From NCBI RefSeq assembly GCF_023503965.1, contig NZ_CP097298.1, positions 2,249,001 to 2,313,000 of the forward strand: a stretch of DNA of 64,000 nt, read 5' to 3'. This DNA comes from Brevundimonas albigilva. Lineage in GTDB: Bacteria > Pseudomonadota > Alphaproteobacteria > Caulobacterales > Caulobacteraceae. The notes under the pieces were generated by a model that was not told the DNA's origin, did no database searches, and worked only from the letters and a program-made list of their open reading frames with translations. Positions 1 to 64,000 of the stretch are shown in pieces. Each line of letters starts with the position of its first letter. Position 1 is the stretch's first letter. Position numbers and translations under genes: made by a program.

Positions 1-1538
1 GCGACCAGCGCAGCGCCTTCAGATAGCCGCTCATCCAGAACGGGTCGCGATCCTCGTGCTTGGTGTGCTTCAGCATATAGGCCGCCATCAGCGGCGTCAG
101 CGTGCGCGCCACGACCAGCGAGAAGAACACGCTGATGCAGGCCGCCAGGGCGAAGGCCTTGAAGAACTGGCCGATGATGCCGGGCATGAAGCCGACCGGC
201 GCGAAGACGGCGATGATGGTGCCGGTGGTGGCCACGACCGCCAGGCCGATCTCGTCGGCGGCCTCGACGGCGGCGTCATAGGGCGGCTTGCCGTCGCGCA
301 TGTGGCGCACGATGTTCTCGATCTCGACGATGGCGTCGTCGACCAGGATGCCGATGGTCAAGGACAGCGCCAGCAGCGTCACCACGTTCAGCGACTGGTC
401 CATCGGCGCCAGGATGGCGAAGGTCGGGATCAGCGACATCGGCATGGCGGTGGCGGCGATCAGGGTCGCGCGCCAGTCGCGCAGGAAGATCCACACCACG
501 ATCACGGCCAGGACCGCGCCCAGGATCAGGGCCTCCAGCGAGGCCAGATAGCTTTCCTCGATATACTGGACGCTGGACGTCACCTGCTGGATGGTTCAGG
601 TTGGGATTGGCGTCGTCCAGGCGGGCGACCTCGGCGCGGACGCGCTTGGCCAGGTCGACCTCGCTGGCGGTGCGCGAGCGCAGGAAGTTGAAGGTCACCG
701 CCTCCTGACCGTCGTAGCGGGCGATGCGGCGCGGCTCGCCCCACTTGTCCTCGACCTTGCCCAGGTCGTCCAGGCGCACGGTGCGCCCGTCGCCCAGCGG
801 CACCAGGGTCTGGCGCAACTGCTCCAGCGAGGTCGCGGCGCCGACCGTCCGCACGGCCCGCTCGGACCCGGCCACGGTGACGCGGCCGCCCGGCAGGTTG
901 TTGTTGACGTTGACCAGGGCCTGGCTGACCTGGGCGGCGGTCACGCCATAGGCGGCCAGACGCTGGGGATCCAGCTCGACCCGCATCTCGCGATCGACCC
1001 CGCCGGAGCGGTTGACCTCTCCGACCCCGCCCAGCGCTAGCAGCGAGCGACTGACCTCGTTGTCGATGAACCAGCTGATCTGTTCCGGCGACATGGTCGC
1101 GGAGCGCACGACATAGGTGATCAGGGCGTCGCCGGTGATGTCGATGCGCTGGACCGTCGGCTCCTGCATGTCCTGGGGCAGGCTGGCGCGCACGCCGCTC
1201 ATGGCGTTGCGCACGTCGTTGGTGGCGCGCTCGGTGTCGGTGCCCAGCTCGAACTCGATGGTCGTGGAGGACACGCCGTCCGAGACGTTGGAATAGATGT
1301 GGCGCACGCCCGACAGGCCGGCGATCGAGTCCTCGATCAGGCGCGTGACCTGGACCTCCATCTCGGCCGGGGCCGCGCCCGGGCGGGCGGCGGTGACGGC
1401 CACGATGGGGAAGTCGATGTCGGGGTTGTTGTTGATCCGCATCCCCGCGAAGCCGGTGATCCCCGCCAGCGTCAGCAGGATGAACAGCAGGATGATCGGG
1501 ATGGGGTTCTTGATCGCCCAGGACGAGATCTGGTTCAT
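1..1538 (-). CDS. RND-family efflux pump inner-membrane transporter, 3' end beyond the window edge, one frameshift
   Basis: Proton-driven inner-membrane pump of the AcrB/MexB class that would export drugs or other toxic compounds through a tripartite complex. The protein begins with a cytoplasmic stretch and a first membrane segment (about residues 12-30), followed by porter-domain sequence typical of RND pumps (DIDFPIV, NNNLPGG). Reading is broken at 594-596, where an extra A (coding strand) follows PNL. In the shifted frame the protein continues to the window edge and includes the TM4 motif GILVDDAIVEIEN with the paired aspartates of the proton relay. Ten bases separate its ATG from the end of the upstream adaptor gene, so the two form an operon. 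The substrate cannot be inferred. Confidence 0.9.
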
Positions 1539-1547
1539 GGCCGGGCC

Positions 1548-2704
1548 CTACTTCGCGGCCGGCTGGGCGGGAGCCTGGGCGGGCGCGGCGGGACGGCCGG
1601 CGCCGGTCGTGGCCACGGCGACGCGGTCGCCGTCGTTCAGGAAGCCCGCGCCCTGCACCACCACCCGGGCGCCGGTCTGGACGCCGCTGACGGCGGTCTG
1701 CGCGTCGGTGCGCGACAGCACCTCGATTGGCTGGAAGCGGACGGTCGCCCCGTCCGCGCTCAGCACGAAGACGCCCGCGCGGTTGTTGCGATAGAGCACC
1801 GAGGCGGTCGGCACCGTCGTCGCCGGCTGGTCGCCCACGGCGATGCTGGCGCGGGCGAACATCCCCGGCTTCAGCTGGCTGCCGGGCGCCAGGGAGATGC
1901 GGGCCACGCCCAGGCGCGTCTCCGGGTTCACCTCGGGCGTCACGATGCGCACCGTGCCGGTGGTTGATCCCGCCTCGCTGGAGGTGATCGCGGCCGACTG
2001 GCCGGCGCGGATCAGCGGCAGTTCGGTCTCGGGCACCTGGGCGTCCAGCTCCAGCCGGCCGTCGCGCACCATGCGGAACAGTTCGGTCCCGGCCTGGATG
2101 ATCTGGCCCTTGGTGACGCTGCGGCTGATGATCTGGCCGCTGACGGGCGCGCGGATGGTGGCCTGGCTCAGCTGGGTGCGGGTCTGGGACAGGGTGGCGC
2201 GGGCGGCGGCCAGGTTGGCGGCCGAGGACCGCTGGTTGGCCAGGGCCGTGTCCAGCGACGCCTGCGACAGGAAGCCGCGCGCCTTCAGCTCCTGGGCGCG
2301 GGCCAGGGCGGCGTCGTCGCGGGCCACGTTCGCCTCGGCCAGCTGGACCTGGGCCTGCTGCTGCTGCTGCTGGGCGCGCAGCAGGACGTCGTTCATCTGC
2401 ACCAGGGGCTGGCCCTGGCGGACATAGGAGCCCTCGTCGACATAGAGGGCGGTCGCCGTCAGTCCGCCGGTCTCGGCGGCGACGGGCACCTCTTCCCAGG
2501 CCGAGACGGTGCCCGAGGCGCTGACCTTGCGGTCCAGGTCGGTCTGGCTGACCGTGGCGACGGTGACGGTCTGGCGCGACGCGCCGGCCTTTTCGAGGCC
2601 TTTTCGTCGCCGTGGCCGCCGCAGGCCGCGAGAAGCATCACGCCAAGGGCCGCGGTCGCGGCCAAGGTCGAACGGCCGAGGGTCGAACGAGAGAGGGTGA
2701 ACAC
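1548..2704 (-). CDS. RND efflux periplasmic adaptor (membrane fusion) lipoprotein, one frameshift
   Basis: Periplasmic adaptor linking the RND pump to an outer-membrane channel. The GTG start at 2704 gives a lipoprotein signal with lipobox LLAAC. A lipoyl/barrel domain, a Gln-rich coiled-coil hairpin (QQQQQQAQVQLAEANVARD) and beta-barrel repeats follow, and the tail is rich in Pro and Ala. The signal peptide and the rest lie in different frames. Adding one A in the AAAA run near 2601 joins them and gives about 385 residues, normal for the family. It is the first gene of the pump operon and is divergent from lepA, with about 190 bp between them. Confidence 0.88.
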
Positions 2705-2896
2705 GGAAACGGTCCTTGCGTCTGTGGTCCCTGAGACCGGGCGGGAAGGCGACTGTGCGGTTTCGTCCCATACCGCGTCCGGGAAGTCCGCTCAAACGCC
2801 CACAGCTTTCATTGCAAAGGCTTAATGTGGCGCGGTGAAGGTCGTCGCGGCCCCCGCCGCTTGGTCCCGGCCCGCGCGCGTGATAGGGGCGCGCGC

Positions 2897-4706
<1,810 letters not shown>

Positions 4707-4715
4707 GGCCCCGCC

Positions 4716-6223
4716 TCAGTCCCGCGCCTGCGCGCGTCGGCCAGCAGCTGCTCCACGTGCTCGAAGGTTTCGACCACGTCCTGGGGCGGCGCCGTGTCCA
4801 GCTTGCTGACGACCACGATGGCCAGCAGGCTCAGCAGGAAGCCGGGGACCATTTCGTACAGCACGCTGCTCAGCGCCGCGCCGTTCGGCAGCACGGGGGC
4901 GTAGATCCAGAACAGCACGGTGGCCGCGCCGACGATCATCCCCGCCAGGGCGCCGTTGCGGGTCATCCGCTTCCACGTCAGCGACAGGATCACCAGCGGC
5001 CCGAAGGCGGCCCCGAACCCGGCCCAGGCCTGGGACACCAGGCTCAGCACGTTGCTGTTGGGATTGTAGGCCAGGCCGATCGCCGCCAGGGCGACGGCCA
5101 GCACCGCCAGCCGCCCGACCATCACCAGCTCCTTCTGCGGCGCGTTCCGGCGCAGGAAGACGGCGTAGAAATCCTCGACCAGCGAACTGGACGACACCAG
5201 GAGCTGCGACGAGATGGTGCTCATGATCGCCGCCAGGATGGCCGCCAGCAGGAAGCCGGTGATCAGCGGGTGGAACAGGATGTCGCTCAGCACGATGAAG
5301 ATGGTCTCCGGGTCCGCGATCTGAAGCCCCGTGCGGGTGGCGTAGGCCAGACCCGCCAGGCCGGTGCCCAGGGCGCCGATCACCGTCACCGCCATCCAGC
5401 CCATGCCGATGTTGCGCATCGTCGGCACGTCGCGCACCGAGCGCACGGCCATGAAGCGCACGATGATGTGCGGCTGTCCGAAATAGCCCAGCCCCCACGC
5501 CAGGGCCGAGATCGCGCCGATCACGGTGACGCCCTGAAAAAGGTCCAGCAGGCCGGGATCGATCCCGCGCACCGTCTCGGTCATGCCGCCCACGCCGCCG
5601 ATCTGGCCCAGCGCCACGATCGGCACCAGAACCAGGGCCACGAACATGATGCAGCCCTGGACGAAGTCGGTCAGGCTGACGGCCATGAAGCCGCCGATCA
5701 TCGTATAGGCCAGCACCACCCCGGCGGTCAGCCACAGTCCCCAGCCGTAGTCCAGGCCGAAGGCGCTCTGGAACAGCTTGCCCCCCGCCACCATGCCCGA
5801 CGAGGTGTACAGGGTGAAGAAGACCACGATCACCACCGCCGACACGATCCGCAGCAGGCGCGACCGGTCGTTGAACCGCTTGCCGAAATAGTCGGGAATG
5901 GTCAGGGCGTCCTGCGCCGCCTCGGTATAGACCCGCAGCCGCGGCGCCACGATCAGATAGTTGGCCAGGGCGCCGACGAACAGGCCGATGGCGATCCACG
6001 CCGACGACAGGCCCGACACATACATGGCGCCGGGCAGGCCCATCAGCATCCAGCCGCTCATGTCCGAGGCGCCGGCCGACAGCGCCGACACCGTCGGCCC
6101 CAGCCTGCGCCCGCCCAGGACATAGCCGGACACGTCGTCGGTGCTGGTCCGAAACGAATAGACGCCGATGCCCAGCATCAGCGCAAAATACAGTCCGAGG
6201 GTGATGTAGGTTCCGATTTCCAT
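4716..6223 (-). CDS. putP: Sodium:solute symporter (SSS family, PutP-like)
   Basis: Inner-membrane Na+-coupled symporter with about 13 membrane segments; the closest family pattern is proline permease PutP. Visible motifs include ALSAGASDMSGWMLMGLPGAMY near the N-terminus, TIPDYFGKRF and SSSSLVEDFYAVF. ATG at 6223 is chosen over an upstream TTG. In the literal frame the ORF runs on through the antisense of the lepA end. One missing base near 4728-4736 would instead end the protein at the TGA at 4716-4718, giving 502 residues, the usual PutP length. I prefer this shorter reading. Proline specificity is inferred from family resemblance only. Confidence 0.85.
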
Positions 6224-6295
6224 GCCCTGGGGTAGCAAGCGAAATCCCCCGCCGACAACCCTTTGCGGCCAAATCGGGGCAGGGCGGCCCCGGCC

Positions 6296-6528
6296 TCAGG
6301 CCGCCGCCGCCCCCTCGGGCAGGCCCAGGTCCTCGCGCAGTTCGCGCGGATGCAGCCGCGCCATCGCCTGGTCCAGCACCTCCAGCGGCCTCAGCGAACC
6401 GTCCGCCCGCCAGAAGGCCTGGCGACCGCCGCATCGCCGAACTGGACGCCCAACTGACCGCCGCCGGCCTGACGCCCGTAGAGGAAGACGACCGAAACCG
6501 CCGCATCCGCCTGGGTCAGGACATGCAT
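6296..6528 (-). CDS. Small hypothetical protein (uncertain, one frameshift)
   Basis: Not recognised. On the minus strand an ATG at 6528, preceded by AAGGGG, opens a frame that, with one base added near 6425, runs 77 residues to the TGA at 6296-6298. Its C-terminal half (AFWRADGSLRPLEVLDQAMARL) looks like real protein. The opposite strand also carries a protein-like tail (VEEDDRNRRIRLGQD...) ending with TGA at 6592-6594, so this stretch could instead be two truncated gene ends meeting head-on. The sequence alone does not settle it. Confidence 0.35.
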
Positions 6529-6606
6529 ATCAGCCCCTTGGGCAAGGTCGTCTCGACGGAGGACTGGGAGCGGTCGCTGGACGACGAGCGGTGAGGGGGC
6601 GTCCCC

Positions 6607-7342
6607 TCACATCCGCCGACAGGTTCCGCGCCCGCTGAAGGCCAGCCAGCCCTGATCCCGCAGCACCTGCAACTGCTGCCTGATCTTGGGCCGCACATGG
6701 CTGTTGCCGGGATAGAGGGCCGAGAGGCGCGGCTCGAAGACATAGACGTCAGCCAGGGTGAACTCCGCCCGCCCGATGGCCTCCACGCACCGCATCACCT
6801 CCAGCAGCCAGCCGCGCGCGTTCAGTCCGGCGTCCCGCAGAAACAGGGTGCTGCGCCACTGGTCCAGCACCGCCGCCTTGGGCACATGCAGCCCATTCCG
6901 GATCAGCGGAATCCGCCCCGCCGCCGGAACCTGGCCGATCAGGATGTTGCAGCCCTGCCAGCCCGCGCGGCGGGCGTTCGGTCCCAGCGGCTTGCGCGGC
7001 TCGATGATCGCGTTGGTGAAAAAGTGGCGCGGCACGACGATCAGGTCGGTGACACGGGTGCGGCCCCTGTCATAGGCCATGACCAGCAGGCTGGGATTGT
7101 TGCGCGCCTCCAGGCGCGCGGTCATCGCGCGATAGGCGCCGTTCACGACCTTCGGTCCCAGGCGTCCGCGCTTGGCCTTCAGCTCATACCCTCGGCGTAG
7201 GTCGGGCCCTCGGCGTAGGTCGGGCAGCGAAGTCCGCGACGGGCAAATTATTGGGGAAGGGCCGCAGCGCCTCAGCGGCTGCATAAGAGTGCAGAAAGCC
7301 GATATTGAGCCAAATGCTCAACCCAGGCCCCTCCAGAAGCAT
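6607..7342 (-). pseudogene. Relic of a DpnI-type methyl-directed restriction endonuclease
   Basis: The intact C-terminal part matches the DpnI/Dam-replacing family, which cuts adenine-methylated GATC sites: ELKAKRG, NGAYRAM, RKPLGPNARRAGWQGCNI, and a C-terminal winged helix ending KIRQQLQVLRDQGW...GRGTCRR. The N-terminal third is scrambled. Pieces expected in one frame appear in several: AWVEHL (about 7315-7332), FPNNLPVADF with the catalytic Asp (about 7229-7258), CPTYAE, and the catalytic ELK (7178-7186). The first zinc CxxC is now Cys-Ser-Arg-stop (TGA at 7272-7274) and the second is CPTY. An 18-bp in-frame duplication adds six residues. Several independent lesions imply real decay, unlike the single indels elsewhere. 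It converges on nothing recognisable at 6595-6606. Confidence 0.8.
7189..7224. repeat. 18-bp perfect tandem duplication inside the DpnI-like relic
   Basis: The unit ccctcggcgtaggtcggg occurs at 7189-7206 and again directly at 7207-7224. It duplicates the six residues PDLRRG just before the catalytic ELK motif. It looks like a replication-slippage event. Confidence 0.95.
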
Positions 7343-7437
7343 CGCTGGACGCACATAAAATGGCGCAGTATGCGTGTAATATCGCGCGAACGAATTTGAC
7401 TCGGTTCTGCATCGATGCGATGCATATTGTAAGAAAT

Positions 7438-7683
7438 ATGGAGGCTAGGTTGGCTGGTAGTAGCTCGAGTAAGCGCGAAAAATTTCGGGAACTCGCTTCA
7501 AGCCGAGCCGATAAGGCCCTGGAAGCTATTGAAAGAATAGGAAATCTTTCAAACGTTCAGCTGTACGAATGGGACCAAGCTGAGGTCAAGAAAATCATCA
7601 AAGCGCTTCGCGATGAGGTTTCCCGAGTGGAGGCCCGATTCGAGAGTCCGGGCCGTCGGCGGCGCGAACGGTTTACGTTGTGA
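7438..7683 (+). CDS. Small charged helical protein, upstream partner of the GHKL ATPase
   Basis: About 81 residues, mostly helical and charged: KFRELASSRADKALEAIERIGNLSN, then EWDQAEVKKIIKALRDEVSRVEARF. The pattern of a helix, the phrase IxxIGNLSN, then an acidic segment and a KKIxxAL helix resembles small proteins I have seen encoded next to accessory or defence genes, but I know no assigned function. The stop codon overlaps the GAGGAGGG ribosome-binding site of the ATPase gene, so the two are co-translated. The start is uncertain (ATG 7438, or in-frame ATGs at 7420 and 7360). Codon use is less GC-biased than in flanking genes, suggesting transfer. Confidence 0.65.
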   Translation: MEARLAGSSSSKREKFRELASSRADKALEAIERIGNLSNVQLYEWDQAEVKKIIKALRDEVSRVEARFESPGRRRRERFTL

Positions 7684-7693
7684 GGAGGGCGAT

Positions 7694-9522
7694 ATGAGCG
7701 AGATTAGTGCGATACGCGTCGACGATCAGGACTTTTTGGTTACCAGCCTGATCGAGCGTTGCCCAAAGAAGATGATGATCCGCGAGCTATTCAAGAATGC
7801 GGTGGAAGCTGCTGAGCAGCTCGGCGGCGAAGGGCGCGTGGAATTCGGTGTCACAGAAGAATTTTTTGAAACCCCGAAACTGACCATCTGGAACAATGGA
7901 CCGGGAATGGACGAGTCCGAGCTGCGTCAGATGACAAACCTTGCTGCCTCGATCCGTAAGGTAAAGGGGTTGGACGCTAACTTCGGGATGGGCGCGAAAG
8001 TCGCGTCCCTGCCGTCAAACCGGCAGGGTCTGGTGTATCGGTCATGCAAGAATGGTCGAGTTCACGAGACCATACTTTGTGAACGCGATGGGGCCTTCGG
8101 CAGGCTGCGCCGTCAAGGATCGGACGGAACCGACCTGGGGGACGTCATCGACGTGACAGAGCAGATCGATCAGGCTTGCATTAGAGACATCAGCGAGGAT
8201 TGGACGGAGGTCACTCTCCTAGGCAATCGTGACAAGCAAAATACCGCCGTCGATCCCTATGATGGCGACCCAGCGGTCAAAAAATTCTGGCTGGCAAATG
8301 CGCTTTATCACCGCTTCTACAGGCTTCCTGAAGTGAAGGTGATTTTAGATGAAGGAACGCAGGCTCGCGATGGCCGCCGTACGTTTGAGACTATTCCAGC
8401 TCGAATTTCTAAGGGTGCGTTCTCTCAGTTTGAGATGGTATCGCTGCCAAGCGGTGTAAATATTCACTACATATACGACGGTCCGTTTAACGAAACTAGC
8501 CATAACAAATCGATAAGCGGGGCGATTGCTAGCGCTGTCAGTACGTGTGCGGTGGTGTATAAGGGTGAAATGTACTCTGTTGCAATGGGTAGGGATTGGA
8601 CTATCCAGGCTCCATCTTTTGGTATTTCTTTCGGCGCAAAACATATATCTGTTCACATAGAGTTGCCTGACGATTTTAAGGTTCGGCCTGAAGCCTACCG
8701 TCAATACATTAATCATTTGGATGGCGATCAGTCGCAAGTCAATGCGTCTGATTTCGCGGTTCTTGTTCTAGAAAATCGACCTGATTGGCTGGTTGCACTC
8801 ATCCGCTCTCTAGCTCCAAATACCGGAAACTCTGACGAAGAAATAAGAAATAGTCTGCAAGAGCTGCTGAATAGGTATCGCATAAAAATGCCTTCCCCGG
8901 CTGTCAGTGCCGTGGGGCCTGTCGATGTTGATCCCGGCACGGGAGGCGGCAGTGCTACGGCACCGCGCCAAAATGGCGGTGGTGGCGGCACGAAGACCGA
9001 TGACTCTCGGCGGAAAAGTACAGATCTTAGCGTTGTGCAATCAGGCGCCCAAATGGCTCGAATGGCGCAGAACATGCAGCGTGCACCGAGAGCCTGATCC
9101 GGCTCCACGACGAGCAGGAGATTGCTGATAAGAAGATCGTGGGGCGGGCTGGTCGCTATTGCCCGGGAACGGGAGAGCTGTACATCAACATGCTGTATCC
9201 AGCTGTCGAAGCGATGGTCGATCAGCTGCGAAAAGAATACGCTCATGCCCCGGATGCTCACATCATGCAAGATTTGGTCCGATCTCAATCGGAAGATTCG
9301 ATGGTGCGTCGCGTCGGGCGCGGTGTAGTTTTTGCTTTGGCTAAGCGGCTTTCCAAGGAATGGGACGAGGAATCCATGAATAAGGCTCTGGAGCCCGAAA
9401 GCTTGAGCATTGCCGCTGATAACTTTGAGGACAGCCTTCAAGATGCTCGTCGGGCAATAGGGCAGACCCTGCGGGTGCGTAGGGTCAGTGCTCAGAGCGA
9501 GGAGCTTCAGGAAGCAGTTTAG
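7694..9522 (+). CDS. GHKL (Hsp90-like) ATPase domain protein, frameshifted in its linker
   Basis: The N-terminal ATP-binding fold of the gyrase/Hsp90/histidine-kinase/MutL class is clear: N box RELFKNAVEAAE (about residues 28-39), G1 box WNNGPGMD, and G2 box NFGMGAKVA. No kinase phosphoacceptor or DNA-mismatch domain is visible. A Gly-rich linker (GGGSATAPRQNGGGGG) precedes a C-terminal part in another frame (ESLIRLHDEQEIADKKIVGRAGRY...). The frame changes between about 9030 and 9095 with a net loss of one base. Joined, it is about 609 residues. The start ATG at 7694 has a strong GAGGAGGG site. Lower GC than the backbone and the adjacent restriction relic suggest an accessory, possibly anti-phage, gene. 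Function is inferred only. Confidence 0.72.
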
Positions 9523-9552
9523 TAGGCGAGGGGCGCTTCTTGCCTTGGAGGG

Positions 9553-11892
<2,340 letters not shown>

Positions 11893-11993
11893 GAACGAAA
11901 GCTAGTGCGCCAAGGACGGTTTCGCCATAGCGCGCGGGCGCCGAGGGAGGTTGCGTCAGGCGGCGCGGCGCCCGTGCTTGACTCCCTCGCACA

Positions 11994-12021
11994 GTATGCC
12001 GCATACACTGTGTGGCACACA
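11994..12021. promoter_or_regulatory. Two adjacent palindromes upstream of padR, candidate operator
   Basis: GTATGC-C-GCATAC (11994-12006) and TGTGTG-G-CACACA (12009-12021) are perfect 6-bp inverted repeats around a single base, with centres 15 bp apart. They lie 25-50 bp upstream of the padR start. PadR proteins are dimeric winged-helix repressors that commonly bind palindromes in their own promoter, so autoregulation is the natural reading. No binding data support it. Confidence 0.5.
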
Positions 12022-12045
12022 CTATGTGATGCATGGAGGGTGCGG

Positions 12046-12378
12046 GTGGGCGCGGACGAGGAACTGCTGTTCGAGAGCCTGAGGCTGGAGCTGAGGCGGG
12101 GGTCGCTGATCCTGGCCGTGCTGGCCAGCCTCAGGCGCGAGCAATACGGCTATTCGCTGCGCGTCGCGCTGAACGAGGTCGGCGTCGAGATGGAGGAGAG
12201 CACCCTCTATCCCCTGCTGCGCCGGCTGGAGAGCCAGGGGCTGCTCGACAGCGAATGGCGCGAGGAAGATCGACGGAAGAAGCGGTTCTACCGCCTGTCG
12301 CCGCGGGGCGAGGCCATGCTGGCGCGGCTGGCGGCCGAATGGCGGGGCCTGTCCGCCTCGCTGGAGAAGATGCTGTGA
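12046..12378 (+). CDS. PadR-family transcriptional regulator
   Basis: Small winged-helix repressor, about 110 residues: LRRGSLILAVLASLRREQYGYSLR, then the PadR signature ESTLYPLLRRLESQGLL and the wing EEDRRKKRFYRLSPRGEAML. GTG at 12046 is preferred because GGAGGG lies just upstream; in-frame GTGs at 12010 and 12040 are alternatives. It sits immediately before a HAAS-type membrane protein, the usual pairing in which PadR controls the membrane gene. Confidence 0.88.
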   Translation: MGADEELLFESLRLELRRGSLILAVLASLRREQYGYSLRVALNEVGVEMEESTLYPLLRRLESQGLLDSEWREEDRRKKRFYRLSPRGEAMLARLAAEWRGLSASLEKML

Positions 12379-12404
12379 ACACCGGGAAAGAAGGAGGGGC
12401 CGGG

Positions 12405-13506
12405 ATGGACCTGGTCGAACGCTATCTGAAGGCCGTCGCGGCGCAGCTGCCGAAGGAGACGCGCGAGGACATCGTCGCCGAACTGCGCGACGACATCATG
12501 GGCCGGATAGAGGACCTGGAGGCGCGGCTGGGCCGGGCGCCGACCGACGACGAGGTCGAGGCGCTGCTGCGCGAGGCGGGGCATCCGCTGACGGTGGCCG
12601 CGCGCTATCGCCCGGGACCGCAGGCGCTGATCGGGCCGGAGCTCTATCCCTGGTGGCTGTTCGGCGTGAAGGTCGGGCTGACGGTGATGGCCTGCGTCAC
12701 CCTGATCGGCCTGGCGGCGCGGGTGCTGGCCGGCGACGTCTATCCGGGCCAGGCGATCGGCCAGGGCGTGGCCAGCCTGTTCAGCGGGGCGGTGTCGATC
12801 ATCGGCATACTGACCGTGGCGGGCTTCATCCTGGAGCGGCAGGCGAAGAAGCCGGACTTCATCGCCAAATGGCGCGTCAAGGACCTGGGCCTGTTCGAGC
12901 TGGGCGGAAACATCGACGCCGACGACTGGAGCCGCAAGCTGTCGGGCGACTGGTCGGAGCCGAAGGCCAAGCCGGGCCCGGCGGTGAAGGAAAGCGCCGA
13001 GATGTCGCCGGTGGCCCGCGCGGTGGCCAGCGCCATCGGCTGGACGGTGGTGCTGCTGTGGTGGACGGGCCTGCTGCCGGTGATGGCGATCCGGCCCCGA
13101 GGAACTGGCCGGCGTGGTCGACGGCGTCGACTATGGCCTGATCCTGCGCCAGATGGTCCAGGCGGCCTATTGGCCCGTGACCCTGTTCGCGGTCTGCCGC
13201 ATCGGCTTCGACCTGATGCGGGCGGCCTCGGGCGGAAACGCGCGGCTGACGGCGCTGGGCGACCTGGCGTTCGGCGCGGCGGCGGCCTGGGGCGTGCTGT
13301 GGATCTGGTTCTGGTCGGCGCTGAGCCCGGTGATCTGGGTGGGCACGGTCACGGAATTCATCCAGCGCGTGAGCGGACTGTTCGACCGGGTCGACGGCGA
13401 CGTCGGCGGCCTGGCGACCATCCTGATGGTGGTCGTGGTCTGGGCCTTCCTGGCGGAGGTCGCGCGCATGCTCCGGGCGGCGGGCCGGCTGGCGGTCGGC
13501 CGGTGA
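12405..13506 (+). CDS. HAAS/DUF1700-like membrane protein paired with PadR, one frameshift
   Basis: N-terminal cytoplasmic HAAS-like helical domain (MDLVERYLKAVAAQLPKETREDIVAEL, typical of proteins encoded with PadR), then at least four hydrophobic segments (starting about residues 85, 118, 205 and 240) and a C-terminal pair. The frame breaks at 13096-13099, where an extra C in CCCC disturbs AIRPEELAGVVDG. Removing it gives 366 residues ending at TGA 13504-13506. GGAGGGG precedes the ATG. The molecular role is unknown; such proteins are thought to act in envelope sensing with their PadR partner. Confidence 0.78.
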
Positions 13507-13598
13507 GTTTCCGCAGCGGAAGCGGCTGAACCTTCGGACGCTTTCGCCGTTCCGGCCAAGCGGCGCCATTCCGGCCCGCATCGGGGCTGGATCGTCGC

Positions 13599-15374
13599 GT
13601 GACATTGCAACAGGGTTTGGCCTTCGGGCTGGTGGGGCTGACGGTCGCGGCCTTCATCTGGGGACGGTTCCGCTATGACCTGGTCGCGGTGGGGGCCCTG
13701 GTCGCGGGCCTGGCGATCGGCGTGATCCCGGCCGAAGACGCCTTCGAGGGGTTCGCCAACGATGTGACGGTCATCATCGCCTGCGCCCTTGTGGTGTCGG
13801 CGGCCTTCGCCAAGTCCGGCATCGTCGAGATGGCCCTGAAGCGGGTCATGCCCTACCTCAAGACCGAGCGCAGCCAGGTTCCGGTGCTGACCACGGCGGT
13901 GACGCTGCTGTCGATGGTGACGAAGAACGTCGGCGCCCTGGCCATCATGATGCCCGTGGCCCTGCAGGTCGCCCGCCGCACGGGCACGCCGCAGTCGCGC
14001 CTGCTGATGCCGATGGCTTTCGGCGCGATGGCGGGGGGCATGGTGACGCTGGTGGGCACGTCGCCCAACATCCTGGTCGCCGAGGTGCGCCAGGACATCG
14101 TCGGGCAGCCGTTCCAGATGTTCGACTACGCCCCCGTGGGCCTGGCCCTGACGGCGGCGGCGCTGGCCTTCCTGGCCTTCGGATACCGGCTGCTGCCCAA
14201 GGATCGGACGGGGGCGCTGGGCCTGTCGGCGGCCCTGTCGGCCAACGCCTATCTGACCGAGGCCCATGCGCCCGAGGATTGGCCGCTGGAGCCGACCACG
14301 ATCACCGCCCTGAGCGAGGCGGCCGGCGGCGAGGTCAAGGTCATGGCCCTGATCCGCGAAGGCAAGCGAAAGGCCCGGCCGCGGGGCAACACCGTGGTCC
14401 GCCCCGGCGACACCCTGTTGCTGAAGGGCGGGCAGGAGGCGCTGGAGGACTTCATCGACGCGGCGCGGATGAAGCTGGTGCGCGGCGACCGGCCGGTGCT
14501 GCTGGAAGAGGCCAAGGACGAGGTCCATCTGGTCGAGGCGGTGATCGGGGCGGACTCTCCGTTGACCGGCCAGTCGGTGCGGCAGCTGGACCTCTACGGC
14601 CAGCATGGGCTGAACCTTCTGGGCGTGTCGCGCAGCGGATATGAGCTGACCCAGCACCTGCGGACCGCCAAGCTGCAGTCGGGCGACGTCCTGCTGCTGC
14701 AGGGCTCCGAATCCAACCTGCCGGCCCGGTTGGCCGAACTGAGGCTGCTGCCCCTGGCCGAGCGCGAGGTGCGGCTGGGCGGCGCGCGCCGCAAATTCCT
14801 GCCGGCCGTGGTCCTGGCCGTCGCCATGGTGATGGTCGGCTTCGGCGTGATCCCGGTGTCCATCGCCTTCTTCGGCGCGGCCGTGGTGATCGTGGCCCTG
14901 GGCGGACTGAAGATGCGCGAGGCCTATGCGGCGCTGGACGGGCCCCTGCTGGTGCTGATCGCCGCGCTGATCCCCGTGTCGGACGCCATCCAGCAGACCG
15001 GCGGGGCCGACCTGATCGCCAGCGCCCTGCGCGGCCTGTTCGAGGGCATCCCGCCGGTGGTGGCGGTGGCGGGAATGATGCTGGCGTCGATGGCGGTGAC
15101 GCCGTTCCTGAACAATGCGGCGACGGTTCTGGTGGTCGCGCCCATCGCGGCGACCCTGGCCCAGCAGCTGGGATACCGGCCCGATCCGTTCCTGATGGCG
15201 GTGGCGGTGGGGGCGGCGTGCGACTTCCTGACCCCCATCGGACACCAGTGCAACACCATGGTCATGGGGCCGGGCGGCTACAAGTTCTCGGACTATCCCA
15301 AGCTGGGCCTGCCGCTGAGCCTGCTGGTGCTGCTGATCGGGCCGCCGACCATCCTGCTGTTCTGGCCGATGTAG
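13599..15374 (+). CDS. SLC13/DASS-type anion transporter with central TrkA-C (RCK_C) domains
   Basis: Inner-membrane transporter of 591 residues. N-terminal and C-terminal blocks of membrane helices flank a soluble insert (about residues 205-390) with two RCK_C-like repeats (GEVKVMALIREGKRKARPRGNTVVRPGDTLLLKG and the second starting at SVRQLDLYGQHGLNLLGVSR). Conserved SLC13-like motifs are VTKNVGALAIMMPVA and VTPFLNNAATVLVVAP, the paired substrate- and Na+-binding hairpins. Family members carry dicarboxylates, sulfate or other anions; the substrate cannot be told. The start is GTG at 13599. Confidence 0.88.
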   Translation: MTLQQGLAFGLVGLTVAAFIWGRFRYDLVAVGALVAGLAIGVIPAEDAFEGFANDVTVIIACALVVSAAFAKSGIVEMALKRVMPYLKTERSQVPVLTTAVTLLSMVTKNVGALAIMMPVALQVARRTGTPQSRLLMPMAFGAMAGGMVTLVGTSPNILVAEVRQDIVGQPFQMFDYAPVGLALTAAALAFLAFGYRLLPKDRTGALGLSAALSANAYLTEAHAPEDWPLEPTTITALSEAAGGEVKVMALIREGKRKARPRGNTVVRPGDTLLLKGGQEALEDFIDAARMKLVRGDRPVLLEEAKDEVHLVEAVIGADSPLTGQSVRQLDLYGQHGLNLLGVSRSGYELTQHLRTAKLQSGDVLLLQGSESNLPARLAELRLLPLAEREVRLGGARRKFLPAVVLAVAMVMVGFGVIPVSIAFFGAAVVIVALGGLKMREAYAALDGPLLVLIAALIPVSDAIQQTGGADLIASALRGLFEGIPPVVAVAGMMLASMAVTPFLNNAATVLVVAPIAATLAQQLGYRPDPFLMAVAVGAACDFLTPIGHQCNTMVMGPGGYKFSDYPKLGLPLSLLVLLIGPPTILLFWPM

Positions 15375-15390
15375 GCGCCCGGCGCGGTCG

Positions 15391-15600
15391 TCAGGCCAGG
15401 ATGTCGAGCAGGGTTCCCGTCATCTCGTCGGCGGTCTTCAGCACGGCGACATTGGCCTTGAAGGCCGTTTCGCTCTCGACGCGCTCGACCACTTCCCGTT
15501 CGAGGTTGTCGAGCGGTTGGGCGGCGGTGCGGCGCGCGCTGGCCTCGAAACGGCTCTGGGCCGACATCAGGCCGGCGGCGGCGATGGACGTGGCCTGCAT
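15391..15600 (-). CDS. Small flagellar-rod C-terminal-domain-like protein
   Basis: 69 residues. The C-terminal half (ETAFKANVAVLKTADEMTGTLLDILA) resembles the helix that ends flagellar rod and hook proteins (FlgB/FlgC/FlgE type), and the N-terminus also resembles their amphipathic start helix. Small stand-alone proteins of this kind are common in Caulobacterales; their role is unclear. ATG at 15600 is chosen because upstream sequence is not protein-like. It converges on the SLC13 gene. Confidence 0.65.
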   Translation of the reverse strand: MQATSIAAAGLMSAQSRFEASARRTAAQPLDNLEREVVERVESETAFKANVAVLKTADEMTGTLLDILA

Positions 15601-15785
15601 GGCGGCTCTCCTTCGCCGGCCAGAATGGACGGGCCCCGTCAACGGGGACTGAAGCAACAGGGTGAACGGCGAAATCCGCCCCACGCCCGCCTTTATCCGT
15701 GTATAGAGCGCGCCATCCGCCCGGCCTGAGGACGTCCTCGGCCGGGCGCGGCCGTTTCGGCCGCCGTTCGCTGTTCAGGTTTCCG

Positions 15786-17678
15786 ATGCCCTTTCCCGCC
15801 GTCCACCCCGCGCTCGACCGCGCGCTCGCCAACAAGGGCTACGCCGAGCCGACGCCGGTGCAGGCCGCCGTGCTGGAAGAGGGTCACGCCACGCGCGACC
15901 TGCTGGTCTCGGCCCAGACCGGATCGGGCAAGACGGTGGCGTTCGGCCTGGCGGCGGCGCCGACCCTGCTGGGCGACCGGCCGACCTTCGGCCCCGGCGG
16001 CGCGCCCCTGGCCCTGGCCATCGCCCCCACCCGCGAACTGGCGCTTCAGGTGGCCGAGGAGCTGCGCTGGCTCTACGCCGACGCCGACGCCAAGATCGCC
16101 ACCTGCGTCGGCGGGATGGACGCCCGGCGCGAGGCGCGGGCCCTGGGCTTCGGCGTCCACATCGTCGTCGGCACGCCGGGCCGCCTGAAGGATCACATCG
16201 ACCGGGGCAACCTGGACCTGTCGCAGCTGAAGGTCGCCGTCCTGGACGAGGCCGACGAGATGCTGGACATGGGCTTCCGCGAGGACCTGGAGTTCATTCT
16301 GGACCAGGCGCCGGCCGAGCGCCGCACCCTGCTGTTCTCGGCCACCATCGCGCGCGACATCGCGACCCTGGCCAAGCGCTATCAGAACGACGCCGTGCGG
16401 ATCGACGCCACCGACAAGAGCCGCCAGCACGCCGACATCGAATACCGCGCCTATCGCATCCAGCCCAACGAGATCGAGCACGCCACGGTCAACACCCTGC
16501 GCTGGTTCGAGGCGGGGCGGGCGATGGTGTTCTGCTCGACGCGCGACAGCGTGCGCCATCTGCAATCCTCGCTGCTGGAGCGGGGCTTCGCCTCGGTCAG
16601 CCTGTCGGGCGAGATGGGCCAGAGGGAGCGCACCGAGGCGCTGCAGGCCCTGCGCGACGGCCGTGCGCGGGTGTGCGTGGCCACCGACGTGGCGGCGCGC
16701 GGCCTGGACCTGCCCGACCTGGGCCTGGTGATCCACGCCGAGCTGCCGGTGAACCGCGCGGCCCTGCTGCACCGGTCGGGCCGCACCGGCCGGGCGGGCA
16801 AGAAGGGCGTCTCGGTGATGCTGGTCCCGCATTCGCGCCGCCGCAAGGCCGAGCGCCTGCTGGCCGAGGCCGGGGTGGAGGCCCAGTGGACCGGCGCCCC
16901 CACCTTCGACGAGATCGGGAAGGCCGACGACGCGCGCCTGCTGGACCCCGTCCATTTCGAGGCCGAGGTCTCGGATGAGGACATGGCCGTCGCCAAGCGC
17001 ATGATCGCCGAGCGCACGCCCGACGAGATCGCCGCCGCCCTGGTCCGCCTGCTGCGCAAGGAGCAGCCCGCGCCGGAGGAGCTGTCCGACCCGGCCGCCG
17101 ACCGTCCGGGCAAGCGCGAGCGGGTGCGCGCCGACGACGGGACCGCCGCCCAGCCGTGGCCGGGCGAACGGCTGCAGCCCGACGAGGTGGTCTGGTTCCG
17201 CATGGACATCGGCCGCAACAAGAATGCTGATCCCAAGTGGCTGATCCCGCTGATCTGCCGCGTAGGCGGCGTCTCCAAGCCGCAGATCGGCTCGATCCGC
17301 ACCTTCCCCGAAGAGACGCGCTTCGAGATCGCCAAGACCCACGAAAAGGCCTTCCGCGAGGCCGTCGCCGCCTCCAGCGAAGACGTCCGGATCACGCCGT
17401 CCGAAGCGCCGACGCCCGGTTCGATGAAGGCGGCGAAGTTCGCCGGCCACAAGTCGGGCGGCCCGCGCCGCGACGACGGCGAGCGCCCGTTCAAGAAGCC
17501 CTACGCCAAGCGCGCCGAGGGCGGGGAGGGCGACGCCCGCCCGCCGTTCAAGAAAAAGCCCTGGGCGCCCCACGCCGACAAGGCCCGGGGCGAGGGCGGC
17601 GAAGGCGGCAAGTCCTTCGCCAAGAAGCCGTTCAAGCCCAAGCCGGGCTTCAAGAAGGGCGGCTTCAAGAAGGGATGA
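15786..17678 (+). CDS. DEAD-box RNA helicase with C-terminal RNA-binding domain and basic tail
   Basis: ATP-dependent RNA helicase probably acting in ribosome assembly or cold-shock RNA remodelling. The Q motif is PTPVQAAVL, motif I AQTGSGKT, motif II LDEADEM, motif III SAT, and motif VI HRSGRTGRAG. Residues about 465-545 form the DbpA/CsdA-type RNA-binding domain (VVWFRMDIGRNKNADPKWLIPLICRVGG). The last 70 or so residues are Lys/Gly/Phe-rich repeats (KKPFKPKPGFKKGGFKKG) typical of disordered RNA-binding tails. It has 630 residues with an intact frame. The specific name (dbpA, csdA or rhlE) is not decidable. Confidence 0.93.
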   Translation: MPFPAVHPALDRALANKGYAEPTPVQAAVLEEGHATRDLLVSAQTGSGKTVAFGLAAAPTLLGDRPTFGPGGAPLALAIAPTRELALQVAEELRWLYADADAKIATCVGGMDARREARALGFGVHIVVGTPGRLKDHIDRGNLDLSQLKVAVLDEADEMLDMGFREDLEFILDQAPAERRTLLFSATIARDIATLAKRYQNDAVRIDATDKSRQHADIEYRAYRIQPNEIEHATVNTLRWFEAGRAMVFCSTRDSVRHLQSSLLERGFASVSLSGEMGQRERTEALQALRDGRARVCVATDVAARGLDLPDLGLVIHAELPVNRAALLHRSGRTGRAGKKGVSVMLVPHSRRRKAERLLAEAGVEAQWTGAPTFDEIGKADDARLLDPVHFEAEVSDEDMAVAKRMIAERTPDEIAAALVRLLRKEQPAPEELSDPAADRPGKRERVRADDGTAAQPWPGERLQPDEVVWFRMDIGRNKNADPKWLIPLICRVGGVSKPQIGSIRTFPEETRFEIAKTHEKAFREAVAASSEDVRITPSEAPTPGSMKAAKFAGHKSGGPRRDDGERPFKKPYAKRAEGGEGDARPPFKKKPWAPHADKARGEGGEGGKSFAKKPFKPKPGFKKGGFKKG

Positions 17679-17758
17679 TCGCAAGACGCCCCTGCCCGTG
17701 AAGCGGGAGGGGGCCGGCGGCGCTTGCCAGACCCGCGTTCCGGGCGCAGGCTGGCGTC

Positions 17759-18082
17759 ATGACCAGTCCGACGCCGCCTCAGGGACGGTACGCCTCGTTC
17801 CAGGCCTTCTATCCCTATTATATCCACGAGCATTCCAACCGGACGTGCCGCCGCATCCATGTGGTCGGCACCGGCCTGGTGATCGCGGCGTTCGTCGCCT
17901 TCCTAGTGACGCTGAATCCGTGGTGGCTTCTGGCCATGCCGCTGGTGGGCTACGGCTTCGCTTGGGCAGGGCATTTCTTCTTCGAGAAGAACCGGCCCGC
18001 AACGTTCAGATATCCGGTGTGGAGCCTGATGGGCGACTTCCGCCTGTTCTGGGAAACGGTCTCGGGCAAGCGGCGGTTCTGA
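17759..18082 (+). CDS. DUF962 / Mpo1-like small membrane protein
   Basis: 107 residues. FQAFYPYYIHEHSNRTCRRIHVVGTGLV is the DUF962 N-terminal signature with conserved His residues. Two hydrophobic segments follow, then GHFFFEKNRPATFRYPVWSLMGDFRLF, also conserved. The yeast relative Mpo1 is a dioxygenase acting on 2-hydroxy fatty acids; the bacterial function is unproven. It follows the helicase gene by about 80 bp and may be co-transcribed. Confidence 0.9.
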   Translation: MTSPTPPQGRYASFQAFYPYYIHEHSNRTCRRIHVVGTGLVIAAFVAFLVTLNPWWLLAMPLVGYGFAWAGHFFFEKNRPATFRYPVWSLMGDFRLFWETVSGKRRF

Positions 18083-18175
18083 TCGGGCGACCGCTGTTCG
18101 ATTGAATCTTCACAGGCGCGGGTAAAGGCGTATCTTCCGGTGCGCGGCGGGGGCCGCTCACAGGGGGAGGCATCC

Positions 18176-19078
18176 ATGAAGACGATCGCCACGGCGGCGA
18201 TTCTGGCGGCGTTGCTGTCGCCGACGGCGGTCCTAGCGCAGAAGGCCGGCGGCGCGCCGGACTTCACGCTGGAGCCGAACTACGGCTCGGTGAACCTGGA
18301 AGCCGGGTTCACGCCCGATCCCTGGACCAAGTCGATCCTGGCCGGGGGTTCGGTTCCCGCCTCGGGCGCGCGATCCGGCTGCGAGGGCCGGGTCAGCGCG
18401 GCGCCGGACCTGCAGCTGTTCTACGAAGCCGGGTCGTTGGATCTGACCGTTCGCGTCCATGCGTCCGAGGACACGACCCTGTTGATCAACAGCCCCGACG
18501 GTCAGTGGTACTGCGACGACGACGGCGGCGGCGGCCTGGACCCGCGGGTCGTCGTGTCCGGTCCGCAAAGCGGCCGCTATGACATCTGGGTCGGCACCTA
18601 TGGCGACTCCATGGTCCAGTCGACGCTGGAGATCAGCGAACTGGGCGGAACCAGCGGAAGCGGCGGCCCGGGAGCCAGCGGCGGCCCGGACGTGAACGCC
18701 TCGCCCAACTACGGCACGGTCAATCTGCGCGCGGGCTTCACGCCGGACCCCTGGACCAAGTCGATCCTGGCCGGCGGTTCGGTTCCGGCCTCGGCGGCGC
18801 GGTCCGGCTGCGAGGGCGCGGTCAGCGCCGCGCCCGACGTTCAGGTCTTCTACGACGCCGGCGGCGCCGATCTGACGTTCAAGGTCTCGGCCGGGGAGGA
18901 CACCACCCTGCTGATCAACACGCCGAACGGACGCTGGTACTGCGACGACGACAGCGGCGGGGCGCTGGACCCCAAGGTCGTGATCACCAATCCGCAGAGC
19001 GGGCGCTACGACGTCTGGGTCGGAACCTACGGCGACGACATGGTTCAGTCGACGCTCCAGGTCACGGAAGTGGACTGA
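18176..19078 (+). CDS. Secreted protein made of two tandem near-identical domains
   Basis: 300 residues. A Sec signal peptide (MKTIATAAILAALLSPTAVLAQ) precedes two repeats of about 125 residues, roughly 30-157 and 175-300, joined by a Gly/Ser linker. Both contain GFTPDPWTKSILAGGSVPAS, a Ser-Gly-Cys-Glu-Gly motif, LLIN and WYCDDD, and end YGDxMVQSTL. The aspartate-rich segment suggests Ca2+ binding, and the two Cys per repeat suggest a disulfide. The fold resembles PPC-like beta-sandwich domains. ATG at 18176 follows GGGGGAGG. Export to the periplasm or outside is clear; the function is not known. Confidence 0.8.
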   Translation: MKTIATAAILAALLSPTAVLAQKAGGAPDFTLEPNYGSVNLEAGFTPDPWTKSILAGGSVPASGARSGCEGRVSAAPDLQLFYEAGSLDLTVRVHASEDTTLLINSPDGQWYCDDDGGGGLDPRVVVSGPQSGRYDIWVGTYGDSMVQSTLEISELGGTSGSGGPGASGGPDVNASPNYGTVNLRAGFTPDPWTKSILAGGSVPASAARSGCEGAVSAAPDVQVFYDAGGADLTFKVSAGEDTTLLINTPNGRWYCDDDSGGALDPKVVITNPQSGRYDVWVGTYGDDMVQSTLQVTEVD

Positions 19079-19107
19079 GCCCCAGCGCGGCCGCGGGGAC
19101 GACAAGG

Positions 19108-19143
19108 AAAAGGCCGGCGGTCCTCTCGGATCGCCGGCCTTTT
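19108..19143. terminator. Bidirectional rho-independent terminator
   Basis: A 12-bp perfect stem, AAAAGGCCGGCG (19108-19119) with CGCCGGCCTTTT (19132-19143), encloses a 12-base loop. T runs on both strands suit the convergent genes ending at 19078 (plus) and 19172 (minus). Confidence 0.88.
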
Positions 19144-19171
19144 CACGAATTCAGGCAGACGCCCCGCCGTC

Positions 19172-19738
19172 TCAGTTCGAGGCGGTGGTCCAGGCCGGCG
19201 GGCAGCCGTCGAAATCGCCCGCGTCCACGATGGTCAGGGTGCGCATGTTCAGGCGCTGGGCCGGGCGCATCGAGCCGCGGCCGTGGCCGGTGAACAGATC
19301 GATCTTGGCGCCCTTGATCGCCCCGCCCGTGTCCGAGGCGTACCAGTAGCCGTCGTGGATCGAGCCGTCGGCCAGACGCAGGCCCACGGTTTCGCGGATG
19401 AACAGCTTGGTGCGGCGCGGAATGACGCGCGGATCGACCGCGACGGTGCGCATGGCGATCGGCCGGCAGCCCAGCGAATCGTTGCCCGTCGCGCCGCCCC
19501 CGCCCGCATGATAGAGCCGCGCCGAAGCGCGCCAGTCGGGATCGCCCGCCATCATCTCGGTCTGGTCGGCGCTCAACGCCAGGGCCGCCTCTTCGACGGA
19601 CCCGGAACCGGTGTCGGCTTCAGGGGTTTCCACCCTGAAAGCATCCGCCGCGACAGCGACATTGTAGGGCACCGGTCCGTTGGCGACGGACGACAGGGCG
19701 GCCCAGAACAAGGCGAAGGCAGCGGAGGCGCCGATCAT
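19172..19738 (-). CDS. 3D-domain (double-psi beta-barrel) exported protein
   Basis: 188 residues. A signal or anchor segment covers residues 1-20, followed by a low-complexity linker and then the 3D domain: TVAVDPRVIPRRTKLFI, YWYASDTGGAIKGAKIDLFTGHG with the conserved Asp residues. The 3D domain is shared with MltA-type lytic transglycosylases and acts on peptidoglycan. The other MltA domains are absent, so it is a stand-alone 3D protein whose enzymatic activity is plausible but unproven. Confidence 0.83.
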   Translation of the reverse strand: MIGASAAFALFWAALSSVANGPVPYNVAVAADAFRVETPEADTGSGSVEEAALALSADQTEMMAGDPDWRASARLYHAGGGGATGNDSLGCRPIAMRTVAVDPRVIPRRTKLFIRETVGLRLADGSIHDGYWYASDTGGAIKGAKIDLFTGHGRGSMRPAQRLNMRTLTIVDAGDFDGCPPAWTTASN

Positions 19739-19822
19739 CCGTTCAACTCATGGAGACACCGGCTCCCAACGCCGCCGGCGCCGGATTTGTCCCGTTAACT
19801 TGTGTCCGAAAAGTGGCCGCCG

Positions 19823-20647
19823 CTAAATGGCCTTGAGGACGACGGACGCCGCCGTCCCTAACAGATAGACGGCGAAGGCTTTTTTCAGCAGCCGCTGATC
19901 CAGCCGATGCGCCAGGCGCGCGCCCAGCGGCGCCGACAGCGCCGTCATCACGCCCATGACGACGGCGGCGGGCAGATTGACGTATCCCAGCGAAAGCGGC
20001 GGCCGCCCCTCCGCGCCCCAGCCGAACGCCATGAACCCAAGCGCCGCCGTCGCGCCGATGGCGACGCCGAAGCCCGACGCCGTGGCCACCGCCTGGTGGA
20101 TCGGCCGTCCGCACAGGGTCATGGTCATGCCGCCCAGGCTGCCGCCGCCCACGCCCATCATGGCCGACAGCAGGCCGATGCCCGTCCCGATGATCCGGCG
20201 CGCCCACCCGACCGGCATGTCGCGGCGCAGGACATAGCGATCCGGCAGCAGGCCCATCTGCGCCGCCACCAGCATCAGGCAGGCGCCATAGACGATGGCC
20301 AGCCCCTCCATCGACGTCAGCCCCGCGACCGCCGCCCCGACCGCGCCGCCCAGCGCCACCCACGGCGTCCAGGTCCTCAGAACCTCCTCGTCGACCGCCC
20401 CGTGCCGACGGTGCGCCGCCAGGGAGCGAAGCGCGGTGACGACGATGGTGGCCAGCGAGGTGCCGATGGCGGTGTGCAGATTGCCTTCGCCGCCCACGCC
20501 CAGGGTCTCGAAGGCGTAGAACAGGGCCGGCACCAGCACCGTGCCGCCGCCCACGCCGAACAGGCCGGCGATGACGCCGCCGATCAGGCCGGCGGCGATC
20601 AGGGCCGCCGCCAGGGCCAGGATTTCGGACAGGGGCAGGGCGAACAT
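19823..20647 (-). CDS. TauE/SafE-family sulfite/anion exporter
   Basis: 274-residue inner-membrane protein with about eight helices. The family motif GLFGVGGGTVLVPAL is near residues 28-42 and its internal repeat MMGVGGGSLGG in the second half. Members export sulfite, sulfoacetate or related organosulfur anions. It is preceded by dusA on the same strand with a 32-bp gap, so co-transcription is possible. Confidence 0.88.
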   Translation of the reverse strand: MFALPLSEILALAAALIAAGLIGGVIAGLFGVGGGTVLVPALFYAFETLGVGGEGNLHTAIGTSLATIVVTALRSLAAHRRHGAVDEEVLRTWTPWVALGGAVGAAVAGLTSMEGLAIVYGACLMLVAAQMGLLPDRYVLRRDMPVGWARRIIGTGIGLLSAMMGVGGGSLGGMTMTLCGRPIHQAVATASGFGVAIGATAALGFMAFGWGAEGRPPLSLGYVNLPAAVVMGVMTALSAPLGARLAHRLDQRLLKKAFAVYLLGTAASVVLKAI

Positions 20648-20679
20648 GACGCTCCCTTAGCCGGCGGACGGCCGTCGGG

Positions 20680-21693
20680 TCACGCCGCCTCGCGCCGGGC
20701 CTCGGCCTCGCGCACCGCGTCGGCGGCGCGGTCGATCACCTCCAGCCCCGCGCCGGGCCGGATCGCCTCGACGGTCAGGATGCGGCGGAAGGCGCGCGCG
20801 CCGGGACGGCCGTGCATCAGGCCCAGCATGTGCCGGGTCATGGCGGGCAGGGCGACGCCCTCTTCCAGCCGCGCGGCCATGTAGGAGCGATAGCGTTCCA
20901 GCGCGGCGAAGGCGTCGACGTCCGGCCCGGGCGCGCCGTACAGCCGCCGGTCGGCCTGGCCCAGCAGGGCGGGCTCGTGATAGGCGGCGCGGCCCAGCAT
21001 GACGCCGTCCAGGGCCACGCCGTCGACGGCGTCCAGATGCGCCTCGGCCTCGTCCAGCGAGGCGATCCCGCCGTTGATCGAGACCGACAGATGCGGCCGC
21101 TCGCGCTTCAGCCGGCGCACCAGGGCGTAGTCCAGGGGCGGCACGTCGCGGTTCTCCTTGGGCGACAGACCCTTCAGCCAGGCCTTGCGCGCATGGACGA
21201 TGAAGACCTCGATCCCGACCGCGGCGCAGGCGTCGACCGTGGCGAACAGGCTGACCGCCGGGTCCTGATCGTCCACGCCGATGCGGCACTTGACCGTCGC
21301 GGGCACGTCGACCGCTTCGCGGATCGCCGCCATGCAGTCGGCGACCAGCTCGGGCTCGCGCATCAGGCAGGCGCCGAACCGACCCGACTGGACCCGATCC
21401 GACGGGCAGCCGACGTTCAGATTGATCTCGTCATAGCCGAACGCCGCGCCGATCCGCGCAGCCTCGGCCAGCTGCGCCGGATCGGACCCGCCCAACTGCA
21501 GCGCGACGGGATGTTCCGCCGCATCGAATCCCAGCAGCCGCTCGCGATCGCCATGCAGCACCGCCGGCGCCGTCACCATCTCGGTGTAAAGCAGCGCGCG
21601 CGCCGTCAGCGCACGGTGAAACGCCCGGCAATGCCGGTCGGTCCAGTCCATCATCGGGGCCACGGACAGCCTACGGTCTTGATTTGTCAGCAT
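20680..21693 (-). CDS. dusA: tRNA-dihydrouridine synthase A, with a mobile element integrated at its 5' end
   Basis: FMN-dependent reduction of uridine 20/20a in tRNA D-loops. Motifs: SVAPMMDWTDRHCR at the N-terminus, LQLGGSDP, and NLNVGCPSDRV with the catalytic Cys. It has 337 residues and is intact. The 5' end is a known integration hotspot for mobile elements, and here a tyrosine recombinase begins 112 bp upstream on the opposite strand. Because integration normally rebuilds the gene start, the first codons may be element-derived. Confidence 0.95.
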   Translation of the reverse strand: MLTNQDRRLSVAPMMDWTDRHCRAFHRALTARALLYTEMVTAPAVLHGDRERLLGFDAAEHPVALQLGGSDPAQLAEAARIGAAFGYDEINLNVGCPSDRVQSGRFGACLMREPELVADCMAAIREAVDVPATVKCRIGVDDQDPAVSLFATVDACAAVGIEVFIVHARKAWLKGLSPKENRDVPPLDYALVRRLKRERPHLSVSINGGIASLDEAEAHLDAVDGVALDGVMLGRAAYHEPALLGQADRRLYGAPGPDVDAFAALERYRSYMAARLEEGVALPAMTRHMLGLMHGRPGARAFRRILTVEAIRPGAGLEVIDRAADAVREAEARREAA

Positions 21694-21805
21694 TTTTCAA
21701 GCATAATCAAAAAGTTGGAAGGCGGCGTGTGCACTCAAATTTACGACGTGTTGCGACGTTTTTTCCGGGTTTTCGACACCTCAGTGCACACAGATCGCAC
21801 ACGAA
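21630..21805. other. Inferred attachment-site region (dusA 5' end / integrase leader)
   Basis: The dusA coding start (21693) and the integrase start (21806) are separated by 112 bp of AT-richer DNA. dusA-directed elements recombine within the first codons of dusA around the PMMDWTDRH coding segment. The left junction should therefore lie at about 21630-21700. The exact core cannot be defined because the other end of the element is outside the window. Confidence 0.5.
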
Positions 21806-22867
21806 ATGGCGACGTATTCGAAACTCCCGTCAGGATCGTGGCGGGTCCAGGTCCGGAGGAAGGGTCGCTATATAAGCGAGACCTTCGTCAAACGCGACGA
21901 TGCGCGTCGGTGGGCGACCGAGGCGGAAGGTCGTATCGATCGCGGAGAGACGCCCACACCTTCGCGCGCCGCGAGGCTCCGGACGTTCGGCGAGCTGATC
22001 GATCTCCACATCGAGGACATGAAGGAAGTCGGTAAGGCGCCTAAGCGCTCGAAGGCGGCGACGCTCAAGATGCTGAAGGATCGGCTCGGGTCGAAGAAGC
22101 TCGCTCAGTTGGACCGGCAGTTGTTCATCGACTTTGGTCGCCAGCGCGCCGCCGAGGGGGCAGGCCCGATGACGCTGAGCATCGACATTGGCGCCATCAA
22201 GCTGGTGATCTCCCACGCCGCCGCCGTTCACGGCCTGACAGTTCCGGTGGAGCCCATCGATATGGCTCGTGTCGCGTTGAAACGGCTGGGGCTTGTCGGG
22301 AAAGGCATCGAACGAGATCGGCGTCCCACCGACGATGAGCTCGAGCGCCTGATCGCGCATTTCGAGAGCAACCCCAGGCAAACCATTCCGATGGGCGTGA
22401 TCGTGAAGTTCGCGATCGCGACGGCGATGCGTCAGGAGGAAATCTTCCGTGTCGTTTGGGACGACTACGTGCCCAGGACCAAGATGCTCACGATCCGCGA
22501 TCGAAAGGACCCGCGGGAGAAGGTCGGAAACGATCAACGGATCCCGCTTCTCACTGTGTCGGGCTTCGACCCTGTCGCACTGATCGAAGCCCGGCGGCCG
22601 TCACGAACCAACGCCGAACTCCGCATCTTTCCGTTCAACCATCGCTCAGCAGGCACCGCGTTCACCCGCGCGTGCAAGGACCTGGGTATTATCGATCTGC
22701 ATTTCCACGACCTGCGCCACGAAGGCACCAGTCGGCTCTTCGAGGCAGGATTTCAGATCCAGCAGGTAGCGTTGGTTACAGGCCATAAGGACTGGAAGAT
22801 GCTCCGGCGATACACTCATCTACGCCCCGAAAGTCTTCATTCCACCGCAGCCAGCATGGCGGCTTAG
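21806..22867 (+). CDS. Tyrosine-recombinase integrase of a dusA-targeting element
   Basis: Site-specific recombinase, 353 residues. The N-terminal arm-binding domain (TYSKLPSGSWRVQVRRKGRYISETF) is followed by a SAM-like core-binding domain (about 65-165) and the catalytic domain with Arg in ATAMRQEEIFRV, the box HDLRHEGTSRLFEAGF, and GHKDWKMLRRYTHL with the nucleophilic Tyr. All R-H-R-H-Y positions are visible. It is oriented away from dusA as in other dusA-integrated elements. It should excise and insert the element that carries the genes to its right. Confidence 0.92.
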   Translation: MATYSKLPSGSWRVQVRRKGRYISETFVKRDDARRWATEAEGRIDRGETPTPSRAARLRTFGELIDLHIEDMKEVGKAPKRSKAATLKMLKDRLGSKKLAQLDRQLFIDFGRQRAAEGAGPMTLSIDIGAIKLVISHAAAVHGLTVPVEPIDMARVALKRLGLVGKGIERDRRPTDDELERLIAHFESNPRQTIPMGVIVKFAIATAMRQEEIFRVVWDDYVPRTKMLTIRDRKDPREKVGNDQRIPLLTVSGFDPVALIEARRPSRTNAELRIFPFNHRSAGTAFTRACKDLGIIDLHFHDLRHEGTSRLFEAGFQIQQVALVTGHKDWKMLRRYTHLRPESLHSTAASMAA

Positions 22868-22972
22868 CGTCATCGTCCCAGTCAACCAGAACATTATACG
22901 CGCGACGTCCGACGCCTAGGTTTGCAGGCGGCCATTGAAGCTCGTTTTAAAGAACGTGAATCGGAGATACGG

Positions 22973-23950
22973 CTAGACTGCCCCACCAGAAGAGCCAGAC
23001 GGCTGCGGCCGTCTTAGGAAGCGCTGCGCGGAAGCTCTAACCTCACCAGCGTCATCGGGGGCGAGCCTAACCAGCACATGGCGGAGAACGCCTTCTGACG
23101 CCGATAGCCAGTCGCCGAAAGCGCGCGCTCGGGTATCAACGACATCGCCAGATGACATGGGGACCGTCCAGGTCTTTCTGTTGCGAAATAGCGGCAGGAC
23201 GCCGCTCAGTTGCGCGCATGCACCGGCCGCGATATCCGGGATCGCCGCGAGGTCTTCCAACCAAGGCGGTGCGTTTGCGACACCTGTGGTCATGAAATCC
23301 TGAACAGCTGCGGCACGCCAACCTGTCAGTCCAAAGGTCAGGTAGCGTGCGATGCCAGAAAAACGTTCTCGCTTGTCGAAACTATCGAGTACCTCGTCTT
23401 GGTCGCTGATCCAACGCGACGGCTGATCTTCACGGCGCAGACCAGCCTGGATTAGGCAGACGAAGAGAGCGAGCCTGTAAGCCTTCTCGATGCTCGCTGC
23501 AGTCGCGCCTGGCGCGAAACAGTCGTCCCAGATGGCGGCTAGTTCCAGCGGGTCGCCTGACAGGGGACCCACGCGGTTGTCGACCATGATTGTGATCAGG
23601 TTGGCCCTCAGTCGTCCGACAAGTTGCAGAAAGTGCGGGTAGGCGCGGCGTCGGACTGGTTCACGCAGTTGTTTGAACGAGAGACGTCGTCCGTCCGGCA
23701 GCCATTCCTCGCGAAAGGCGCTCCACGACGGCAACCAGTCCGCAAGCGCTTCATCCGTTGTCACAAGGAAGGCGTGGGTCTCATGCGTGGCTTGCCTGTG
23801 CTGGCCGGAATAGTCGCTGACGACGAACTGAACGCCCTCGTCAACTGGCCATAGAAGGTCTGGATTGGCGGCCTCGGTTGCTGCGATCGCGTCGCTGAGA
23901 AGGCTGGCGTAACCGGCGCCTTCTGCGGTGATCGGCCGCCAGACAGTCAT
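22973..23950 (-). CDS. Hypothetical protein coupled to TcmP, possible RNase-H-like (DUF3800-type) fold
   Basis: 325 residues, not recognised with certainty. It starts with FVVSDYSGQHR followed by a strand (HAFLVTT), a helix-rich stretch with LSFKQL, and ANLITIMVDNRVG. This order (Asp-x-Ser-Gly, Phe-Lys, then a strand ending Val-Asp) is reminiscent of DUF3800 proteins, which adopt an RNase-H-like fold, but similarity is weak. Its ATG overlaps the end of the upstream tcmP gene by 4 bp, so translation is coupled. I infer it belongs to the same module. Confidence 0.6.
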   Translation of the reverse strand: MTVWRPITAEGAGYASLLSDAIAATEAANPDLLWPVDEGVQFVVSDYSGQHRQATHETHAFLVTTDEALADWLPSWSAFREEWLPDGRRLSFKQLREPVRRRAYPHFLQLVGRLRANLITIMVDNRVGPLSGDPLELAAIWDDCFAPGATAASIEKAYRLALFVCLIQAGLRREDQPSRWISDQDEVLDSFDKRERFSGIARYLTFGLTGWRAAAVQDFMTTGVANAPPWLEDLAAIPDIAAGACAQLSGVLPLFRNRKTWTVPMSSGDVVDTRARAFGDWLSASEGVLRHVLVRLAPDDAGEVRASAQRFLRRPQPSGSSGGAV

Positions 23951-25239
23951 GAAGACGGATCTGCCGGCGAACGCGCCGTCCCGCCGATCATCAAAGGTGG
24001 ACCGGTCCGGCCCAGCATCGGGAAGAAGGATCTCTGAGCCTTCAGTCGCAGGGTGTCGCCGATCGAGATAGTGTTTCCACGACGCCGAAGGCCGCCATTC
24101 TTCTTGGTGACCACCTCCAAGTCCTCGCTCTCAAGCATGGCGGCGTGAATATCGTCCTTGTGCGATGGGGTCGCACTGTAGGCGGCCTCGTAGAACTCAT
24201 TGACCCGCATGGCGTCGCCGGATTCCGAGACCAGACGCGGGATATCGGACAGCAGATTGGTGCGGGCGATAGCCCGATCCTCGGCCTCGAACAGGTACAG
24301 CCGCCCTTCCCGCTCCGGGTCATAGGCCAGCATGTTCAGGCCTGACCGACCGAAATGGTCAAGGTGGCCGTTGTCGTGCAGGACGTCATTGTAGACCTGA
24401 CGCGCCCGGTAATTGTTGGCGAAATGGATCATCCAGTAGCGCCAGCCGCTCGGGTTGCGGATTGAGAACGGGCTGACATACGGCGCACAGGTCCGCAGGG
24501 TCTCAAACACCAGCCGCTCGGCCGCGCCGAGCCACTCGGTCTTGGTCATCACCCCTTCCAACGCGCCCAGGTCTGTCGGGCGGATCCCGAGATGTCCGAG
24601 CTGGCGCAGCAGGAGGCCGGGATCGCGTCCGCTCAGATAGGTCAGGAGAGTCTGGATGGCGAAGGTGTAGAAGACCTCCGTCGAAGGCGTCGCGCGCAGG
24701 ATGTCCTGAAGGGTCGTGATGTCGACCTCGGCGTGGCCGTACTGATCGAGATTGTAGAGGACATTGCGGTAGCGGCCCTTGGCGATCAGATCGCGGATCG
24801 CCGGATAGGCGGCCTCGAACGGTTCGGAGAAGTAGCAGACATCCAGGTGAAGCTTGGGCGACTTGTGTTTGATGGCCGCGACCAGGGGCTCGCAGTAGGA
24901 GGCCAGCATCGCCGTGACACTGGGCAGGGCGTCGTTGAACACAAGGAGGCATTCGATTTCGATCGCGCCCAGGCCCTGCATTGCCCGGCGCAAGTTGATC
25001 GCTTCCAGCGCCCGATCGAGCTCCTCGATGAAGATGATCGGCGAGCCCGCCGACCCGCACTGGTACCGGCCGCCGCCTGAGAAGCCGTCCACGATGGCCA
25101 GTCGGAACTTCGACTGCTGCGGAAGCTGGCACCGAACGGTCAGATACTGATGAAAGTACTCGCGCAGGATCTTGTGCTTGCGCCGGCTGTGGTCGTCGAG
25201 TTCGGCCCCTTGGGGCCAGGCGTAGCCGTCCGTCTTCAT
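23947..25239 (-). CDS. tcmP: Three-Cys-motif partner protein TcmP (copy 1)
   Basis: 430 residues of the TcmP family, defined by its genomic link to three-Cys-motif DUF5131 proteins. Family features: HSRRKHKILREYFHQYL, then IVDGFSGGGRYQCG, which resembles the glycine-rich motif I of SAM-dependent methyltransferases, and LYNLDQYGH in the motif-IV position. A C-terminal winged-helix-like region (KDDIHAAMLESEDLEVV) follows. It reads into the 325-residue partner (4-bp overlap) and lies 28 bp after the DUF5131 gene, so the three form one operon. Biochemical activity is unknown; methyltransferase-like chemistry is inference. Confidence 0.85.
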   Translation of the reverse strand: MKTDGYAWPQGAELDDHSRRKHKILREYFHQYLTVRCQLPQQSKFRLAIVDGFSGGGRYQCGSAGSPIIFIEELDRALEAINLRRAMQGLGAIEIECLLVFNDALPSVTAMLASYCEPLVAAIKHKSPKLHLDVCYFSEPFEAAYPAIRDLIAKGRYRNVLYNLDQYGHAEVDITTLQDILRATPSTEVFYTFAIQTLLTYLSGRDPGLLLRQLGHLGIRPTDLGALEGVMTKTEWLGAAERLVFETLRTCAPYVSPFSIRNPSGWRYWMIHFANNYRARQVYNDVLHDNGHLDHFGRSGLNMLAYDPEREGRLYLFEAEDRAIARTNLLSDIPRLVSESGDAMRVNEFYEAAYSATPSHKDDIHAAMLESEDLEVVTKKNGGLRRRGNTISIGDTLRLKAQRSFFPMLGRTGPPLMIGGTARSPADPSS

Positions 25240-25267
25240 TCGTGCTCCGGGTCTCGCGGGCGGGGCC

Positions 25268-26041
25268 TTAAGCCTCCATCGCCGCCGGCATCTCGTTCCA
25301 GGTCTGGCCGCGGTACTCGCGGCCGTTGGCCTTCTTGGAGCGCTTCTTGTTGTCCTTGCCCCAGGTGCCCCACTGCTTGAAGAAGAACGCAGTCTCATAG
25401 GCCTCGCACTGGCCGTAGATCTCGTCGATCCATTCCTCGCGGATGGGCCGGGCATTGAGACCGCTCTCGCCGCCGACGATCGCCCAATCGATATCGGTCA
25501 GGTCCACGGCGCCCACGGCGCTGATGAGCGGCTCGAACGAGATGAAGCGGATCCGCGCCGGGACCTGGCGCAGATGGTCAATGCGGCCTGCCACCTCGGC
25601 GCTCTCCACGCTGGTGCCCAGCCAGACATTGGGCAGGACGTCCGGGATGCGGGCCACGACCTCGGCCATCCGTTCCGGGCGTTTTGTCAGGATCTGGTAG
25701 TTGTGGTGCGGCGTCTCGCGCATCACCCGCCAGACATCGAGGATGAAGGCCTCGCTGACGGCGTCGTGGAACAAGTCGCTCATCGAATTGACGAAGATCT
25801 TGCGCGGCTTTTTCCAGCCGTGCGGAATTGCCAAGGCCGCTGGATCCTCGCGGACCACCCCGTTCCAGAGGGCCCGCTTGCCGCTCTTGCGGGTCAGCCC
25901 TTCGTACTTGGCGACCCCCATGGCCTCGAGGCGACGCGCCATCTGCATCGCATAGCAATTGGTGCAGCCGGCCGTAACGATGGAACAGCCCGCCACGGGG
26001 TTCCAGGTGGCGTCGGTCCACTCGATCTGGGTCTCAGCCAT
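25268..26041 (-). CDS. DUF5131 (phage Gp37/Gp68-like) three-Cys-motif protein
   Basis: 257 residues. The N-terminal IEWTDATWNPVAGCSIVTAGCTNCYA holds the three cysteines (C-x6-C-x2-C), spaced so as to bind an iron-sulfur cluster, as in radical-SAM-like proteins. The rest is a TIM-barrel-like series (KIFVNSMSDLFHD, YQILTKRPERM, VWLGTSVES, RFISFEPLI, WAIVGGESG). The family is named from phage proteins Gp37/Gp68 and occurs with TcmP. The substrate is unknown. It is the first gene of the minus-strand operon, divergent from the second tcmP with 226 bp between their starts. Confidence 0.88.
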   Translation of the reverse strand: MAETQIEWTDATWNPVAGCSIVTAGCTNCYAMQMARRLEAMGVAKYEGLTRKSGKRALWNGVVREDPAALAIPHGWKKPRKIFVNSMSDLFHDAVSEAFILDVWRVMRETPHHNYQILTKRPERMAEVVARIPDVLPNVWLGTSVESAEVAGRIDHLRQVPARIRFISFEPLISAVGAVDLTDIDWAIVGGESGLNARPIREEWIDEIYGQCEAYETAFFFKQWGTWGKDNKKRSKKANGREYRGQTWNEMPAAMEA

Positions 26042-26267
26042 CAGCCTTCTCATTGTGGTTTCACGCCTGACGCGTCGCGCCAGCGGCGCACCAAGCAGAG
26101 GTTGAACGTCTAGCACGCCTTTCGAACCGCGTCGCCGGATCGTCCCCGCATCCTTGCCGCCTGAACCGGCCGCGGCCAACCCCATGAGCATCGTCTATCG
26201 ACGTTCGCCGCAAGCTTTGCAATGGTGGCGGGAATCGCGGGTGCGACTCGGACACGCGGAGGTCATC

Positions 26268-27434
26268 ATGATCGGGGATTTAGGCCGATACGCTGGCCGG
26301 GAGCAGGCCTACGTAAAACACTTCCTGCTCGGGGAATATCTGGAGATCTTCGCCCACAAGATCGGCAGCGCCTATCCGGAGATCGCCTATGTCGACGGGT
26401 TCTCCGGCCCTTGGCAGAACACCGGCGAGGCTTTCGAAGACACCTCCTTCGGGATCGCTCTGGCGGCCCTGACACGGGCTAAGGCGACTTGGAAGGGATT
26501 GGGGCGCGATCTCAAGGTTTCCGCCTATCTCGTCGAGAAGAACCCGGCCGCCTACGCCAATCTGCAAAGCGTCAGGACGCTTTTCCCAGGCGTCGAGATC
26601 AAGACCTATCCCGGCTCTTTCATTGAAAGGGCGCCCGAACTCCTAAAGGACATCCCGGCCCGGGCCTTCGCCTTTCTCTTCATCGATCCGAAGGGGTGGG
26701 CGATCGACATGCAGCGGATCGCGCCGCTGCTGAAGCGGCCGAACAGCGAGGTCGTGTTCAACTTCATGTTCGATTTCATCAACCGGTTCGCCGAGCTTCA
26801 GAAGCCCCAGGTCGCCGCCAGCCTGGACCGGCTCCTCGTTGCGCCGGGATGGCGAGCCCAACTCGCGGCCTCGCCAGATGCCGGCGTGAGCCAGGCGGAC
26901 CACCGCAAGGCGGTATTGGTAGAGGCCTTCGCCGCTACGCTGCGAAGTCTGGGCGGCTATGCTCATGTGGCGGAGACCACGGTCCTCAGACCGACCCAAG
27001 ACCGACCACTGTACAGCCTAGTCTACGGGACTCGGAGCGTGACAGGCTTGGAGGTTTTTCGGGACTGCCAGATCAAGGCGCTGCGCGCACAGAGCCAGGC
27101 CCGCGGCGTCGCCAAGCTCAATGCCGTTGCCGCCTCCAGCCGCCAAAACGAACTGTTCGGCTCGCTCAGCGACATGATGCCTGATCCGACAGACCAGTTC
27201 TTAGAGGATGAGCATCGCGCTGCCGGTGAGGCCCTTCTCAACCTAGTCCCAGCTACTCCAACTGCCGTCCGCTGGGCGGAGGTGTGGCCCCAGGTGTTGG
27301 CGAGAGCTATTGTTACGCACGCCCAAGTCAACGCATTGGCCGCCGATCTGCGCAAGTCAGGAGCATTAGCGTTCCCAGGTTGGGAAGCGCGTAAACGGGT
27401 CCCAGATGACAGTTATTTGGTCTCCCGACCGTGA
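26268..27434 (+). CDS. tcmP: Three-Cys-motif partner protein TcmP (copy 2, divergent)
   Basis: 388 residues. AYVKHFLLGEYLEIFAHKI, AYVDGFSGPWQNTGEAF (motif-I-like) and FAFLFIDPKGW (a DPPY-like motif IV) mark the TcmP family. It shares little beyond these motifs with copy 1, so this is not a recent duplication. ATG at 26268 is chosen because GGAGG lies five bases upstream; an earlier ATG at 26184 lacks a site. The gene is transcribed away from the DUF5131 operon. Confidence 0.83.
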   Translation: MIGDLGRYAGREQAYVKHFLLGEYLEIFAHKIGSAYPEIAYVDGFSGPWQNTGEAFEDTSFGIALAALTRAKATWKGLGRDLKVSAYLVEKNPAAYANLQSVRTLFPGVEIKTYPGSFIERAPELLKDIPARAFAFLFIDPKGWAIDMQRIAPLLKRPNSEVVFNFMFDFINRFAELQKPQVAASLDRLLVAPGWRAQLAASPDAGVSQADHRKAVLVEAFAATLRSLGGYAHVAETTVLRPTQDRPLYSLVYGTRSVTGLEVFRDCQIKALRAQSQARGVAKLNAVAASSRQNELFGSLSDMMPDPTDQFLEDEHRAAGEALLNLVPATPTAVRWAEVWPQVLARAIVTHAQVNALAADLRKSGALAFPGWEARKRVPDDSYLVSRP

Positions 27435-27477
27435 GATGCCGTACCCACACGCCTGCTGGTTGCTTCAATCGCGGGAA

Positions 27478-27689
27478 CTAACGTCGTACTTCAAGCAGCC
27501 GCGCGGGCCCCACGTCCAATGCTTCGGCAATTGCGACGATTGTCTCTAGGCTGGGGTTTTCCTCCCCCGTTCGATCCCGGCCAGATATCTCAAGGACAAG
27601 TTCGCTTCCCCAGCTAGGGCTTGCTGCGACCACGCTTTGTCAGCGCGGTATCGCCGAATATTTTGGCCGAGGCAGTTCTTCCAATCCAT
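27478..27689 (-). CDS. XRE-family HTH regulator 1 (short, one frameshift)
   Basis: A 70-residue helix-turn-helix protein when one G is added to the run near 27567: NIRRYRADKAWSQQALAGEANLSLRYLAGIERG, then EENPSLETIVAIAEALDV. It is a tandem paralogue of the gene at 27755-27985; both share SQQxLAGEAxLSLRYLAGIERG. It consists of the DNA-binding domain only, like phage-type repressors or antitoxin-like regulators. A palindrome and a degenerate copy lie just upstream. Confidence 0.72.
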
Positions 27690-27738
27690 CGAAGTAGTGG
27701 AGCATCTAACAGCAATATATTGGAAGGTTCCATAGCGC

Positions 27739-27754
27739 TAGCAATATATTGCTA
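27739..27754. promoter_or_regulatory. 16-bp perfect palindrome, candidate XRE operator O1
   Basis: TAGCAATATATTGCTA reads the same on both strands. It lies upstream of XRE gene 1 and abuts the stop of XRE gene 2. A partial copy (CAGCAATATATTGGA) is at 27710-27724, and a near copy sits at the sigma-factor promoter (28034-28051). Repetition at three promoter-proximal sites next to two HTH genes supports operator function. Confidence 0.7.
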
Positions 27755-27985
27755 TTAAATCTGCTCAACAGACTGGCTATCTGGATGAAGTAGGGACCAG
27801 GTTGGAACTCTGATTGCACTTGCGATCGCGGTGAGTGTCTTCAGAGAAGGATTCTCTTCGCCCCTCTCGATGCCAGCCAGGTATCGAAGCGAGAGGCCTG
27901 CCTCACCGGCGAGATCCTGCTGACTCCACATCCGGAGAGACCGGAAGTGAAGGATGTTTCGACCAAGAAGTGTCCCGCCATCCAT
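27755..27985 (-). CDS. XRE-family HTH regulator 2
   Basis: 76 residues, intact: LGRNILHFRSLRMWSQQDLAGEAGLSLRYLAGIERGEENPSLKTLTAIASAIRV, a complete five-helix Cro/C1-type domain, then a short tail. It is divergent from the ECF sigma gene, with the operator-like site 28034-28051 between them. I infer that it, with its paralogue, represses the sigma-FecR-TonB-isopeptidase genes and itself. Confidence 0.85.
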   Translation of the reverse strand: MDGGTLLGRNILHFRSLRMWSQQDLAGEAGLSLRYLAGIERGEENPSLKTLTAIASAIRVPTWSLLHPDSQSVEQI

Positions 27986-28033
27986 CGAGAAGGATGTCGC
28001 TGTTTGTGACTGCTTCGAAAAGGTGATATGGAG

Positions 28034-28051
28034 CTAGCAATATACTGCTAG
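28034..28051. promoter_or_regulatory. Near-palindrome at the divergent XRE2 / ECF sigma promoter, candidate operator O2
   Basis: CTAGCAATATACTGCTAG differs from a perfect palindrome at one pair. It shares the AGCAATAT(A) core with O1. It ends within 20 bp of the sigma-factor start, where bound repressor would block transcription of the uptake operon. Confidence 0.68.
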
Positions 28052-28070
28052 AATATCATGAGCGGCCGTT

Positions 28071-28559
28071 TTGTCCTTATCAGACGCGTCTCAGGGTCGC
28101 TTCGGCCGACACGATTTTGATGGGCTCTATCGCCATCACGCGGCTTGGCTTACGGCCCGCCTCCGTCGCCTCGGCGTCACCGCCGTCGATGACGTCGTCC
28201 AGGAAACCTACGTCCGCATCGCGCCCTACCAGGCCCGCGGCGAAATCCGCCACCCCAAGTCTCTCCTCCTCCGCATCGCCACCAATCTGGTCGCCGAAGA
28301 GGGGCGCCGCGCCCAGCGGCAACAGCGTCACGCCGCATCGACAGCTCCGTGGGCGGACGCCCCGACCCAGACCGAGACTGTCCTCCTCAAACAGCTCATC
28401 CTGAAACTTCCTCAACCGGAGCGAGATATTTTCATGCTGAGCCGCTTCGGAGGTTTGACAAACGAGCAGATCGCTGAGCGACTAGAGGTGTCGGTCAAGA
28501 CCGTGGAGCGCCGCATTACGCGGGCGCTCAAACAGGTTGATAGTCAGCTCCGACGCTAG
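28071..28559 (+). CDS. ECF-type RNA polymerase sigma factor (FecI-like)
   Basis: 162 residues. Sigma region 2 is FDGLYRHHAAWLTARLRRLGVTAVDDVVQETYVRI and region 4 LPQPERDIFMLSRFGGLTNEQIAERLEVSVKTVERRITRAL. The start is uncertain: TTG at 28071 is in frame, whereas an ATG at 28058 would need a one-base frame change. It heads an operon with fecR-like and TonB-receptor genes, the standard cell-surface signalling arrangement, in which receptor occupancy releases the sigma factor to activate the receptor gene. Confidence 0.88.
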   Translation: MSLSDASQGRFGRHDFDGLYRHHAAWLTARLRRLGVTAVDDVVQETYVRIAPYQARGEIRHPKSLLLRIATNLVAEEGRRAQRQQRHAASTAPWADAPTQTETVLLKQLILKLPQPERDIFMLSRFGGLTNEQIAERLEVSVKTVERRITRALKQVDSQLRR

Positions 28560-28573
28560 TCCAGGGGGCTGCG

Positions 28574-29551
28574 ATGTCGGCTCAGCAACACAGACGGACG
28601 GCGGCCGATGATCAGGCGGCCAACTGGATCGCGCGTCTGGGCACGCGCAGCATCTCGTTGCAGACGATCGAAGAGTTCGCCCAGTGGCGGCGAGACCCGG
28701 TAAACGCCCGGGCCTACCAGAGGGCTGAGCAACTCTGGGCGAAATCCAACACCCTTTCCAGCGACACTGACATCCAGGCGGCGCTGGACAGCGCTATGCA
28801 ACGCCGCCCCAAGGCGCGTCGCCTGAAGCCTGTCCTTATGGCCGGGTTGGCGACCGCCATGGCTGTCGCCCTGGTCGTGGGCTTCACGATGTGGGAGGCG
28901 CGCGGCGTCTACCGCACCAGCGTGGGCGAGCAGACCGTCGTCCAACTGGCTGACGGGTCGCGCATCCGCCTCGACACCGACACGCGGCTCAAGGTCCGCT
29001 TCTCCGACGGCGAGCGTCACATCGATCTGACCAATGGGCAGGCCTTCTTCGAAGTGGCGCATGACCCTAGACGGCCCTTCGTGGTGTCGACATCTGATGC
29101 GTCCGTCACCGCTGTGGGGACGGTCTTCGAGGTTCGTCACATTGGCGACGTGACGCGCGTGGTGCTTGTGTCCGGCGCCGTCGACGTGGCCCAGGCCCGG
29201 CCCGGCGTCGCGCCGCAGCGGCTCAGTCCGAACCAGCAGAGCGCGGTCGGCAAGGGGCAGGCGCGCGTCTCCGCCGTCGACGCCGCCGTGGCGACAAGTT
29301 GGACCGGCGGCGAACTGGTCTTTGTCGATACCCCCCTGGCGGAGGCCGTCGCGGAGATGAACCGCTATCTGGCGGATCCGATCGTACTGGACGCCCCCGC
29401 CGCCGCCCGGACATCGATCAATGGCGTCTTCCGGAGTGGGGATCGCGCCGCCTTCGTCGCGGCCGCCGCACAACTCCTCAATCTGCGCACCGTGACTGAG
29501 CCGGACGGCAGGGTCCGGCTGATCGGTCCAGGAAATATCGGGGAGACGTGA
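28574..29551 (+). CDS. FecR-family anti-sigma regulator
   Basis: 325 residues. The cytoplasmic N-terminal domain (DDQAANWIARLGT...EFAQWRRDPVNARAYQRAEQLW) binds the sigma factor, one membrane segment lies at about 88-106, and the periplasmic FecR domain (VGEQTVVQLADGSRIRLDTDTRLKVRF...GQAFFEVAHDPRRPFVV) is followed by an STN-like end domain (FVDTPLAEAVAEMNRYLADPI). It relays ligand binding by the downstream TonB receptor. It lies 14 bp after the sigma gene. Confidence 0.92.
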   Translation: MSAQQHRRTAADDQAANWIARLGTRSISLQTIEEFAQWRRDPVNARAYQRAEQLWAKSNTLSSDTDIQAALDSAMQRRPKARRLKPVLMAGLATAMAVALVVGFTMWEARGVYRTSVGEQTVVQLADGSRIRLDTDTRLKVRFSDGERHIDLTNGQAFFEVAHDPRRPFVVSTSDASVTAVGTVFEVRHIGDVTRVVLVSGAVDVAQARPGVAPQRLSPNQQSAVGKGQARVSAVDAAVATSWTGGELVFVDTPLAEAVAEMNRYLADPIVLDAPAAARTSINGVFRSGDRAAFVAAAAQLLNLRTVTEPDGRVRLIGPGNIGET

Positions 29552-29615
29552 GGGTCACAGCCCCCGTCAACCGTCTCTTCCCCCGACGCGTCCTTGCGTC
29601 GTCGGGGAGGATAGA

Positions 29616-32555
29616 ATGAACGCTTACCGCAGCAGCCTGTTCGCCGGGGCCGCCCTGGCGACCGTCGCAGGCGTCGCCCAAGCTCAGACACCTGCGCCGG
29701 CGCAGATCAACTTTTCGATCGCGCCTGGGCCTCTGGGCGGAGCCCTCAACGCCTACGCCAGCCAGGCCGGACGGCAGTTGATGTTCACCTCGGACCAGGT
29801 GGCCGGGCGGCGCACCCAAGGTTTGTCAGGACGCATGACGCCGGATGAGGCGTTGAACCGCCTCCTCTCCGGCTCCGGTCTTACGGCGGTGCGCTCGACC
29901 TCGGGCGCCTGGGTTCTCCAGCGGGTGACGACCGAAGAGCTCGCGACCACCACCCTCGAGGAAGTTGTCGTGACCGGCACCCTGCTGCGCGGACCGGGCG
30001 ATACGCCGTCGCCGGTGACGGTGATCCGCAGGGAGGACCTGGATCGGGCGGGCCGCGCGACGGTCGCCGAGGCCTTGGCCGCCCTGCCGCAGAACTATGC
30101 CGGCAGCGGCACGCCGACGGCGGCCCTGGTCGGGTCCGATCCCATGCAGAGCAACTCGGGGCTGGCGACGGGCGTCAACCTGCGGGGTCTCGGCCCGGAC
30201 TCGACCCTGGTGCTGGTCAATGGCAGGCGCATGGCCGGAGCCGGCGGCCGGGGCGACTTTGCGGATGTCTCGGCGGTCCCGACCGCGGCCGTGGACCGGG
30301 TCGATGTGCTGCTCGACGGCGCCTCGGCCTTATATGGCGCCGACGCCGTGGGCGGCGTGGTCAACATCATCCTCCGCCGGGACTTCGACGGACAGGAAAG
30401 CCGCCTAAGGATCGGCGCGTCCGAAGGCGGCGCGGAATCCGTCATCGCGGCGCACACCTGGGGGCGCACATGGTCGAACGGACAGGTTCTCGCGTCCTAC
30501 GAGTTCGAGCGCCAGAACGCCCTGAGCACCCTGGACCGCCCCTATACGGCGACCGGCGATCTGAGGCCGTTCGGCGGGACCGACCATCGGACCTATTACA
30601 GCGCACCGGGCAACCTCGTGCGCTTCGACAGCGCCAGCGGCGGCTATGTCGTGACCCACGCCATCCGGCCGGGAAGCAACGGCGTCGCCACCTCGCCCTC
30701 AAACTTCGCGGCCGGACAGCAGAACTACGGCAACACCCGGGTTGGCGGAGCGCTGACACCGGAGTTCGATCGCCAGGCCGCCTATGTCTACGCCCGCCAG
30801 TCGCTCGGCGAGACCCTCGAGCTCACCGGCGACCTGCGGTTCAGCCAGCGTGACTTCGAGACGGAAAGCCTGACGCCCACCACCATCGCGACGGTGACGG
30901 CCGCCAATCCGCACTTCGTGTCTCCGACAGGGGCCGCCTCCCACAGCGTCGCCTATGCCTTCGGCGAGGATATCGGCGCATCGCGGCGGTCCGGGCGGTC
31001 GAGAAGCCTCGGCGCCACCCTCGGCGCGCGCGCCTTTCTTCCGGCGGGCTGGGAGGCTGAAGCCTTCCTGACCTATGGCGCGGAGCGCTCCGACGATCAG
31101 CGGACCGGCATGCTGCAGTCGACCTTCCTGCAGGAAGCGCTCGGCAACACCGCGGAGAACCCCGCCACGCCCTTCTCGGCCTCGCGCGACGGCTTTCTCA
31201 ATCTGTTCGGCTCCGGCGCCGCGAACACTCGCGCCGTGCTGGATTTCATCTCGAGCGGCTGGAGCCGGTATACGGATGAGAGCGAGGTCGCCTCGGCGAA
31301 CCTCATCGTTCAGGGCGTCGCCCTTCAGCTCCCCGGCGGCGACATGAGGGTGGCGGCCGGCGCCCAGTTCCGGACGGAGTCGCTTCGCAACCGGGGTACG
31401 ACCTTCACCTCGGGGCTCGCACCGACGTCCACCCAGGCGCCGGACAAGGACCGGGAGGTCTCCGCAGCCTTCATCGAAATCCGCGCGCCGCTGGTGGGGG
31501 AGGCGAATGCGCGCCCCGGGATTCAGCGGCTCGAACTTTCCCTCGCCGGGCGGGTCGAGGAGTACGACGACATCGGTTCGACGGCCAATCCCAAGGTCGG
31601 CCTGATCTGGAGCCCCTTGGCCGATCTGACGATGCGCGCCAATTGGGGGACCTCCTTCCGCGCCCCGGCGATGGTGGAACTGGCGGAGCGACGCTACATC
31701 TCGGCCACCTTCGTCGCCGACACGGTCGGTCAGCAGGTGGCTCTCTTCGAGGGCGGCGGAAATCCCGACCTGAAGCCGGAGACGGCGGAAACTTTCACCA
31801 TCGGCTTCGACTACCGACCGGCGGACCGTCCGTGGCGGTTCGGCGCCACCTGGTTCGATATCGACTTCTCCGATCAGATCGGTCGGCCCGCGCTCGACAA
31901 CCTGACCCAGGTGCTCCTCGATCCCAACCTCGCGCCGTTCGTCCGGCGCATCGACCGCACCTCGGCCGCGGACAGGGCGGCAGTGGATGCGCTGATCACC
32001 AGCCCCGCCTTCCTGCTTCCCGGCGTTCTGCCGGCGGACGCCTTCGGGGTGATCGTCGACGCCCGGTGGCTCAACACGGCCTCTGTCGAGGTGCGGGGTC
32101 TCGACGCCAACGCCGCCTATGATCTGGCCCTGGCCGGCGGCGCGCTGACCATCGAGGCCTCCGCCTCCTACATGACCGACTTCGCCCGGCGCATCACGAC
32201 GGCGGCGCCCAGCGTGGATCTGGTGGACACCTACGGCTTCCCGGTCGATCTTCGGGGAACCCTGTCCGGACGGTGGGTGCGCGATGACCTGTCCGTGCGC
32301 GTTGCGGTCAATCATGTGGGCGGCTATCGCGACCTTCGCCAAATCCGCATCGGATCCTGGACGACCACCGACCTGCAACTGGGCTGGGAGCCGTCCGCCG
32401 CCTGGGGAGACGGGCTGAGCCTTACGGCGTCGGTCAGAAATCTCTTCGACGCCGATCCGCCCTTCTACGACGCTGTGACCGGCATCGGCTTCGACGCCGG
32501 TCAGGCCGATCCCCTGGGCCGGACCATCTCCCTGCAAGTCACCAAGCGCTGGTGA
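29616..32555 (+). CDS. TonB-dependent outer-membrane receptor with N-terminal STN signalling domain (predicted lasso-peptide importer)
   Basis: 979 residues. After the signal peptide (cut near AQAQ) an STN domain (INFSIAPGPLGGALNAYASQAG) contacts FecR. A TonB-box-like LEEVVVTGT precedes the plug (PSPVTVIRREDLDRAG, LRGLGPDSTLVLVNGRRM) and a 22-strand barrel ending SLQVTKRW. The STN domain and the flanking sigma/FecR genes indicate a signal-transducing transporter. Position directly before the lasso isopeptidase, as in Asticcacaulis astexin loci, suggests its cargo is a lasso peptide; this is inference from context. Confidence 0.9.
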   Translation: MNAYRSSLFAGAALATVAGVAQAQTPAPAQINFSIAPGPLGGALNAYASQAGRQLMFTSDQVAGRRTQGLSGRMTPDEALNRLLSGSGLTAVRSTSGAWVLQRVTTEELATTTLEEVVVTGTLLRGPGDTPSPVTVIRREDLDRAGRATVAEALAALPQNYAGSGTPTAALVGSDPMQSNSGLATGVNLRGLGPDSTLVLVNGRRMAGAGGRGDFADVSAVPTAAVDRVDVLLDGASALYGADAVGGVVNIILRRDFDGQESRLRIGASEGGAESVIAAHTWGRTWSNGQVLASYEFERQNALSTLDRPYTATGDLRPFGGTDHRTYYSAPGNLVRFDSASGGYVVTHAIRPGSNGVATSPSNFAAGQQNYGNTRVGGALTPEFDRQAAYVYARQSLGETLELTGDLRFSQRDFETESLTPTTIATVTAANPHFVSPTGAASHSVAYAFGEDIGASRRSGRSRSLGATLGARAFLPAGWEAEAFLTYGAERSDDQRTGMLQSTFLQEALGNTAENPATPFSASRDGFLNLFGSGAANTRAVLDFISSGWSRYTDESEVASANLIVQGVALQLPGGDMRVAAGAQFRTESLRNRGTTFTSGLAPTSTQAPDKDREVSAAFIEIRAPLVGEANARPGIQRLELSLAGRVEEYDDIGSTANPKVGLIWSPLADLTMRANWGTSFRAPAMVELAERRYISATFVADTVGQQVALFEGGGNPDLKPETAETFTIGFDYRPADRPWRFGATWFDIDFSDQIGRPALDNLTQVLLDPNLAPFVRRIDRTSAADRAAVDALITSPAFLLPGVLPADAFGVIVDARWLNTASVEVRGLDANAAYDLALAGGALTIEASASYMTDFARRITTAAPSVDLVDTYGFPVDLRGTLSGRWVRDDLSVRVAVNHVGGYRDLRQIRIGSWTTTDLQLGWEPSAAWGDGLSLTASVRNLFDADPPFYDAVTGIGFDAGQADPLGRTISLQVTKRW

Positions 32556-32561
32556 TCCGTC

Positions 32562-34992
32562 ATGCTGCGTTCTGCGCTCGCGGCGGCGAGCCTAGCTCTG
32601 ATCCTCGGATAGGGGGTCGGCTCGCGCGGACCCGTTTGTCATCGACGATCTTCTGAAGCTCGAGCAGTTCGGTCAGGCTTCGCTCTCGCCCCAAGGGTCA
32701 AGCCTCGCTTTCGAGCGCATCGGCTCCGCTCTCGAGACCGGTCCCTACGAATATGACGCTCTGGATCTGGTGCTGCGCACCCAGGTTCTCGTCGCGGCGA
32801 CGGACGGTTCAGCCCCGCCGATCGGACTGACCCGACACCCTGATGGCGGCGGTCAGGTGATCGGAGCCTGGTCGCCCGACGGTCGTCGGTTGCTGGTCTA
32901 CCGTCTGGGGGACCGCACCTTCCAGGCCGGCATCGCCAATCCGGCCACCGGCGATGTCCGCTGGCTTCAGGGCACGCCGGAGAGCGCGATGTGGGGGCGT
33001 GCCGCGCAGTGGAGAGACGGCGAGCAGTTGGTTCTGATTCAGCGCGCGGCAGGCGATCTTCCGGCGATGATGCGACTGAGCTACGACGCTGGAACCCGCA
33101 TGCAGCACCTGTGGGGGCTGACCCGGGAGGGCCGAGAACCGGGACGCACGGTGATCGGCGCCGGCGCCTTCCGCGATGCGACGCCACGGCCTCGGAGCTC
33201 CAGTCTCGTGCTGGTGACGACGACCTCTGGAGAGCAACGGACCCTTGCGACAGGCCGCTTTCATGATCTGGAAGTTTCACCGGGCGGGCGGTTCGTCGCC
33301 GCCGCGCGCTTCACCGATGATCGCCCCTTCGATCCGTCCGTTCCCTTCCTGCAGGGCGACTTCTCCACGCGCCGCGAACTGACGCTGGTCGATCTCGACA
33401 CCGGAGCGGTCTGGGAGCCGCTTCCCGGACTGGATCTGTCACCTAATCTCATGACCTGGTCCCCTTCGGGACGCCGCCTGCTCGTCTGGGTGCGCCAAGA
33501 CGGACAGTCGTGGTCGGAAGGCCGATTGGTGGAGATCGATCCTCAGCGGAAGACGGTGGCCTGGACGTCGCTCCATGGTCGCCGGCCTGCCCTGGTACAG
33601 ACCGGTCTGCGGACCGAAGTCATCTGCGCGGACTGGCTGGGGGACCGACCGATGCTCTACGTCCAGGGCGAAGCACGCAGGGACTGGGTGCGTCTGGGCC
33701 CTTTCGATGCGCGCGTCCTGACCAGAGATCTCGCATCGCCATCCTCGTCTCTTCTGGCCGTGTCGCGCAGCCATATCGCCGTCCAGTCCGGCGGCGAAGT
33801 CTGGTCGGTGGATCAGGTCGGACACGCCCTGCGATTAAGCCAGGGACGAAGGGTCGCCTCTGGCGTAACCACCGCCCTGTTCAGCCAGGGCCAAAGGTTC
33901 CAGTTCAACAGTCCGACGCGGCAAGATTGGGTGCTCGTCGGAGAGGGCAACGGCATTCAGCGACGGCGTTTGATCGACGGTGCGCCTCTCGGCGAACCTC
34001 TGGCGGGCGAGCGCATCGTAGCGATTGATGAGAGCCAAGCCGCCGTGGTGCAGACCGACGGCGTCCGGGAGATCCTCAGCCGCGCCGACGGCGCGCGCCT
34101 GGCCCGGATCAACGATCATCTGTCGGGCGTGGTGTTCGCAAGCCCCGAGGCCGTGGGGCATACGGCCAAGGACGGCTCCCCGCTCGTCAGTTGGCTCTTC
34201 CGGCCCGCCGCGAGCGGACTGCAGCGGCCGCCGCTGATCATCATTCCCTATCCCGGCGGTCCGGCTCGCGCCCCGTCGCCGACCGAAGCGGACATCGCCA
34301 CCAATGTGCAGTTGATGGTCGCCGCCGGTTATGCGGTGCTCATACCGAGCCTGCCCCGGGTCGAACACCGGGGCGAACCGGCTGAAGACATGGCTGCGGA
34401 CATCCTGCGCGCCGTGGACGCCGCGGCTCTGACGGGCGCGTTCGACCCGGACCGGCTGGTGCTGTGGGGGCATAGCTTCGGCGCCTATTCGGCCGTCGCG
34501 GCTGCCACCCAGTCGTCAAGGTTTTCAGCCGTTATCGCCGCCAACGGCCCCTACGACCTGCTGAGTGTCTGGGGGCAGTTCGCCTTGCCTCAGTCCCTGG
34601 CCCCGGAAGACGGGCTGCCGGTCAGATCCCGCGCGGGGTGGGTCGAGACCGGACAGGGCGGATTGGGGGCGCCGCCCTGGACTGACCCAGCCCGTTACAT
34701 ACGCAACAGCCCGGTCCTGTCAGCGAACCGGATCACGGTTCCGGTCCTGCTGATCACGGCGGACAGGGATTACGTCCCTCCAGCCCAGGCGCAGGAGCTG
34801 TTCTCGGCTCTCTATCGCCAACAGAAGGATGTGGTGCTGGTCACCTACCGCGGCGAAGGACATGTGCTGTCGAGCCCGGCGAACATCCGGGACATGTACG
34901 ATACGGTCTGGCGCTGGCTGGACGAGGTTCTGGCCCGAGCGTCTCCGGCCGCTGGGGTTGGGCCGGAGCCAGCCCAGGCCCCGGCGCGGTGA
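32562..34992 (+). CDS. Lasso peptide isopeptidase (AtxE2-like, prolyl-oligopeptidase family), one frameshift
   Basis: Serine hydrolase predicted to cut the isopeptide bond of imported lasso peptide, turning it into a linear peptide. A signal peptide (MLRSALAAASLALIL) starts at 32562 and the literal frame stops a few codons later. Removing one G near 32607 restores the mature frame (ADPFVIDDLLKLEQFG), for about 809 codons. After an N-terminal beta-propeller, the C-terminal alpha/beta-hydrolase has the nucleophile motif GHSFGAYSA, an acid in ITADRDYVPPAQ and His in GEGHVLSS. Family identification rests on the fold plus its neighbours (lasso genes on the other strand, FecI/FecR/TonB upstream). 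Confidence 0.85.
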
Positions 34993-34995
34993 CGA

Positions 34996-36473
34996 TCATT
35001 CGAAGTGGCGCCCGATGTAGCCGACCCTGACGTGCGGCGCCGTCTCCTGTACATCGAAATAGATCCGCACACACTGGTCCGGCGAGACTCCATCATTGGG
35101 CTTGGCGTGGAGCTCGAACGGCGTCGGCTTGCCGTCGATCGGGAAGGTTCGCCGCTTCATGGAGTCACGGCTGTTGCGGATCGTCTCGGACTCGATCGAG
35201 GCATTGACCCCCGATCCTTGAGCCAGGTCGGGACGGTCCCGCCCAAGGCGCCGGCCGCCCGCGTCGCCGCCAGTTCAGCCAGGACGTCGAGATACCTCAG
35301 CACCTTCTCGGGCGGGCCGGCCTCCGAAGACAGGGCGGCGGCCTGATCGTCGACGGCGTCGCCGAACAGGATCGAGCCGCCCCACCGGCGGCGCGCGATG
35401 GCCAAGGCCTCCAGGACCGTAGCCGGCGGCGGTTCTTCGCCGGCCGGCTCGTCGGCGGTCGACTGCGATCTCAGCGCGACGTTCAGCGCGGCCAGATTGT
35501 CGTTCAGCGTCGAAATCTCAGCGTCCCGCGCCTCCAGGGTCGCCTCAAGTTGCGCGATCCGCGCGACGAGATCTTCGCTCGAGGCGGTCTCGGCGCTGCG
35601 GACGGCGGGGGCGTCCCGCAGGCGTACAAACCGCCTGAACGCCTGGTCGTCCGCGACGAAGGTGGAGGCGTCGAGAAGACGGCGGCGCAGGTCCTGACGC
35701 AGCCGATCCCGCGCTTCGACCTCGTCGTCGCCCCGTGCGGTCAGGCGATCCCGCGTCCAGAGCGGATGGTTGCGCGGACGCTCCTGATTGCCCCGGAAGG
35801 GCCAGAACAGGCGAACGGCTCCGTTGTAGCAGGACCACTCGCGATCCAGCCGTTCCGTCACCGCCCAGGCGGCCGCCTGATCGATGCGACAGACATGGGC
35901 CAGGCCGCAGACATCGGAGGCGAGACGCGAATGCAGATCGCCGGCCAGGGTCTTGCCGTCGAGCTCGGAGACGAGGATCAGCGGCAGGCGGCGCTGCGGC
36001 GACTGAAGCAGGGCCAGGAACATCTCCACGTCCGCTTCAGCAATCCGGGCGAAAGTGGAGAGCAGATGCTCGCCCTCGATTGACGCCCGCCAATCGATGT
36101 CCAGGGCGATGATCTCGCGAACGAAGCGCGGGGTGAAAAGATCGATGCTCGGCGGGGCAAGTCCGCCCTCGACGCCCAGGGAGAGGGTGCAGTTGAAATA
36201 CAGGTCGGCCTCGGTCGCCAGAACCCGCGCCGCCGTCAGAAGTTCGCCTGTGCGAACCGGTTCGAGCACATCGAAGCTCGCGCAGCGCTGGTCCCCGACC
36301 TGGTCGTCCCTCCGGTCGGTCATGGCGGTGGCCCCGCTGCGCTGGATGATCGCCGCGCCGTCTTCAGAGGTCGAGAATTTGCCGTCGGCCCAGCGTTCCA
36401 GCGCCGCCATCACCTGTGGAAGGTCGGCGGCCTTCCCGGGAGCCACCACCTGAATTTTGCCGACGACCTGCAT
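34996..36473 (-). CDS. Unrecognised conserved-looking protein with coiled coil, downstream of the lasso cyclase, one frameshift
   Basis: About 492 residues once one G is added to a G run at about 35207, joining TWLKDRG to NASIESETIRNSRDSMKRRTF and ending at TGA 34996-34998. The N-terminal half includes RRLPLILVSELDGKTLAGDLHSRLASDVCGLAHV and SCYNGAVRLFWPF. Residues about 330-370 form a heptad-rich coiled coil (VARIAQLEATLEARDAEISTLNDNLAALN), and a compact C-terminal beta domain ends VRVGYIGRHFE. I recognise a recurring architecture but no assigned function. It begins 92 bp after the cyclase stop and may share its transcript, yet no known lasso maturation gene looks like this; it could be separate cargo. 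Confidence 0.75.
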
Positions 36474-36564
36474 TGCGCCTCCCTGCCGAGCGCAGCCTAC
36501 AGGCGAGCAGAAAAATCCCAAACAACCTTGATCGATCAAGTCGATCCGGGCGGCCGTCAGCCCC

Positions 36565-38272
36565 TCAGCGCTTCCAGGCCTGAAGCCAGCTCTCGACGAG
36601 GGCCAGGACCATCAGTTCGCCGTAGCCGCCCTGCCAGATGAGGTGCTCGACCCTGAGCGCGGCCTCGACCTGATCCCTGTTGATGAGCCCTTGGCCCGCC
36701 AATCGACCTTCGAGGAGGTGGGGACGAAGCTGGTTCAGATTCGCCGCCAGGACCCGACCATAATAGCCGCTAAGCTCCGCCTTCGACCGTCTTTGCAGGA
36801 GGATCGTAGGCAGACGATCCGCGAAGGCGTTGCGGGCAAGCAGCCGATCATGTCCGCCCCTCGTCAGCTGATAGGTCGGCGTGGCGAGAACGGCCTCCAT
36901 GACCGGCTGACTGAGGGCCGGGTGAAGCAGGTCAACGCGCCTCGTTCGTTGCGAGGGGCTATGAAGCCCGAGATTGCTGGCGAACCCGAGAATCTGCTGC
37001 CGTTTGCCCGGGCCCAGACCCGTAAGATCGGCCAGCCAAGGGTGCACGGCGCGGGGGCGTTCTCCACCTCTCCGCTCAACAGGAGATTTGACGGCGGCGC
37101 TGGACGCTCAGCCGAGGTCGAGCCGGCCCATCCGGCTTTGAGCACACGCCATGCCGAGCGCCGCAAACGTCTTGCCAGCACAGGCGCGGTCCGGCTGAAT
37201 AGTGCGCCCGGACCCTGGTCGCGGATCTGATCGCTCAGGATCGCCGATGTCGCCGTCTGGAAGAAGGCGACGTCGCCGCCCTTGCCCGTAAGCACCGCAT
37301 CGACATCGTGCCGGTCGCAAAGCTCCGCCTGCAGGGCGTCATAGGTCGCGTCCATGCGATTGAGGCTGGGTCGAAGGGTTCTGGGATGATCGAATGCCAG
37401 GCCTGCGGCCATATCCTCTGACGTCCTGAGGACCTCGGTCAGGCTTTCGTCCATGGCCTCCACCACCGCCCGCGCGTACCGGCGCTCGTCGGACTCGGCG
37501 AAGGGGCCGCTGGTGTTGAGCCAAATGACCTCCCCGCCAAAGCCGGACGCCTTCAGGGCCGTCGCCATGATCGCCGAATCCAGTCCGCCGGACACCTCAG
37601 TCAGGATCGAGGTTCGAGCCCTCGTCATGTCTCTCACTGTCGCATCGACGACCGCGCGCAAGCCAGCTTCGTTCGCGGGACGCCCCGGCGGGCGGCAAGC
37701 GATGGCGACCAGATGATCCGGGTCGCTCCCCTGTCAGGTGCAGGACGCCCGGCGTAACCGTCCGCCAGGACGACAGCATGTCAGCGCTGGAAAGGAGGAC
37801 CGGGTCACGCAGCACCTGCGCCACCGTGGTCCAGCAAATCGGCGGGTGATCATTAGTGGCGTCTACCAGCCAGTCCGGAGTCTGACTGGCCACAATCCAG
37901 CACCGCCCCGATTGAGCGCGCGCGCAATCCACAGCGCCGGACGGGTCTCTGAAAACTCCGCTCAGCGCCCCGTCGTTGCCGAGAAACAGTACGACGTAGC
38001 GTCCCCAACCCTCGCAGGCGAGCATTCGACACAGGGCTTCTTCATTCTCGAACCTCTCCTCACCGAGGCGACGCATTTGCACGGTGTCGCCGACGATGAA
38101 GGCCTGCCCCGCTTTCCAGGGCGACGCGCTGGACGCCTGCGTTCCGGACGGCGATCCATCCGCACGGCTCCATCTCCGTAATCTGCCAGCCCTCGGCGCG
38201 CGCGGCGTCACGCATGATAGCGTAAGCCCCGGCGTGGGCCTCCAGGCCGATGAGCGCGACGAACTCGATCAA
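36565..38272 (-). CDS. lasC: Lasso peptide cyclase (asparagine-synthetase-like C protein), three frameshifts
   Basis: ATP-dependent ligase that adenylates the core Glu9 side chain and joins it to Gly1, closing the macrolactam. The N-terminal amidotransferase-like domain (IEFVALIGLEAHAG) lacks a catalytic Cys, as usual in lasso cyclases. The synthetase domain has the pyrophosphate loop SGGLDSAIMATAL and a C-terminal AELSGYYGRVL region. The start is TTG at 38272, overlapping the B gene stop (TTGA). Frame changes near 38110, 37729 and 37059, the last two clearly in G or C runs, split it; net length is about 569 residues. Sequencing errors are more likely than triple inactivation, but that needs proof. 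Confidence 0.85.
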
Positions 38273-38910
38273 GGCCCGACCGCCAGTATCGGGGTATAGA
38301 GCCCGACCCGATCGAGATCGTCGTCCAGCAGGACATCGCCGATCTGCAGCCAGCAATGGGCCGAGAAGGGCCAGGTCCTCACCCCGAAGATCCACGTCGA
38401 GCCTAGGCCCTGGGCGGCGAGGCAGGCGCGGAGGAGGTAGGCCCGATAGACGCACTGGCCCTGTCCGGGCAGCCAAGGCATCCAGCGATCAAACAGGCGG
38501 GCCTGCGCCATCGCACTGCCCGCGTCATCAGGCCGGAGAGGAACGCTAGGCGACTGCTCGATCAGGCGTTTCAGAGGGCGGCCGTGAATGCGGCCGAAGT
38601 GCCGGATCGCTGCGGCAAGAAACGGAGCATCAAAGCGGGCGACGGGGTCGCCGTGACTATAGGTCCGGCTCGTTCGTCTGGGTCGGGAAGGCGGCTGGGG
38701 CGCCGACGTCTGGTGCGACGCCTGAAACAGGCCGGTTGCGATGAGGCCCGGCTCGAGGTCGGGCGCGCCCCCCGACCACAGGCCTTGGCCTTGGTCGACG
38801 AGATGCGCCGCCAACTGAGGCAGACACAGATAGGCGTCGGTGTTGAGATCCAGGATGACGAGATCGTCCTCAACGGTGACGGCATGAACATGGGGGGCGG
38901 TGGAGATCAT
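38269..38910 (-). CDS. lasB: Lasso peptide B protein: PqqD-like leader-recognition domain fused to transglutaminase-like protease
   Basis: 213 residues. Residues about 8-65 form the PqqD-like RiPP recognition element (VTVEDDLVILDLNTDAYLCLP) that binds the precursor leader. The C-terminal half is the B2 cysteine protease, with Cys153 in GQGQCVYRAYLLRACLAAQG and His185 in FSAHCWLQIGDVLLDD. It cleaves after the leader residue following the conserved Thr. The fused form is typical of proteobacterial clusters. Spacing: 51 bp from precursor 2, and a 4-bp overlap with the cyclase. Confidence 0.9.
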   Translation of the reverse strand: MISTAPHVHAVTVEDDLVILDLNTDAYLCLPQLAAHLVDQGQGLWSGGAPDLEPGLIATGLFQASHQTSAPQPPSRPRRTSRTYSHGDPVARFDAPFLAAAIRHFGRIHGRPLKRLIEQSPSVPLRPDDAGSAMAQARLFDRWMPWLPGQGQCVYRAYLLRACLAAQGLGSTWIFGVRTWPFSAHCWLQIGDVLLDDDLDRVGLYTPILAVGP

Positions 38911-38961
38911 CGCGGCGACGGCGACGGCGTCGGCCGCCGGCGCGAGCCGGCGGCCTTGCCT

Positions 38962-39081
38962 TCAGCCCATCGGCTTGATGCGGGTGAAGTCGATTTCCAG
39001 GACACCCTGTTCATCGCCCCCGCGGGTCAGGGTGCGCGCCTCGCCGAGGCGGATGAGGCGGATCAGGTTTGCTGCAGGCAT
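38962..39081 (-). CDS. lasA: Lasso peptide precursor 2, predicted core GGDEQGVLEIDFTRIKPMG
   Basis: 39 residues. The 20-residue leader ends TLTR, with the conserved Thr at position -2; the core of 19 residues starts with Gly1. Glu9 (in QGVLE) is the expected isopeptide partner, giving a nine-residue ring and a ten-residue tail ending KPMG. GAGGAGAG precedes the ATG at 39081. The leader is nearly the same as in precursor 1 (RLxRLGxARTLTR) while the core differs, the usual sign of a two-product lasso locus. Ring size is inferred from sequence. Confidence 0.9.
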   Translation of the reverse strand: MPAANLIRLIRLGEARTLTRGGDEQGVLEIDFTRIKPMG

Positions 39082-39146
39082 TTCAGTCTCTCCTCTTGGA
39101 CGCCGCGTGATTGCGGCAGGAGAAGGAGGCGACCCCGCAGCCGCGG

Positions 39147-39171
39147 CGGCAATCTATATTGCCGTATATTC
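39147..39171 (-). promoter_or_regulatory. Conserved element upstream of precursor 2 (copy B)
   Basis: A 25-bp block matching 21 of 25 bases with 39391-39415. It lies 65 bp before the precursor 2 ATG, against 61 bp for copy A. Its core GGCAATCTATATTGCC is an inverted repeat (GGCAAT/ATTGCC). Equal placement before both precursors suggests a promoter or operator copied along with the precursor gene. Confidence 0.6.
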
Positions 39172-39212
39172 GAGGCAGCGGGCGTCGACGGCAGGCCGAC
39201 GCCCACCCTCGT

Positions 39213-39329
39213 TCAGTCCGCCCGGATGTAGGTGGCGTCCAGCTCGAGCACGCCCTGGTGCCACTGGCCCCGGGTCAGCGTACGCGCGTCGCCCAGACGA
39301 ACCAGGCGGATGCAGATTGCGTTCAACAT
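39213..39329 (-). CDS. lasA: Lasso peptide precursor 1, predicted core GQWHQGVLELDATYIRAD
   Basis: 38 residues. The 20-residue leader ends TLTR and the 18-residue core starts with Gly1. Glu9 in the shared QGVLE segment is the expected ring partner, giving a nine-residue ring and a nine-residue tail. Trp3 and His4 in the ring and Tyr14 in the tail differ from precursor 2. A GGAGA site precedes the ATG at 39329. It is the first gene of the biosynthetic block. Confidence 0.9.
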   Translation of the reverse strand: MLNAICIRLVRLGDARTLTRGQWHQGVLELDATYIRAD

Positions 39330-39390
39330 GACAGTCTCCATTGCCGTCGCAAGATCGCGACCGGTCGATGGAGGTCCGTCGCAGGCTCAA

Positions 39391-39415
39391 CGGCAAACTA
39401 TATCTCGGTATATTC
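39391..39415 (-). promoter_or_regulatory. Conserved element upstream of precursor 1 (copy A)
   Basis: Matches copy B at 39147-39171 in 21 of 25 bases. It overlaps the last codons and stop of the HTH gene (the EYTEI end), so the precursor promoter is embedded in that gene. The inverted repeat seen in copy B is only partly kept here, favouring a promoter role or asymmetric binding. Confidence 0.58.
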
Positions 39416-39898
39416 AGCGCCCGGGTTTCGGACGTGCTCGACGAAGCTGATTTTCCCCGCCTTCAACCAGTCTTCCTCAGTCCCGCCGACAGATCTCTCG
39501 ATCAGATCGCGGACGCTGGCGTTGACCACGGCGACAATCGTGCGTGCGTCGATGGTTGCGATCCGGTCGCCCAATTCGTCATTGATCTCCTGCACGGCGA
39601 TCATGACGATCCGCATCATCTTGTTAGTGGCGCAGCGAATGGCGAACTCCGGCGACCCAATCGCCAGGGACGCAAAAATCGCGTCCGGATCCGCGTCCAC
39701 AAAACGGCAGAACCGATGAATGTAATCGACGTTCAGACGACCGCGCCCGCCTTCAAAATCCTGGTAGGTGCGCAGGGCGAGATTCATGCCGACGGCCGTC
39801 TCGATCGCTGAGAAGCCGCGCAGCCGACGAATGCCGCGAATGGCTGCGGAAAGAACTTCGCTGTCGTTCTGGAACTCCGATCGGCCCGCTGGCGTCAT
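39398..39898 (-). CDS. HTH-domain protein at the head of the lasso biosynthetic block
   Basis: 166 residues. An N-terminal Cro/C1-like HTH (AAIRGIRRLRGFSAIETAVGMNLALRTYQDFEGGRGRLN) is followed by VDADPDAIFASLAIGSPEFAIRC and a helical C-terminal domain (MMRIVMIAVQEINDELGDRIATIDARTIVAVVNASVRDL). The start at 39898 excludes 17 non-conserved upstream codons. It is read in the same direction as the precursors, 68 bp before precursor 1. It is probably a regulator of the locus, with the C-terminal domain perhaps binding a ligand or dimerising. Confidence 0.78.
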   Translation of the reverse strand: MTPAGRSEFQNDSEVLSAAIRGIRRLRGFSAIETAVGMNLALRTYQDFEGGRGRLNVDYIHRFCRFVDADPDAIFASLAIGSPEFAIRCATNKMMRIVMIAVQEINDELGDRIATIDARTIVAVVNASVRDLIERSVGGTEEDWLKAGKISFVEHVRNPGAEYTEI

Positions 39899-40116
39899 GT
39901 CACAACCTCGCCGGGATAGGTTGGGCGCCGAACGTCGTCCGTTCAACATTAAGATGCACTCGCAACCCGCACAAAGCCGTCCTGCGCGAAATTATCGCGC
40001 CGAAGTGCGAGCTTTCCGGACCATTCCGGTACAAAGACTGCGCAGGACAACGGCTCAGCTTTCAACTGAGGAGCGAATATCCGTACCCTGATGATTCGGA
40101 ATCCAGGGAGCCCTGA

Positions 40117-40710
40117 GTGGCGCGTAATCGAGATCCGTTTGCTGCCGCCTTGCGGACGCTCCGCGAACGCGTGGTGACGGGCGTGTTCTCGCCCGGACTA
40201 TCGATCATCATTCTCGACGAGGCGAAAGCCTTGGGACTCTCGACCACGCCGGTCCGCGAGGCGTTGGCCTGGTTGGGCGGAGAAGGTCTGATCGAACGGG
40301 CTCCGGCGGGCGGCTATTCCGGGCTGAGATTGGATGCCGCCGGTCTGGCGGGGCGCTATCGCCTGCGTCGGCACTGTCTGCGGGAAGGTCTTGCGCGGGC
40401 CACCCTCGTCGGCTGCCGCATCGAGGCGCCCGACGACCCTGACTTCTTCTTCCGCCAGATCGTCGCCGCCTCCGCGGACGCGGTGATCGTCGACACATTT
40501 GATCGGGTCCAGGCGAGCTTAGCGCCCTTCGCCGCCATCGAGACCGAACTGGTGGGAGACATGCCGGACAGTCTCCAAGTTGTGGCTCGCCTTCTTCGTG
40601 ACAGCGCCCTGAGCGAAGCCGCCCTGGCCCTGGACGCCTTTCATGAGCGCCGGATTGAGGTCTCGCCCCTGCTCTGTCTGGGCGCGCCGCCCAGGGCAGG
40701 CGCGGGATGA
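40117..40710 (+). CDS. GntR-like winged-helix regulator near the lasso locus
   Basis: 197 residues. LRERVVTGVFSPGLSIIILDEAKALGLSTTPVREALAWLGGEGLIERAPAGGYSG is the GntR DNA-binding fold. The C-terminal part is helical but lacks the conserved metal-binding His residues of FCD domains, so its ligand is uncertain. The start is GTG at 40117. It is divergent from the HTH gene, with about 220 bp between them that must hold both promoters. Regulators of this type sit beside lasso loci in related bacteria, so a link is plausible. Confidence 0.75.
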   Translation: MARNRDPFAAALRTLRERVVTGVFSPGLSIIILDEAKALGLSTTPVREALAWLGGEGLIERAPAGGYSGLRLDAAGLAGRYRLRRHCLREGLARATLVGCRIEAPDDPDFFFRQIVAASADAVIVDTFDRVQASLAPFAAIETELVGDMPDSLQVVARLLRDSALSEAALALDAFHERRIEVSPLLCLGAPPRAGAG

Positions 40711-41603
40711 CGCCGGCTCCGGCCCCCAGGCTGGATATGACCTCTCTGAGGTGGTCCATCGCCGTGGCCAGCGCCGGCGGGTTTCGCAAGGCCGCCGACG
40801 CGCTCGGTGTCGAACAGTCGGCCTTGAGCCGCAGGGTGCGCGCGCTCGAAGACGAAATCGGGGTCTCTCTCTTTCACCGGGGGCCGGGCGGCGCCGCCCT
40901 AACCTTTGCGGGCGCCGCCTTCGTCGCCAGTGTCGAAACCGCTCTGGCCGTCCTCTCCGAAGCCGTCGCGGACGCCCGCGATGCCGGACGGGGTCGTCGA
41001 GGGCGGTTGAGGATCGGCCTCACGCCCTCCTTCCTGTCGGCGGCCCTGTATGCACTGCTCGCCCGGTTTCGGGACGCTCACCCCGAGGTGCAGATCGAGT
41101 TGATCGCCGGAGAAGCGCAGTCGCACCTCGCCGCTGTCGCGGATCGCCGGCTCGATCTCGCCGTTCTGCCCGGCGGCATGACTGTGTCCGGGCTCGACGT
41201 CTCGGAGCTCTGGCGTGAGCCGCTCCACATCGTCCTGCCCAGGACGCACCCGCTTGCGCGGGCGGATCGCATCGACGTTGAGGATCTGGCCAGCCAGACC
41301 CTGTTGGTCAGTCAGGGAGATGTCGGCGACGATGTCCTGGGTCGAACACCTTCTAAACCCGCGCTCCGGATCAAGGTCGTCGGCGCCGGGCTGGCTGTTC
41401 TTGCGGCTCAGGTCGAGCTTGGGCTCGGACTGGCTGTCGTCGCCTCCGGCGCCTTGGACACCTCGATCCTGCCCCCTGGTCTGACGCACCGCCCCCTGTG
41501 CTCGGGTGATGGGCTGACCGTCGGCTTCGCGGCCGCCTGGTACCACCGCAACGACAATCCCGCTCTCCGGCGTTTTGTCAGTTCGGCGCGTCGATTCGTC
41601 TAG
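40707..41603 (+). CDS. LysR-family transcriptional regulator
   Basis: 298 residues. The N-terminal HTH (LRWSIAVASAGGFRKAADALGVEQSALSRRVRALEDEIGVSLFHR) is followed by the substrate-binding domain (RLRIGLTPSFLSAALYALLARFRDAHPEVQIELIAG). It overlaps the GntR-like gene by 4 bp and so is co-translated with it. A LysR gene next to DUF2274/trbI is also common in trb-type integrative elements, so it may belong to the conjugation module rather than to the lasso genes. Confidence 0.88.
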   Translation: MTPAPAPRLDMTSLRWSIAVASAGGFRKAADALGVEQSALSRRVRALEDEIGVSLFHRGPGGAALTFAGAAFVASVETALAVLSEAVADARDAGRGRRGRLRIGLTPSFLSAALYALLARFRDAHPEVQIELIAGEAQSHLAAVADRRLDLAVLPGGMTVSGLDVSELWREPLHIVLPRTHPLARADRIDVEDLASQTLLVSQGDVGDDVLGRTPSKPALRIKVVGAGLAVLAAQVELGLGLAVVASGALDTSILPPGLTHRPLCSGDGLTVGFAAAWYHRNDNPALRRFVSSARRFV

Positions 41604-41627
41604 GGCGGCGCTGTCGTTCGTTGTCGC

Positions 41628-41864
41628 TCAGCTTTGGCGCGTGGATCGCCCAATCCGCGTCCGGGCGGCGACGAAGGAGCGGTCCGTATCCATGAAGCGG
41701 CTGAGCATGGGGGCGATCAGTTGCGCCGGCGAATAGGGACGCTCCGCGTCTGCGGATAGCACCTGGGCATAGAGGACGAGATCCCGGTGCGTGTCCGCGG
41801 GCAATTCGAGCGACAGTTTGACGGGGGTGTCGTCTTGGAGGCCCGCTAGTTTGAGCGTCGTCAT
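41628..41864 (-). CDS. DUF2274 protein at the end of the trb operon
   Basis: 78 residues: LKLAGLQDDTPVKLSLELPADTHRDLVLYAQVLSADA...PAQLIAPMLSRFMDTDRSF. This is the DUF2274 pattern, a short ribbon-helix-helix-like protein found at the 3' end of trb clusters in alphaproteobacterial elements. Its start lies 2 bp after the trbI stop. Role unknown, probably regulatory. Confidence 0.85.
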   Translation of the reverse strand: MTTLKLAGLQDDTPVKLSLELPADTHRDLVLYAQVLSADAERPYSPAQLIAPMLSRFMDTDRSFVAARTRIGRSTRQS

Positions 41865-41866
41865 GG

Positions 41867-42969
41867 TCAGTCACCGTAAGGAACGAGATCCAGGTCTCGA
41901 TTGAGGATGATGCGAAAGGTCAGGCCGGGACGCAGGGTCAGGCGCGGCGGAATGGACAGGCCGCGTTCCACCAGACCCCGGCCGAGCGTGTCCACGCCGT
42001 CTGTCGCTCCATCCCGCAGGGCGCGCGCCAGCCGATCGTCCGCCTCGACGTCGACGGCGGCGCCGCTGATCGCCAGGAGTGTGGTCAGGGCGGCGGACCG
42101 GAGCCTTCGCCCCATCGTGAATCCGTCCGGTCCTGGAGCCCGGCATAGCCGCGCGCGTCGGAGGCGGCCTGATCCTCCAGCGCAATGGAGGCGCCGTCGG
42201 GCAGGACGATGCGCGTCCAGACGACCTGAAGACGGGATTGCCCCTGAGCGATCTGGGCCGAATAGCCGCCGATCAGACGAGAGCCCTTTGGGATCAGAAG
42301 ACGGCGCCCGGTATCGCTGTCGTGAACATCCGCGGTGATCTGGCCCAGCACAGGCCCGGGCAGATCGGACTGCACGCCGGTCACCAGGCCGGCTTCGATG
42401 ATCGATCCCGCCCTGAGGCGCAGGGCGCCGATCGCCGGAGCCGAGGCATCGGCGGCGGGCCCCTGCGTCGGTCCGCCGCGAGCAACGTCAGCCTCCTCCT
42501 CGACCGAACGGCCGCCGCCCTGCGAAATCACCAACGCCGAGGTGCGCGCGGCGTCCGCCTCCGCATGGCGACGCGCGCGCTCGGCCTCGCGGGCGTCGGC
42601 GTCACGGGCCGAGGCCGCCTGGATGGAGCCGGCGGTCGACGACGCGGGCTCCGCGTCGGCCGCATTGCGCGCACTGAGAATCGGCCGGCCCAGATCCCCC
42701 GGCAACGGCGGACCCAGGCGCGGCGCGGCGTAATCGCCGGGCAAGGCGCGCACGGCGTCGGGCGGCGGGGCGGACGACGGGGTCAGTTCCTGTGCCGGCG
42801 CCGCATCGTCCTGCGTCGACAGGCCGACGACCGCAGCGGCGGCGACAGCGACCGCGAGGCCCGCCGCCCCCGCGAGGGCGACCTTGCGCGAGAGGCGCAG
42901 GGGCTTGGGCGGTTCAGCGCGCAGTCGCATCGCCTGCACCGCCGGATCGGGGGTGGAGACCTCGCTCAC
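41867..42969 (-). CDS. trbI: Type IV secretion protein TrbI/VirB10, one frameshift
   Basis: Inner-to-outer membrane core-complex protein of the conjugation channel. A short cytoplasmic start, one membrane segment (about 31-50), a long Pro/Ala-rich periplasmic linker, then the VirB10 barrel: LRAGSIIEAGLVTGVQSDLPG, LIPKGSRLIGGY and GLSIPPRLTLRPGLTFRIILNRDL. One missing G near 42112 splits GYAGLQDRTD from WGRRLRSAALTT; restored length is 367 residues. Confidence 0.92.
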
Positions 42970-43823
42970 CGGCCGGCTCCCCGCTTTTCGATGAGAACGG
43001 TCTGGGTGCGTCGACCGGTCACCAGTCGCAGTTCGGCCGCGTCGAACAAGCGATCGACGATCAGCCGGCGACCGACAACCCTGTAGTTCACCAGATCGGC
43101 TTCTCCGTCCCCATTGCGCAGGAAGAGCGGCGGCAAGGTCGCCTGATCGATGGCGGCGTCGAACTCCAGGATCACCTGCCGGCCGTCATCGAAGACGCGC
43201 ACCGGCCGCCAAGGCGTTCGTGCGCCGCTGATGCGGTAGTTGAAGTCGAGATCGTCCAGCCGCAGCCTCGGCTCGGCGTCGCGCGCGGCCTGTCGGGCCG
43301 CCTCGGCTTGCAGAGCGATGAGTTCGTCCTGCGGATAACGCCAGGAGACGCCGACCATATAGGCGGAGGCGTGGGCGTTGAGCTCCAGATGATATGTCCG
43401 TCGATCCGTGTTGATGATCAGATTGGTCTTCAGGTCGCCGCGCGTGGGCTTGACCAGAATATGGGTCCGTCGCGTCTCGCCCGTTCCGCTTTGCGACTGG
43501 CCGATAATCCAGCGGACCGTGTCGCCGGCCGCGACCGCGCCCTGATCCGAAAGGACCTCGCCGGGCTGAAGAGCGATGTCGGTGACATGCCCCGGCGAGG
43601 CGTAGACCTGGAACAGGGCGCCGTCTTCGTAGGCGTAGACCTGGGCGCCGTTGAGCCAGGCCTCTCCGGACGGCTGCACCCGTGCGGCGGCGGTCGCCGC
43701 CGCCACACGCCCGGCCGGTCGCCCTTCCTCCGTGACGGTTCGGGAATTGCTCTGGGCCCAGGCGGGCGTGACGAGGAGCGAGAGCGCCACAAGGGCGCCG
43801 GCGTGCGCCAGGGGATGCCGCAT
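42966..43823 (-). CDS. trbG: Type IV secretion protein TrbG/VirB9
   Basis: Periplasmic/outer-membrane core-complex component. The signal peptide ends at PAWAQ. Conserved VirB9 elements are VYASPGHVTDIALQPGEVLS, THILVKPTRGDLKTNLIINTDRRTYHLEL, FNYRISG and FDDGRQVILEF. ATG at 43823 (285 residues) is chosen because the upstream extension is the trbF frame shadow; it overlaps the trbF stop by one base, and its 3' end overlaps trbI by 4 bp. Confidence 0.93.
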   Translation of the reverse strand: MRHPLAHAGALVALSLLVTPAWAQSNSRTVTEEGRPAGRVAAATAAARVQPSGEAWLNGAQVYAYEDGALFQVYASPGHVTDIALQPGEVLSDQGAVAAGDTVRWIIGQSQSGTGETRRTHILVKPTRGDLKTNLIINTDRRTYHLELNAHASAYMVGVSWRYPQDELIALQAEAARQAARDAEPRLRLDDLDFNYRISGARTPWRPVRVFDDGRQVILEFDAAIDQATLPPLFLRNGDGEADLVNYRVVGRRLIVDRLFDAAELRLVTGRRTQTVLIEKRGAGR

Positions 43824-44508
43824 CAGTTGATCTCCTTGGACCAGTTGAAGGCGTGGACGAGCACGCCGAGGGGATTGCTGCGCAGCGCATCCGCCGTCCT
43901 GGGCGGCTGCACCGTCACGGTCAGGATGGCTGTCCATCGCTCGGTCGCGGCCAACCGCCCGTCCACGAAGCGGCGCTCGGTCCAGGCCACGCGGAAGGAG
44001 GTCGGCGAGGCGCGGATGATGCTCGAGACCTCGATGCCAACCTGGACGCGGCCGATTTCCGCAAAGGGGTCGTTGGTCCGCGCGAAGTCCGAAAGGGCGG
44101 CGGCGCCTGATCGGTCGTATAGGCGTAGGCGCGCAGCCAGTTCTCCCGGACAACGACGGGATCGGCCGGAATGCTGCGTACCTGTTCGATGAACCGCCCG
44201 AGGTGCCAGGCGACCTGGGCGTCGGTGGGCGTGTAGTCCGCCTGCGCCGGCGCGACGGCGAGCGGTTCGCCGTGCTGATCGACCTCGACGATCCAGGGCG
44301 TGACGACGCCTCGCGCGGACTGGATCACGAGACCGGCGGCCAGACCGCCGGACAGGCCGATCGCCATCAGCGCCGCCAGCCGCCAGTTGCGCGCCTGGAC
44401 GCGGGCGCTGCCGATGCGGTCATCCCAGGCCTGGGCGGCGCGTTGATAAGGGGTCTCCGGCCCGGGCGACCGCCCATAGTGTCCGCCGGGCCGTTTGAAC
44501 GGGTTCAT
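43823..44508 (-). CDS. trbF: Type IV secretion protein TrbF/VirB8, one frameshift
   Basis: Bitopic inner-membrane assembly factor of the channel. N-terminus NPFKRPGGHYGRSPGPETPYQRAAQAWDDRIG, a membrane segment at about 43-62, then the periplasmic VirB8 domain. The frame changes near 44120; the second part reads AALSDFARTNDPFAEIGRVQVGIEVSSIIRASPTSFRVAWTER. Adding one base gives 228 residues, ending in TGATG with trbG. Its start overlaps trbL by 4 bp. Confidence 0.9.
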
Positions 44509-45844
44509 GAGCGATCCTCACTGACTGAAATGGAGGCGGATCCGCCGCGATGATCGCCGGCGCGGACTGCGTGAATGGCGGTGGAAACCCCGTGAGCGAC
44601 CGCCTGACGGCGTTCCATGTCCTTCGCCCACTGAGGCTTGGCCTCAGCCCTGGGGGCGGCGTCCCGCCGGTCGACGGCGAAGTCGGCGCTGATGAGGTCG
44701 GCGCTGGCGGGGGCGCAGAGGCTGACCCGCCCTCGTCGGATGCGGGAGGCGCGACTTGGGAAGGCTCCGCTGCGGCCGCACCCGGCCGTTCGCCGGCTGC
44801 GGCCGTCGGCGCCGCCGAAGCGGTTGAGCCGCCGCCGGATCGCGGACCCGATCCCGAGGGACCGCCCCCTGGACCCGAGGCCGACCCGCCGCCGCCACCG
44901 CCGCGCGTCGCGGCGACCGCGGTCCCGGCCCGGCCGGCCAGACCGGCGCCGGCGCCCAGGGCCAGCCGTGCGCCCGCGGCTCCGGCCATGGCGACGCCGC
45001 CGACCGCCAGCCCTGTTCCGATGGCGGCCCCGGCGCTCAGTTGGGGCGCGCCGGACACCAGGCCCGATGCGATGCCCGGTCCGAAAATGGAAAGGCCGGT
45101 CAGGGTCAGGGCGGCCAGGGTGATGGCCAGGACGTCCTCGAGCGCGGGCGGCTGTCCGGAGAAATCGTTGACGAAGGTGTCAAACATCGTGGAGCCGATG
45201 CCGACGATCACGGCCAGGACCAGCACCTTCACGCCGGAGGCCACCACATTGCCGAGCACGCGCTCGGCCAGGAAAGCGGTCTTTCCGAACAGCCCGAAGG
45301 GGATGAGCACGAAGCCCGCCAGGCTCGTCAGCTTGAACTCGATAAGGGTCACGAAGAGCTGGATCGCCATGATGAAGAAGGCGATCAGAACGATCAGGAA
45401 GGCCGTCATCAGGATGGCGATCTGGACGAAATTCTCGAAGAAGCCCGGGAAGCCCGACATCTCGGCGGCGGCCTCCAGCATCGGCCGACCGGCGTCTATA
45501 CCGGCCTGGGCGAGCTTGCCCGGACGCAGGAAGTCTGCGCTCGACATTCCCGATCCGGACGCTTTCAGACCGAGGCCGGCGAAGCTGGCGAAGACGATCT
45601 CCGACAGACGTTGGAAATTGCCGATCAGGAAGGCAAAGAAGCCGACGAAGAGGGTCTTCTTGACCAGGCGGGCGAGCACATCGTCCGACGGCCCCCACGC
45701 CCAGAACAACGCCGCGAGGGTGACGTCGATGACGATAAGGGTGGTGGCGAGAAAGGCCACCTCTCCGCCCAGCAGGCCGAAGCCGCCGTCGATGTAGCGG
45801 CTGAAGACCTCGAAGAACCGGTCGATGACGCCGGAGTCGTTCAT
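44505..45844 (-). CDS. trbL: Type IV secretion protein TrbL/VirB6, one frameshift
   Basis: Polytopic inner-membrane channel protein. FEVFSRYIDGGFGLLGGEVAFLATTLIVIDVTLA and about six further membrane helices, with the family stretch KLTSLAGFVLIPFGLFGKTAFLAERVLG. A long Gly/Ala/Pro/Ser-rich tail follows. One missing C in a C run near 44716 shifts the frame; restored, the tail ends WAKDMERRQAVAHGVSTAIHAVRAGDH, the normal TrbL ending, giving 446 residues. Confidence 0.9.
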
Positions 45845-46095
45845 GCCCGGTCTCCCGCGCCGAAGAAGCGCCGGCGGCTGTCCGCCCAGGCCGCATGGCA
45901 GGCCGGATCGGCGCCGGCCGCTTCGCCGAGATTGCGGCACCGGATCAGTTCATTCGATCCGCCGGGCGAGACGCGCGGCGTCTCCGGCATCGGCGGTTGC
46001 GCGCCCCGGCTGGCCAACAGAGCGGCGCCGATGGCGACGACGGCCAGCACGACGGTGGCCACGCCGAGCGGGTCGCGACGGAACAGCGCCCTCAT
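45841..46095 (-). CDS. Putative entry-exclusion protein TrbK-alt
   Basis: 84 residues. A short N-terminal membrane anchor (VATVVLAVVAIGAALLA), then ELIRCRNLGEAAGADPACHAAWADSRRRFFG, the TrbK-alt signature with two Cys. It sits between trbJ and trbL with overlaps on both sides. It probably prevents redundant uptake of the same element. Confidence 0.87.
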   Translation of the reverse strand: MRALFRRDPLGVATVVLAVVAIGAALLASRGAQPPMPETPRVSPGGSNELIRCRNLGEAAGADPACHAAWADSRRRFFGAGDRA

Positions 46096-46799
46096 TGGCC
46101 CGGGTCGCCCATGAACCGCCGGAAGCGCGCCTGGGCGTCCGCGCGGGCCGCCGCGCGATCCGCAGCGTCAAGGGCGTCGGCGCGACCCTGAGCGGCCACC
46201 AGCGCGGTCAGTTCGACCAATTGGGCGGACTGCAGCCCCAGGAGTTGGTTGCCGGCCTGGGCCGCCTGAAGCGCGCCCGTCGCCCCCTGACTGGCGCCCA
46301 CGAGCCGGTCGAGCTCCTGTCGCGTCGCGCCCAGTCCCTCGACGACGCCGGCCTGCAGGCGCATGGCGTCTTCAAGGCCTGCGACCGACGAACGCCACCG
46401 CTCACGCGCGCGCGCGACGAGATCGCGGTCGGTCGCCGACATTGGCGCCGCGCCGTATCGGCCGTCGAAGGCCGCCTCGATCTCGCGCACGTCATAGGCC
46501 AAGGTTTGGGCCTCGGCGAGCAGACCGCGAGTGCGCTCCACCTGACCCTGGAGCGTCTGCAAGGACGAATAGGGAAGGCTTTCCAGATTGCGGGCCTGGT
46601 TCATCAGGGCCGCGGCCTCGTTCTGCAGCGACTGGATCTGGTTGTTGATCTGCTCGAGCGCGCGCGCGGCCTGGATCACGTTCTGGATGTGATTGGTCGG
46701 ATCGTAGACGGCGAGTTGGGCCTGGGCGGGGCCGCTCAGGGCGAGAAGGCCGGCGGCGACGGCGACGGGGAGAAGGGCGCGCAGACGAAGGCGGGTCAT
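46092..46799 (-). CDS. trbJ: Type IV secretion protein TrbJ/VirB5
   Basis: Signal peptide ending PAQAQ, then the family start LAVYDPTNHIQNVIQAARALEQINNQIQSLQNEA and a helical, coiled-coil body ending FRRFMGDP. It is a minor pilus or adhesin component. ATG at 46799 gives 235 residues and a 4-bp overlap with trbE. Confidence 0.93.
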   Translation of the reverse strand: MTRLRLRALLPVAVAAGLLALSGPAQAQLAVYDPTNHIQNVIQAARALEQINNQIQSLQNEAAALMNQARNLESLPYSSLQTLQGQVERTRGLLAEAQTLAYDVREIEAAFDGRYGAAPMSATDRDLVARARERWRSSVAGLEDAMRLQAGVVEGLGATRQELDRLVGASQGATGALQAAQAGNQLLGLQSAQLVELTALVAAQGRADALDAADRAAARADAQARFRRFMGDPGQ

Positions 46800-49236
46800 G
46801 AGGGAGCTCCAGGGGATGAGGGCGTCAGGGCAGGCAGAAGGTCTGCGGCCCAGGCGAGGCCGCGATGGCGCAGCCATGCGTCTGCGAAGCCGGCGGGGCC
46901 GGCCGTCTCGAGGAGGGTGCGGATGGCGGTCTGGTCGGCGGCGGACGAGGCGGCGCAGAAGGCCAGCGCGACCGGGCCGAGGCCGAGTTCGAACATGCGG
47001 TCGCCGGCCCGGGACTGGCAGTAGTAGTCGCGCTTGGGCGTCGCCTGTGCGAGGAGATCGATCTGGCGGTCATTGAGGCCGAAGCGCCGGTAGACTGCGG
47101 CGATCTGCGGCTCCCGGGCCCGGGCGTTCGGCAGGAACAGTCGGGTCAGACAGCTCTCGATGATCGCCGGGGCGATCGGGCTGTTTTCAATGTCGGCGAG
47201 CGACTGGGTTGCGAAAACGACCGACGCATTCTTCTTGCGCAGGGTCTTCAGCCATTCGCGCAACTGGGCCCCGAAGTCCGGATCGTCGAGCGCCAGCCAG
47301 CCTTCGTCGACGAGGATCATTGTGGGGCGGCCGTCCAACCGCGCCTCGATCCGGTGAAAGAGATGGGCCAGCACCGCCGGCGTGGCGGCCGAGCCGATCA
47401 GGCCTTCGGTCTCGAAGGCCTGGACCGATCCGGTCCCGAGATGTTCGTGATCGCCGTCGAGCAGCCGCCCCCAAGGTCCGCTCAGGGTGAAGGGGGCGAT
47501 GGCGCGCTTCACCGCGCCGCTCTGGACCAGTGCGGCGAAGCCGGACAGCGTCCGTTCCGACGCGGGCGCGCCCGCCAGACTGGTCAGGGCCGACCAGATC
47601 TGGTCCTTGGTCTCGGGGTCCACGGGCACGCCCTCCCGGGCCAGCAGGGCGACCAGCCAGGCCTGGGCCCAGGCGCGCTCGCCCGGGTCGTCGATCCCCT
47701 CCAGCGGCTGCAACGTGAGACCGCTCCCCTCGCCGGACAGGGCCTGTCCGAGATCATGGAAGTCCCCGCCCATGGCCAGGGCCGCCGCGCGGATCGAGCC
47801 GCCGAAATCGAAGGCGAACACCTGGGCCGCGGGATAGCGGCGGAACTGCAGGGCCATCAGGGCGAGCAGGACGCTCTTTCCGGCGCCGGTCGGTCCGACC
47901 ATCAGGGTATGGCCGACATCCCCGACATGATGGGAGAAGCGGAAGGGTGTCGCCCCGTCCGTGCGGGCGTGGAACAGCGGCGGCCCACCCAGGTGGGGGT
48001 TCCAGTCCGGGCCGGCCCACACCGCCGACATCGGCATGATATGGGCGAGGTTGAGGGTCGAGATCGGCGGGGTCCGGACATTGGCGTAGACGTGGCCGGG
48101 CAGACCCCCAGCCAGGCCTCGACGGCGTTGAGACTCTCGGCGATGCAGGTGAAATCTCGCTCCTGAACCACCTTTTCCGCCTGCCGCAATTTCGCGTCGG
48201 CGACGGCGGGATCGGCGTCCCAGACGGTCAGGGTCGCCGTGACCAGGGCATAGCCGACGCCGTCGGCCCCGAGGTCTTGGAGCGCCATATCGGCGTCGGC
48301 GGCCTTGTTGCCGGCGTCGGTGTCGACCAGGGCGGAGGCCTCATTGGTCATCACCTCCTTGAGGAGGGCGGCGATGGATTTGCGCTTGGCGAACCATTGG
48401 CGCCGGATACGCCCGAGCAGGCGTGCGGCCTCGGTCTTGTCCAGGCAGATCGCCCGGGTCGTCCAGCGGTAGTCGAAGTCCAGCCGGTTGAGTTCGTCGA
48501 GGATCCCCGGCCAGGTCGCGGTCGGAAACCCGATCACCGTCAGCACCCGGAGGTGGGCCTCGCCGAGGCGCGGCTCCAGACCGCCGACCAGGGCCCTGTC
48601 CGCCAGCAGGGCGTCTAGGTGCATCGGCGTCTCGGGCAGGCGCACCGCATGCCGTTCGGTGGAGACCGTGGCGTGAAGGAAGGTCAGGGTCGCTTCATCG
48701 TCGAGCCACGCCGCCAGCGGCATCAGGCCTTCGATCAGGGCGAGCAGCCGATCGGTCCGGTCGATGAAGCCGCGGACTTGGGCCGGCCAGTCCGCGCCCT
48801 TTTCCGCCCCGCCCTCATAGAGCCAGCGCGCGGCGCGTCCGCGGTCCTCCGCGGGCGGGAGCCAGACGAAGGTCAGGTGGTAGGCGCTCTCGTAATGCGC
48901 CTTCTCCGCCTGAAAATCGGCGCGGCGTTCGGCGTCGACGAGGCCCGAGACCGGGTCGGGAAAGACGCTGTCAGGATAGTCGGCGGAGGCGTGTCTCTGG
49001 GCCTCCACGAAAATGGCCCAGCCCGAACCGAGGCGTCGCAGAGCGTTGTTCAGCCGCCCCGCGACCCCGGCCAGTTCCGCATTGGCCGACGAGTCCAGAT
49101 CGGGTCCCCGAAAGCGGGCGGTGCGCTGCAGGGCCCCGTCCTTGTTGAGCACAACGCCGGGCGCGACCAGCGCAGCCCAAGGCAGAAAATCGGCCAGTTG
49201 TCGCGGCCGGGCGCGGTATTCCTGAAGGGAGAACAT
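46796..49236 (-). CDS. trbE: Type IV secretion ATPase TrbE/VirB4, one frameshift
   Basis: Energises pilus assembly and substrate translocation. N-terminal CagE/VirB4 domain (MFSLQEYRARPRQLADFLPWAALVAPGVVLNKDG), Walker A MVGPTGAGKSVLLALMALQF, Walker B TMILVDEGWLALDD and Gln motif VVFATQSLADI. One missing G in a five-G run (48106-48110) breaks the frame at LNAVEAWLGGLPGHVYANVR. Restored length is 813 residues. Confidence 0.94.
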
Positions 49237-49238
49237 GG

Positions 49239-49505
49239 TCAGACGTCCAGAAGGGCGGGCAGGCGCAGGTGGCGGCGGGCCACCTCGACGAAGTCCGGAT
49301 CATGGCGGGCGGCCAGAACGCCGAGGGCATGACCGACGATCCAGATCGCCACCCCGGCGAGCCAGAGTCTCAGGCCGAGGCCGAGCGCCGCGGCCAGGGT
49401 GCCGTTGAGGAGGGCCAGGGCGCGCGGCGCGCCGGCCAGCAGGATCGGCTCGACAAGGGCGCGGTGGACCGGAGCGGCGAAATCCTCGGGGATCGGATCG
49501 GCCAT
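49239..49505 (-). CDS. trbD: Type IV secretion protein TrbD/VirB3
   Basis: 88 residues. PEDFAAPVHRALVEPILLAGAPRALALLNGTLAAALGLGL followed by a second hydrophobic segment and HDPDFVEVARRHLR, the VirB3 pattern. Inner-membrane partner of TrbE, with its start overlapping the trbC stop. Confidence 0.93.
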   Translation of the reverse strand: MADPIPEDFAAPVHRALVEPILLAGAPRALALLNGTLAAALGLGLRLWLAGVAIWIVGHALGVLAARHDPDFVEVARRHLRLPALLDV

Positions 49506-49822
49506 CAGACCAGCGCGCCGCCGCCGAAGGAGAAGAAGCTGAGAAAGAAGGAACTGGCCGCGAAGGCGATCGATAGGCCGAAGACGATCTGGATGAGCCG
49601 ACGCGCCCCGCCGGAGGTGTCGCCGAAGGCCAGGGTCAGGCCGGTGACGATGATGATCATCACGGCGATGATCTTGGCGACCGGCCCCTCGATCGATTCC
49701 AGGATGGATTGAAGCGGCGCCTCCCAGGGCATGGAGGAGCCTCCCGCGAGGGCGGGAGACGCGGCGGCGACGGCGAGCGCCAGGACGGCGACGGAAACGG
49801 TGTGGCGGCGAACAGGGGTCAT
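49505..49822 (-). CDS. trbC: Conjugative pilin TrbC/VirB2
   Basis: 105 residues. A long signal peptide (cleavage near SPALAGG), then a pilin body of two hydrophobic helices (IAVMIIIVTGLTLAF and IQIVFGLSIAFAASSFFLSFFSFGGG). ATG at 49822 is preferred over the longer frame because the latter is antisense noise of trbB. TrbC pilins are often cyclised by TraF, which is also present (57047-57562). Confidence 0.92.
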   Translation of the reverse strand: MTPVRRHTVSVAVLALAVAAASPALAGGSSMPWEAPLQSILESIEGPVAKIIAVMIIIVTGLTLAFGDTSGGARRLIQIVFGLSIAFAASSFFLSFFSFGGGALV

Positions 49823-49847
49823 GGAGAGCTCCGGCGGGGTGAGGGGA

Positions 49848-50788
49848 TCAGGCGGCGACCGGGGCGAGGCGGTAGCGGCCGTCAGGGTCCAGGCCGTCGA
49901 CGACGGCCAGTTCGACCAGGCGTCGCGCCGCGCCCCGCCCCGACAGGACGGCGACGAGGTTGACGGTTTCGGCGATGAGGGCGCGGGGCGGCACGAGGAC
50001 CGCCTCCTGAATGAGTTGCTCAAGGCGGTTCAGGGCGCCCTGGGCCGAGCCGGCATGCAGGGTGCCGACCCCGCCGGGATGGCCCGTGCCCCAGGCCTTC
50101 ACCAGATCGAGCGCCTCGGCGCCGCGCACCTCGCCGATCGGGATCCGGTCGGGGCGCATTCGCAGGGCGGACCGCACCAGATCGGTCAGGGTCACGGCCC
50201 CGTCGCGGGTGCGTAGGGCGACGGTGTTGGGCGCCGCGCACTGGAGTTCGCGGGTGTCCTCGATCAGGATGATCCGGTCCTCGCCCGCAGCCAGTTCGGC
50301 GAGCAGGGCGTTGACCAGGGTGGTCTTGCCGCTGGAGGTGCCGCCCGCCACCAGGATGTTGCGCCGGGCCGCGACGGCCGTGCGCAGGGCCTTTGCCTGG
50401 TCGGCCCGCATGATTCCGGCGGCCACATAGTCGTCGAGGGTGAAGACGGCGACCGCGGGCTTGCGGATGGCGAAGGCGGGCGCCCGCACGATGGGCGGCA
50501 GGAGCCCCTCGAACCGCTCCCCGGATTCGGGTAGTTCCGCCGAGATCCGCGGACGGGCCTCATCGACCTCGAGCCCGACATGGTGGGCGACCAAGCGGAT
50601 CCCCGCTCTCCTTCGGCGGGGGCCAGACGATGAGGCGTCAGTTCCAGCCCGCCCGCCAGACGGTCCAGCCAGATTCGGCCGTCCGGATTGAGCATCACCT
50701 CGACGACATCCGGGTCGGACAGGGCGTCCAGAAGCGCCGGGCCGAAGGCGGTGCGGAGCATCCTGAGGGTGCGGGTTTGGGAGGTCAT
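49848..50788 (-). CDS. trbB: Type IV secretion ATPase TrbB/VirB11, one frameshift
   Basis: Hexameric secretion ATPase. [19 protein letters not shown] at the N-terminus, Walker [16 protein letters not shown], Asp box ILIEDTREL, Walker B and His box [31 protein letters not shown]. One missing G near 50605 separates AEGER from [13 protein letters not shown]. Restored from ATG 50788 it has 313 residues. It is the first gene of the trb operon. Confidence 0.94.
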
Positions 50789-50921
50789 CACAGTCCCGTC
50801 GAGGGTTTGGGGATCGGCGGGCGATCCGGACGGGGGCGACAAGAGAACCGCAAATCGGGGGACTTCAACACCGACGACGGCGTAGTAGGGTCCTGGCGTA
50901 GAAAGACAGGCGATCGGCGGG

Positions 50922-51341
50922 ATGACGGATTTCTTCGACCTCGGAGAGCATGACGAACGCGTCCTGGATGCGCTGCGGGCGCTACTGCGCGAAACCGGCC
51001 TCGACCCCTATCTGGATCTCCGGACGCCCGATCGGGCCAGCCGCGCGGGCGGCGTCCTGCTGGTGCTGAACCGCGCCGAACGTCTGCTTGAGGAGTTGCG
51101 GGATCTCGATGAAGGCGTAGCGGCCGCGGGCGAGTGGGAGGCGGTCGTCTTCAAAACCGACCCGGACCTGCCCGGCCTCTACAAGGCCGACGCCAGGGCT
51201 CCCGCCGTCCTTGCGGACGACGCCGCCTTGCGCGGCGCGACCGTGATGGACCGGACCCGCGACGCGACGCGGCGCGAGGCCGTCGCCCGCGCCCTTGTTT
51301 CGATCGGAGACCTGCGCCGTGCCGTCCGCATCCAAGGCTGA
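50922..51341 (+). CDS. Hypothetical protein, first gene of a two-gene insert between trbB and traG
   Basis: 139 residues, not recognised. Mostly helical and acidic: FDLGEHDERVLDALRALLRETGLDPYLDLR, VLLVLNRAERLLEELRDLDEGVAAAGEW, then a small alpha/beta part (ATVMDRTRDATRREAVARALVSIGDLRRAV). It is opposite in strand to the conjugation genes on both sides. Its last codons overlap the next gene's start, so the two are expressed together. Confidence 0.65.
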   Translation: MTDFFDLGEHDERVLDALRALLRETGLDPYLDLRTPDRASRAGGVLLVLNRAERLLEELRDLDEGVAAAGEWEAVVFKTDPDLPGLYKADARAPAVLADDAALRGATVMDRTRDATRREAVARALVSIGDLRRAVRIQG

Positions 51342-51987
51342 CCTGCTGAACGCGATCCGGGCCGCCCTGCACGGCGTGGTCCATTCGGGCTACGGGACCG
51401 CCGACGTCCTCGACGACATCTACGAGGCCTATGTCTGGACCCGGGTGCTCGAGGCGGCCCGTCGCCTGGGGTGGGCGGTCACCTATTCCACGCCGGCCGG
51501 GCATGCGCCGACCACCCTGCTGCTCCGACGGGGCCCGGGCGTGATCTACAGTTCGGCCCCCTTCACCTTCGCGGTCCTGTCGAAGCGGGGCCGGCCGACG
51601 CTCGAGGTCCATCTCGGCGTGATGGTGACGGGGCGCTCCGGGGTCGCCCATGAGTGCGATGTTCTTGTGCTGGCCGAGGCCGCGGCCCAGGCGGCCCGGC
51701 ATGCGGGCGCTCATCCGACCTATCGCGACGTCGTGCTGCAGGCCGAGTGTAAATTCTACACGGGCGACCTGCCCCTCGGTCTCGCCCGCGGCATGCGCGG
51801 TCTGTCGGCCGACTGCAGCCTGGGGGGCCTGGGAGGTCTTGTCACCAATGCGACGAGGTCCGTCAGCGTCGGCCAACTGATCCTGCACAACCGGCTCTTC
51901 TACAATCCCCGCCTCATTCCGGCCTATCGGATGGAGGTCCGGAAGCTCGATCGACGGCTGGAGCATCGTCTGCGCCGCTGGTCCTGA
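51319..51987 (+). CDS. Putative PD-(D/E)XK-fold nuclease, second gene of the insert
   Basis: About 222 residues from GTG 51319. An N-terminal helix with YEAYVWTRVLEAARRLGW precedes a beta core: GVAHECDVLVL, then VVLQAECKFYTGDLP. Asp in ECDV followed by Glu-x-Lys (ECK) at the end of the next strand is the order of a PD-(D/E)XK active site. I do not recognise the family. The 3' end overlaps the CopG-like gene antisense by about 70 bp. A nuclease with a small partner in a conjugative element suggests a restriction, toxin or anti-competitor role; this is inference. Confidence 0.6.
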   Translation: MPSASKADLLNAIRAALHGVVHSGYGTADVLDDIYEAYVWTRVLEAARRLGWAVTYSTPAGHAPTTLLLRRGPGVIYSSAPFTFAVLSKRGRPTLEVHLGVMVTGRSGVAHECDVLVLAEAAAQAARHAGAHPTYRDVVLQAECKFYTGDLPLGLARGMRGLSADCSLGGLGGLVTNATRSVSVGQLILHNRLFYNPRLIPAYRMEVRKLDRRLEHRLRRWS

Positions 51988-52425
51988 CCGGACCGGGCTG
52001 CGTCGCGTCACCCAACGACAGGCCCTCCAGTTCGATCGCGATCTCGCGTGTGAAGGATCGTCCGGACGCCAACCGTCGTCCCAGGTTCTCGATGAACCGC
52101 TCGTACCGCTCCTGCCCCTGGTCCGCGCGGTCGCCTGGACCGCGTCCGGCAGAGCCGGCGTCGCCGCCATCCAGGTCCGGACGAACAGGGCCAGCATTTC
52201 CACGGCCACCTCGAGATCGCGTTCGAGCCGATCGGCATGGCGGTTAAGGCGATCCAGTCGTCGGCCCAGCGCCGCCTCCTGCTGTTGCGCGGCGTCCGGG
52301 GTGAGGAAGCTGGCGATCGCCGCCTCGGCCACGGTCGACTTGGGCACGCCGCGGCGCCGCGCCTGGGCGACGAGACGCTCGAGCAGGTCGGGTGTGAGAT
52401 AGACCGTCAGGAAAGGCTTCTTCAT
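51914..52425 (-). CDS. CopG/ribbon-helix-helix family regulator of the conjugation genes, one frameshift
   Basis: KKPFLTVYLTPDLLERLVAQARRRGVPKSTVAEAAIASFL is a ribbon-helix-helix domain, and a coiled coil (ALGRRLDRLNRHADRLERDLEVAVEMLALFVRTW) follows. One missing base near 52120-52145 shifts the frame; the restored C-terminus is QERYERFIENLGRRLASGRSFTREIAIELEGLSLGDATQP, giving 170 residues. Lies 11 bp upstream of traG. Such proteins bind near oriT or regulate transfer. Confidence 0.85.
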
Positions 52426-52435
52426 CGTGGGGGCC

Positions 52436-54412
52436 TCACAGGGCGATGCCGTCATCTGGATCGAGCGCGGCCTGTCGGGCGATCCGCCGCATCCGCGCTT
52501 CGAGCTCGCCGTCCACGCCCTGGACGGCGTCGTCATCGTCGAGGTCCGGCTCGGGGCCGTTCTCCGCCTTCCCGGCGAGGGCCGGCTCGCTCGCGGTCAA
52601 GTCCGGCGCGTCCGGGTCCTGGTCCCGACGCAGGCCGCCATCGTCATCAACGTCGTCAGGCTGACGGGGCGGCGCCGGCCCGTCGGTGCTGACGGCGGCC
52701 CACGGACTGACGACGGCGGGGCCCGCGATCACGCCGCGCGCGGGCGGCGCGGGAAGGATGCGGTTCTGCAACTGGGGGTCCGCGTAATAGCGCGTCTTTT
52801 TGACCCGCAGGGGCGCGCAGCCCGACGCCAGCACCAGGGCGTCCGTCGAGGGCAGTTGCATCACCTCGCCCGGCGTGAGGAGCGGCCGCGCGGTCTCCTG
52901 TCGCGAGACCATCAGATGACCCAGCCAGGGCGACAGGCGATGGCCGGCGTAGTTGCGCATGGCCCTCAGTTCGGTCGCCGTGCCCAGGGTTTCGGAGATC
53001 CGCTTGGCGGTGCGCTCGTCGTTGGTCGCGAAGGCAACGCGGACATGGCAATTGTCGAGAATGGCGTTGTTCGGTCCATAGGCCTTCTCGATCTGGTTCA
53101 GGCTCTGGGCGATGAGAAAGGCCTTGAGGCCGTACCCGGCCATGAAGGCCAGGGCGGTCTCGAAGAAGTCGAGCCGACCCAGCGCCGGAAACTCGTCCAG
53201 CAGCATCAGCAGGCGGCGGCGTCCGGAGCGCGCCTGAAGATCCTCGGTCAGGCGTCTTCCGATCTGGTTGAGGATCAGCCGGATCAGGGGCTTGGTGCGA
53301 CTGATGTCGGATGGCGGCACGACGAGATAGAGGGAGACCGGCCGGCCGTTGTCGACCAGATCGCCGATGCGCCAGTCGCAGCGACCCGTCACCGCCGCGA
53401 CCACCGGATCTCGATAGAGGCCGAGGAAACTCATGGCGGTGGACAGGACGCCGGACCGCTCGTTCTCGCTCTTGTTCAGAAGCTCGCGCGCGGCCGCGGC
53501 GATCACCGGATGGGGACGCCCGTCGCGATGGGGCGTGGTCATCATGCGGCGTAAGGTGGCTTCGATCGGACGTTCCGGATCCGACAGGAAGGCGGCGACG
53601 CCGGCGAGCGTCTTGTCCGGCTCGGCGTGAAGCACGTGGAGAATGGCGCCGACCAGCAGGGCATGGCTGGTCTTCTCCCAGTGGTTCCGGCGCTCCAGCG
53701 CGCCTTCCGGATCCACCAGGATGTCGGCGATGTTCTGCACGTCCCGCACTTCCAGGGGGCCCGGCCGCACCTCCATCAGGGGATTGTAGGCGGCGCTCCC
53801 GGCGTCGGTGGGATCGAACATCAGGACGGGTCCGAAGCGCGCCCGCCAGCCCGCGGTCAGGGACCAGTTCTCGCCCTTGATGTCATGGATCAGGGCCGAG
53901 CCGCCCCAGGTCAGGAGGGTTGGCACAACCAGGCCCACGCCCTTGCCGGACCGGGTCGGGGCGAAGCACAGGACATGCTCGGGTCCGTCGTGCCGAAGAT
54001 AGCGGCCCTTGAGTTCGCCAAGCAGGACGCCGTCCTCCCCCAGCAGACCGGCCGCCTTCGCGTCCCGAACGTCACCCCATCGCGCAGTCCCGTAGGTGGT
54101 CGCCGACGCCGCCTCGCGCGAGCGCCAGACGGCCAGGGCGATCGAGGCGGCGATGGCGGCCAGGCCCGATCCGGCCGCGATCGCCCCGCCTTCCAGAAAG
54201 ATCCGCGGGGCATAGGCCTCATAGGAGAACCACCACAGGAACAGGCTCGGCGGCGCATAGACGGGATGGCCGGCGACCTCGAACCAGGGCGCGCCGAGCG
54301 CCGGCTGGTAGGCGAGCCGCCAGGCCGTCCATTGGGTGGCGCCCCAGACGCCTGTGAGGATGAGGCCGAACACCAGGCCAATCTGGCCCCAGAGAATTTT
54401 TCCGGCGGACAT
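52436..54412 (-). CDS. traG: Type IV coupling protein TraG/VirD4
   Basis: 658 residues. Two N-terminal membrane helices, Walker A FAPTRSGKGVGLVVPTLL, Walker B LLMLLDEFPALGRL, and FATNDERTAKRISETLG. An acidic C-terminal tail (DLDDDDAVQGVD) may contact the relaxosome. It delivers the relaxase-DNA complex to the Trb channel. ATG at 54412 has AAAGGAA upstream. In the literal sequence it is fused in frame to the upstream relaxase, which I treat as an artefact. Confidence 0.94.
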   Translation of the reverse strand: MSAGKILWGQIGLVFGLILTGVWGATQWTAWRLAYQPALGAPWFEVAGHPVYAPPSLFLWWFSYEAYAPRIFLEGGAIAAGSGLAAIAASIALAVWRSREAASATTYGTARWGDVRDAKAAGLLGEDGVLLGELKGRYLRHDGPEHVLCFAPTRSGKGVGLVVPTLLTWGGSALIHDIKGENWSLTAGWRARFGPVLMFDPTDAGSAAYNPLMEVRPGPLEVRDVQNIADILVDPEGALERRNHWEKTSHALLVGAILHVLHAEPDKTLAGVAAFLSDPERPIEATLRRMMTTPHRDGRPHPVIAAAARELLNKSENERSGVLSTAMSFLGLYRDPVVAAVTGRCDWRIGDLVDNGRPVSLYLVVPPSDISRTKPLIRLILNQIGRRLTEDLQARSGRRRLLMLLDEFPALGRLDFFETALAFMAGYGLKAFLIAQSLNQIEKAYGPNNAILDNCHVRVAFATNDERTAKRISETLGTATELRAMRNYAGHRLSPWLGHLMVSRQETARPLLTPGEVMQLPSTDALVLASGCAPLRVKKTRYYADPQLQNRILPAPPARGVIAGPAVVSPWAAVSTDGPAPPRQPDDVDDDGGLRRDQDPDAPDLTASEPALAGKAENGPEPDLDDDDAVQGVDGELEARMRRIARQAALDPDDGIAL

Positions 54413-54425
54413 GAGCAGGTTCCTT

Positions 54426-56140
54426 TCAAGGACGGTCAGCGACCAGGGCCGCGCGCGCGGGCGCCAGGCGATCTCGCCGCCGGGCCCGGACAGGCCCGTC
54501 ACCGATCGCCCGCGTGAGGTTTCGAGGGACGGCCGCCAGGGCGCGAGGCTGAAGCCGAGGCCGTCGTCGATCATGGCGAAACGGCCGGAGGCCAGATCCA
54601 GGCGTCGGCGGTAGACGCCGGACACGTCGTCGCCCTCGCGGATCGGCCGGAAGGTCAGGCCGGTGCGGGCCTCAATCTTTTCCGCCGCAGCTCTGAGGTC
54701 CCGCGCCTTCAGCGTCTCCAGAAGATCGGACGCGAAGCGCGCGCCGCCGCGACGACGTTCAGCCAGTCCCTTGCCGACGAGGTGATCGATGCGCGCCTCC
54801 TGCGCCGCTGCGACCTCGTCGGCGAACCCGCCGGCGGGTTCAACCGGCCTTGGGTCCAGCAAACGCCGGTCCAGCCAGGTCGCGCCCCGCGCCTGGATCT
54901 GATCGCGGAGCGCCAGCTCCGACACGGTGACCGTCATCGGATGGGCCCCGCGCGACGGCGGGCTCGCGCGCACCAGGGCGTCGACACGCGGCTCAGGCGC
55001 TCCGGCGTCGGACAGGGTGATATGACGCAGCCGACCGTCCAGACCGTCGATGATCGCGAACCCCGTGCCCTTGAGTTCGTCATCCAAGCCGCGCGCGAGC
55101 ACGCGGCCGACGACGACGGTGGACAGGGGCGCGGTCGTCCATTGTTCGGGCGCCCGCGCCACGCCCCGGGCCTCGAGCGCGGCGGCCAGGCGCTTGGCCA
55201 CCTCCGCGTCGCGCGCCATGGCCTCCAGCCGGGCGCCGAAGTCGGGCTCAAGGCGCCAACGGCCGGTCCCCTCCGACGTCGCCAGTCCGAGCCGCTCCAG
55301 GGTGCGCAGACGCTCCGCCAGCGGTCGGACGAGATCGCCCTCGGCCGCTCCGCCCGCGCGCCGCAAGTCGATCCGGCGCTGCGGGTCCGCGTGACGCTCA
55401 AGCATCCGGTCCAGTCGCGTCCGTCGTTCGGCCCCGACTTCCTGCATGAGGGCGGCCGTTCGCTCGTGCTGTCCGGGCGGTCCGAGCTCCAGATCCGCCA
55501 GGGCCTCGGCGCGCGCCCTGACGCCCCGGCTGATATAGTCCCGGCTGATCACCAGGTCCGAGCCGTCTTCCAACTGTCCGCGCAGCACGATGTGGACGTG
55601 GGGGTGCGCCGTGTTCCAGTGATCGACCGCGACCCAGTCGAGCGGGGCACCGAGGTCCGCCTCGATCCCGGTCATGAGGTCCCGCGTATAGGCGCGCAAA
55701 TCCGTCAGCTCGCGCGCGTCGTCGGGCGAGACGATGAAGCGGAAATGGTGGCGGTCATCGCCCGCGCGCTGCGCGAAGGCGGAACCGTCCGCCCGGTCGG
55801 ACCGGGCGTCGAACAGTTGTGCCGGTTCCCCCTCCCGCGTCACCCCGTCCCGCTGAAGATAGCCGATGTGGGCGCCGAGCCCGCCCGCGCTGCGCCGAAC
55901 CACCCGGGCCTTGACCACCACCTGTCGTCTGGCGGCGCCGGCCTGTAGTCCCCTGACCAGCGCCGCGCGACCACGACCGAACGCGCCGACACGCGCGCCT
56001 CCCAGCGCTCGCCCTGTCCGCGAGGCCCCGCCGGCCCGGGCGACGGCGATCCGCACCTGGCGCAGCGCCGTGCCCATGTTCGAGCCTGAACGGGCCCGGA
56101 TGCGGCCGGGACGGATGCGAAGATCGTCCTCGCGGGTCAT
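54426..56140 (-). CDS. Relaxase (VirD2-type with DUF3363), one frameshift
   Basis: DNA-nicking transesterase that starts transfer at oriT. HIGYLQRDGVTREGEPAQLF contains the expected Tyr, and DHWNTAHPHVHIVLRG is the metal-binding three-His motif. The C-terminal DUF3363 region covers roughly 250-560 (ARGVARAPEQWTTAPLS, ATWLDRRLL). The literal frame runs into traG without a stop; one missing base in the GC-rich stretch near 54455-54475 would end the protein at TGA 54426-54428 after ...ALVADRP, giving 571 residues and leaving a normal traG ribosome-binding site. Confidence 0.9.
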
Positions 56141-56321
56141 CTGCCGGCCGAAAAGGCGCGAATTCCGATGGCTTTTCCGAGCCTTCGGCTCCGACGAAAG
56201 GCGAGGGTCGAAAACACGCCTTGTCGCAGCCCTCTGGAAACGCGAGCGAAACGCCCCTCCCACCCCCGCCGCGCCTTGCGGCTTTTATCTTGCCCTCTCT
56301 TCTCCTGGCTTATCGGACAGC
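56141..56321. other. Intergenic region upstream of the relaxase, candidate oriT
   Basis: About 180 bp between the relaxase start and the transglycosylase stop. No convincing gene: the 62-residue minus-strand frame is only Arg/Lys-rich. A small hairpin GAGCC-TTC-GGCTC is at 56179-56191. oriT often lies beside the relaxase gene, so this is a reasonable but unproven location. Confidence 0.3.
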
Positions 56322-57050
56322 TCATTCGCGCTCGCCGCCTTCTTCGGGCGCGGGTGCGGAGAGGCGGACAAACAGGCCCTCGATGAGCGAGTTCCCCTCG
56401 AGCGGGTCGACTGCGGGGCGATCCGCGTCGGACAGGTCAGTCGGGAAGAGGGACGCCGCGGCGGGATCGGGGCGCGGATCCGAAGGTCGGCGGACGGGCG
56501 TCTGCAGGGACGGCGGTTCGAACCGGCGGCCGATCCGCGCGCTGATCCGGGCGATATAGTCGCGGGTCTCCGCGGGAAGCGGCCGGCCGTCCTCGCGATG
56601 TTGAAGGTAGCGTCCCGGGCCCGCATTATAGGCGGCCAGCATGCCGTACAGACCGAAGCGGTCGTACATTTCACGCAGATAGGCGGTCCCCGCCAGGACA
56701 TTGTCCTGCGGATCATAGGGGTCGGCGCCCAGGCCATGCCGGAGCCGAAGCTCGGCCCAGGTATTGGGCATGACCTGCATCAGCCCCATGGCTCCGGCGC
56801 GCGAAGTGGCGGTCGGATCGAAGCCGCTCTCCTGACGCATCACCGCGCGGATCCAGTCTTCCGGAACGCCGAAACGGCGCGCGGCCTGCGCGATCAGGAC
56901 CTCGATCCGCAACTCATCCTGTCCCTCCCGGACGATCTGCGGCGCTTCCGAAGGCGCGGCCTGGACGGCGAACGGCACCGGAAGGAGCAGGCCGAGACAG
57001 GCCGTCAGGACGATGCGACGACGCCTCCCGGTCGATTGAAGGGACTTCAT
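56322..57050 (-). CDS. VirB1-like lytic transglycosylase
   Basis: 242 residues. Signal peptide, then the SLT goose-lysozyme-like domain: IEVLIAQAARRFGVPEDWIRAVMRQESGFDPTATSRAGAMGLMQVMPNTW with catalytic Glu in RQESGF, and NVLAGTAYLREMYDRFGLYGMLAAYNAGPGR. It locally opens peptidoglycan for the conjugation channel. Its start overlaps the traF stop by 4 bp. Confidence 0.93.
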   Translation of the reverse strand: MKSLQSTGRRRRIVLTACLGLLLPVPFAVQAAPSEAPQIVREGQDELRIEVLIAQAARRFGVPEDWIRAVMRQESGFDPTATSRAGAMGLMQVMPNTWAELRLRHGLGADPYDPQDNVLAGTAYLREMYDRFGLYGMLAAYNAGPGRYLQHREDGRPLPAETRDYIARISARIGRRFEPPSLQTPVRRPSDPRPDPAAASLFPTDLSDADRPAVDPLEGNSLIEGLFVRLSAPAPEEGGERE

Positions 57051-57562
57051 CGACGGGCCTCCCGCACCCGGATCGGCACGACCCGACCAAGCAGATCGCG
57101 CCGATCGACCGGCCCGAAATACCGGCTGTCGAGCGAGTCCGGGACCTCCGGGGCGAGCAGGAAGACGGCATCCGGCGCGAGGGCGAGGCAGCCCGACCAG
57201 CGCGGGAGGGGGCGTCCGGCCGCATCCTGTGTGCGCGCCCGGGCTACAGTCCGGCCGTCGATGAGAATCCGGTCCTCGTGACGACAGACGACCGACGGCG
57301 CCGTCGCGGCCAGCGGCTTCAGCAAGGGAAGGCCTTCGGGGAGATAGTTCCGTTCGGCCATCCAGCGGGACCAGACAGGCGTGGGCCGCCAGGCGACCCG
57401 GTCTCCCGGGATCGGAGAGGCCCCGGGTTCGAGGCGGTAAAGGCCGATCGGCGCGCTGGCCGAGGCGTTCCAGATCAGCAGCGGCGTTCGCCCGGCGAGC
57501 GGACCGAGCGCGAGGGCCGCGAGCCCGGCGAGGGCGGCGGCGAGCACCGGGCGCCGGCTCAC
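57047..57562 (-). CDS. traF: TraF, S26-type pilin-maturation protease
   Basis: 171 residues. An N-terminal membrane helix, then NASASAPIGLYRLEPG with the S26 catalytic Ser in SAPIGLY, and Lys in LPLLKPLAATAPSVVC, forming the Ser-Lys dyad. The C-terminal motif DSLDSRYFGPVDRRDLLGRVVPI is typical. It processes and cyclises TrbC pilin. 4-bp overlaps join it to both neighbours. Confidence 0.92.
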   Translation of the reverse strand: MSRRPVLAAALAGLAALALGPLAGRTPLLIWNASASAPIGLYRLEPGASPIPGDRVAWRPTPVWSRWMAERNYLPEGLPLLKPLAATAPSVVCRHEDRILIDGRTVARARTQDAAGRPLPRWSGCLALAPDAVFLLAPEVPDSLDSRYFGPVDRRDLLGRVVPIRVREARR

Positions 57563-58119
57563 GACGACACCTGTTGACGCAGATGGAAGGCGCGGTGGCG
57601 TTCGGCGGTATAGGCCACCGGCGCCAGGCTGACGCTCAGCCGGGCATGGACGTGACGCCAGTAGTCCGGGGCTGCGGCCTGGGGTTCGAACCCGGCCTGT
57701 TCGACCGCATCAATCACCTCGAGCGCGCGCCGCACGCGGGGCCAGCCGGACAGGCGCAACAAGCTGACCGCACCGGGAAGCACCCCCGGTATGGCGATAC
57801 GGTCGCGCGACGGATCGGCCGCCTGGAGAATATCGAGGCGCGACACCACCGTGCCGTGGTCGTTCGACGCCCAGCGGACGAAGGCGAAGACGGCGCCCGG
57901 CCGGAAGGCCACGAAGCGGTTCCGACGCGAGACGATGCGCTGATCGACGCCATGGCCGAACCGGATCCAGCGTTCGGTGCGCCCCGGATCGAAGACCAGT
58001 TCGACCCAGGTCAGTTGCTCCGGCGACACCGGCGGCGTCGCCACGACGACGAACGGCTCGCGATGGTGAGGCAGATAATCCGGCGCGTCGCGCACGCCGT
58101 GCTCGCGCGGTTCGCTCAT
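57559..58119 (-). CDS. DUF2840 protein of trb-type integrative elements
   Basis: 186 residues: LTWVELVFDPGRTERWIRFGHGVDQRIVSRRNRFVAFRPGAVFAFVRWASNDHGTVVSRLDILQA. This is the DUF2840 pattern, found next to traF in alphaproteobacterial conjugative elements; the function is unknown. It overlaps the AlpA-like gene by 4 bp. Confidence 0.9.
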   Translation of the reverse strand: MSEPREHGVRDAPDYLPHHREPFVVVATPPVSPEQLTWVELVFDPGRTERWIRFGHGVDQRIVSRRNRFVAFRPGAVFAFVRWASNDHGTVVSRLDILQAADPSRDRIAIPGVLPGAVSLLRLSGWPRVRRALEVIDAVEQAGFEPQAAAPDYWRHVHARLSVSLAPVAYTAERHRAFHLRQQVSS

Positions 58120-58379
58120 CGAGCCGCATCCGGCTCGGGGCGGCGCGCCGGGGCGATGCGGTCATGGCCCGGATCGGTGGTGGAGGATTTGACGCCGCGA
58201 TCCGCCCAGGCCTGCAGGTCGCCGACGGCGTAAACAACGCGACCGCCGATCTTCCGATAGAGGGGGCCGGTGCCGTAGCACCGGTGCTTCTCGAGCGTGC
58301 GGCCCGACAGGCCCAGGTGGCGTGCGGCTTCGGCCGTGCGGAGATAGCGCGGCGGCATCGGGGTCTGGGCGTCGTGCAT
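58116..58379 (-). CDS. AlpA/MerR-like excisionase or regulator
   Basis: 87 residues. PPRYLRTAEAARHLGLSGRTLEKHRCYGTGPLYRKIGGRVVYAVGDLQAWAD is a winged HTH of the AlpA/HTH_17 type used by excisionases and small regulators of mobile elements. ATG at 58379 is chosen at the domain boundary. It abuts DUF2840 directly, with no parA or repA gene between. Confidence 0.9.
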   Translation of the reverse strand: MHDAQTPMPPRYLRTAEAARHLGLSGRTLEKHRCYGTGPLYRKIGGRVVYAVGDLQAWADRGVKSSTTDPGHDRIAPARRPEPDAAR

Positions 58380-58517
58380 GGCGGCAATCCTTGCGGGGCT
58401 GGAACGCCATCGGCGGCCGACGGCGGGACAGGCCAAGGATTTCGCCAAACCGGCGCCTGCGGCAGAGGGCGCACGAGCATCGGGTGATGCTCGTGCGTCA
58501 TCGCTCGCGCGCTTCAG

Positions 58518-59425
58518 TCACGGCGGCGGCTGGAGGCTCGCCAGCAGCGCGACGGCGCGCTCGGCATGGGCGGCTGCGGCGGCGATGAAGCGCGTGTCTC
58601 CCCGCAGCACGCGCAGCCAGGAGGCGATGTATCGGGCGTGGTCCGGGCGGGGTTCGAGGGTCAGGCCGAGGTCGGCGCAGACGAAGGCGGCGCCCAGTTC
58701 GGCGACAAGTTCCTCGCGGGCATAGGCCTCGTCTCCAAAGCGACCGAGGCTCAGGTCGCGGTCGAGACGAGTGCGATGGCCGGTCCAGTGGATCAGTTCA
58801 TGGGCCAGCACCGCATAATAGGCCTCGGCGTCGGCAAAGGCGTCGATGTGGGGCATGTGCACCGTGTCTGCGTCGAGACGGTAGCAGGCGACGTCGCCGC
58901 CGGTGCGGATTTCCGCTCCGGTCGCGGCGAGCCAGGCGTCGGCCGCAGTAATCCGTTCGACCGCAGGCCGCTCGATCGGGCCGGGGTAGCGTTCCTCCAG
59001 TCCGTCGATCTGGTCGATGTTGAAGACGGTGTAGCGCTTGAGAAACCGTCCGGAGCGGGGGCGTCGTCCGCCCGGTCGGCGCCGGGGGCGGCGTCCGCGT
59101 CGGCCTCGCCGGGTCGGGCGAGCGTCGCCGCGTAGACGACGGAGACGCCCCTCTCGCCCTTCCGGACGGCCCCGCCGAGCGCTAGCGCCTGACGAAAGGT
59201 CATCCAATGCGGACGTCTGTAGCCGCGGCGACCGGCCTGGGCCCACAGGGTGAGGACATTGACGCCGTGGTAGGGGCGGCCGTCATGGCGCAGGGGGCGG
59301 GACACGGCGCCGCCTGTGGACCAGGGCCGGGTCCAGGGCCGGACCCCGGCGTCCAGATCGGCGAGGATGAGGGCGGTGATCTCGGCGTGGGGATCGGGCC
59401 GAGCGGAAGGGCTGGGGCGCGACAT
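58518..59425 (-). CDS. ardC: ArdC-like antirestriction protein (ssDNA-binding plus zincin-like domain), one frameshift
   Basis: N-terminal ArdC domain (ITALILADLDAGVRPWTRPWSTGG...YHGVNVLTLWAQAGRRGYRRPHWMTFRQALALGGAVRKGERG) binds single-stranded DNA. The C-terminal metallopeptidase-like domain has HELIHWTGH and FGDEAYAREELVAELGAAF. One missing base near 59043 separates PDG from RFLKRYTVFNIDQID; restored length is 302 residues. It protects incoming element DNA from host restriction. Confidence 0.92.
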
Positions 59426-59491
59426 GGGGCCTCCTTGGAAATCCACGATGATAGGAGGGAGGCGGCGGCGCGGTGCGCCGCCGCCGGGCTC

Positions 59492-59788
59492 TCAGTTGCG
59501 CGACCAGATCAAGCTGAAGCCGTCGTCGGTCTCGATCAGGGAGGCGTAGATGGGCGCCGGGAAGCTCGGATCGTCCAGCTTGACCGAGAGGTAGTCGCGG
59601 TTCGCCTGCGAGGTCTTCTTCCAGGCGGCGCCGAACTCGGTGGAACCGGCGAAGATGCGGTAGTCGGGCGCCTTGTCGTCGGCCTTCTCATTGGGCCGCA
59701 GTTGGGCGTTACGGACGTTCAGGGTCAGGGTCTTGATCGCGCCCGAGTAGGCGCCGTCCGCGAGGGTGAAGGTTCCGATGGTGGCCAT
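59492..59788 (-). CDS. DUF736 protein
   Basis: 98 residues: [47 protein letters not shown]...[22 protein letters not shown] compact beta protein family found next to ardC in conjugative elements; function unknown, possibly DNA-related. A GGAGA site precedes the ATG at 59788. Confidence 0.93.
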
Positions 59789-60197
59789 GATGATCTCTCC
59801 ATTTCAGTTTCGGGCCACGCCAGTCGCGGCCTCGATGGCGATCGTCAGGTCGGTCCGGAGAGGGGCCGCAGTCCCGCCGCGCCGCAGGCGAAGGGGCCCG
59901 TAGCGCCAGCGAAGGACCGGGCCGTCGCGTCTTTCTTGCTGCGCGAGGAGGCCGAAGGCCGGGGAAGAAAGTCGCGACGACCGGTTGCGCGCCCCGAGGC
60001 GAACCGACCAGATCAAGCCGGGAGAGGTCCGCGCAAGGCGGGCCAGAACAGGGAGAGATGCGTTTCTGACACCCGGGATTTCAGCCGGGAACGCGCCTCC
60101 GGGCCGGGTCAGGCCCGCTGTCGTCCGTGCGCCCCGCCAGTCCTGCAAGAAGCGGCGACGGCGGCCTTGGATCGTACTTCGCTGGCCCGCGGTCGCG
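59789..60197. other. About 400 bp with no supported gene
   Basis: A 114-residue minus-strand frame (59804-60148) is Arg-rich (RLGARNRSSRLSSPAFGLLAQQERRDG) and shows no family pattern. Its last bases precede DUF736 closely, so a real but unrecognised small gene is possible. I see no repeat or RNA structure of note. Confidence 0.3.
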
Positions 60198-61535
60198 TCA
60201 GAAATGCATGCCCGGCTGGGAGTCTTCCTCGTCCGAGACCAGCATATGATCCGGTAGCGGCCAGGCGGTCCTGTGCCGACCGATCCTGTAGGGCGCCATG
60301 GATTCGTTCAGGGCCCAGGTTTCCATGCGGGCCGTGGTGCGTTCCGGCGCGAAATAGTTGCCGTAGACCCAGCGGAACCGGGGATTGCGTGGGGTGTAGA
60401 GCCGGGCCTCGACCACGTTCCGCAGATGCCTGAGCCGCTCCGACGCGTGTCCGTTCATCGTCTCGAAGCCGACATGGACGACGCCGGGGCGGTCGTCAGG
60501 AAGTTGGCCCTCGGCGTCGGCGATGAGCCGCCGGAAATGCTGGGCCTTGAGCAACTGCGCCTGCCGGGCCGTGCTGATCCAGGTGACGACGCTGCAGTGA
60601 TAGAGGGTGGACGCATAGAAGGGCCGCCCATCGGCGGGTCGCCAGCGGCCGGAGAAGCTGTGGTCCGCCTGGTCGTCGTAGCGTCCCGACGCCAGTTCGA
60701 TCATACGGCTAGACCCGTAATAGACGTCGTCGCGGTCCATGACTTCGCGCACCAGACGCCAGTTCGACGGTGTGAGGCGGCCCGCCGACACGGCGTCGTC
60801 CCACTGGAGCGGGCCTTCGAGGGCCTCGGCGACCCGGGCCTCGAGATAGTCGGCGGGAATGTCCTGAAGCTCCGCCTTATAGGCGACGCGCACGACGACG
60901 GAGCGGCCCAGCCTTTCGGACAGGCGGTGCACCGGCGTGGCGAGCGCGAGTCCGTGAGCGCGCTCGTTCTCGGCGTAGGCGGTGCGCGTGACCCGTTTGC
61001 ACTCGACCGCCCAATGACGCCGTGGTCGCGCGACATCGAGGTCGGGCGAACGCGGGCCGCCGCGAACTTCCGGCACGAAGGTGGTCGTCCAGCCATGGCG
61101 TGACCACGCCAGGGCGACGAGCAGTTCATAGATCGCCGGCTCCACGGCGGCGCGGCCGCCGTTCATCATTCTCTCGGCGCGCTCTTCCGCGCCCGGGATC
61201 GCGCGGATCCGGTCCAGTTCGCGACCCAGCCGGGTCAGATAGGGAACCGTCCGCGCCAGCATGTCCGGCGCCGTCCATTCGCGGCCGTCACCGAAACTTT
61301 CGCCTTGCAGGATCCACCATGCGGCGGCGTCCGCCGGATCATAGGCGTCAGCGCCTTCGCCGTTTCGCCACAACTCCCCCGCGCGGGTCAGCCGGGCGCG
61401 CGCGGCGTCCAGCCGACGCTCCATCTCGGCCCGGGGCACAAAGCCCTTCAACCAGTCGACGGCGGCGAGCACCTCGTGGTCGCGCCAGTCCTGCCCCTCT
61501 CGCGGCGCGATCCAGTTCGGCCCCTCGTGCGTCAT
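60198..61535 (-). CDS. Putative PD-(D/E)XK-fold protein of the element
   Basis: 445 residues. The middle (about 130-185) reads VEPAIYELLVALAWSRHGWTTTFVPE, then RSPDLDVARPRRHWAVECKRV: a helix with Glu, SPDLDV, and VECK, the order of a PD-(D/E)XK nuclease active site. The flanks are helical and Trp/Arg-rich. Not assigned to a known family. It is not part of the core transfer set. It could be a cargo nuclease, a restriction-like defence, or a repair function. Confidence 0.65.
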   Translation of the reverse strand: MTHEGPNWIAPREGQDWRDHEVLAAVDWLKGFVPRAEMERRLDAARARLTRAGELWRNGEGADAYDPADAAAWWILQGESFGDGREWTAPDMLARTVPYLTRLGRELDRIRAIPGAEERAERMMNGGRAAVEPAIYELLVALAWSRHGWTTTFVPEVRGGPRSPDLDVARPRRHWAVECKRVTRTAYAENERAHGLALATPVHRLSERLGRSVVVRVAYKAELQDIPADYLEARVAEALEGPLQWDDAVSAGRLTPSNWRLVREVMDRDDVYYGSSRMIELASGRYDDQADHSFSGRWRPADGRPFYASTLYHCSVVTWISTARQAQLLKAQHFRRLIADAEGQLPDDRPGVVHVGFETMNGHASERLRHLRNVVEARLYTPRNPRFRWVYGNYFAPERTTARMETWALNESMAPYRIGRHRTAWPLPDHMLVSDEEDSQPGMHF

Positions 61536-61642
61536 GGCGCCATCATGGGTGGTGACGCCGTGCGCTTCAAGCTCACCGTCGGAAGGCCGTCGGTTCGCGC
61601 GCAGTCTTCATGCGCGGACGGAGGCTGACCGTCCTGCCGAAA

Positions 61643-61677
61643 GCAAAAAGGCCGCGCGCCCCCGAAGGGCGCGCGGC
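61643..61677 (-). terminator. Rho-independent terminator for the minus-strand parB remnant
   Basis: An 11-bp perfect GC stem (GCCGCGCGCCC at 61651-61661 with its complement at 61667-61677) and a five-base loop, followed on the minus strand by CTTTTTG. It lies just after the parB stop at 61699. Confidence 0.85.
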
Positions 61678-61698
61678 GAGTTTGAAGTGGGCGTCCGC

Positions 61699-62304
61699 CT
61701 ATTCGGCGGCGAAGACGTAGTCGTCGTCCCCGCCGTCTTGCCCGGTCTCGCCGGGCGCCGCCGCTTCCGCCGCGATAGGCGCCGTCCTCAGCAGGGGCGG
61801 CAGCCACCCCTTGCCCTCGACCAGACGTTCGGCGGCGTCCGCCATGTCGCCCTTCCTGAACCCCGCGATCCGTCCAGCTTCCTCGGCGTTGGTCGCCTCG
61901 GTGACGGCCTCTAGAACCCGCGCCTTGGGCACGCGCGAGAAGTACGAGGACGCCGTCGCGGACCATGTCCGGGTCATGTCCAGACTGACCGCCGTGGCCA
62001 GGGTGTCGGCATGATCCCACGCGCCGGGGCGGCGTTCGTGAGGATCGCGGACGGCGAGCACGCCGACGCCCGCACAGGTCGCCATCAGGTCCAGCCGTTC
62101 GGTACGGGACAACGCCGTCACCACGGGCCACAGGTCTTGCGGCTTCTCCGGCAGTCGCGCGCCCCACGCCTCGCAGCGATCCGACACCTGCCGACCGGCG
62201 GGCGCGTCGGAGACGCCCGGCGCCGCCCGGTCCAGCCCCGGCGTCTGCAGTCGCAGTTGGAGAACGCTCCAGTCGCCGTAGGGCGCCACTCCAGAGTCCA
62301 CCAC
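61699..62304 (-). pseudogene. ParB/RepB-type partition protein, 5'-truncated
   Basis: Only the C-terminal third of a plasmid-type ParB is present: RCEAWGARLPEKPQDLWPVVTALSRTERLDLMATCAGVGVLAV, DTLATAVSLDMTRTWSATASSYFSRVPKARVLEAV and MADAAERLVEGKGWLPPLLRT. The nuclease-like ParB N-domain and HTH (about 400 residues) are missing. Upstream of about 62304 the frame loses similarity, so a deletion or insertion breakpoint lies there. The remnant may still be translated from a secondary start, but partition function is unlikely. Confidence 0.82.
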
Positions 62305-62572
62305 AGGCCCGTCCGCAAGATCTCGCTGATCGGCGCCGGCAGATCCCCCTGTGCATCACGACCAGACGGCGCCCAGTTCTCGACAAGAGCTAAACTCATC
62401 CGTCGATATAGCCGCTCTCGACCTAGCCTTGGACAAAGCGGACCTCCAGCCGCCTTGATCAGACAGAGCCTGGACAATACCCGGCCAGCCCATTGCCATT
62501 TCTTTCCGGCGACCGCAGCATTGACGGATGGTCATCGCCCGATCGGAAGCTTGCAGGACAAAAGGGGGCGAC

Positions 62573-63043
62573 ATGAGCAACGCGCACGAAGACGTCGCGG
62601 AAGGTTTGCGCCTGATCTTTGAAGGCATACGCCACCTTCAGGGCCATTGCGGCACCCGGCATCGGTTTACGATCGACGGCCGCCTCGTCGGCGATATCGG
62701 CGAATTGATCGCCGAGCGGGAGTTTGAAATCCGTCTCGATAGAGTAGGCCGAGCGGACTATGACGCCGTCGCCGAGCACACTGGACGGGACGTCCAGATC
62801 AAGGCCGGTTTCAAGGACAGCCTGACCTTCAAGAAGACGCCGGACCTCTATCTCGGCCTTCGCCTGAGCGAAGACGGTTCGCACGAGGTCATTTTCAACG
62901 GCCCAGGCGACGTGATCGCCGAAGCCATGAAGACGAGAGCAGGCTTCGGTGAAAAACTGCTGTCGATCTCGATGGCGAGGCTGCGGTCTCTGAACGCCCG
63001 AGTTGAACCGGATCAGCGCATCCCGGCTCGTCGAAAACGCTGA
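62573..63043 (+). CDS. DUF6998-type protein with PD-(D/E)XK-like core
   Basis: 156 residues: GLRLIFEGIRHLQGHCGTRHRFTIDGRLVGDIGELIAEREFEIRLD, then DYDAVAEHTGRDVQIKAGF and DLYLGLRLSEDGSHEVIFNGPGDVI. The GDIGE helix, DYDA and DVQIKA resemble a nuclease-like core. The family is seen in accessory regions; function unknown. ATG at 62573 follows GGGGGCG. It is opposite in strand to the truncated parB and may belong to whatever replaced its 5' end. Confidence 0.7.
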   Translation: MSNAHEDVAEGLRLIFEGIRHLQGHCGTRHRFTIDGRLVGDIGELIAEREFEIRLDRVGRADYDAVAEHTGRDVQIKAGFKDSLTFKKTPDLYLGLRLSEDGSHEVIFNGPGDVIAEAMKTRAGFGEKLLSISMARLRSLNARVEPDQRIPARRKR

Positions 63044-63049
63044 CAATCC

Positions 63050-63533
63050 CCTACGACGCCAAGCATCGCGCGCCGCCTCGCCCGCAATCAGGGAACACCT
63101 CCTCCACCTGCAGCGATCACGGCGGCGCCGGCGCCAGAAACTCATCCTGCGGTTTGTCCATTCGGAGCTAGGCGGGTCACTCCGATGGGGCAGCACGAAG
63201 GAATCATGTTCATCACCGTCGAGGACGAGACAGGCGTGGCCAAAGTGGTGATTTGGCCACGCTTTCATGAGCAGCAACGCCGGATCGTCCTCTCATCCAG
63301 CCTTGTTGGTCGTGGACGGCAAGGTCCAGCGGGAGGATGAGGTCGTCCATATCGTCGGGACCCGGCTCCACTACGGTTCGGACCTTCTCGCGTCGGTGGG
63401 CGACAGGGGCGGCGCCTTCCCGCTCCGGCATGGTCGTGGCGATGACCTCGCGGCGCCGCGCCGCCGCGCGATATCTATATTCTCGACCTCTCCCTTGATG
63501 TGATCAAGGTGAAGACTCGCGACTTCCGTTGAG
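63050..63533 (+). pseudogene. dnaE2: Remnant of the 3' end of dnaE2 (error-prone DNA polymerase)
   Basis: Pieces of the C-terminal OB-fold domain of DnaE2 are readable but in different frames: HEGIMFITVEDETGVAKVVIWPRF (about 63187-63268), LLVVDGKVQREDEVVHIVGTRL and LLASVGDRGGAFPLRHGRGDD (about 63298-63441), and the family ending DLSLDVIKVKTRDFR (to the TGA at 63531-63533). The other 900 or so residues of the polymerase are absent. Upstream, 63050-63170 holds only degraded sequence. This is a true relic, not a single sequencing error. Confidence 0.8.
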
Positions 63534-63552
63534 CCGGGATGGAGACCGACAG

Positions 63553-64000
63553 ATGCGATGCCTGTTCTGCAAGGCTGACTCCTCCCGGTCCAGGAGCGTG
63601 GAGCACATCATTCCGGAGTCTCTGGGTAACAGCCGGCATATCCTCGGCCGGGGCGTCGTCTGTGACGGCTGCAACAACTACTTCGCCAAGGGGGTGGAGA
63701 AGCCTTTCTTGGAGTCTCCTGGGGTGAAGACGCTGCGCTTCGAACAGGAACTCCTGAGCAAGAAGGGCCGCGTCCCGACCATCAGCGGTCTTCTCAGCCC
63801 GGGCGTGCCGGTGGAGGTCACGCGGTTCCCAAAGCTCGAACTGACCTCCGTCGCCGTGCCGCCCGACGCCTTCGAACGCGTCATTGCGCAAAAGAGCGGC
63901 CAGCTTCTGATCCCGACCGCCGGTCCCTGGCCGACGGGCTCCGTCCTCTCGCGCTTCATGGCCAAGATCGCGCTCGAGAGCATGGCGGCGCGTCTCGAGA
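63553..64000 (+). CDS. HNH endonuclease-like protein, 3' end beyond the window
   Basis: At least 149 residues. MRCLFCKADSSRSRSVEHIIPESLGN and GRGVVCDGCNNYFA form an HNH_5-type zinc motif: two CxxC pairs around EHIIPESLGN. The rest resembles single-gene HNH proteins of accessory islands. It runs off the window edge. Host defence or mobile-DNA function is possible; not determined. Confidence 0.75.
   Translation, partial: MRCLFCKADSSRSRSVEHIIPESLGNSRHILGRGVVCDGCNNYFAKGVEKPFLESPGVKTLRFEQELLSKKGRVPTISGLLSPGVPVEVTRFPKLELTSVAVPPDAFERVIAQKSGQLLIPTAGPWPTGSVLSRFMAKIALESMAARLE

Follow-up and report, generated by a model that had tools for sequence, protein, structure and literature searches.

The window analysed here, a stretch of 64,000 nucleotides from the genome of Brevundimonas albigilva, encodes two short precursors next to putative lasso peptide biosynthesis genes and a set of conjugation genes. 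The locus raises the question of what these genes make, and whether they belong to the chromosome or to a mobile element. Gene content, precursors and genomic context very probably indicate an isopeptidase-type lasso peptide system that is the cargo of a conjugative element integrated at dusA, with its biochemistry, regulation and transfer deduced from sequence.

Gene content of the locus

A sequence-only reading had described two precursors with their cores followed by a fused B protein and a C cyclase, and all were found in this order on the minus strand at the expected place (Table 1). While this A-A-B-C arrangement held, its extent did not: the full locus is roughly double the size described and also contains an isopeptidase-like gene, a receptor and FecI/FecR-type regulators (28071-34992).

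Table 1 Features of the lasso peptide locus and of the surrounding element (window numbering)
Feature	Position	Strand	Evidence
dusA, insertion target; attL within 5' end	20680..21693	-	PF01207 E 1e-76
attL, 39 bp	21647..21685	+	direct-repeat match with attR
Tyrosine integrase of the element, adjoins dusA	21806..22867	+	PF00589 E 3.5e-18
ECF sigma factor (FecI-like), 162 aa	28071..28559	+	PF08281 E 2.5e-17
FecR-like anti-sigma factor, 325 aa	28574..29551	+	PF04773 E 9e-25
TonB-dependent receptor with STN signalling domain, 979 aa	29616..32555	+	PF00593, PF07715, PF07660
E, S9-family isopeptidase-like protein	32561..34992	+	PF00326 E 9e-26; 809 aa in B. diminuta 470-4
Accessory gene between lasC and E, candidate anti-phage gene	34996..36539	-	PADLOC HEC-07, NsnC; one indel
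lasC, putative macrolactam (isopeptide) synthetase, asparagine synthetase family	36565..38272	-	PF00733 on two pieces; four single-base indels interrupt the frame in this assembly
lasB, fusion of a putative RRE (B1) with the B2 leader peptidase, 213 aa	38269..38910	-	NF033537, PF13471
lasA2, precursor of core GGDEQGVLEIDFTRIKPMG, 39 aa	38962..39081	-	ORF; core identical in B. diminuta 470-4, similar in MAG
Conserved element AATATACGGCAATATAG, upstream of lasA2	39154..39170	-	motif scan of window
lasA1, precursor of core GQWHQGVLELDATYIRAD, 38 aa	39213..39329	-	ORF; core identical in B. diminuta 470-4, similar in Caulobacteraceae MAG
Conserved element AATATACCGAGATATAG, upstream of lasA1	39398..39414	-	motif scan of window
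HTH (Xre-like) regulator just upstream of lasA1	39415..39949	-	PF13560 below cut-off: E 0.006 here, E 1.2e-4 in MAG
GntR-family regulator, divergent from precursors	40117..40710	+	PF00392 E 6.4e-7
LysR-family regulator	40707..41603	+	PF03466, PF00126
Conjugation module	41867..57050	-	Pfam; several frames broken here
attR, 37/39 matches to attL	82707-82745 (beyond window; L054)		located in own genome only

LasB matches PF13471 in its C-terminal half (E 1.3e-19) and lasso_biosyn_B2 NF033537 at residues 97-211 (E 4.3e-17), both above cut-off. The N-terminal half matched no model; from the length and the fusion of the protein we infer that it is the RRE (B1). LasC is spread over several frames in the window, and two of its pieces match PF00733 above the cut-off and the macrolactam cyclase model NF033561 below it. 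Among the NCBIfam lasso models LasC reached 60.5 bits against a curated cut-off of 300.

The genes for the sigma factor, FecR, the receptor and the S9 peptidase form one block, convergent with the biosynthesis genes, and components described for isopeptidase lasso clusters in the accessible part of PMC9266682 match this set. In the window, protein E is an open frame of 740 aa (32770-34992) after one indel. For the B. diminuta 470-4 copy the best NCBIfam match was the Atxe2 lasso isopeptidase NF033523 (E 2.3e-20; 72.9 bits, cut-off 400). By profile, E matched the AtxE2 structure 5txc with E 8e-4, and general S9 peptidases scored higher. The motifs GHSFG, TADRDY and GEGH are invariant where the serine hydrolase triad is expected. 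An AlphaFold model from a two-row alignment (pLDDT 34) gives no structural support. The accessory gene product, up to 514 aa in B. diminuta 470-4, matched the PADLOC models HEC-07 (E 1.7e-33) and NsnC (E 1.1e-13) in that copy. No ABC transporter was found among the scanned ORFs of 28071-41603.

The conserved element matched the window only twice at up to two mismatches, each time 5' of a precursor gene, and never in 100 shuffles. All three loci compared, those of the window, B. diminuta 470-4 and the Caulobacteraceae MAG, carry it with slight variation.

Frameshifts in the window copy

Four frameshifting single-base indels interrupt lasC in the window, and one or two each affect E, the accessory gene, the HTH gene, trbI and the VirB8-like gene, in total ten in six coding genes over 16.7 kb of the element. 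An intact LasC of 569 aa is encoded both in B. diminuta 470-4 and, as part of a diverged copy of the locus, in the MAG. These frameshifts could mean that the locus of this strain is a decaying, silent copy, island cargo under relaxed selection with real lesions in lasC and E. Such a reading gains from the flanking chromosome, where only one apparent frameshift was seen among six genes compared (~9 kb), and from the changes relative to B. diminuta 470-4: third codon positions account for 49 of 86 in lasC and 87 of 145 in E, a weaker bias than in other genes such as that of the receptor (129 of 154). Against it, the indels favour homopolymers: 8 of the 11 single-base indels lie in runs of at least three identical bases, compared with about 13% of random bases, and 6 lie in runs of at least four, compared with about 4%. 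The genome itself, although assembled as one contig, is 89% complete, as would fit indels genome-wide; among 27 other one-contig assemblies from the genus that were compared, 26 reach 99-100% and one 91%. The conjugation genes are affected as well. Because of the homopolymer preference sequencing error is likelier than decay, which we consider unlikely; the lasC frameshifts are probably, if not certainly, assembly errors.

Precursors and predicted core peptides

Lasso peptide precursors typically carry a leader with threonine at position -2, a small residue at core position 1 and an aspartate or glutamate at positions 7-9. All six precursors encoded at the three loci show the pattern ...LTR|G...E9. 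LasA1 is likelier to have 38 than 42 aa, since GGAG lies just 5' of the ATG at 39329 and the MAG copy has no ATG at the upstream alternative start (39341). The leaders of LasA1 and LasA2 had been called almost identical; the TLTR end and Thr at -2 were confirmed, but the wording is slightly strong for 14 identical residues out of 20 aligned, 12 of them among the 14 at the C-terminal end (IRLxRLGxARTLTR). A nine-residue ring closed at Glu9, likewise proposed earlier, is supported within limits by the precursor sequences, for Glu9 is conserved in six of six and positions 7-9 hold no other Asp or Glu. Position 5 changes from Gln to Glu in the MAG.

The precursor pair, the gene order and the shared core motif recur in two other genomes, which argues that the pair is not due to chance. 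The two cores are kept as separate types in the three genomes and stayed distinct while B diverged by 43%, which argues that both peptides matter. Two lasso-like precursors are also present at four further loci (L006, L011, L012 and L016). Several precursors per cluster are ordinary, the caulosegnins having three according to the accessible text of PMC13352647.

The cores had been presented as possibly new. The suggested search of lasso collections and genomes gave no characterised match: both are absent from a 62-row table of described lasso peptides, and core fragments had no match in the full text of the papers searched, although supplements of genome-mining surveys may list them. In gapped alignments against 24 described lasso peptides the nearest shared 8 residues with the cores. 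Both occur letter for letter, however, in the publicly available B. diminuta 470-4 genome, so that they are apparently undescribed as compounds though not new as sequences. Among PDB sequences of at least 20 residues LasA1 gave only chance matches to Tn5 transposase.

Predicted pathway and possible role

We propose that the N-terminal RRE of LasB would bind both leaders through IRLxRLGxARTLTR, and that its cysteine-protease half would cut after ...LTR. LasC would then join Glu9 to the Gly1 amino group, so that the nine-residue ring traps the C-terminal tail. The predicted products are two lasso peptides of class II, with masses of about 2053.00 and 2043.01 Da. The calculated m/z values are 2054.01 and 2044.02 for [M+H]+ and 1027.51 and 1022.51 for the doubly charged ions. 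Outside the cell the cognate TonB-dependent receptor may bind them and signal via its STN domain and FecR to the ECF sigma factor; after import, the isopeptidase-like enzyme may open them. Control of the two precursors via the shared AATATAYNRNNATAT element probably lies with the GntR regulator or with the HTH protein next to them, and the conjugative element would carry the whole package between Brevundimonas species.

The presence of production, sensing, uptake and opening functions on one conjugative element suggests self-sufficiency, and makes it testable. One could go further and regard the element as having its own lasso-based signalling or scavenging circuit, in which its receptor, FecR and sigma factor recognise the peptides made by carrier cells and its isopeptidase destroys them. 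If so, carriers would detect each other or share a bound nutrient, the trait would pay for the persistence of the element, and a single receptor would have two ligands, the two conserved peptides with their different tails. We regard this extension as rather improbable; what isopeptidase-type lasso peptides do for their producers is still a matter of debate (PMC9266682).

Integration at dusA and distribution

The att repeats (39 bp, 37 matches) lie 61 kb apart. According to Pfam the conjugation module encodes TrbI, CagX/TrbG, VirB8-like, TrbL, DUF4141 (below cut-off) and VirB4-like proteins, a VirB11/TrbB-like ATPase, a T4CP/TraG with DUF3363 relaxase and a lytic transglycosylase; relaxase (586 aa), T4CP (658 aa) and VirB4-like protein (813 aa) are separate open frames in B. 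diminuta 470-4. The same integrase and attL occur at dusA in B. diminuta 470-4 and in the MAG, with integrase identities of 91.9% and 77.9%, respectively. While the lasso and conjugation blocks share 95-97% DNA identity with B. diminuta 470-4, the chromosome shares 76-90% (seven matches >400 bp) and dusA 83.9%. The stretch 22873-28145 and the part right of 62280 had no match in the B. diminuta 470-4 stretches compared. Judged from these comparisons, the element is mosaic (integrase 92%, part of the cargo unshared).

The att repeats, the integrase at dusA, the relaxase, T4CP and T4SS genes and the identity contrast all support well the earlier claim that the locus is cargo of a conjugative element, and the lasso cluster seems, by sequence comparison, to have passed between species. 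It is highly improbable that the cluster is instead an immobile lasso locus native to the chromosome that merely neighbours an old island: lasso B genes are widespread in the genus, occurring in 69 of 131 genomes, but the cluster lies between the att repeats and adjoins trb genes in the window, shares one contig with the integrase and part of trbI in the MAG and another with trb genes in B. diminuta 470-4, belongs to a family found in only 3 of the 131 genus genomes searched, and exceeds the chromosome in its identity to B. diminuta 470-4. In the latter genome the integrase lies on a different contig, and we infer its linkage to the lasso block.

A class-wide search with LasB at E <= 1e-40 returned only its own genome among 385 sampled. 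LasA2 had no match among plasmid records; LasB had two weak Polymorphobacter matches among plasmids (37% coverage) and none among viral contigs. A joined-flank search over 600 positions gave matches across the junction in some genomes (e.g. G050 1-482, G100 1-546), which may be other islands or remnants and were not counted as empty sites because the right flank resembles, by eye, the start of a second dusA-type integrase.

Comparison with known systems

The earlier assignment to the Caulobacterales lasso group agrees with the gene content. Like the isopeptidase-containing astexin, caulosegnin and benenodin clusters, the locus has A-B-C genes with a fused B and no ABC transporter among its scanned ORFs, an isopeptidase-like S9 gene, a TonB-dependent receptor, a FecR/sigma pair, a GntR regulator and more than one precursor. 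In contrast to these clusters, it lies on an integrated element with conjugation genes, has a candidate defence gene between C and E, and its E and C score below model cut-offs. The gene kit is of a known type; the products look new. Brevunsin from Brevundimonas diminuta shares with the predicted products the genus, Gly1, Glu9 and class II, and its core GDMGEEVIEGLVRDSLYPPAG, as tabulated in PMC12427821, has 6 residues in common with core 1 when the two are aligned. That the enzymes form another macrolactam or an unthreaded branched ring has very little probability: the best model for LasC is the albusnodin/ikarugamycin macrolactam cyclase, itself below cut-off, whereas Thr at -2, Gly1 and Glu9, the fused B and the isopeptidase-like gene point to a lasso, and such isopeptidases have threaded lassos as their substrates (PMC9266682).

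In the dusA-specific genomic islands described in the accessible part of PMC4482086, the integrase also adjoins dusA, an att repeat lies in the dusA 5' end and the cargo is variable, including conjugation genes. Their repeat is semiconserved and 21 bp long, against 39 bp with two mismatches here, and that part of the text names no lasso or RiPP cargo. Lasso peptides and ICEs are treated in separate sections in the accessible portion of PMC4235733. At a further lasso locus in the genome of the window, L052, the genes for receptor, S9 peptidase and cyclase have the convergent order seen here.

Lasso biosynthesis and putative isopeptidase genes

The minus-strand genes run in the order HTH regulator, lasA1, lasA2, fused lasB and lasC. 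Two precursors followed by a fused B protein and a cyclase had been proposed in the sequence-only reading, and these ORFs were recovered at that place and in that order, with domain matches of B and C above cut-off. The locus is larger than that reading had it, which overlooked the plus-strand sigma factor, FecR, receptor and S9 peptidase block. The A1 start at 39329 is more probable than that at 39341, because the copy in a Caulobacteraceae MAG (G090, contig JAIEQA010000067.1) has the downstream ATG with its GGAG and lacks the upstream ATG.

Features of the lasso locus and its element (window numbering)
Feature	Position	Strand	Remarks
attL	21647-21685		39 bp, 5' end of dusA
dusA			adjoins integrase; PF01207
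Integrase	21806		adjoins dusA; PF00589
DUF5131 gene and flanking ORFs	23947-27434		near integrase; candidate defence system
ECF sigma factor	starts 28071	+	faces C
FecR	starts 28574	+	faces C
TonB-dependent receptor with STN domain	29616-32555	+	faces C
S9 peptidase (E)	32561-34992	+	faces C
HEC-07/NsnC-like gene	34996-36539		between lasC and E; candidate defence gene
Cyclase C	about 38272-36565	-	two pieces match asparagine synthetase PF00733 above cut-off
Fused B	38269-38910	-	lasso B2 by NF033537, above curated cut-off
Precursor A2	38962-39081	-	
Precursor A1	39213-39329	-	
GntR gene			upstream of precursors, divergent
TrbI, CagX/TrbG, TrbL, VirB4-like, ATPase, T4CP, DUF3363			conjugation genes, after lasso block
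Relaxase/coupling-protein frame	52436-56263		single 1275-aa frame
attR	82707-82745		copy of attL (37 matches), outside window

For the intact copy of E in Brevundimonas diminuta 470-4 (G014, contig KB291784.1), the top curated family was the Atxe2 lasso isopeptidase (E 2.3e-20, far under the model cut-off). A three-row profile of E matched AtxE2 (5txc) with E 8e-4, general S9 peptidases outscoring AtxE2. The gene content agrees with that of the isopeptidase clusters described in the portion of PMC9266682 covered, whose near-constant arrangement places GntR ahead of the precursor, and the receptor and sigma/anti-sigma genes behind the isopeptidase. We interpret the locus as a full lasso system of the isopeptidase type with two apparently undescribed cores; its peptides, ring and role are predictions. 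At a third lasso B gene of the host genome (G000:C1:182521-183132; loci L003 and L052) the same convergent order is seen: a sigma factor, a receptor and an S9 peptidase point towards a cyclase, and peptidase and cyclase are just about 260 bp apart.

Within the 64 kb, the motif AATATAYNGNNATATAG (at most two mismatches) has two occurrences, one ahead of each precursor, against none in 100 shuffles. It recurs at the same positions in the relatives, identical or slightly altered, and is probably an operator or promoter of both precursors.

Core peptides and relatives

The cores of A1 and A2 (cores 1 and 2) are letter-identical in G014, and those of G090 are GQWHEGVLELDGTYIRMA and GGAEEGVLEIDFTRIKPQG; G1, G6, V7, L8, E9, D11, T13 and I15 are invariant across the three loci. 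The identity in G014 and the presence of both types in G090 argue that the two precursor types predate the split of these loci. The nine-residue ring predicted earlier to close at Glu9 gained support, since position 9 holds the sole acidic residue in the range 7-9.

The cores still appear to be new, as first suggested. Neither occurs in the 62-row Table 1 of PMC12427821, and six core fragments were absent from the full-text literature searched, where letter-broken sequence text would escape and survey supplements lay outside the search. Brevunsin, the Brevundimonas lasso peptide, differs from both. In gapped alignments with 24 of the 62 tabulated peptides, core 1 had 8 residues in common with astexin-1, and core 2 had 8 in common with each of caulosegnin III, ubonodin and astexin-1.

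A B-like gene was present in 69 of 131 genus genomes (E <= 0.001), but only G014 (B at 97%) and G090 (B at 57%) stand close to the host; the best of the remaining matches had E 6e-39. Among 390 genomes, a family-wide B profile gave E < 1e-100 in the host, G014 and G090 only, and some match at E <= 1e-30 in 119. With A2 as query, E < 1e-5 was reached in these three only. So was E < 1e-20 with a five-row precursor profile, which had precursors of all three among its rows (next best 8.7e-7; 390 genomes); 72 of the 390 matched at E <= 0.01. Most weaker precursor matches take in the leader and reach no further than the early core residues; in G025 (GGFDITVTEADLQPYRPMA) a weak match (E 0.003 and 1.7e-4) covers almost the full precursor length.

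Upstream of lasB in L018, L019, L021 and L030 (4 of 32 B-centred loci, L001-L032, by a single search pattern), one open frame holds two tandem leader-core modules; those of L019 and L021 are nearly alike. At L080:4792-5223 one frame holds three. All these modules carry ...TRA and have Glu as the ninth core residue. An apparent two-module precursor is also present at the second lasso locus of the host (L051, about 10565-10780, minus strand; C1 about 651565-651780), its modules sitting in different frames in this assembly. To our knowledge no multi-core lasso precursor has been described, and none appears among 20 listed titles of the 836 hits of a loose literature search.

Probable carriage by a conjugative element

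The lasso locus had been taken for cargo of a conjugative element, and the integrase at dusA, the att repeats 61 kb apart and the T4SS, T4CP and relaxase genes support this. The element resembles the dusA-specific islands of PMC4482086, which, in the portion covered, likewise have att repeats in dusA. Integrases of the same kind lie at dusA in G014 (91.9% identical) and G090 (77.9%), with the attL sequence conserved there (39/39 and 38/39). One G090 contig holds the lasso block, part of trbI and the integrase; in G014 integrase and lasso block are on different contigs. VirB8, TrbI, relaxase (586 aa), T4CP (658 aa) and VirB4-like (813 aa) are whole frames in G014. The fused relaxase/coupling-protein frame, two genes in G014, is probably an assembly indel.

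Identity to G014 was 97% across 17.3 kb of the conjugation block and 95% across 16.7 kb of the lasso block, against 84% in dusA and 76-90% in the seven chromosomal matches over 400 bp. Recent transfer of both blocks is the simplest reading, and carriage of the lasso system by a dusA conjugative element is well supported; no earlier description of such carriage was seen among the papers listed in the literature searches. Positions 22873-28145 and the region right of 62280 had no match within the G014 stretches compared, which argues that both elements are mosaics. Third-position G+C was 0.72-0.86 in the lasso block versus 0.76-0.96 in the left flank (median 0.91, 18 ORFs), under an ORF-choice rule that favours high values.

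Frameshifts

The shared element (16.7 kb, 95.2% identical) differs from G014 by 14 indel events, among them 10 frame-shifting single-base indels in six coding genes, four in lasC. Real decay would fit the flanking chromosome, where one apparent frameshift in six genes (about 9 kb) implies that the element was struck more often, and the changes relative to G014, which fall at third positions less often in lasC (49/86) and E (87/145) than in the receptor (129/154), a sign of weaker constraint; B has 14/21. However, 8 of 11 single-base indels lie in runs of at least 3 identical bases and 6 of 11 in runs of at least 4; for random bases the shares would be about 13% and 4%. The one-contig host genome is also just 89% complete, whereas a further 27 listed genomes of the genus that are likewise one contig have 99-100% in 26 cases and 91% in one. 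Decay is therefore unlikely, and the evidence favours sequencing error in lasC and the other element genes.

Candidate defence genes and a possible second integrase

In another lineage, the stretch from lasC to the isopeptidase-like gene carries a different candidate defence gene (L049:7782-8594, DUF2971/PDC-S31), as if a slot for defence genes had opened within the cluster. The DUF5131 gene near the integrase matches PDC-M41B/M30B, and the ORFs on both sides match PDC-M30A. Right of attR, the sequence from L054:18746 onward, compared by eye with the window's integrase, looks like the beginning of another integrase of the dusA type, so islands may stand in tandem at this site.
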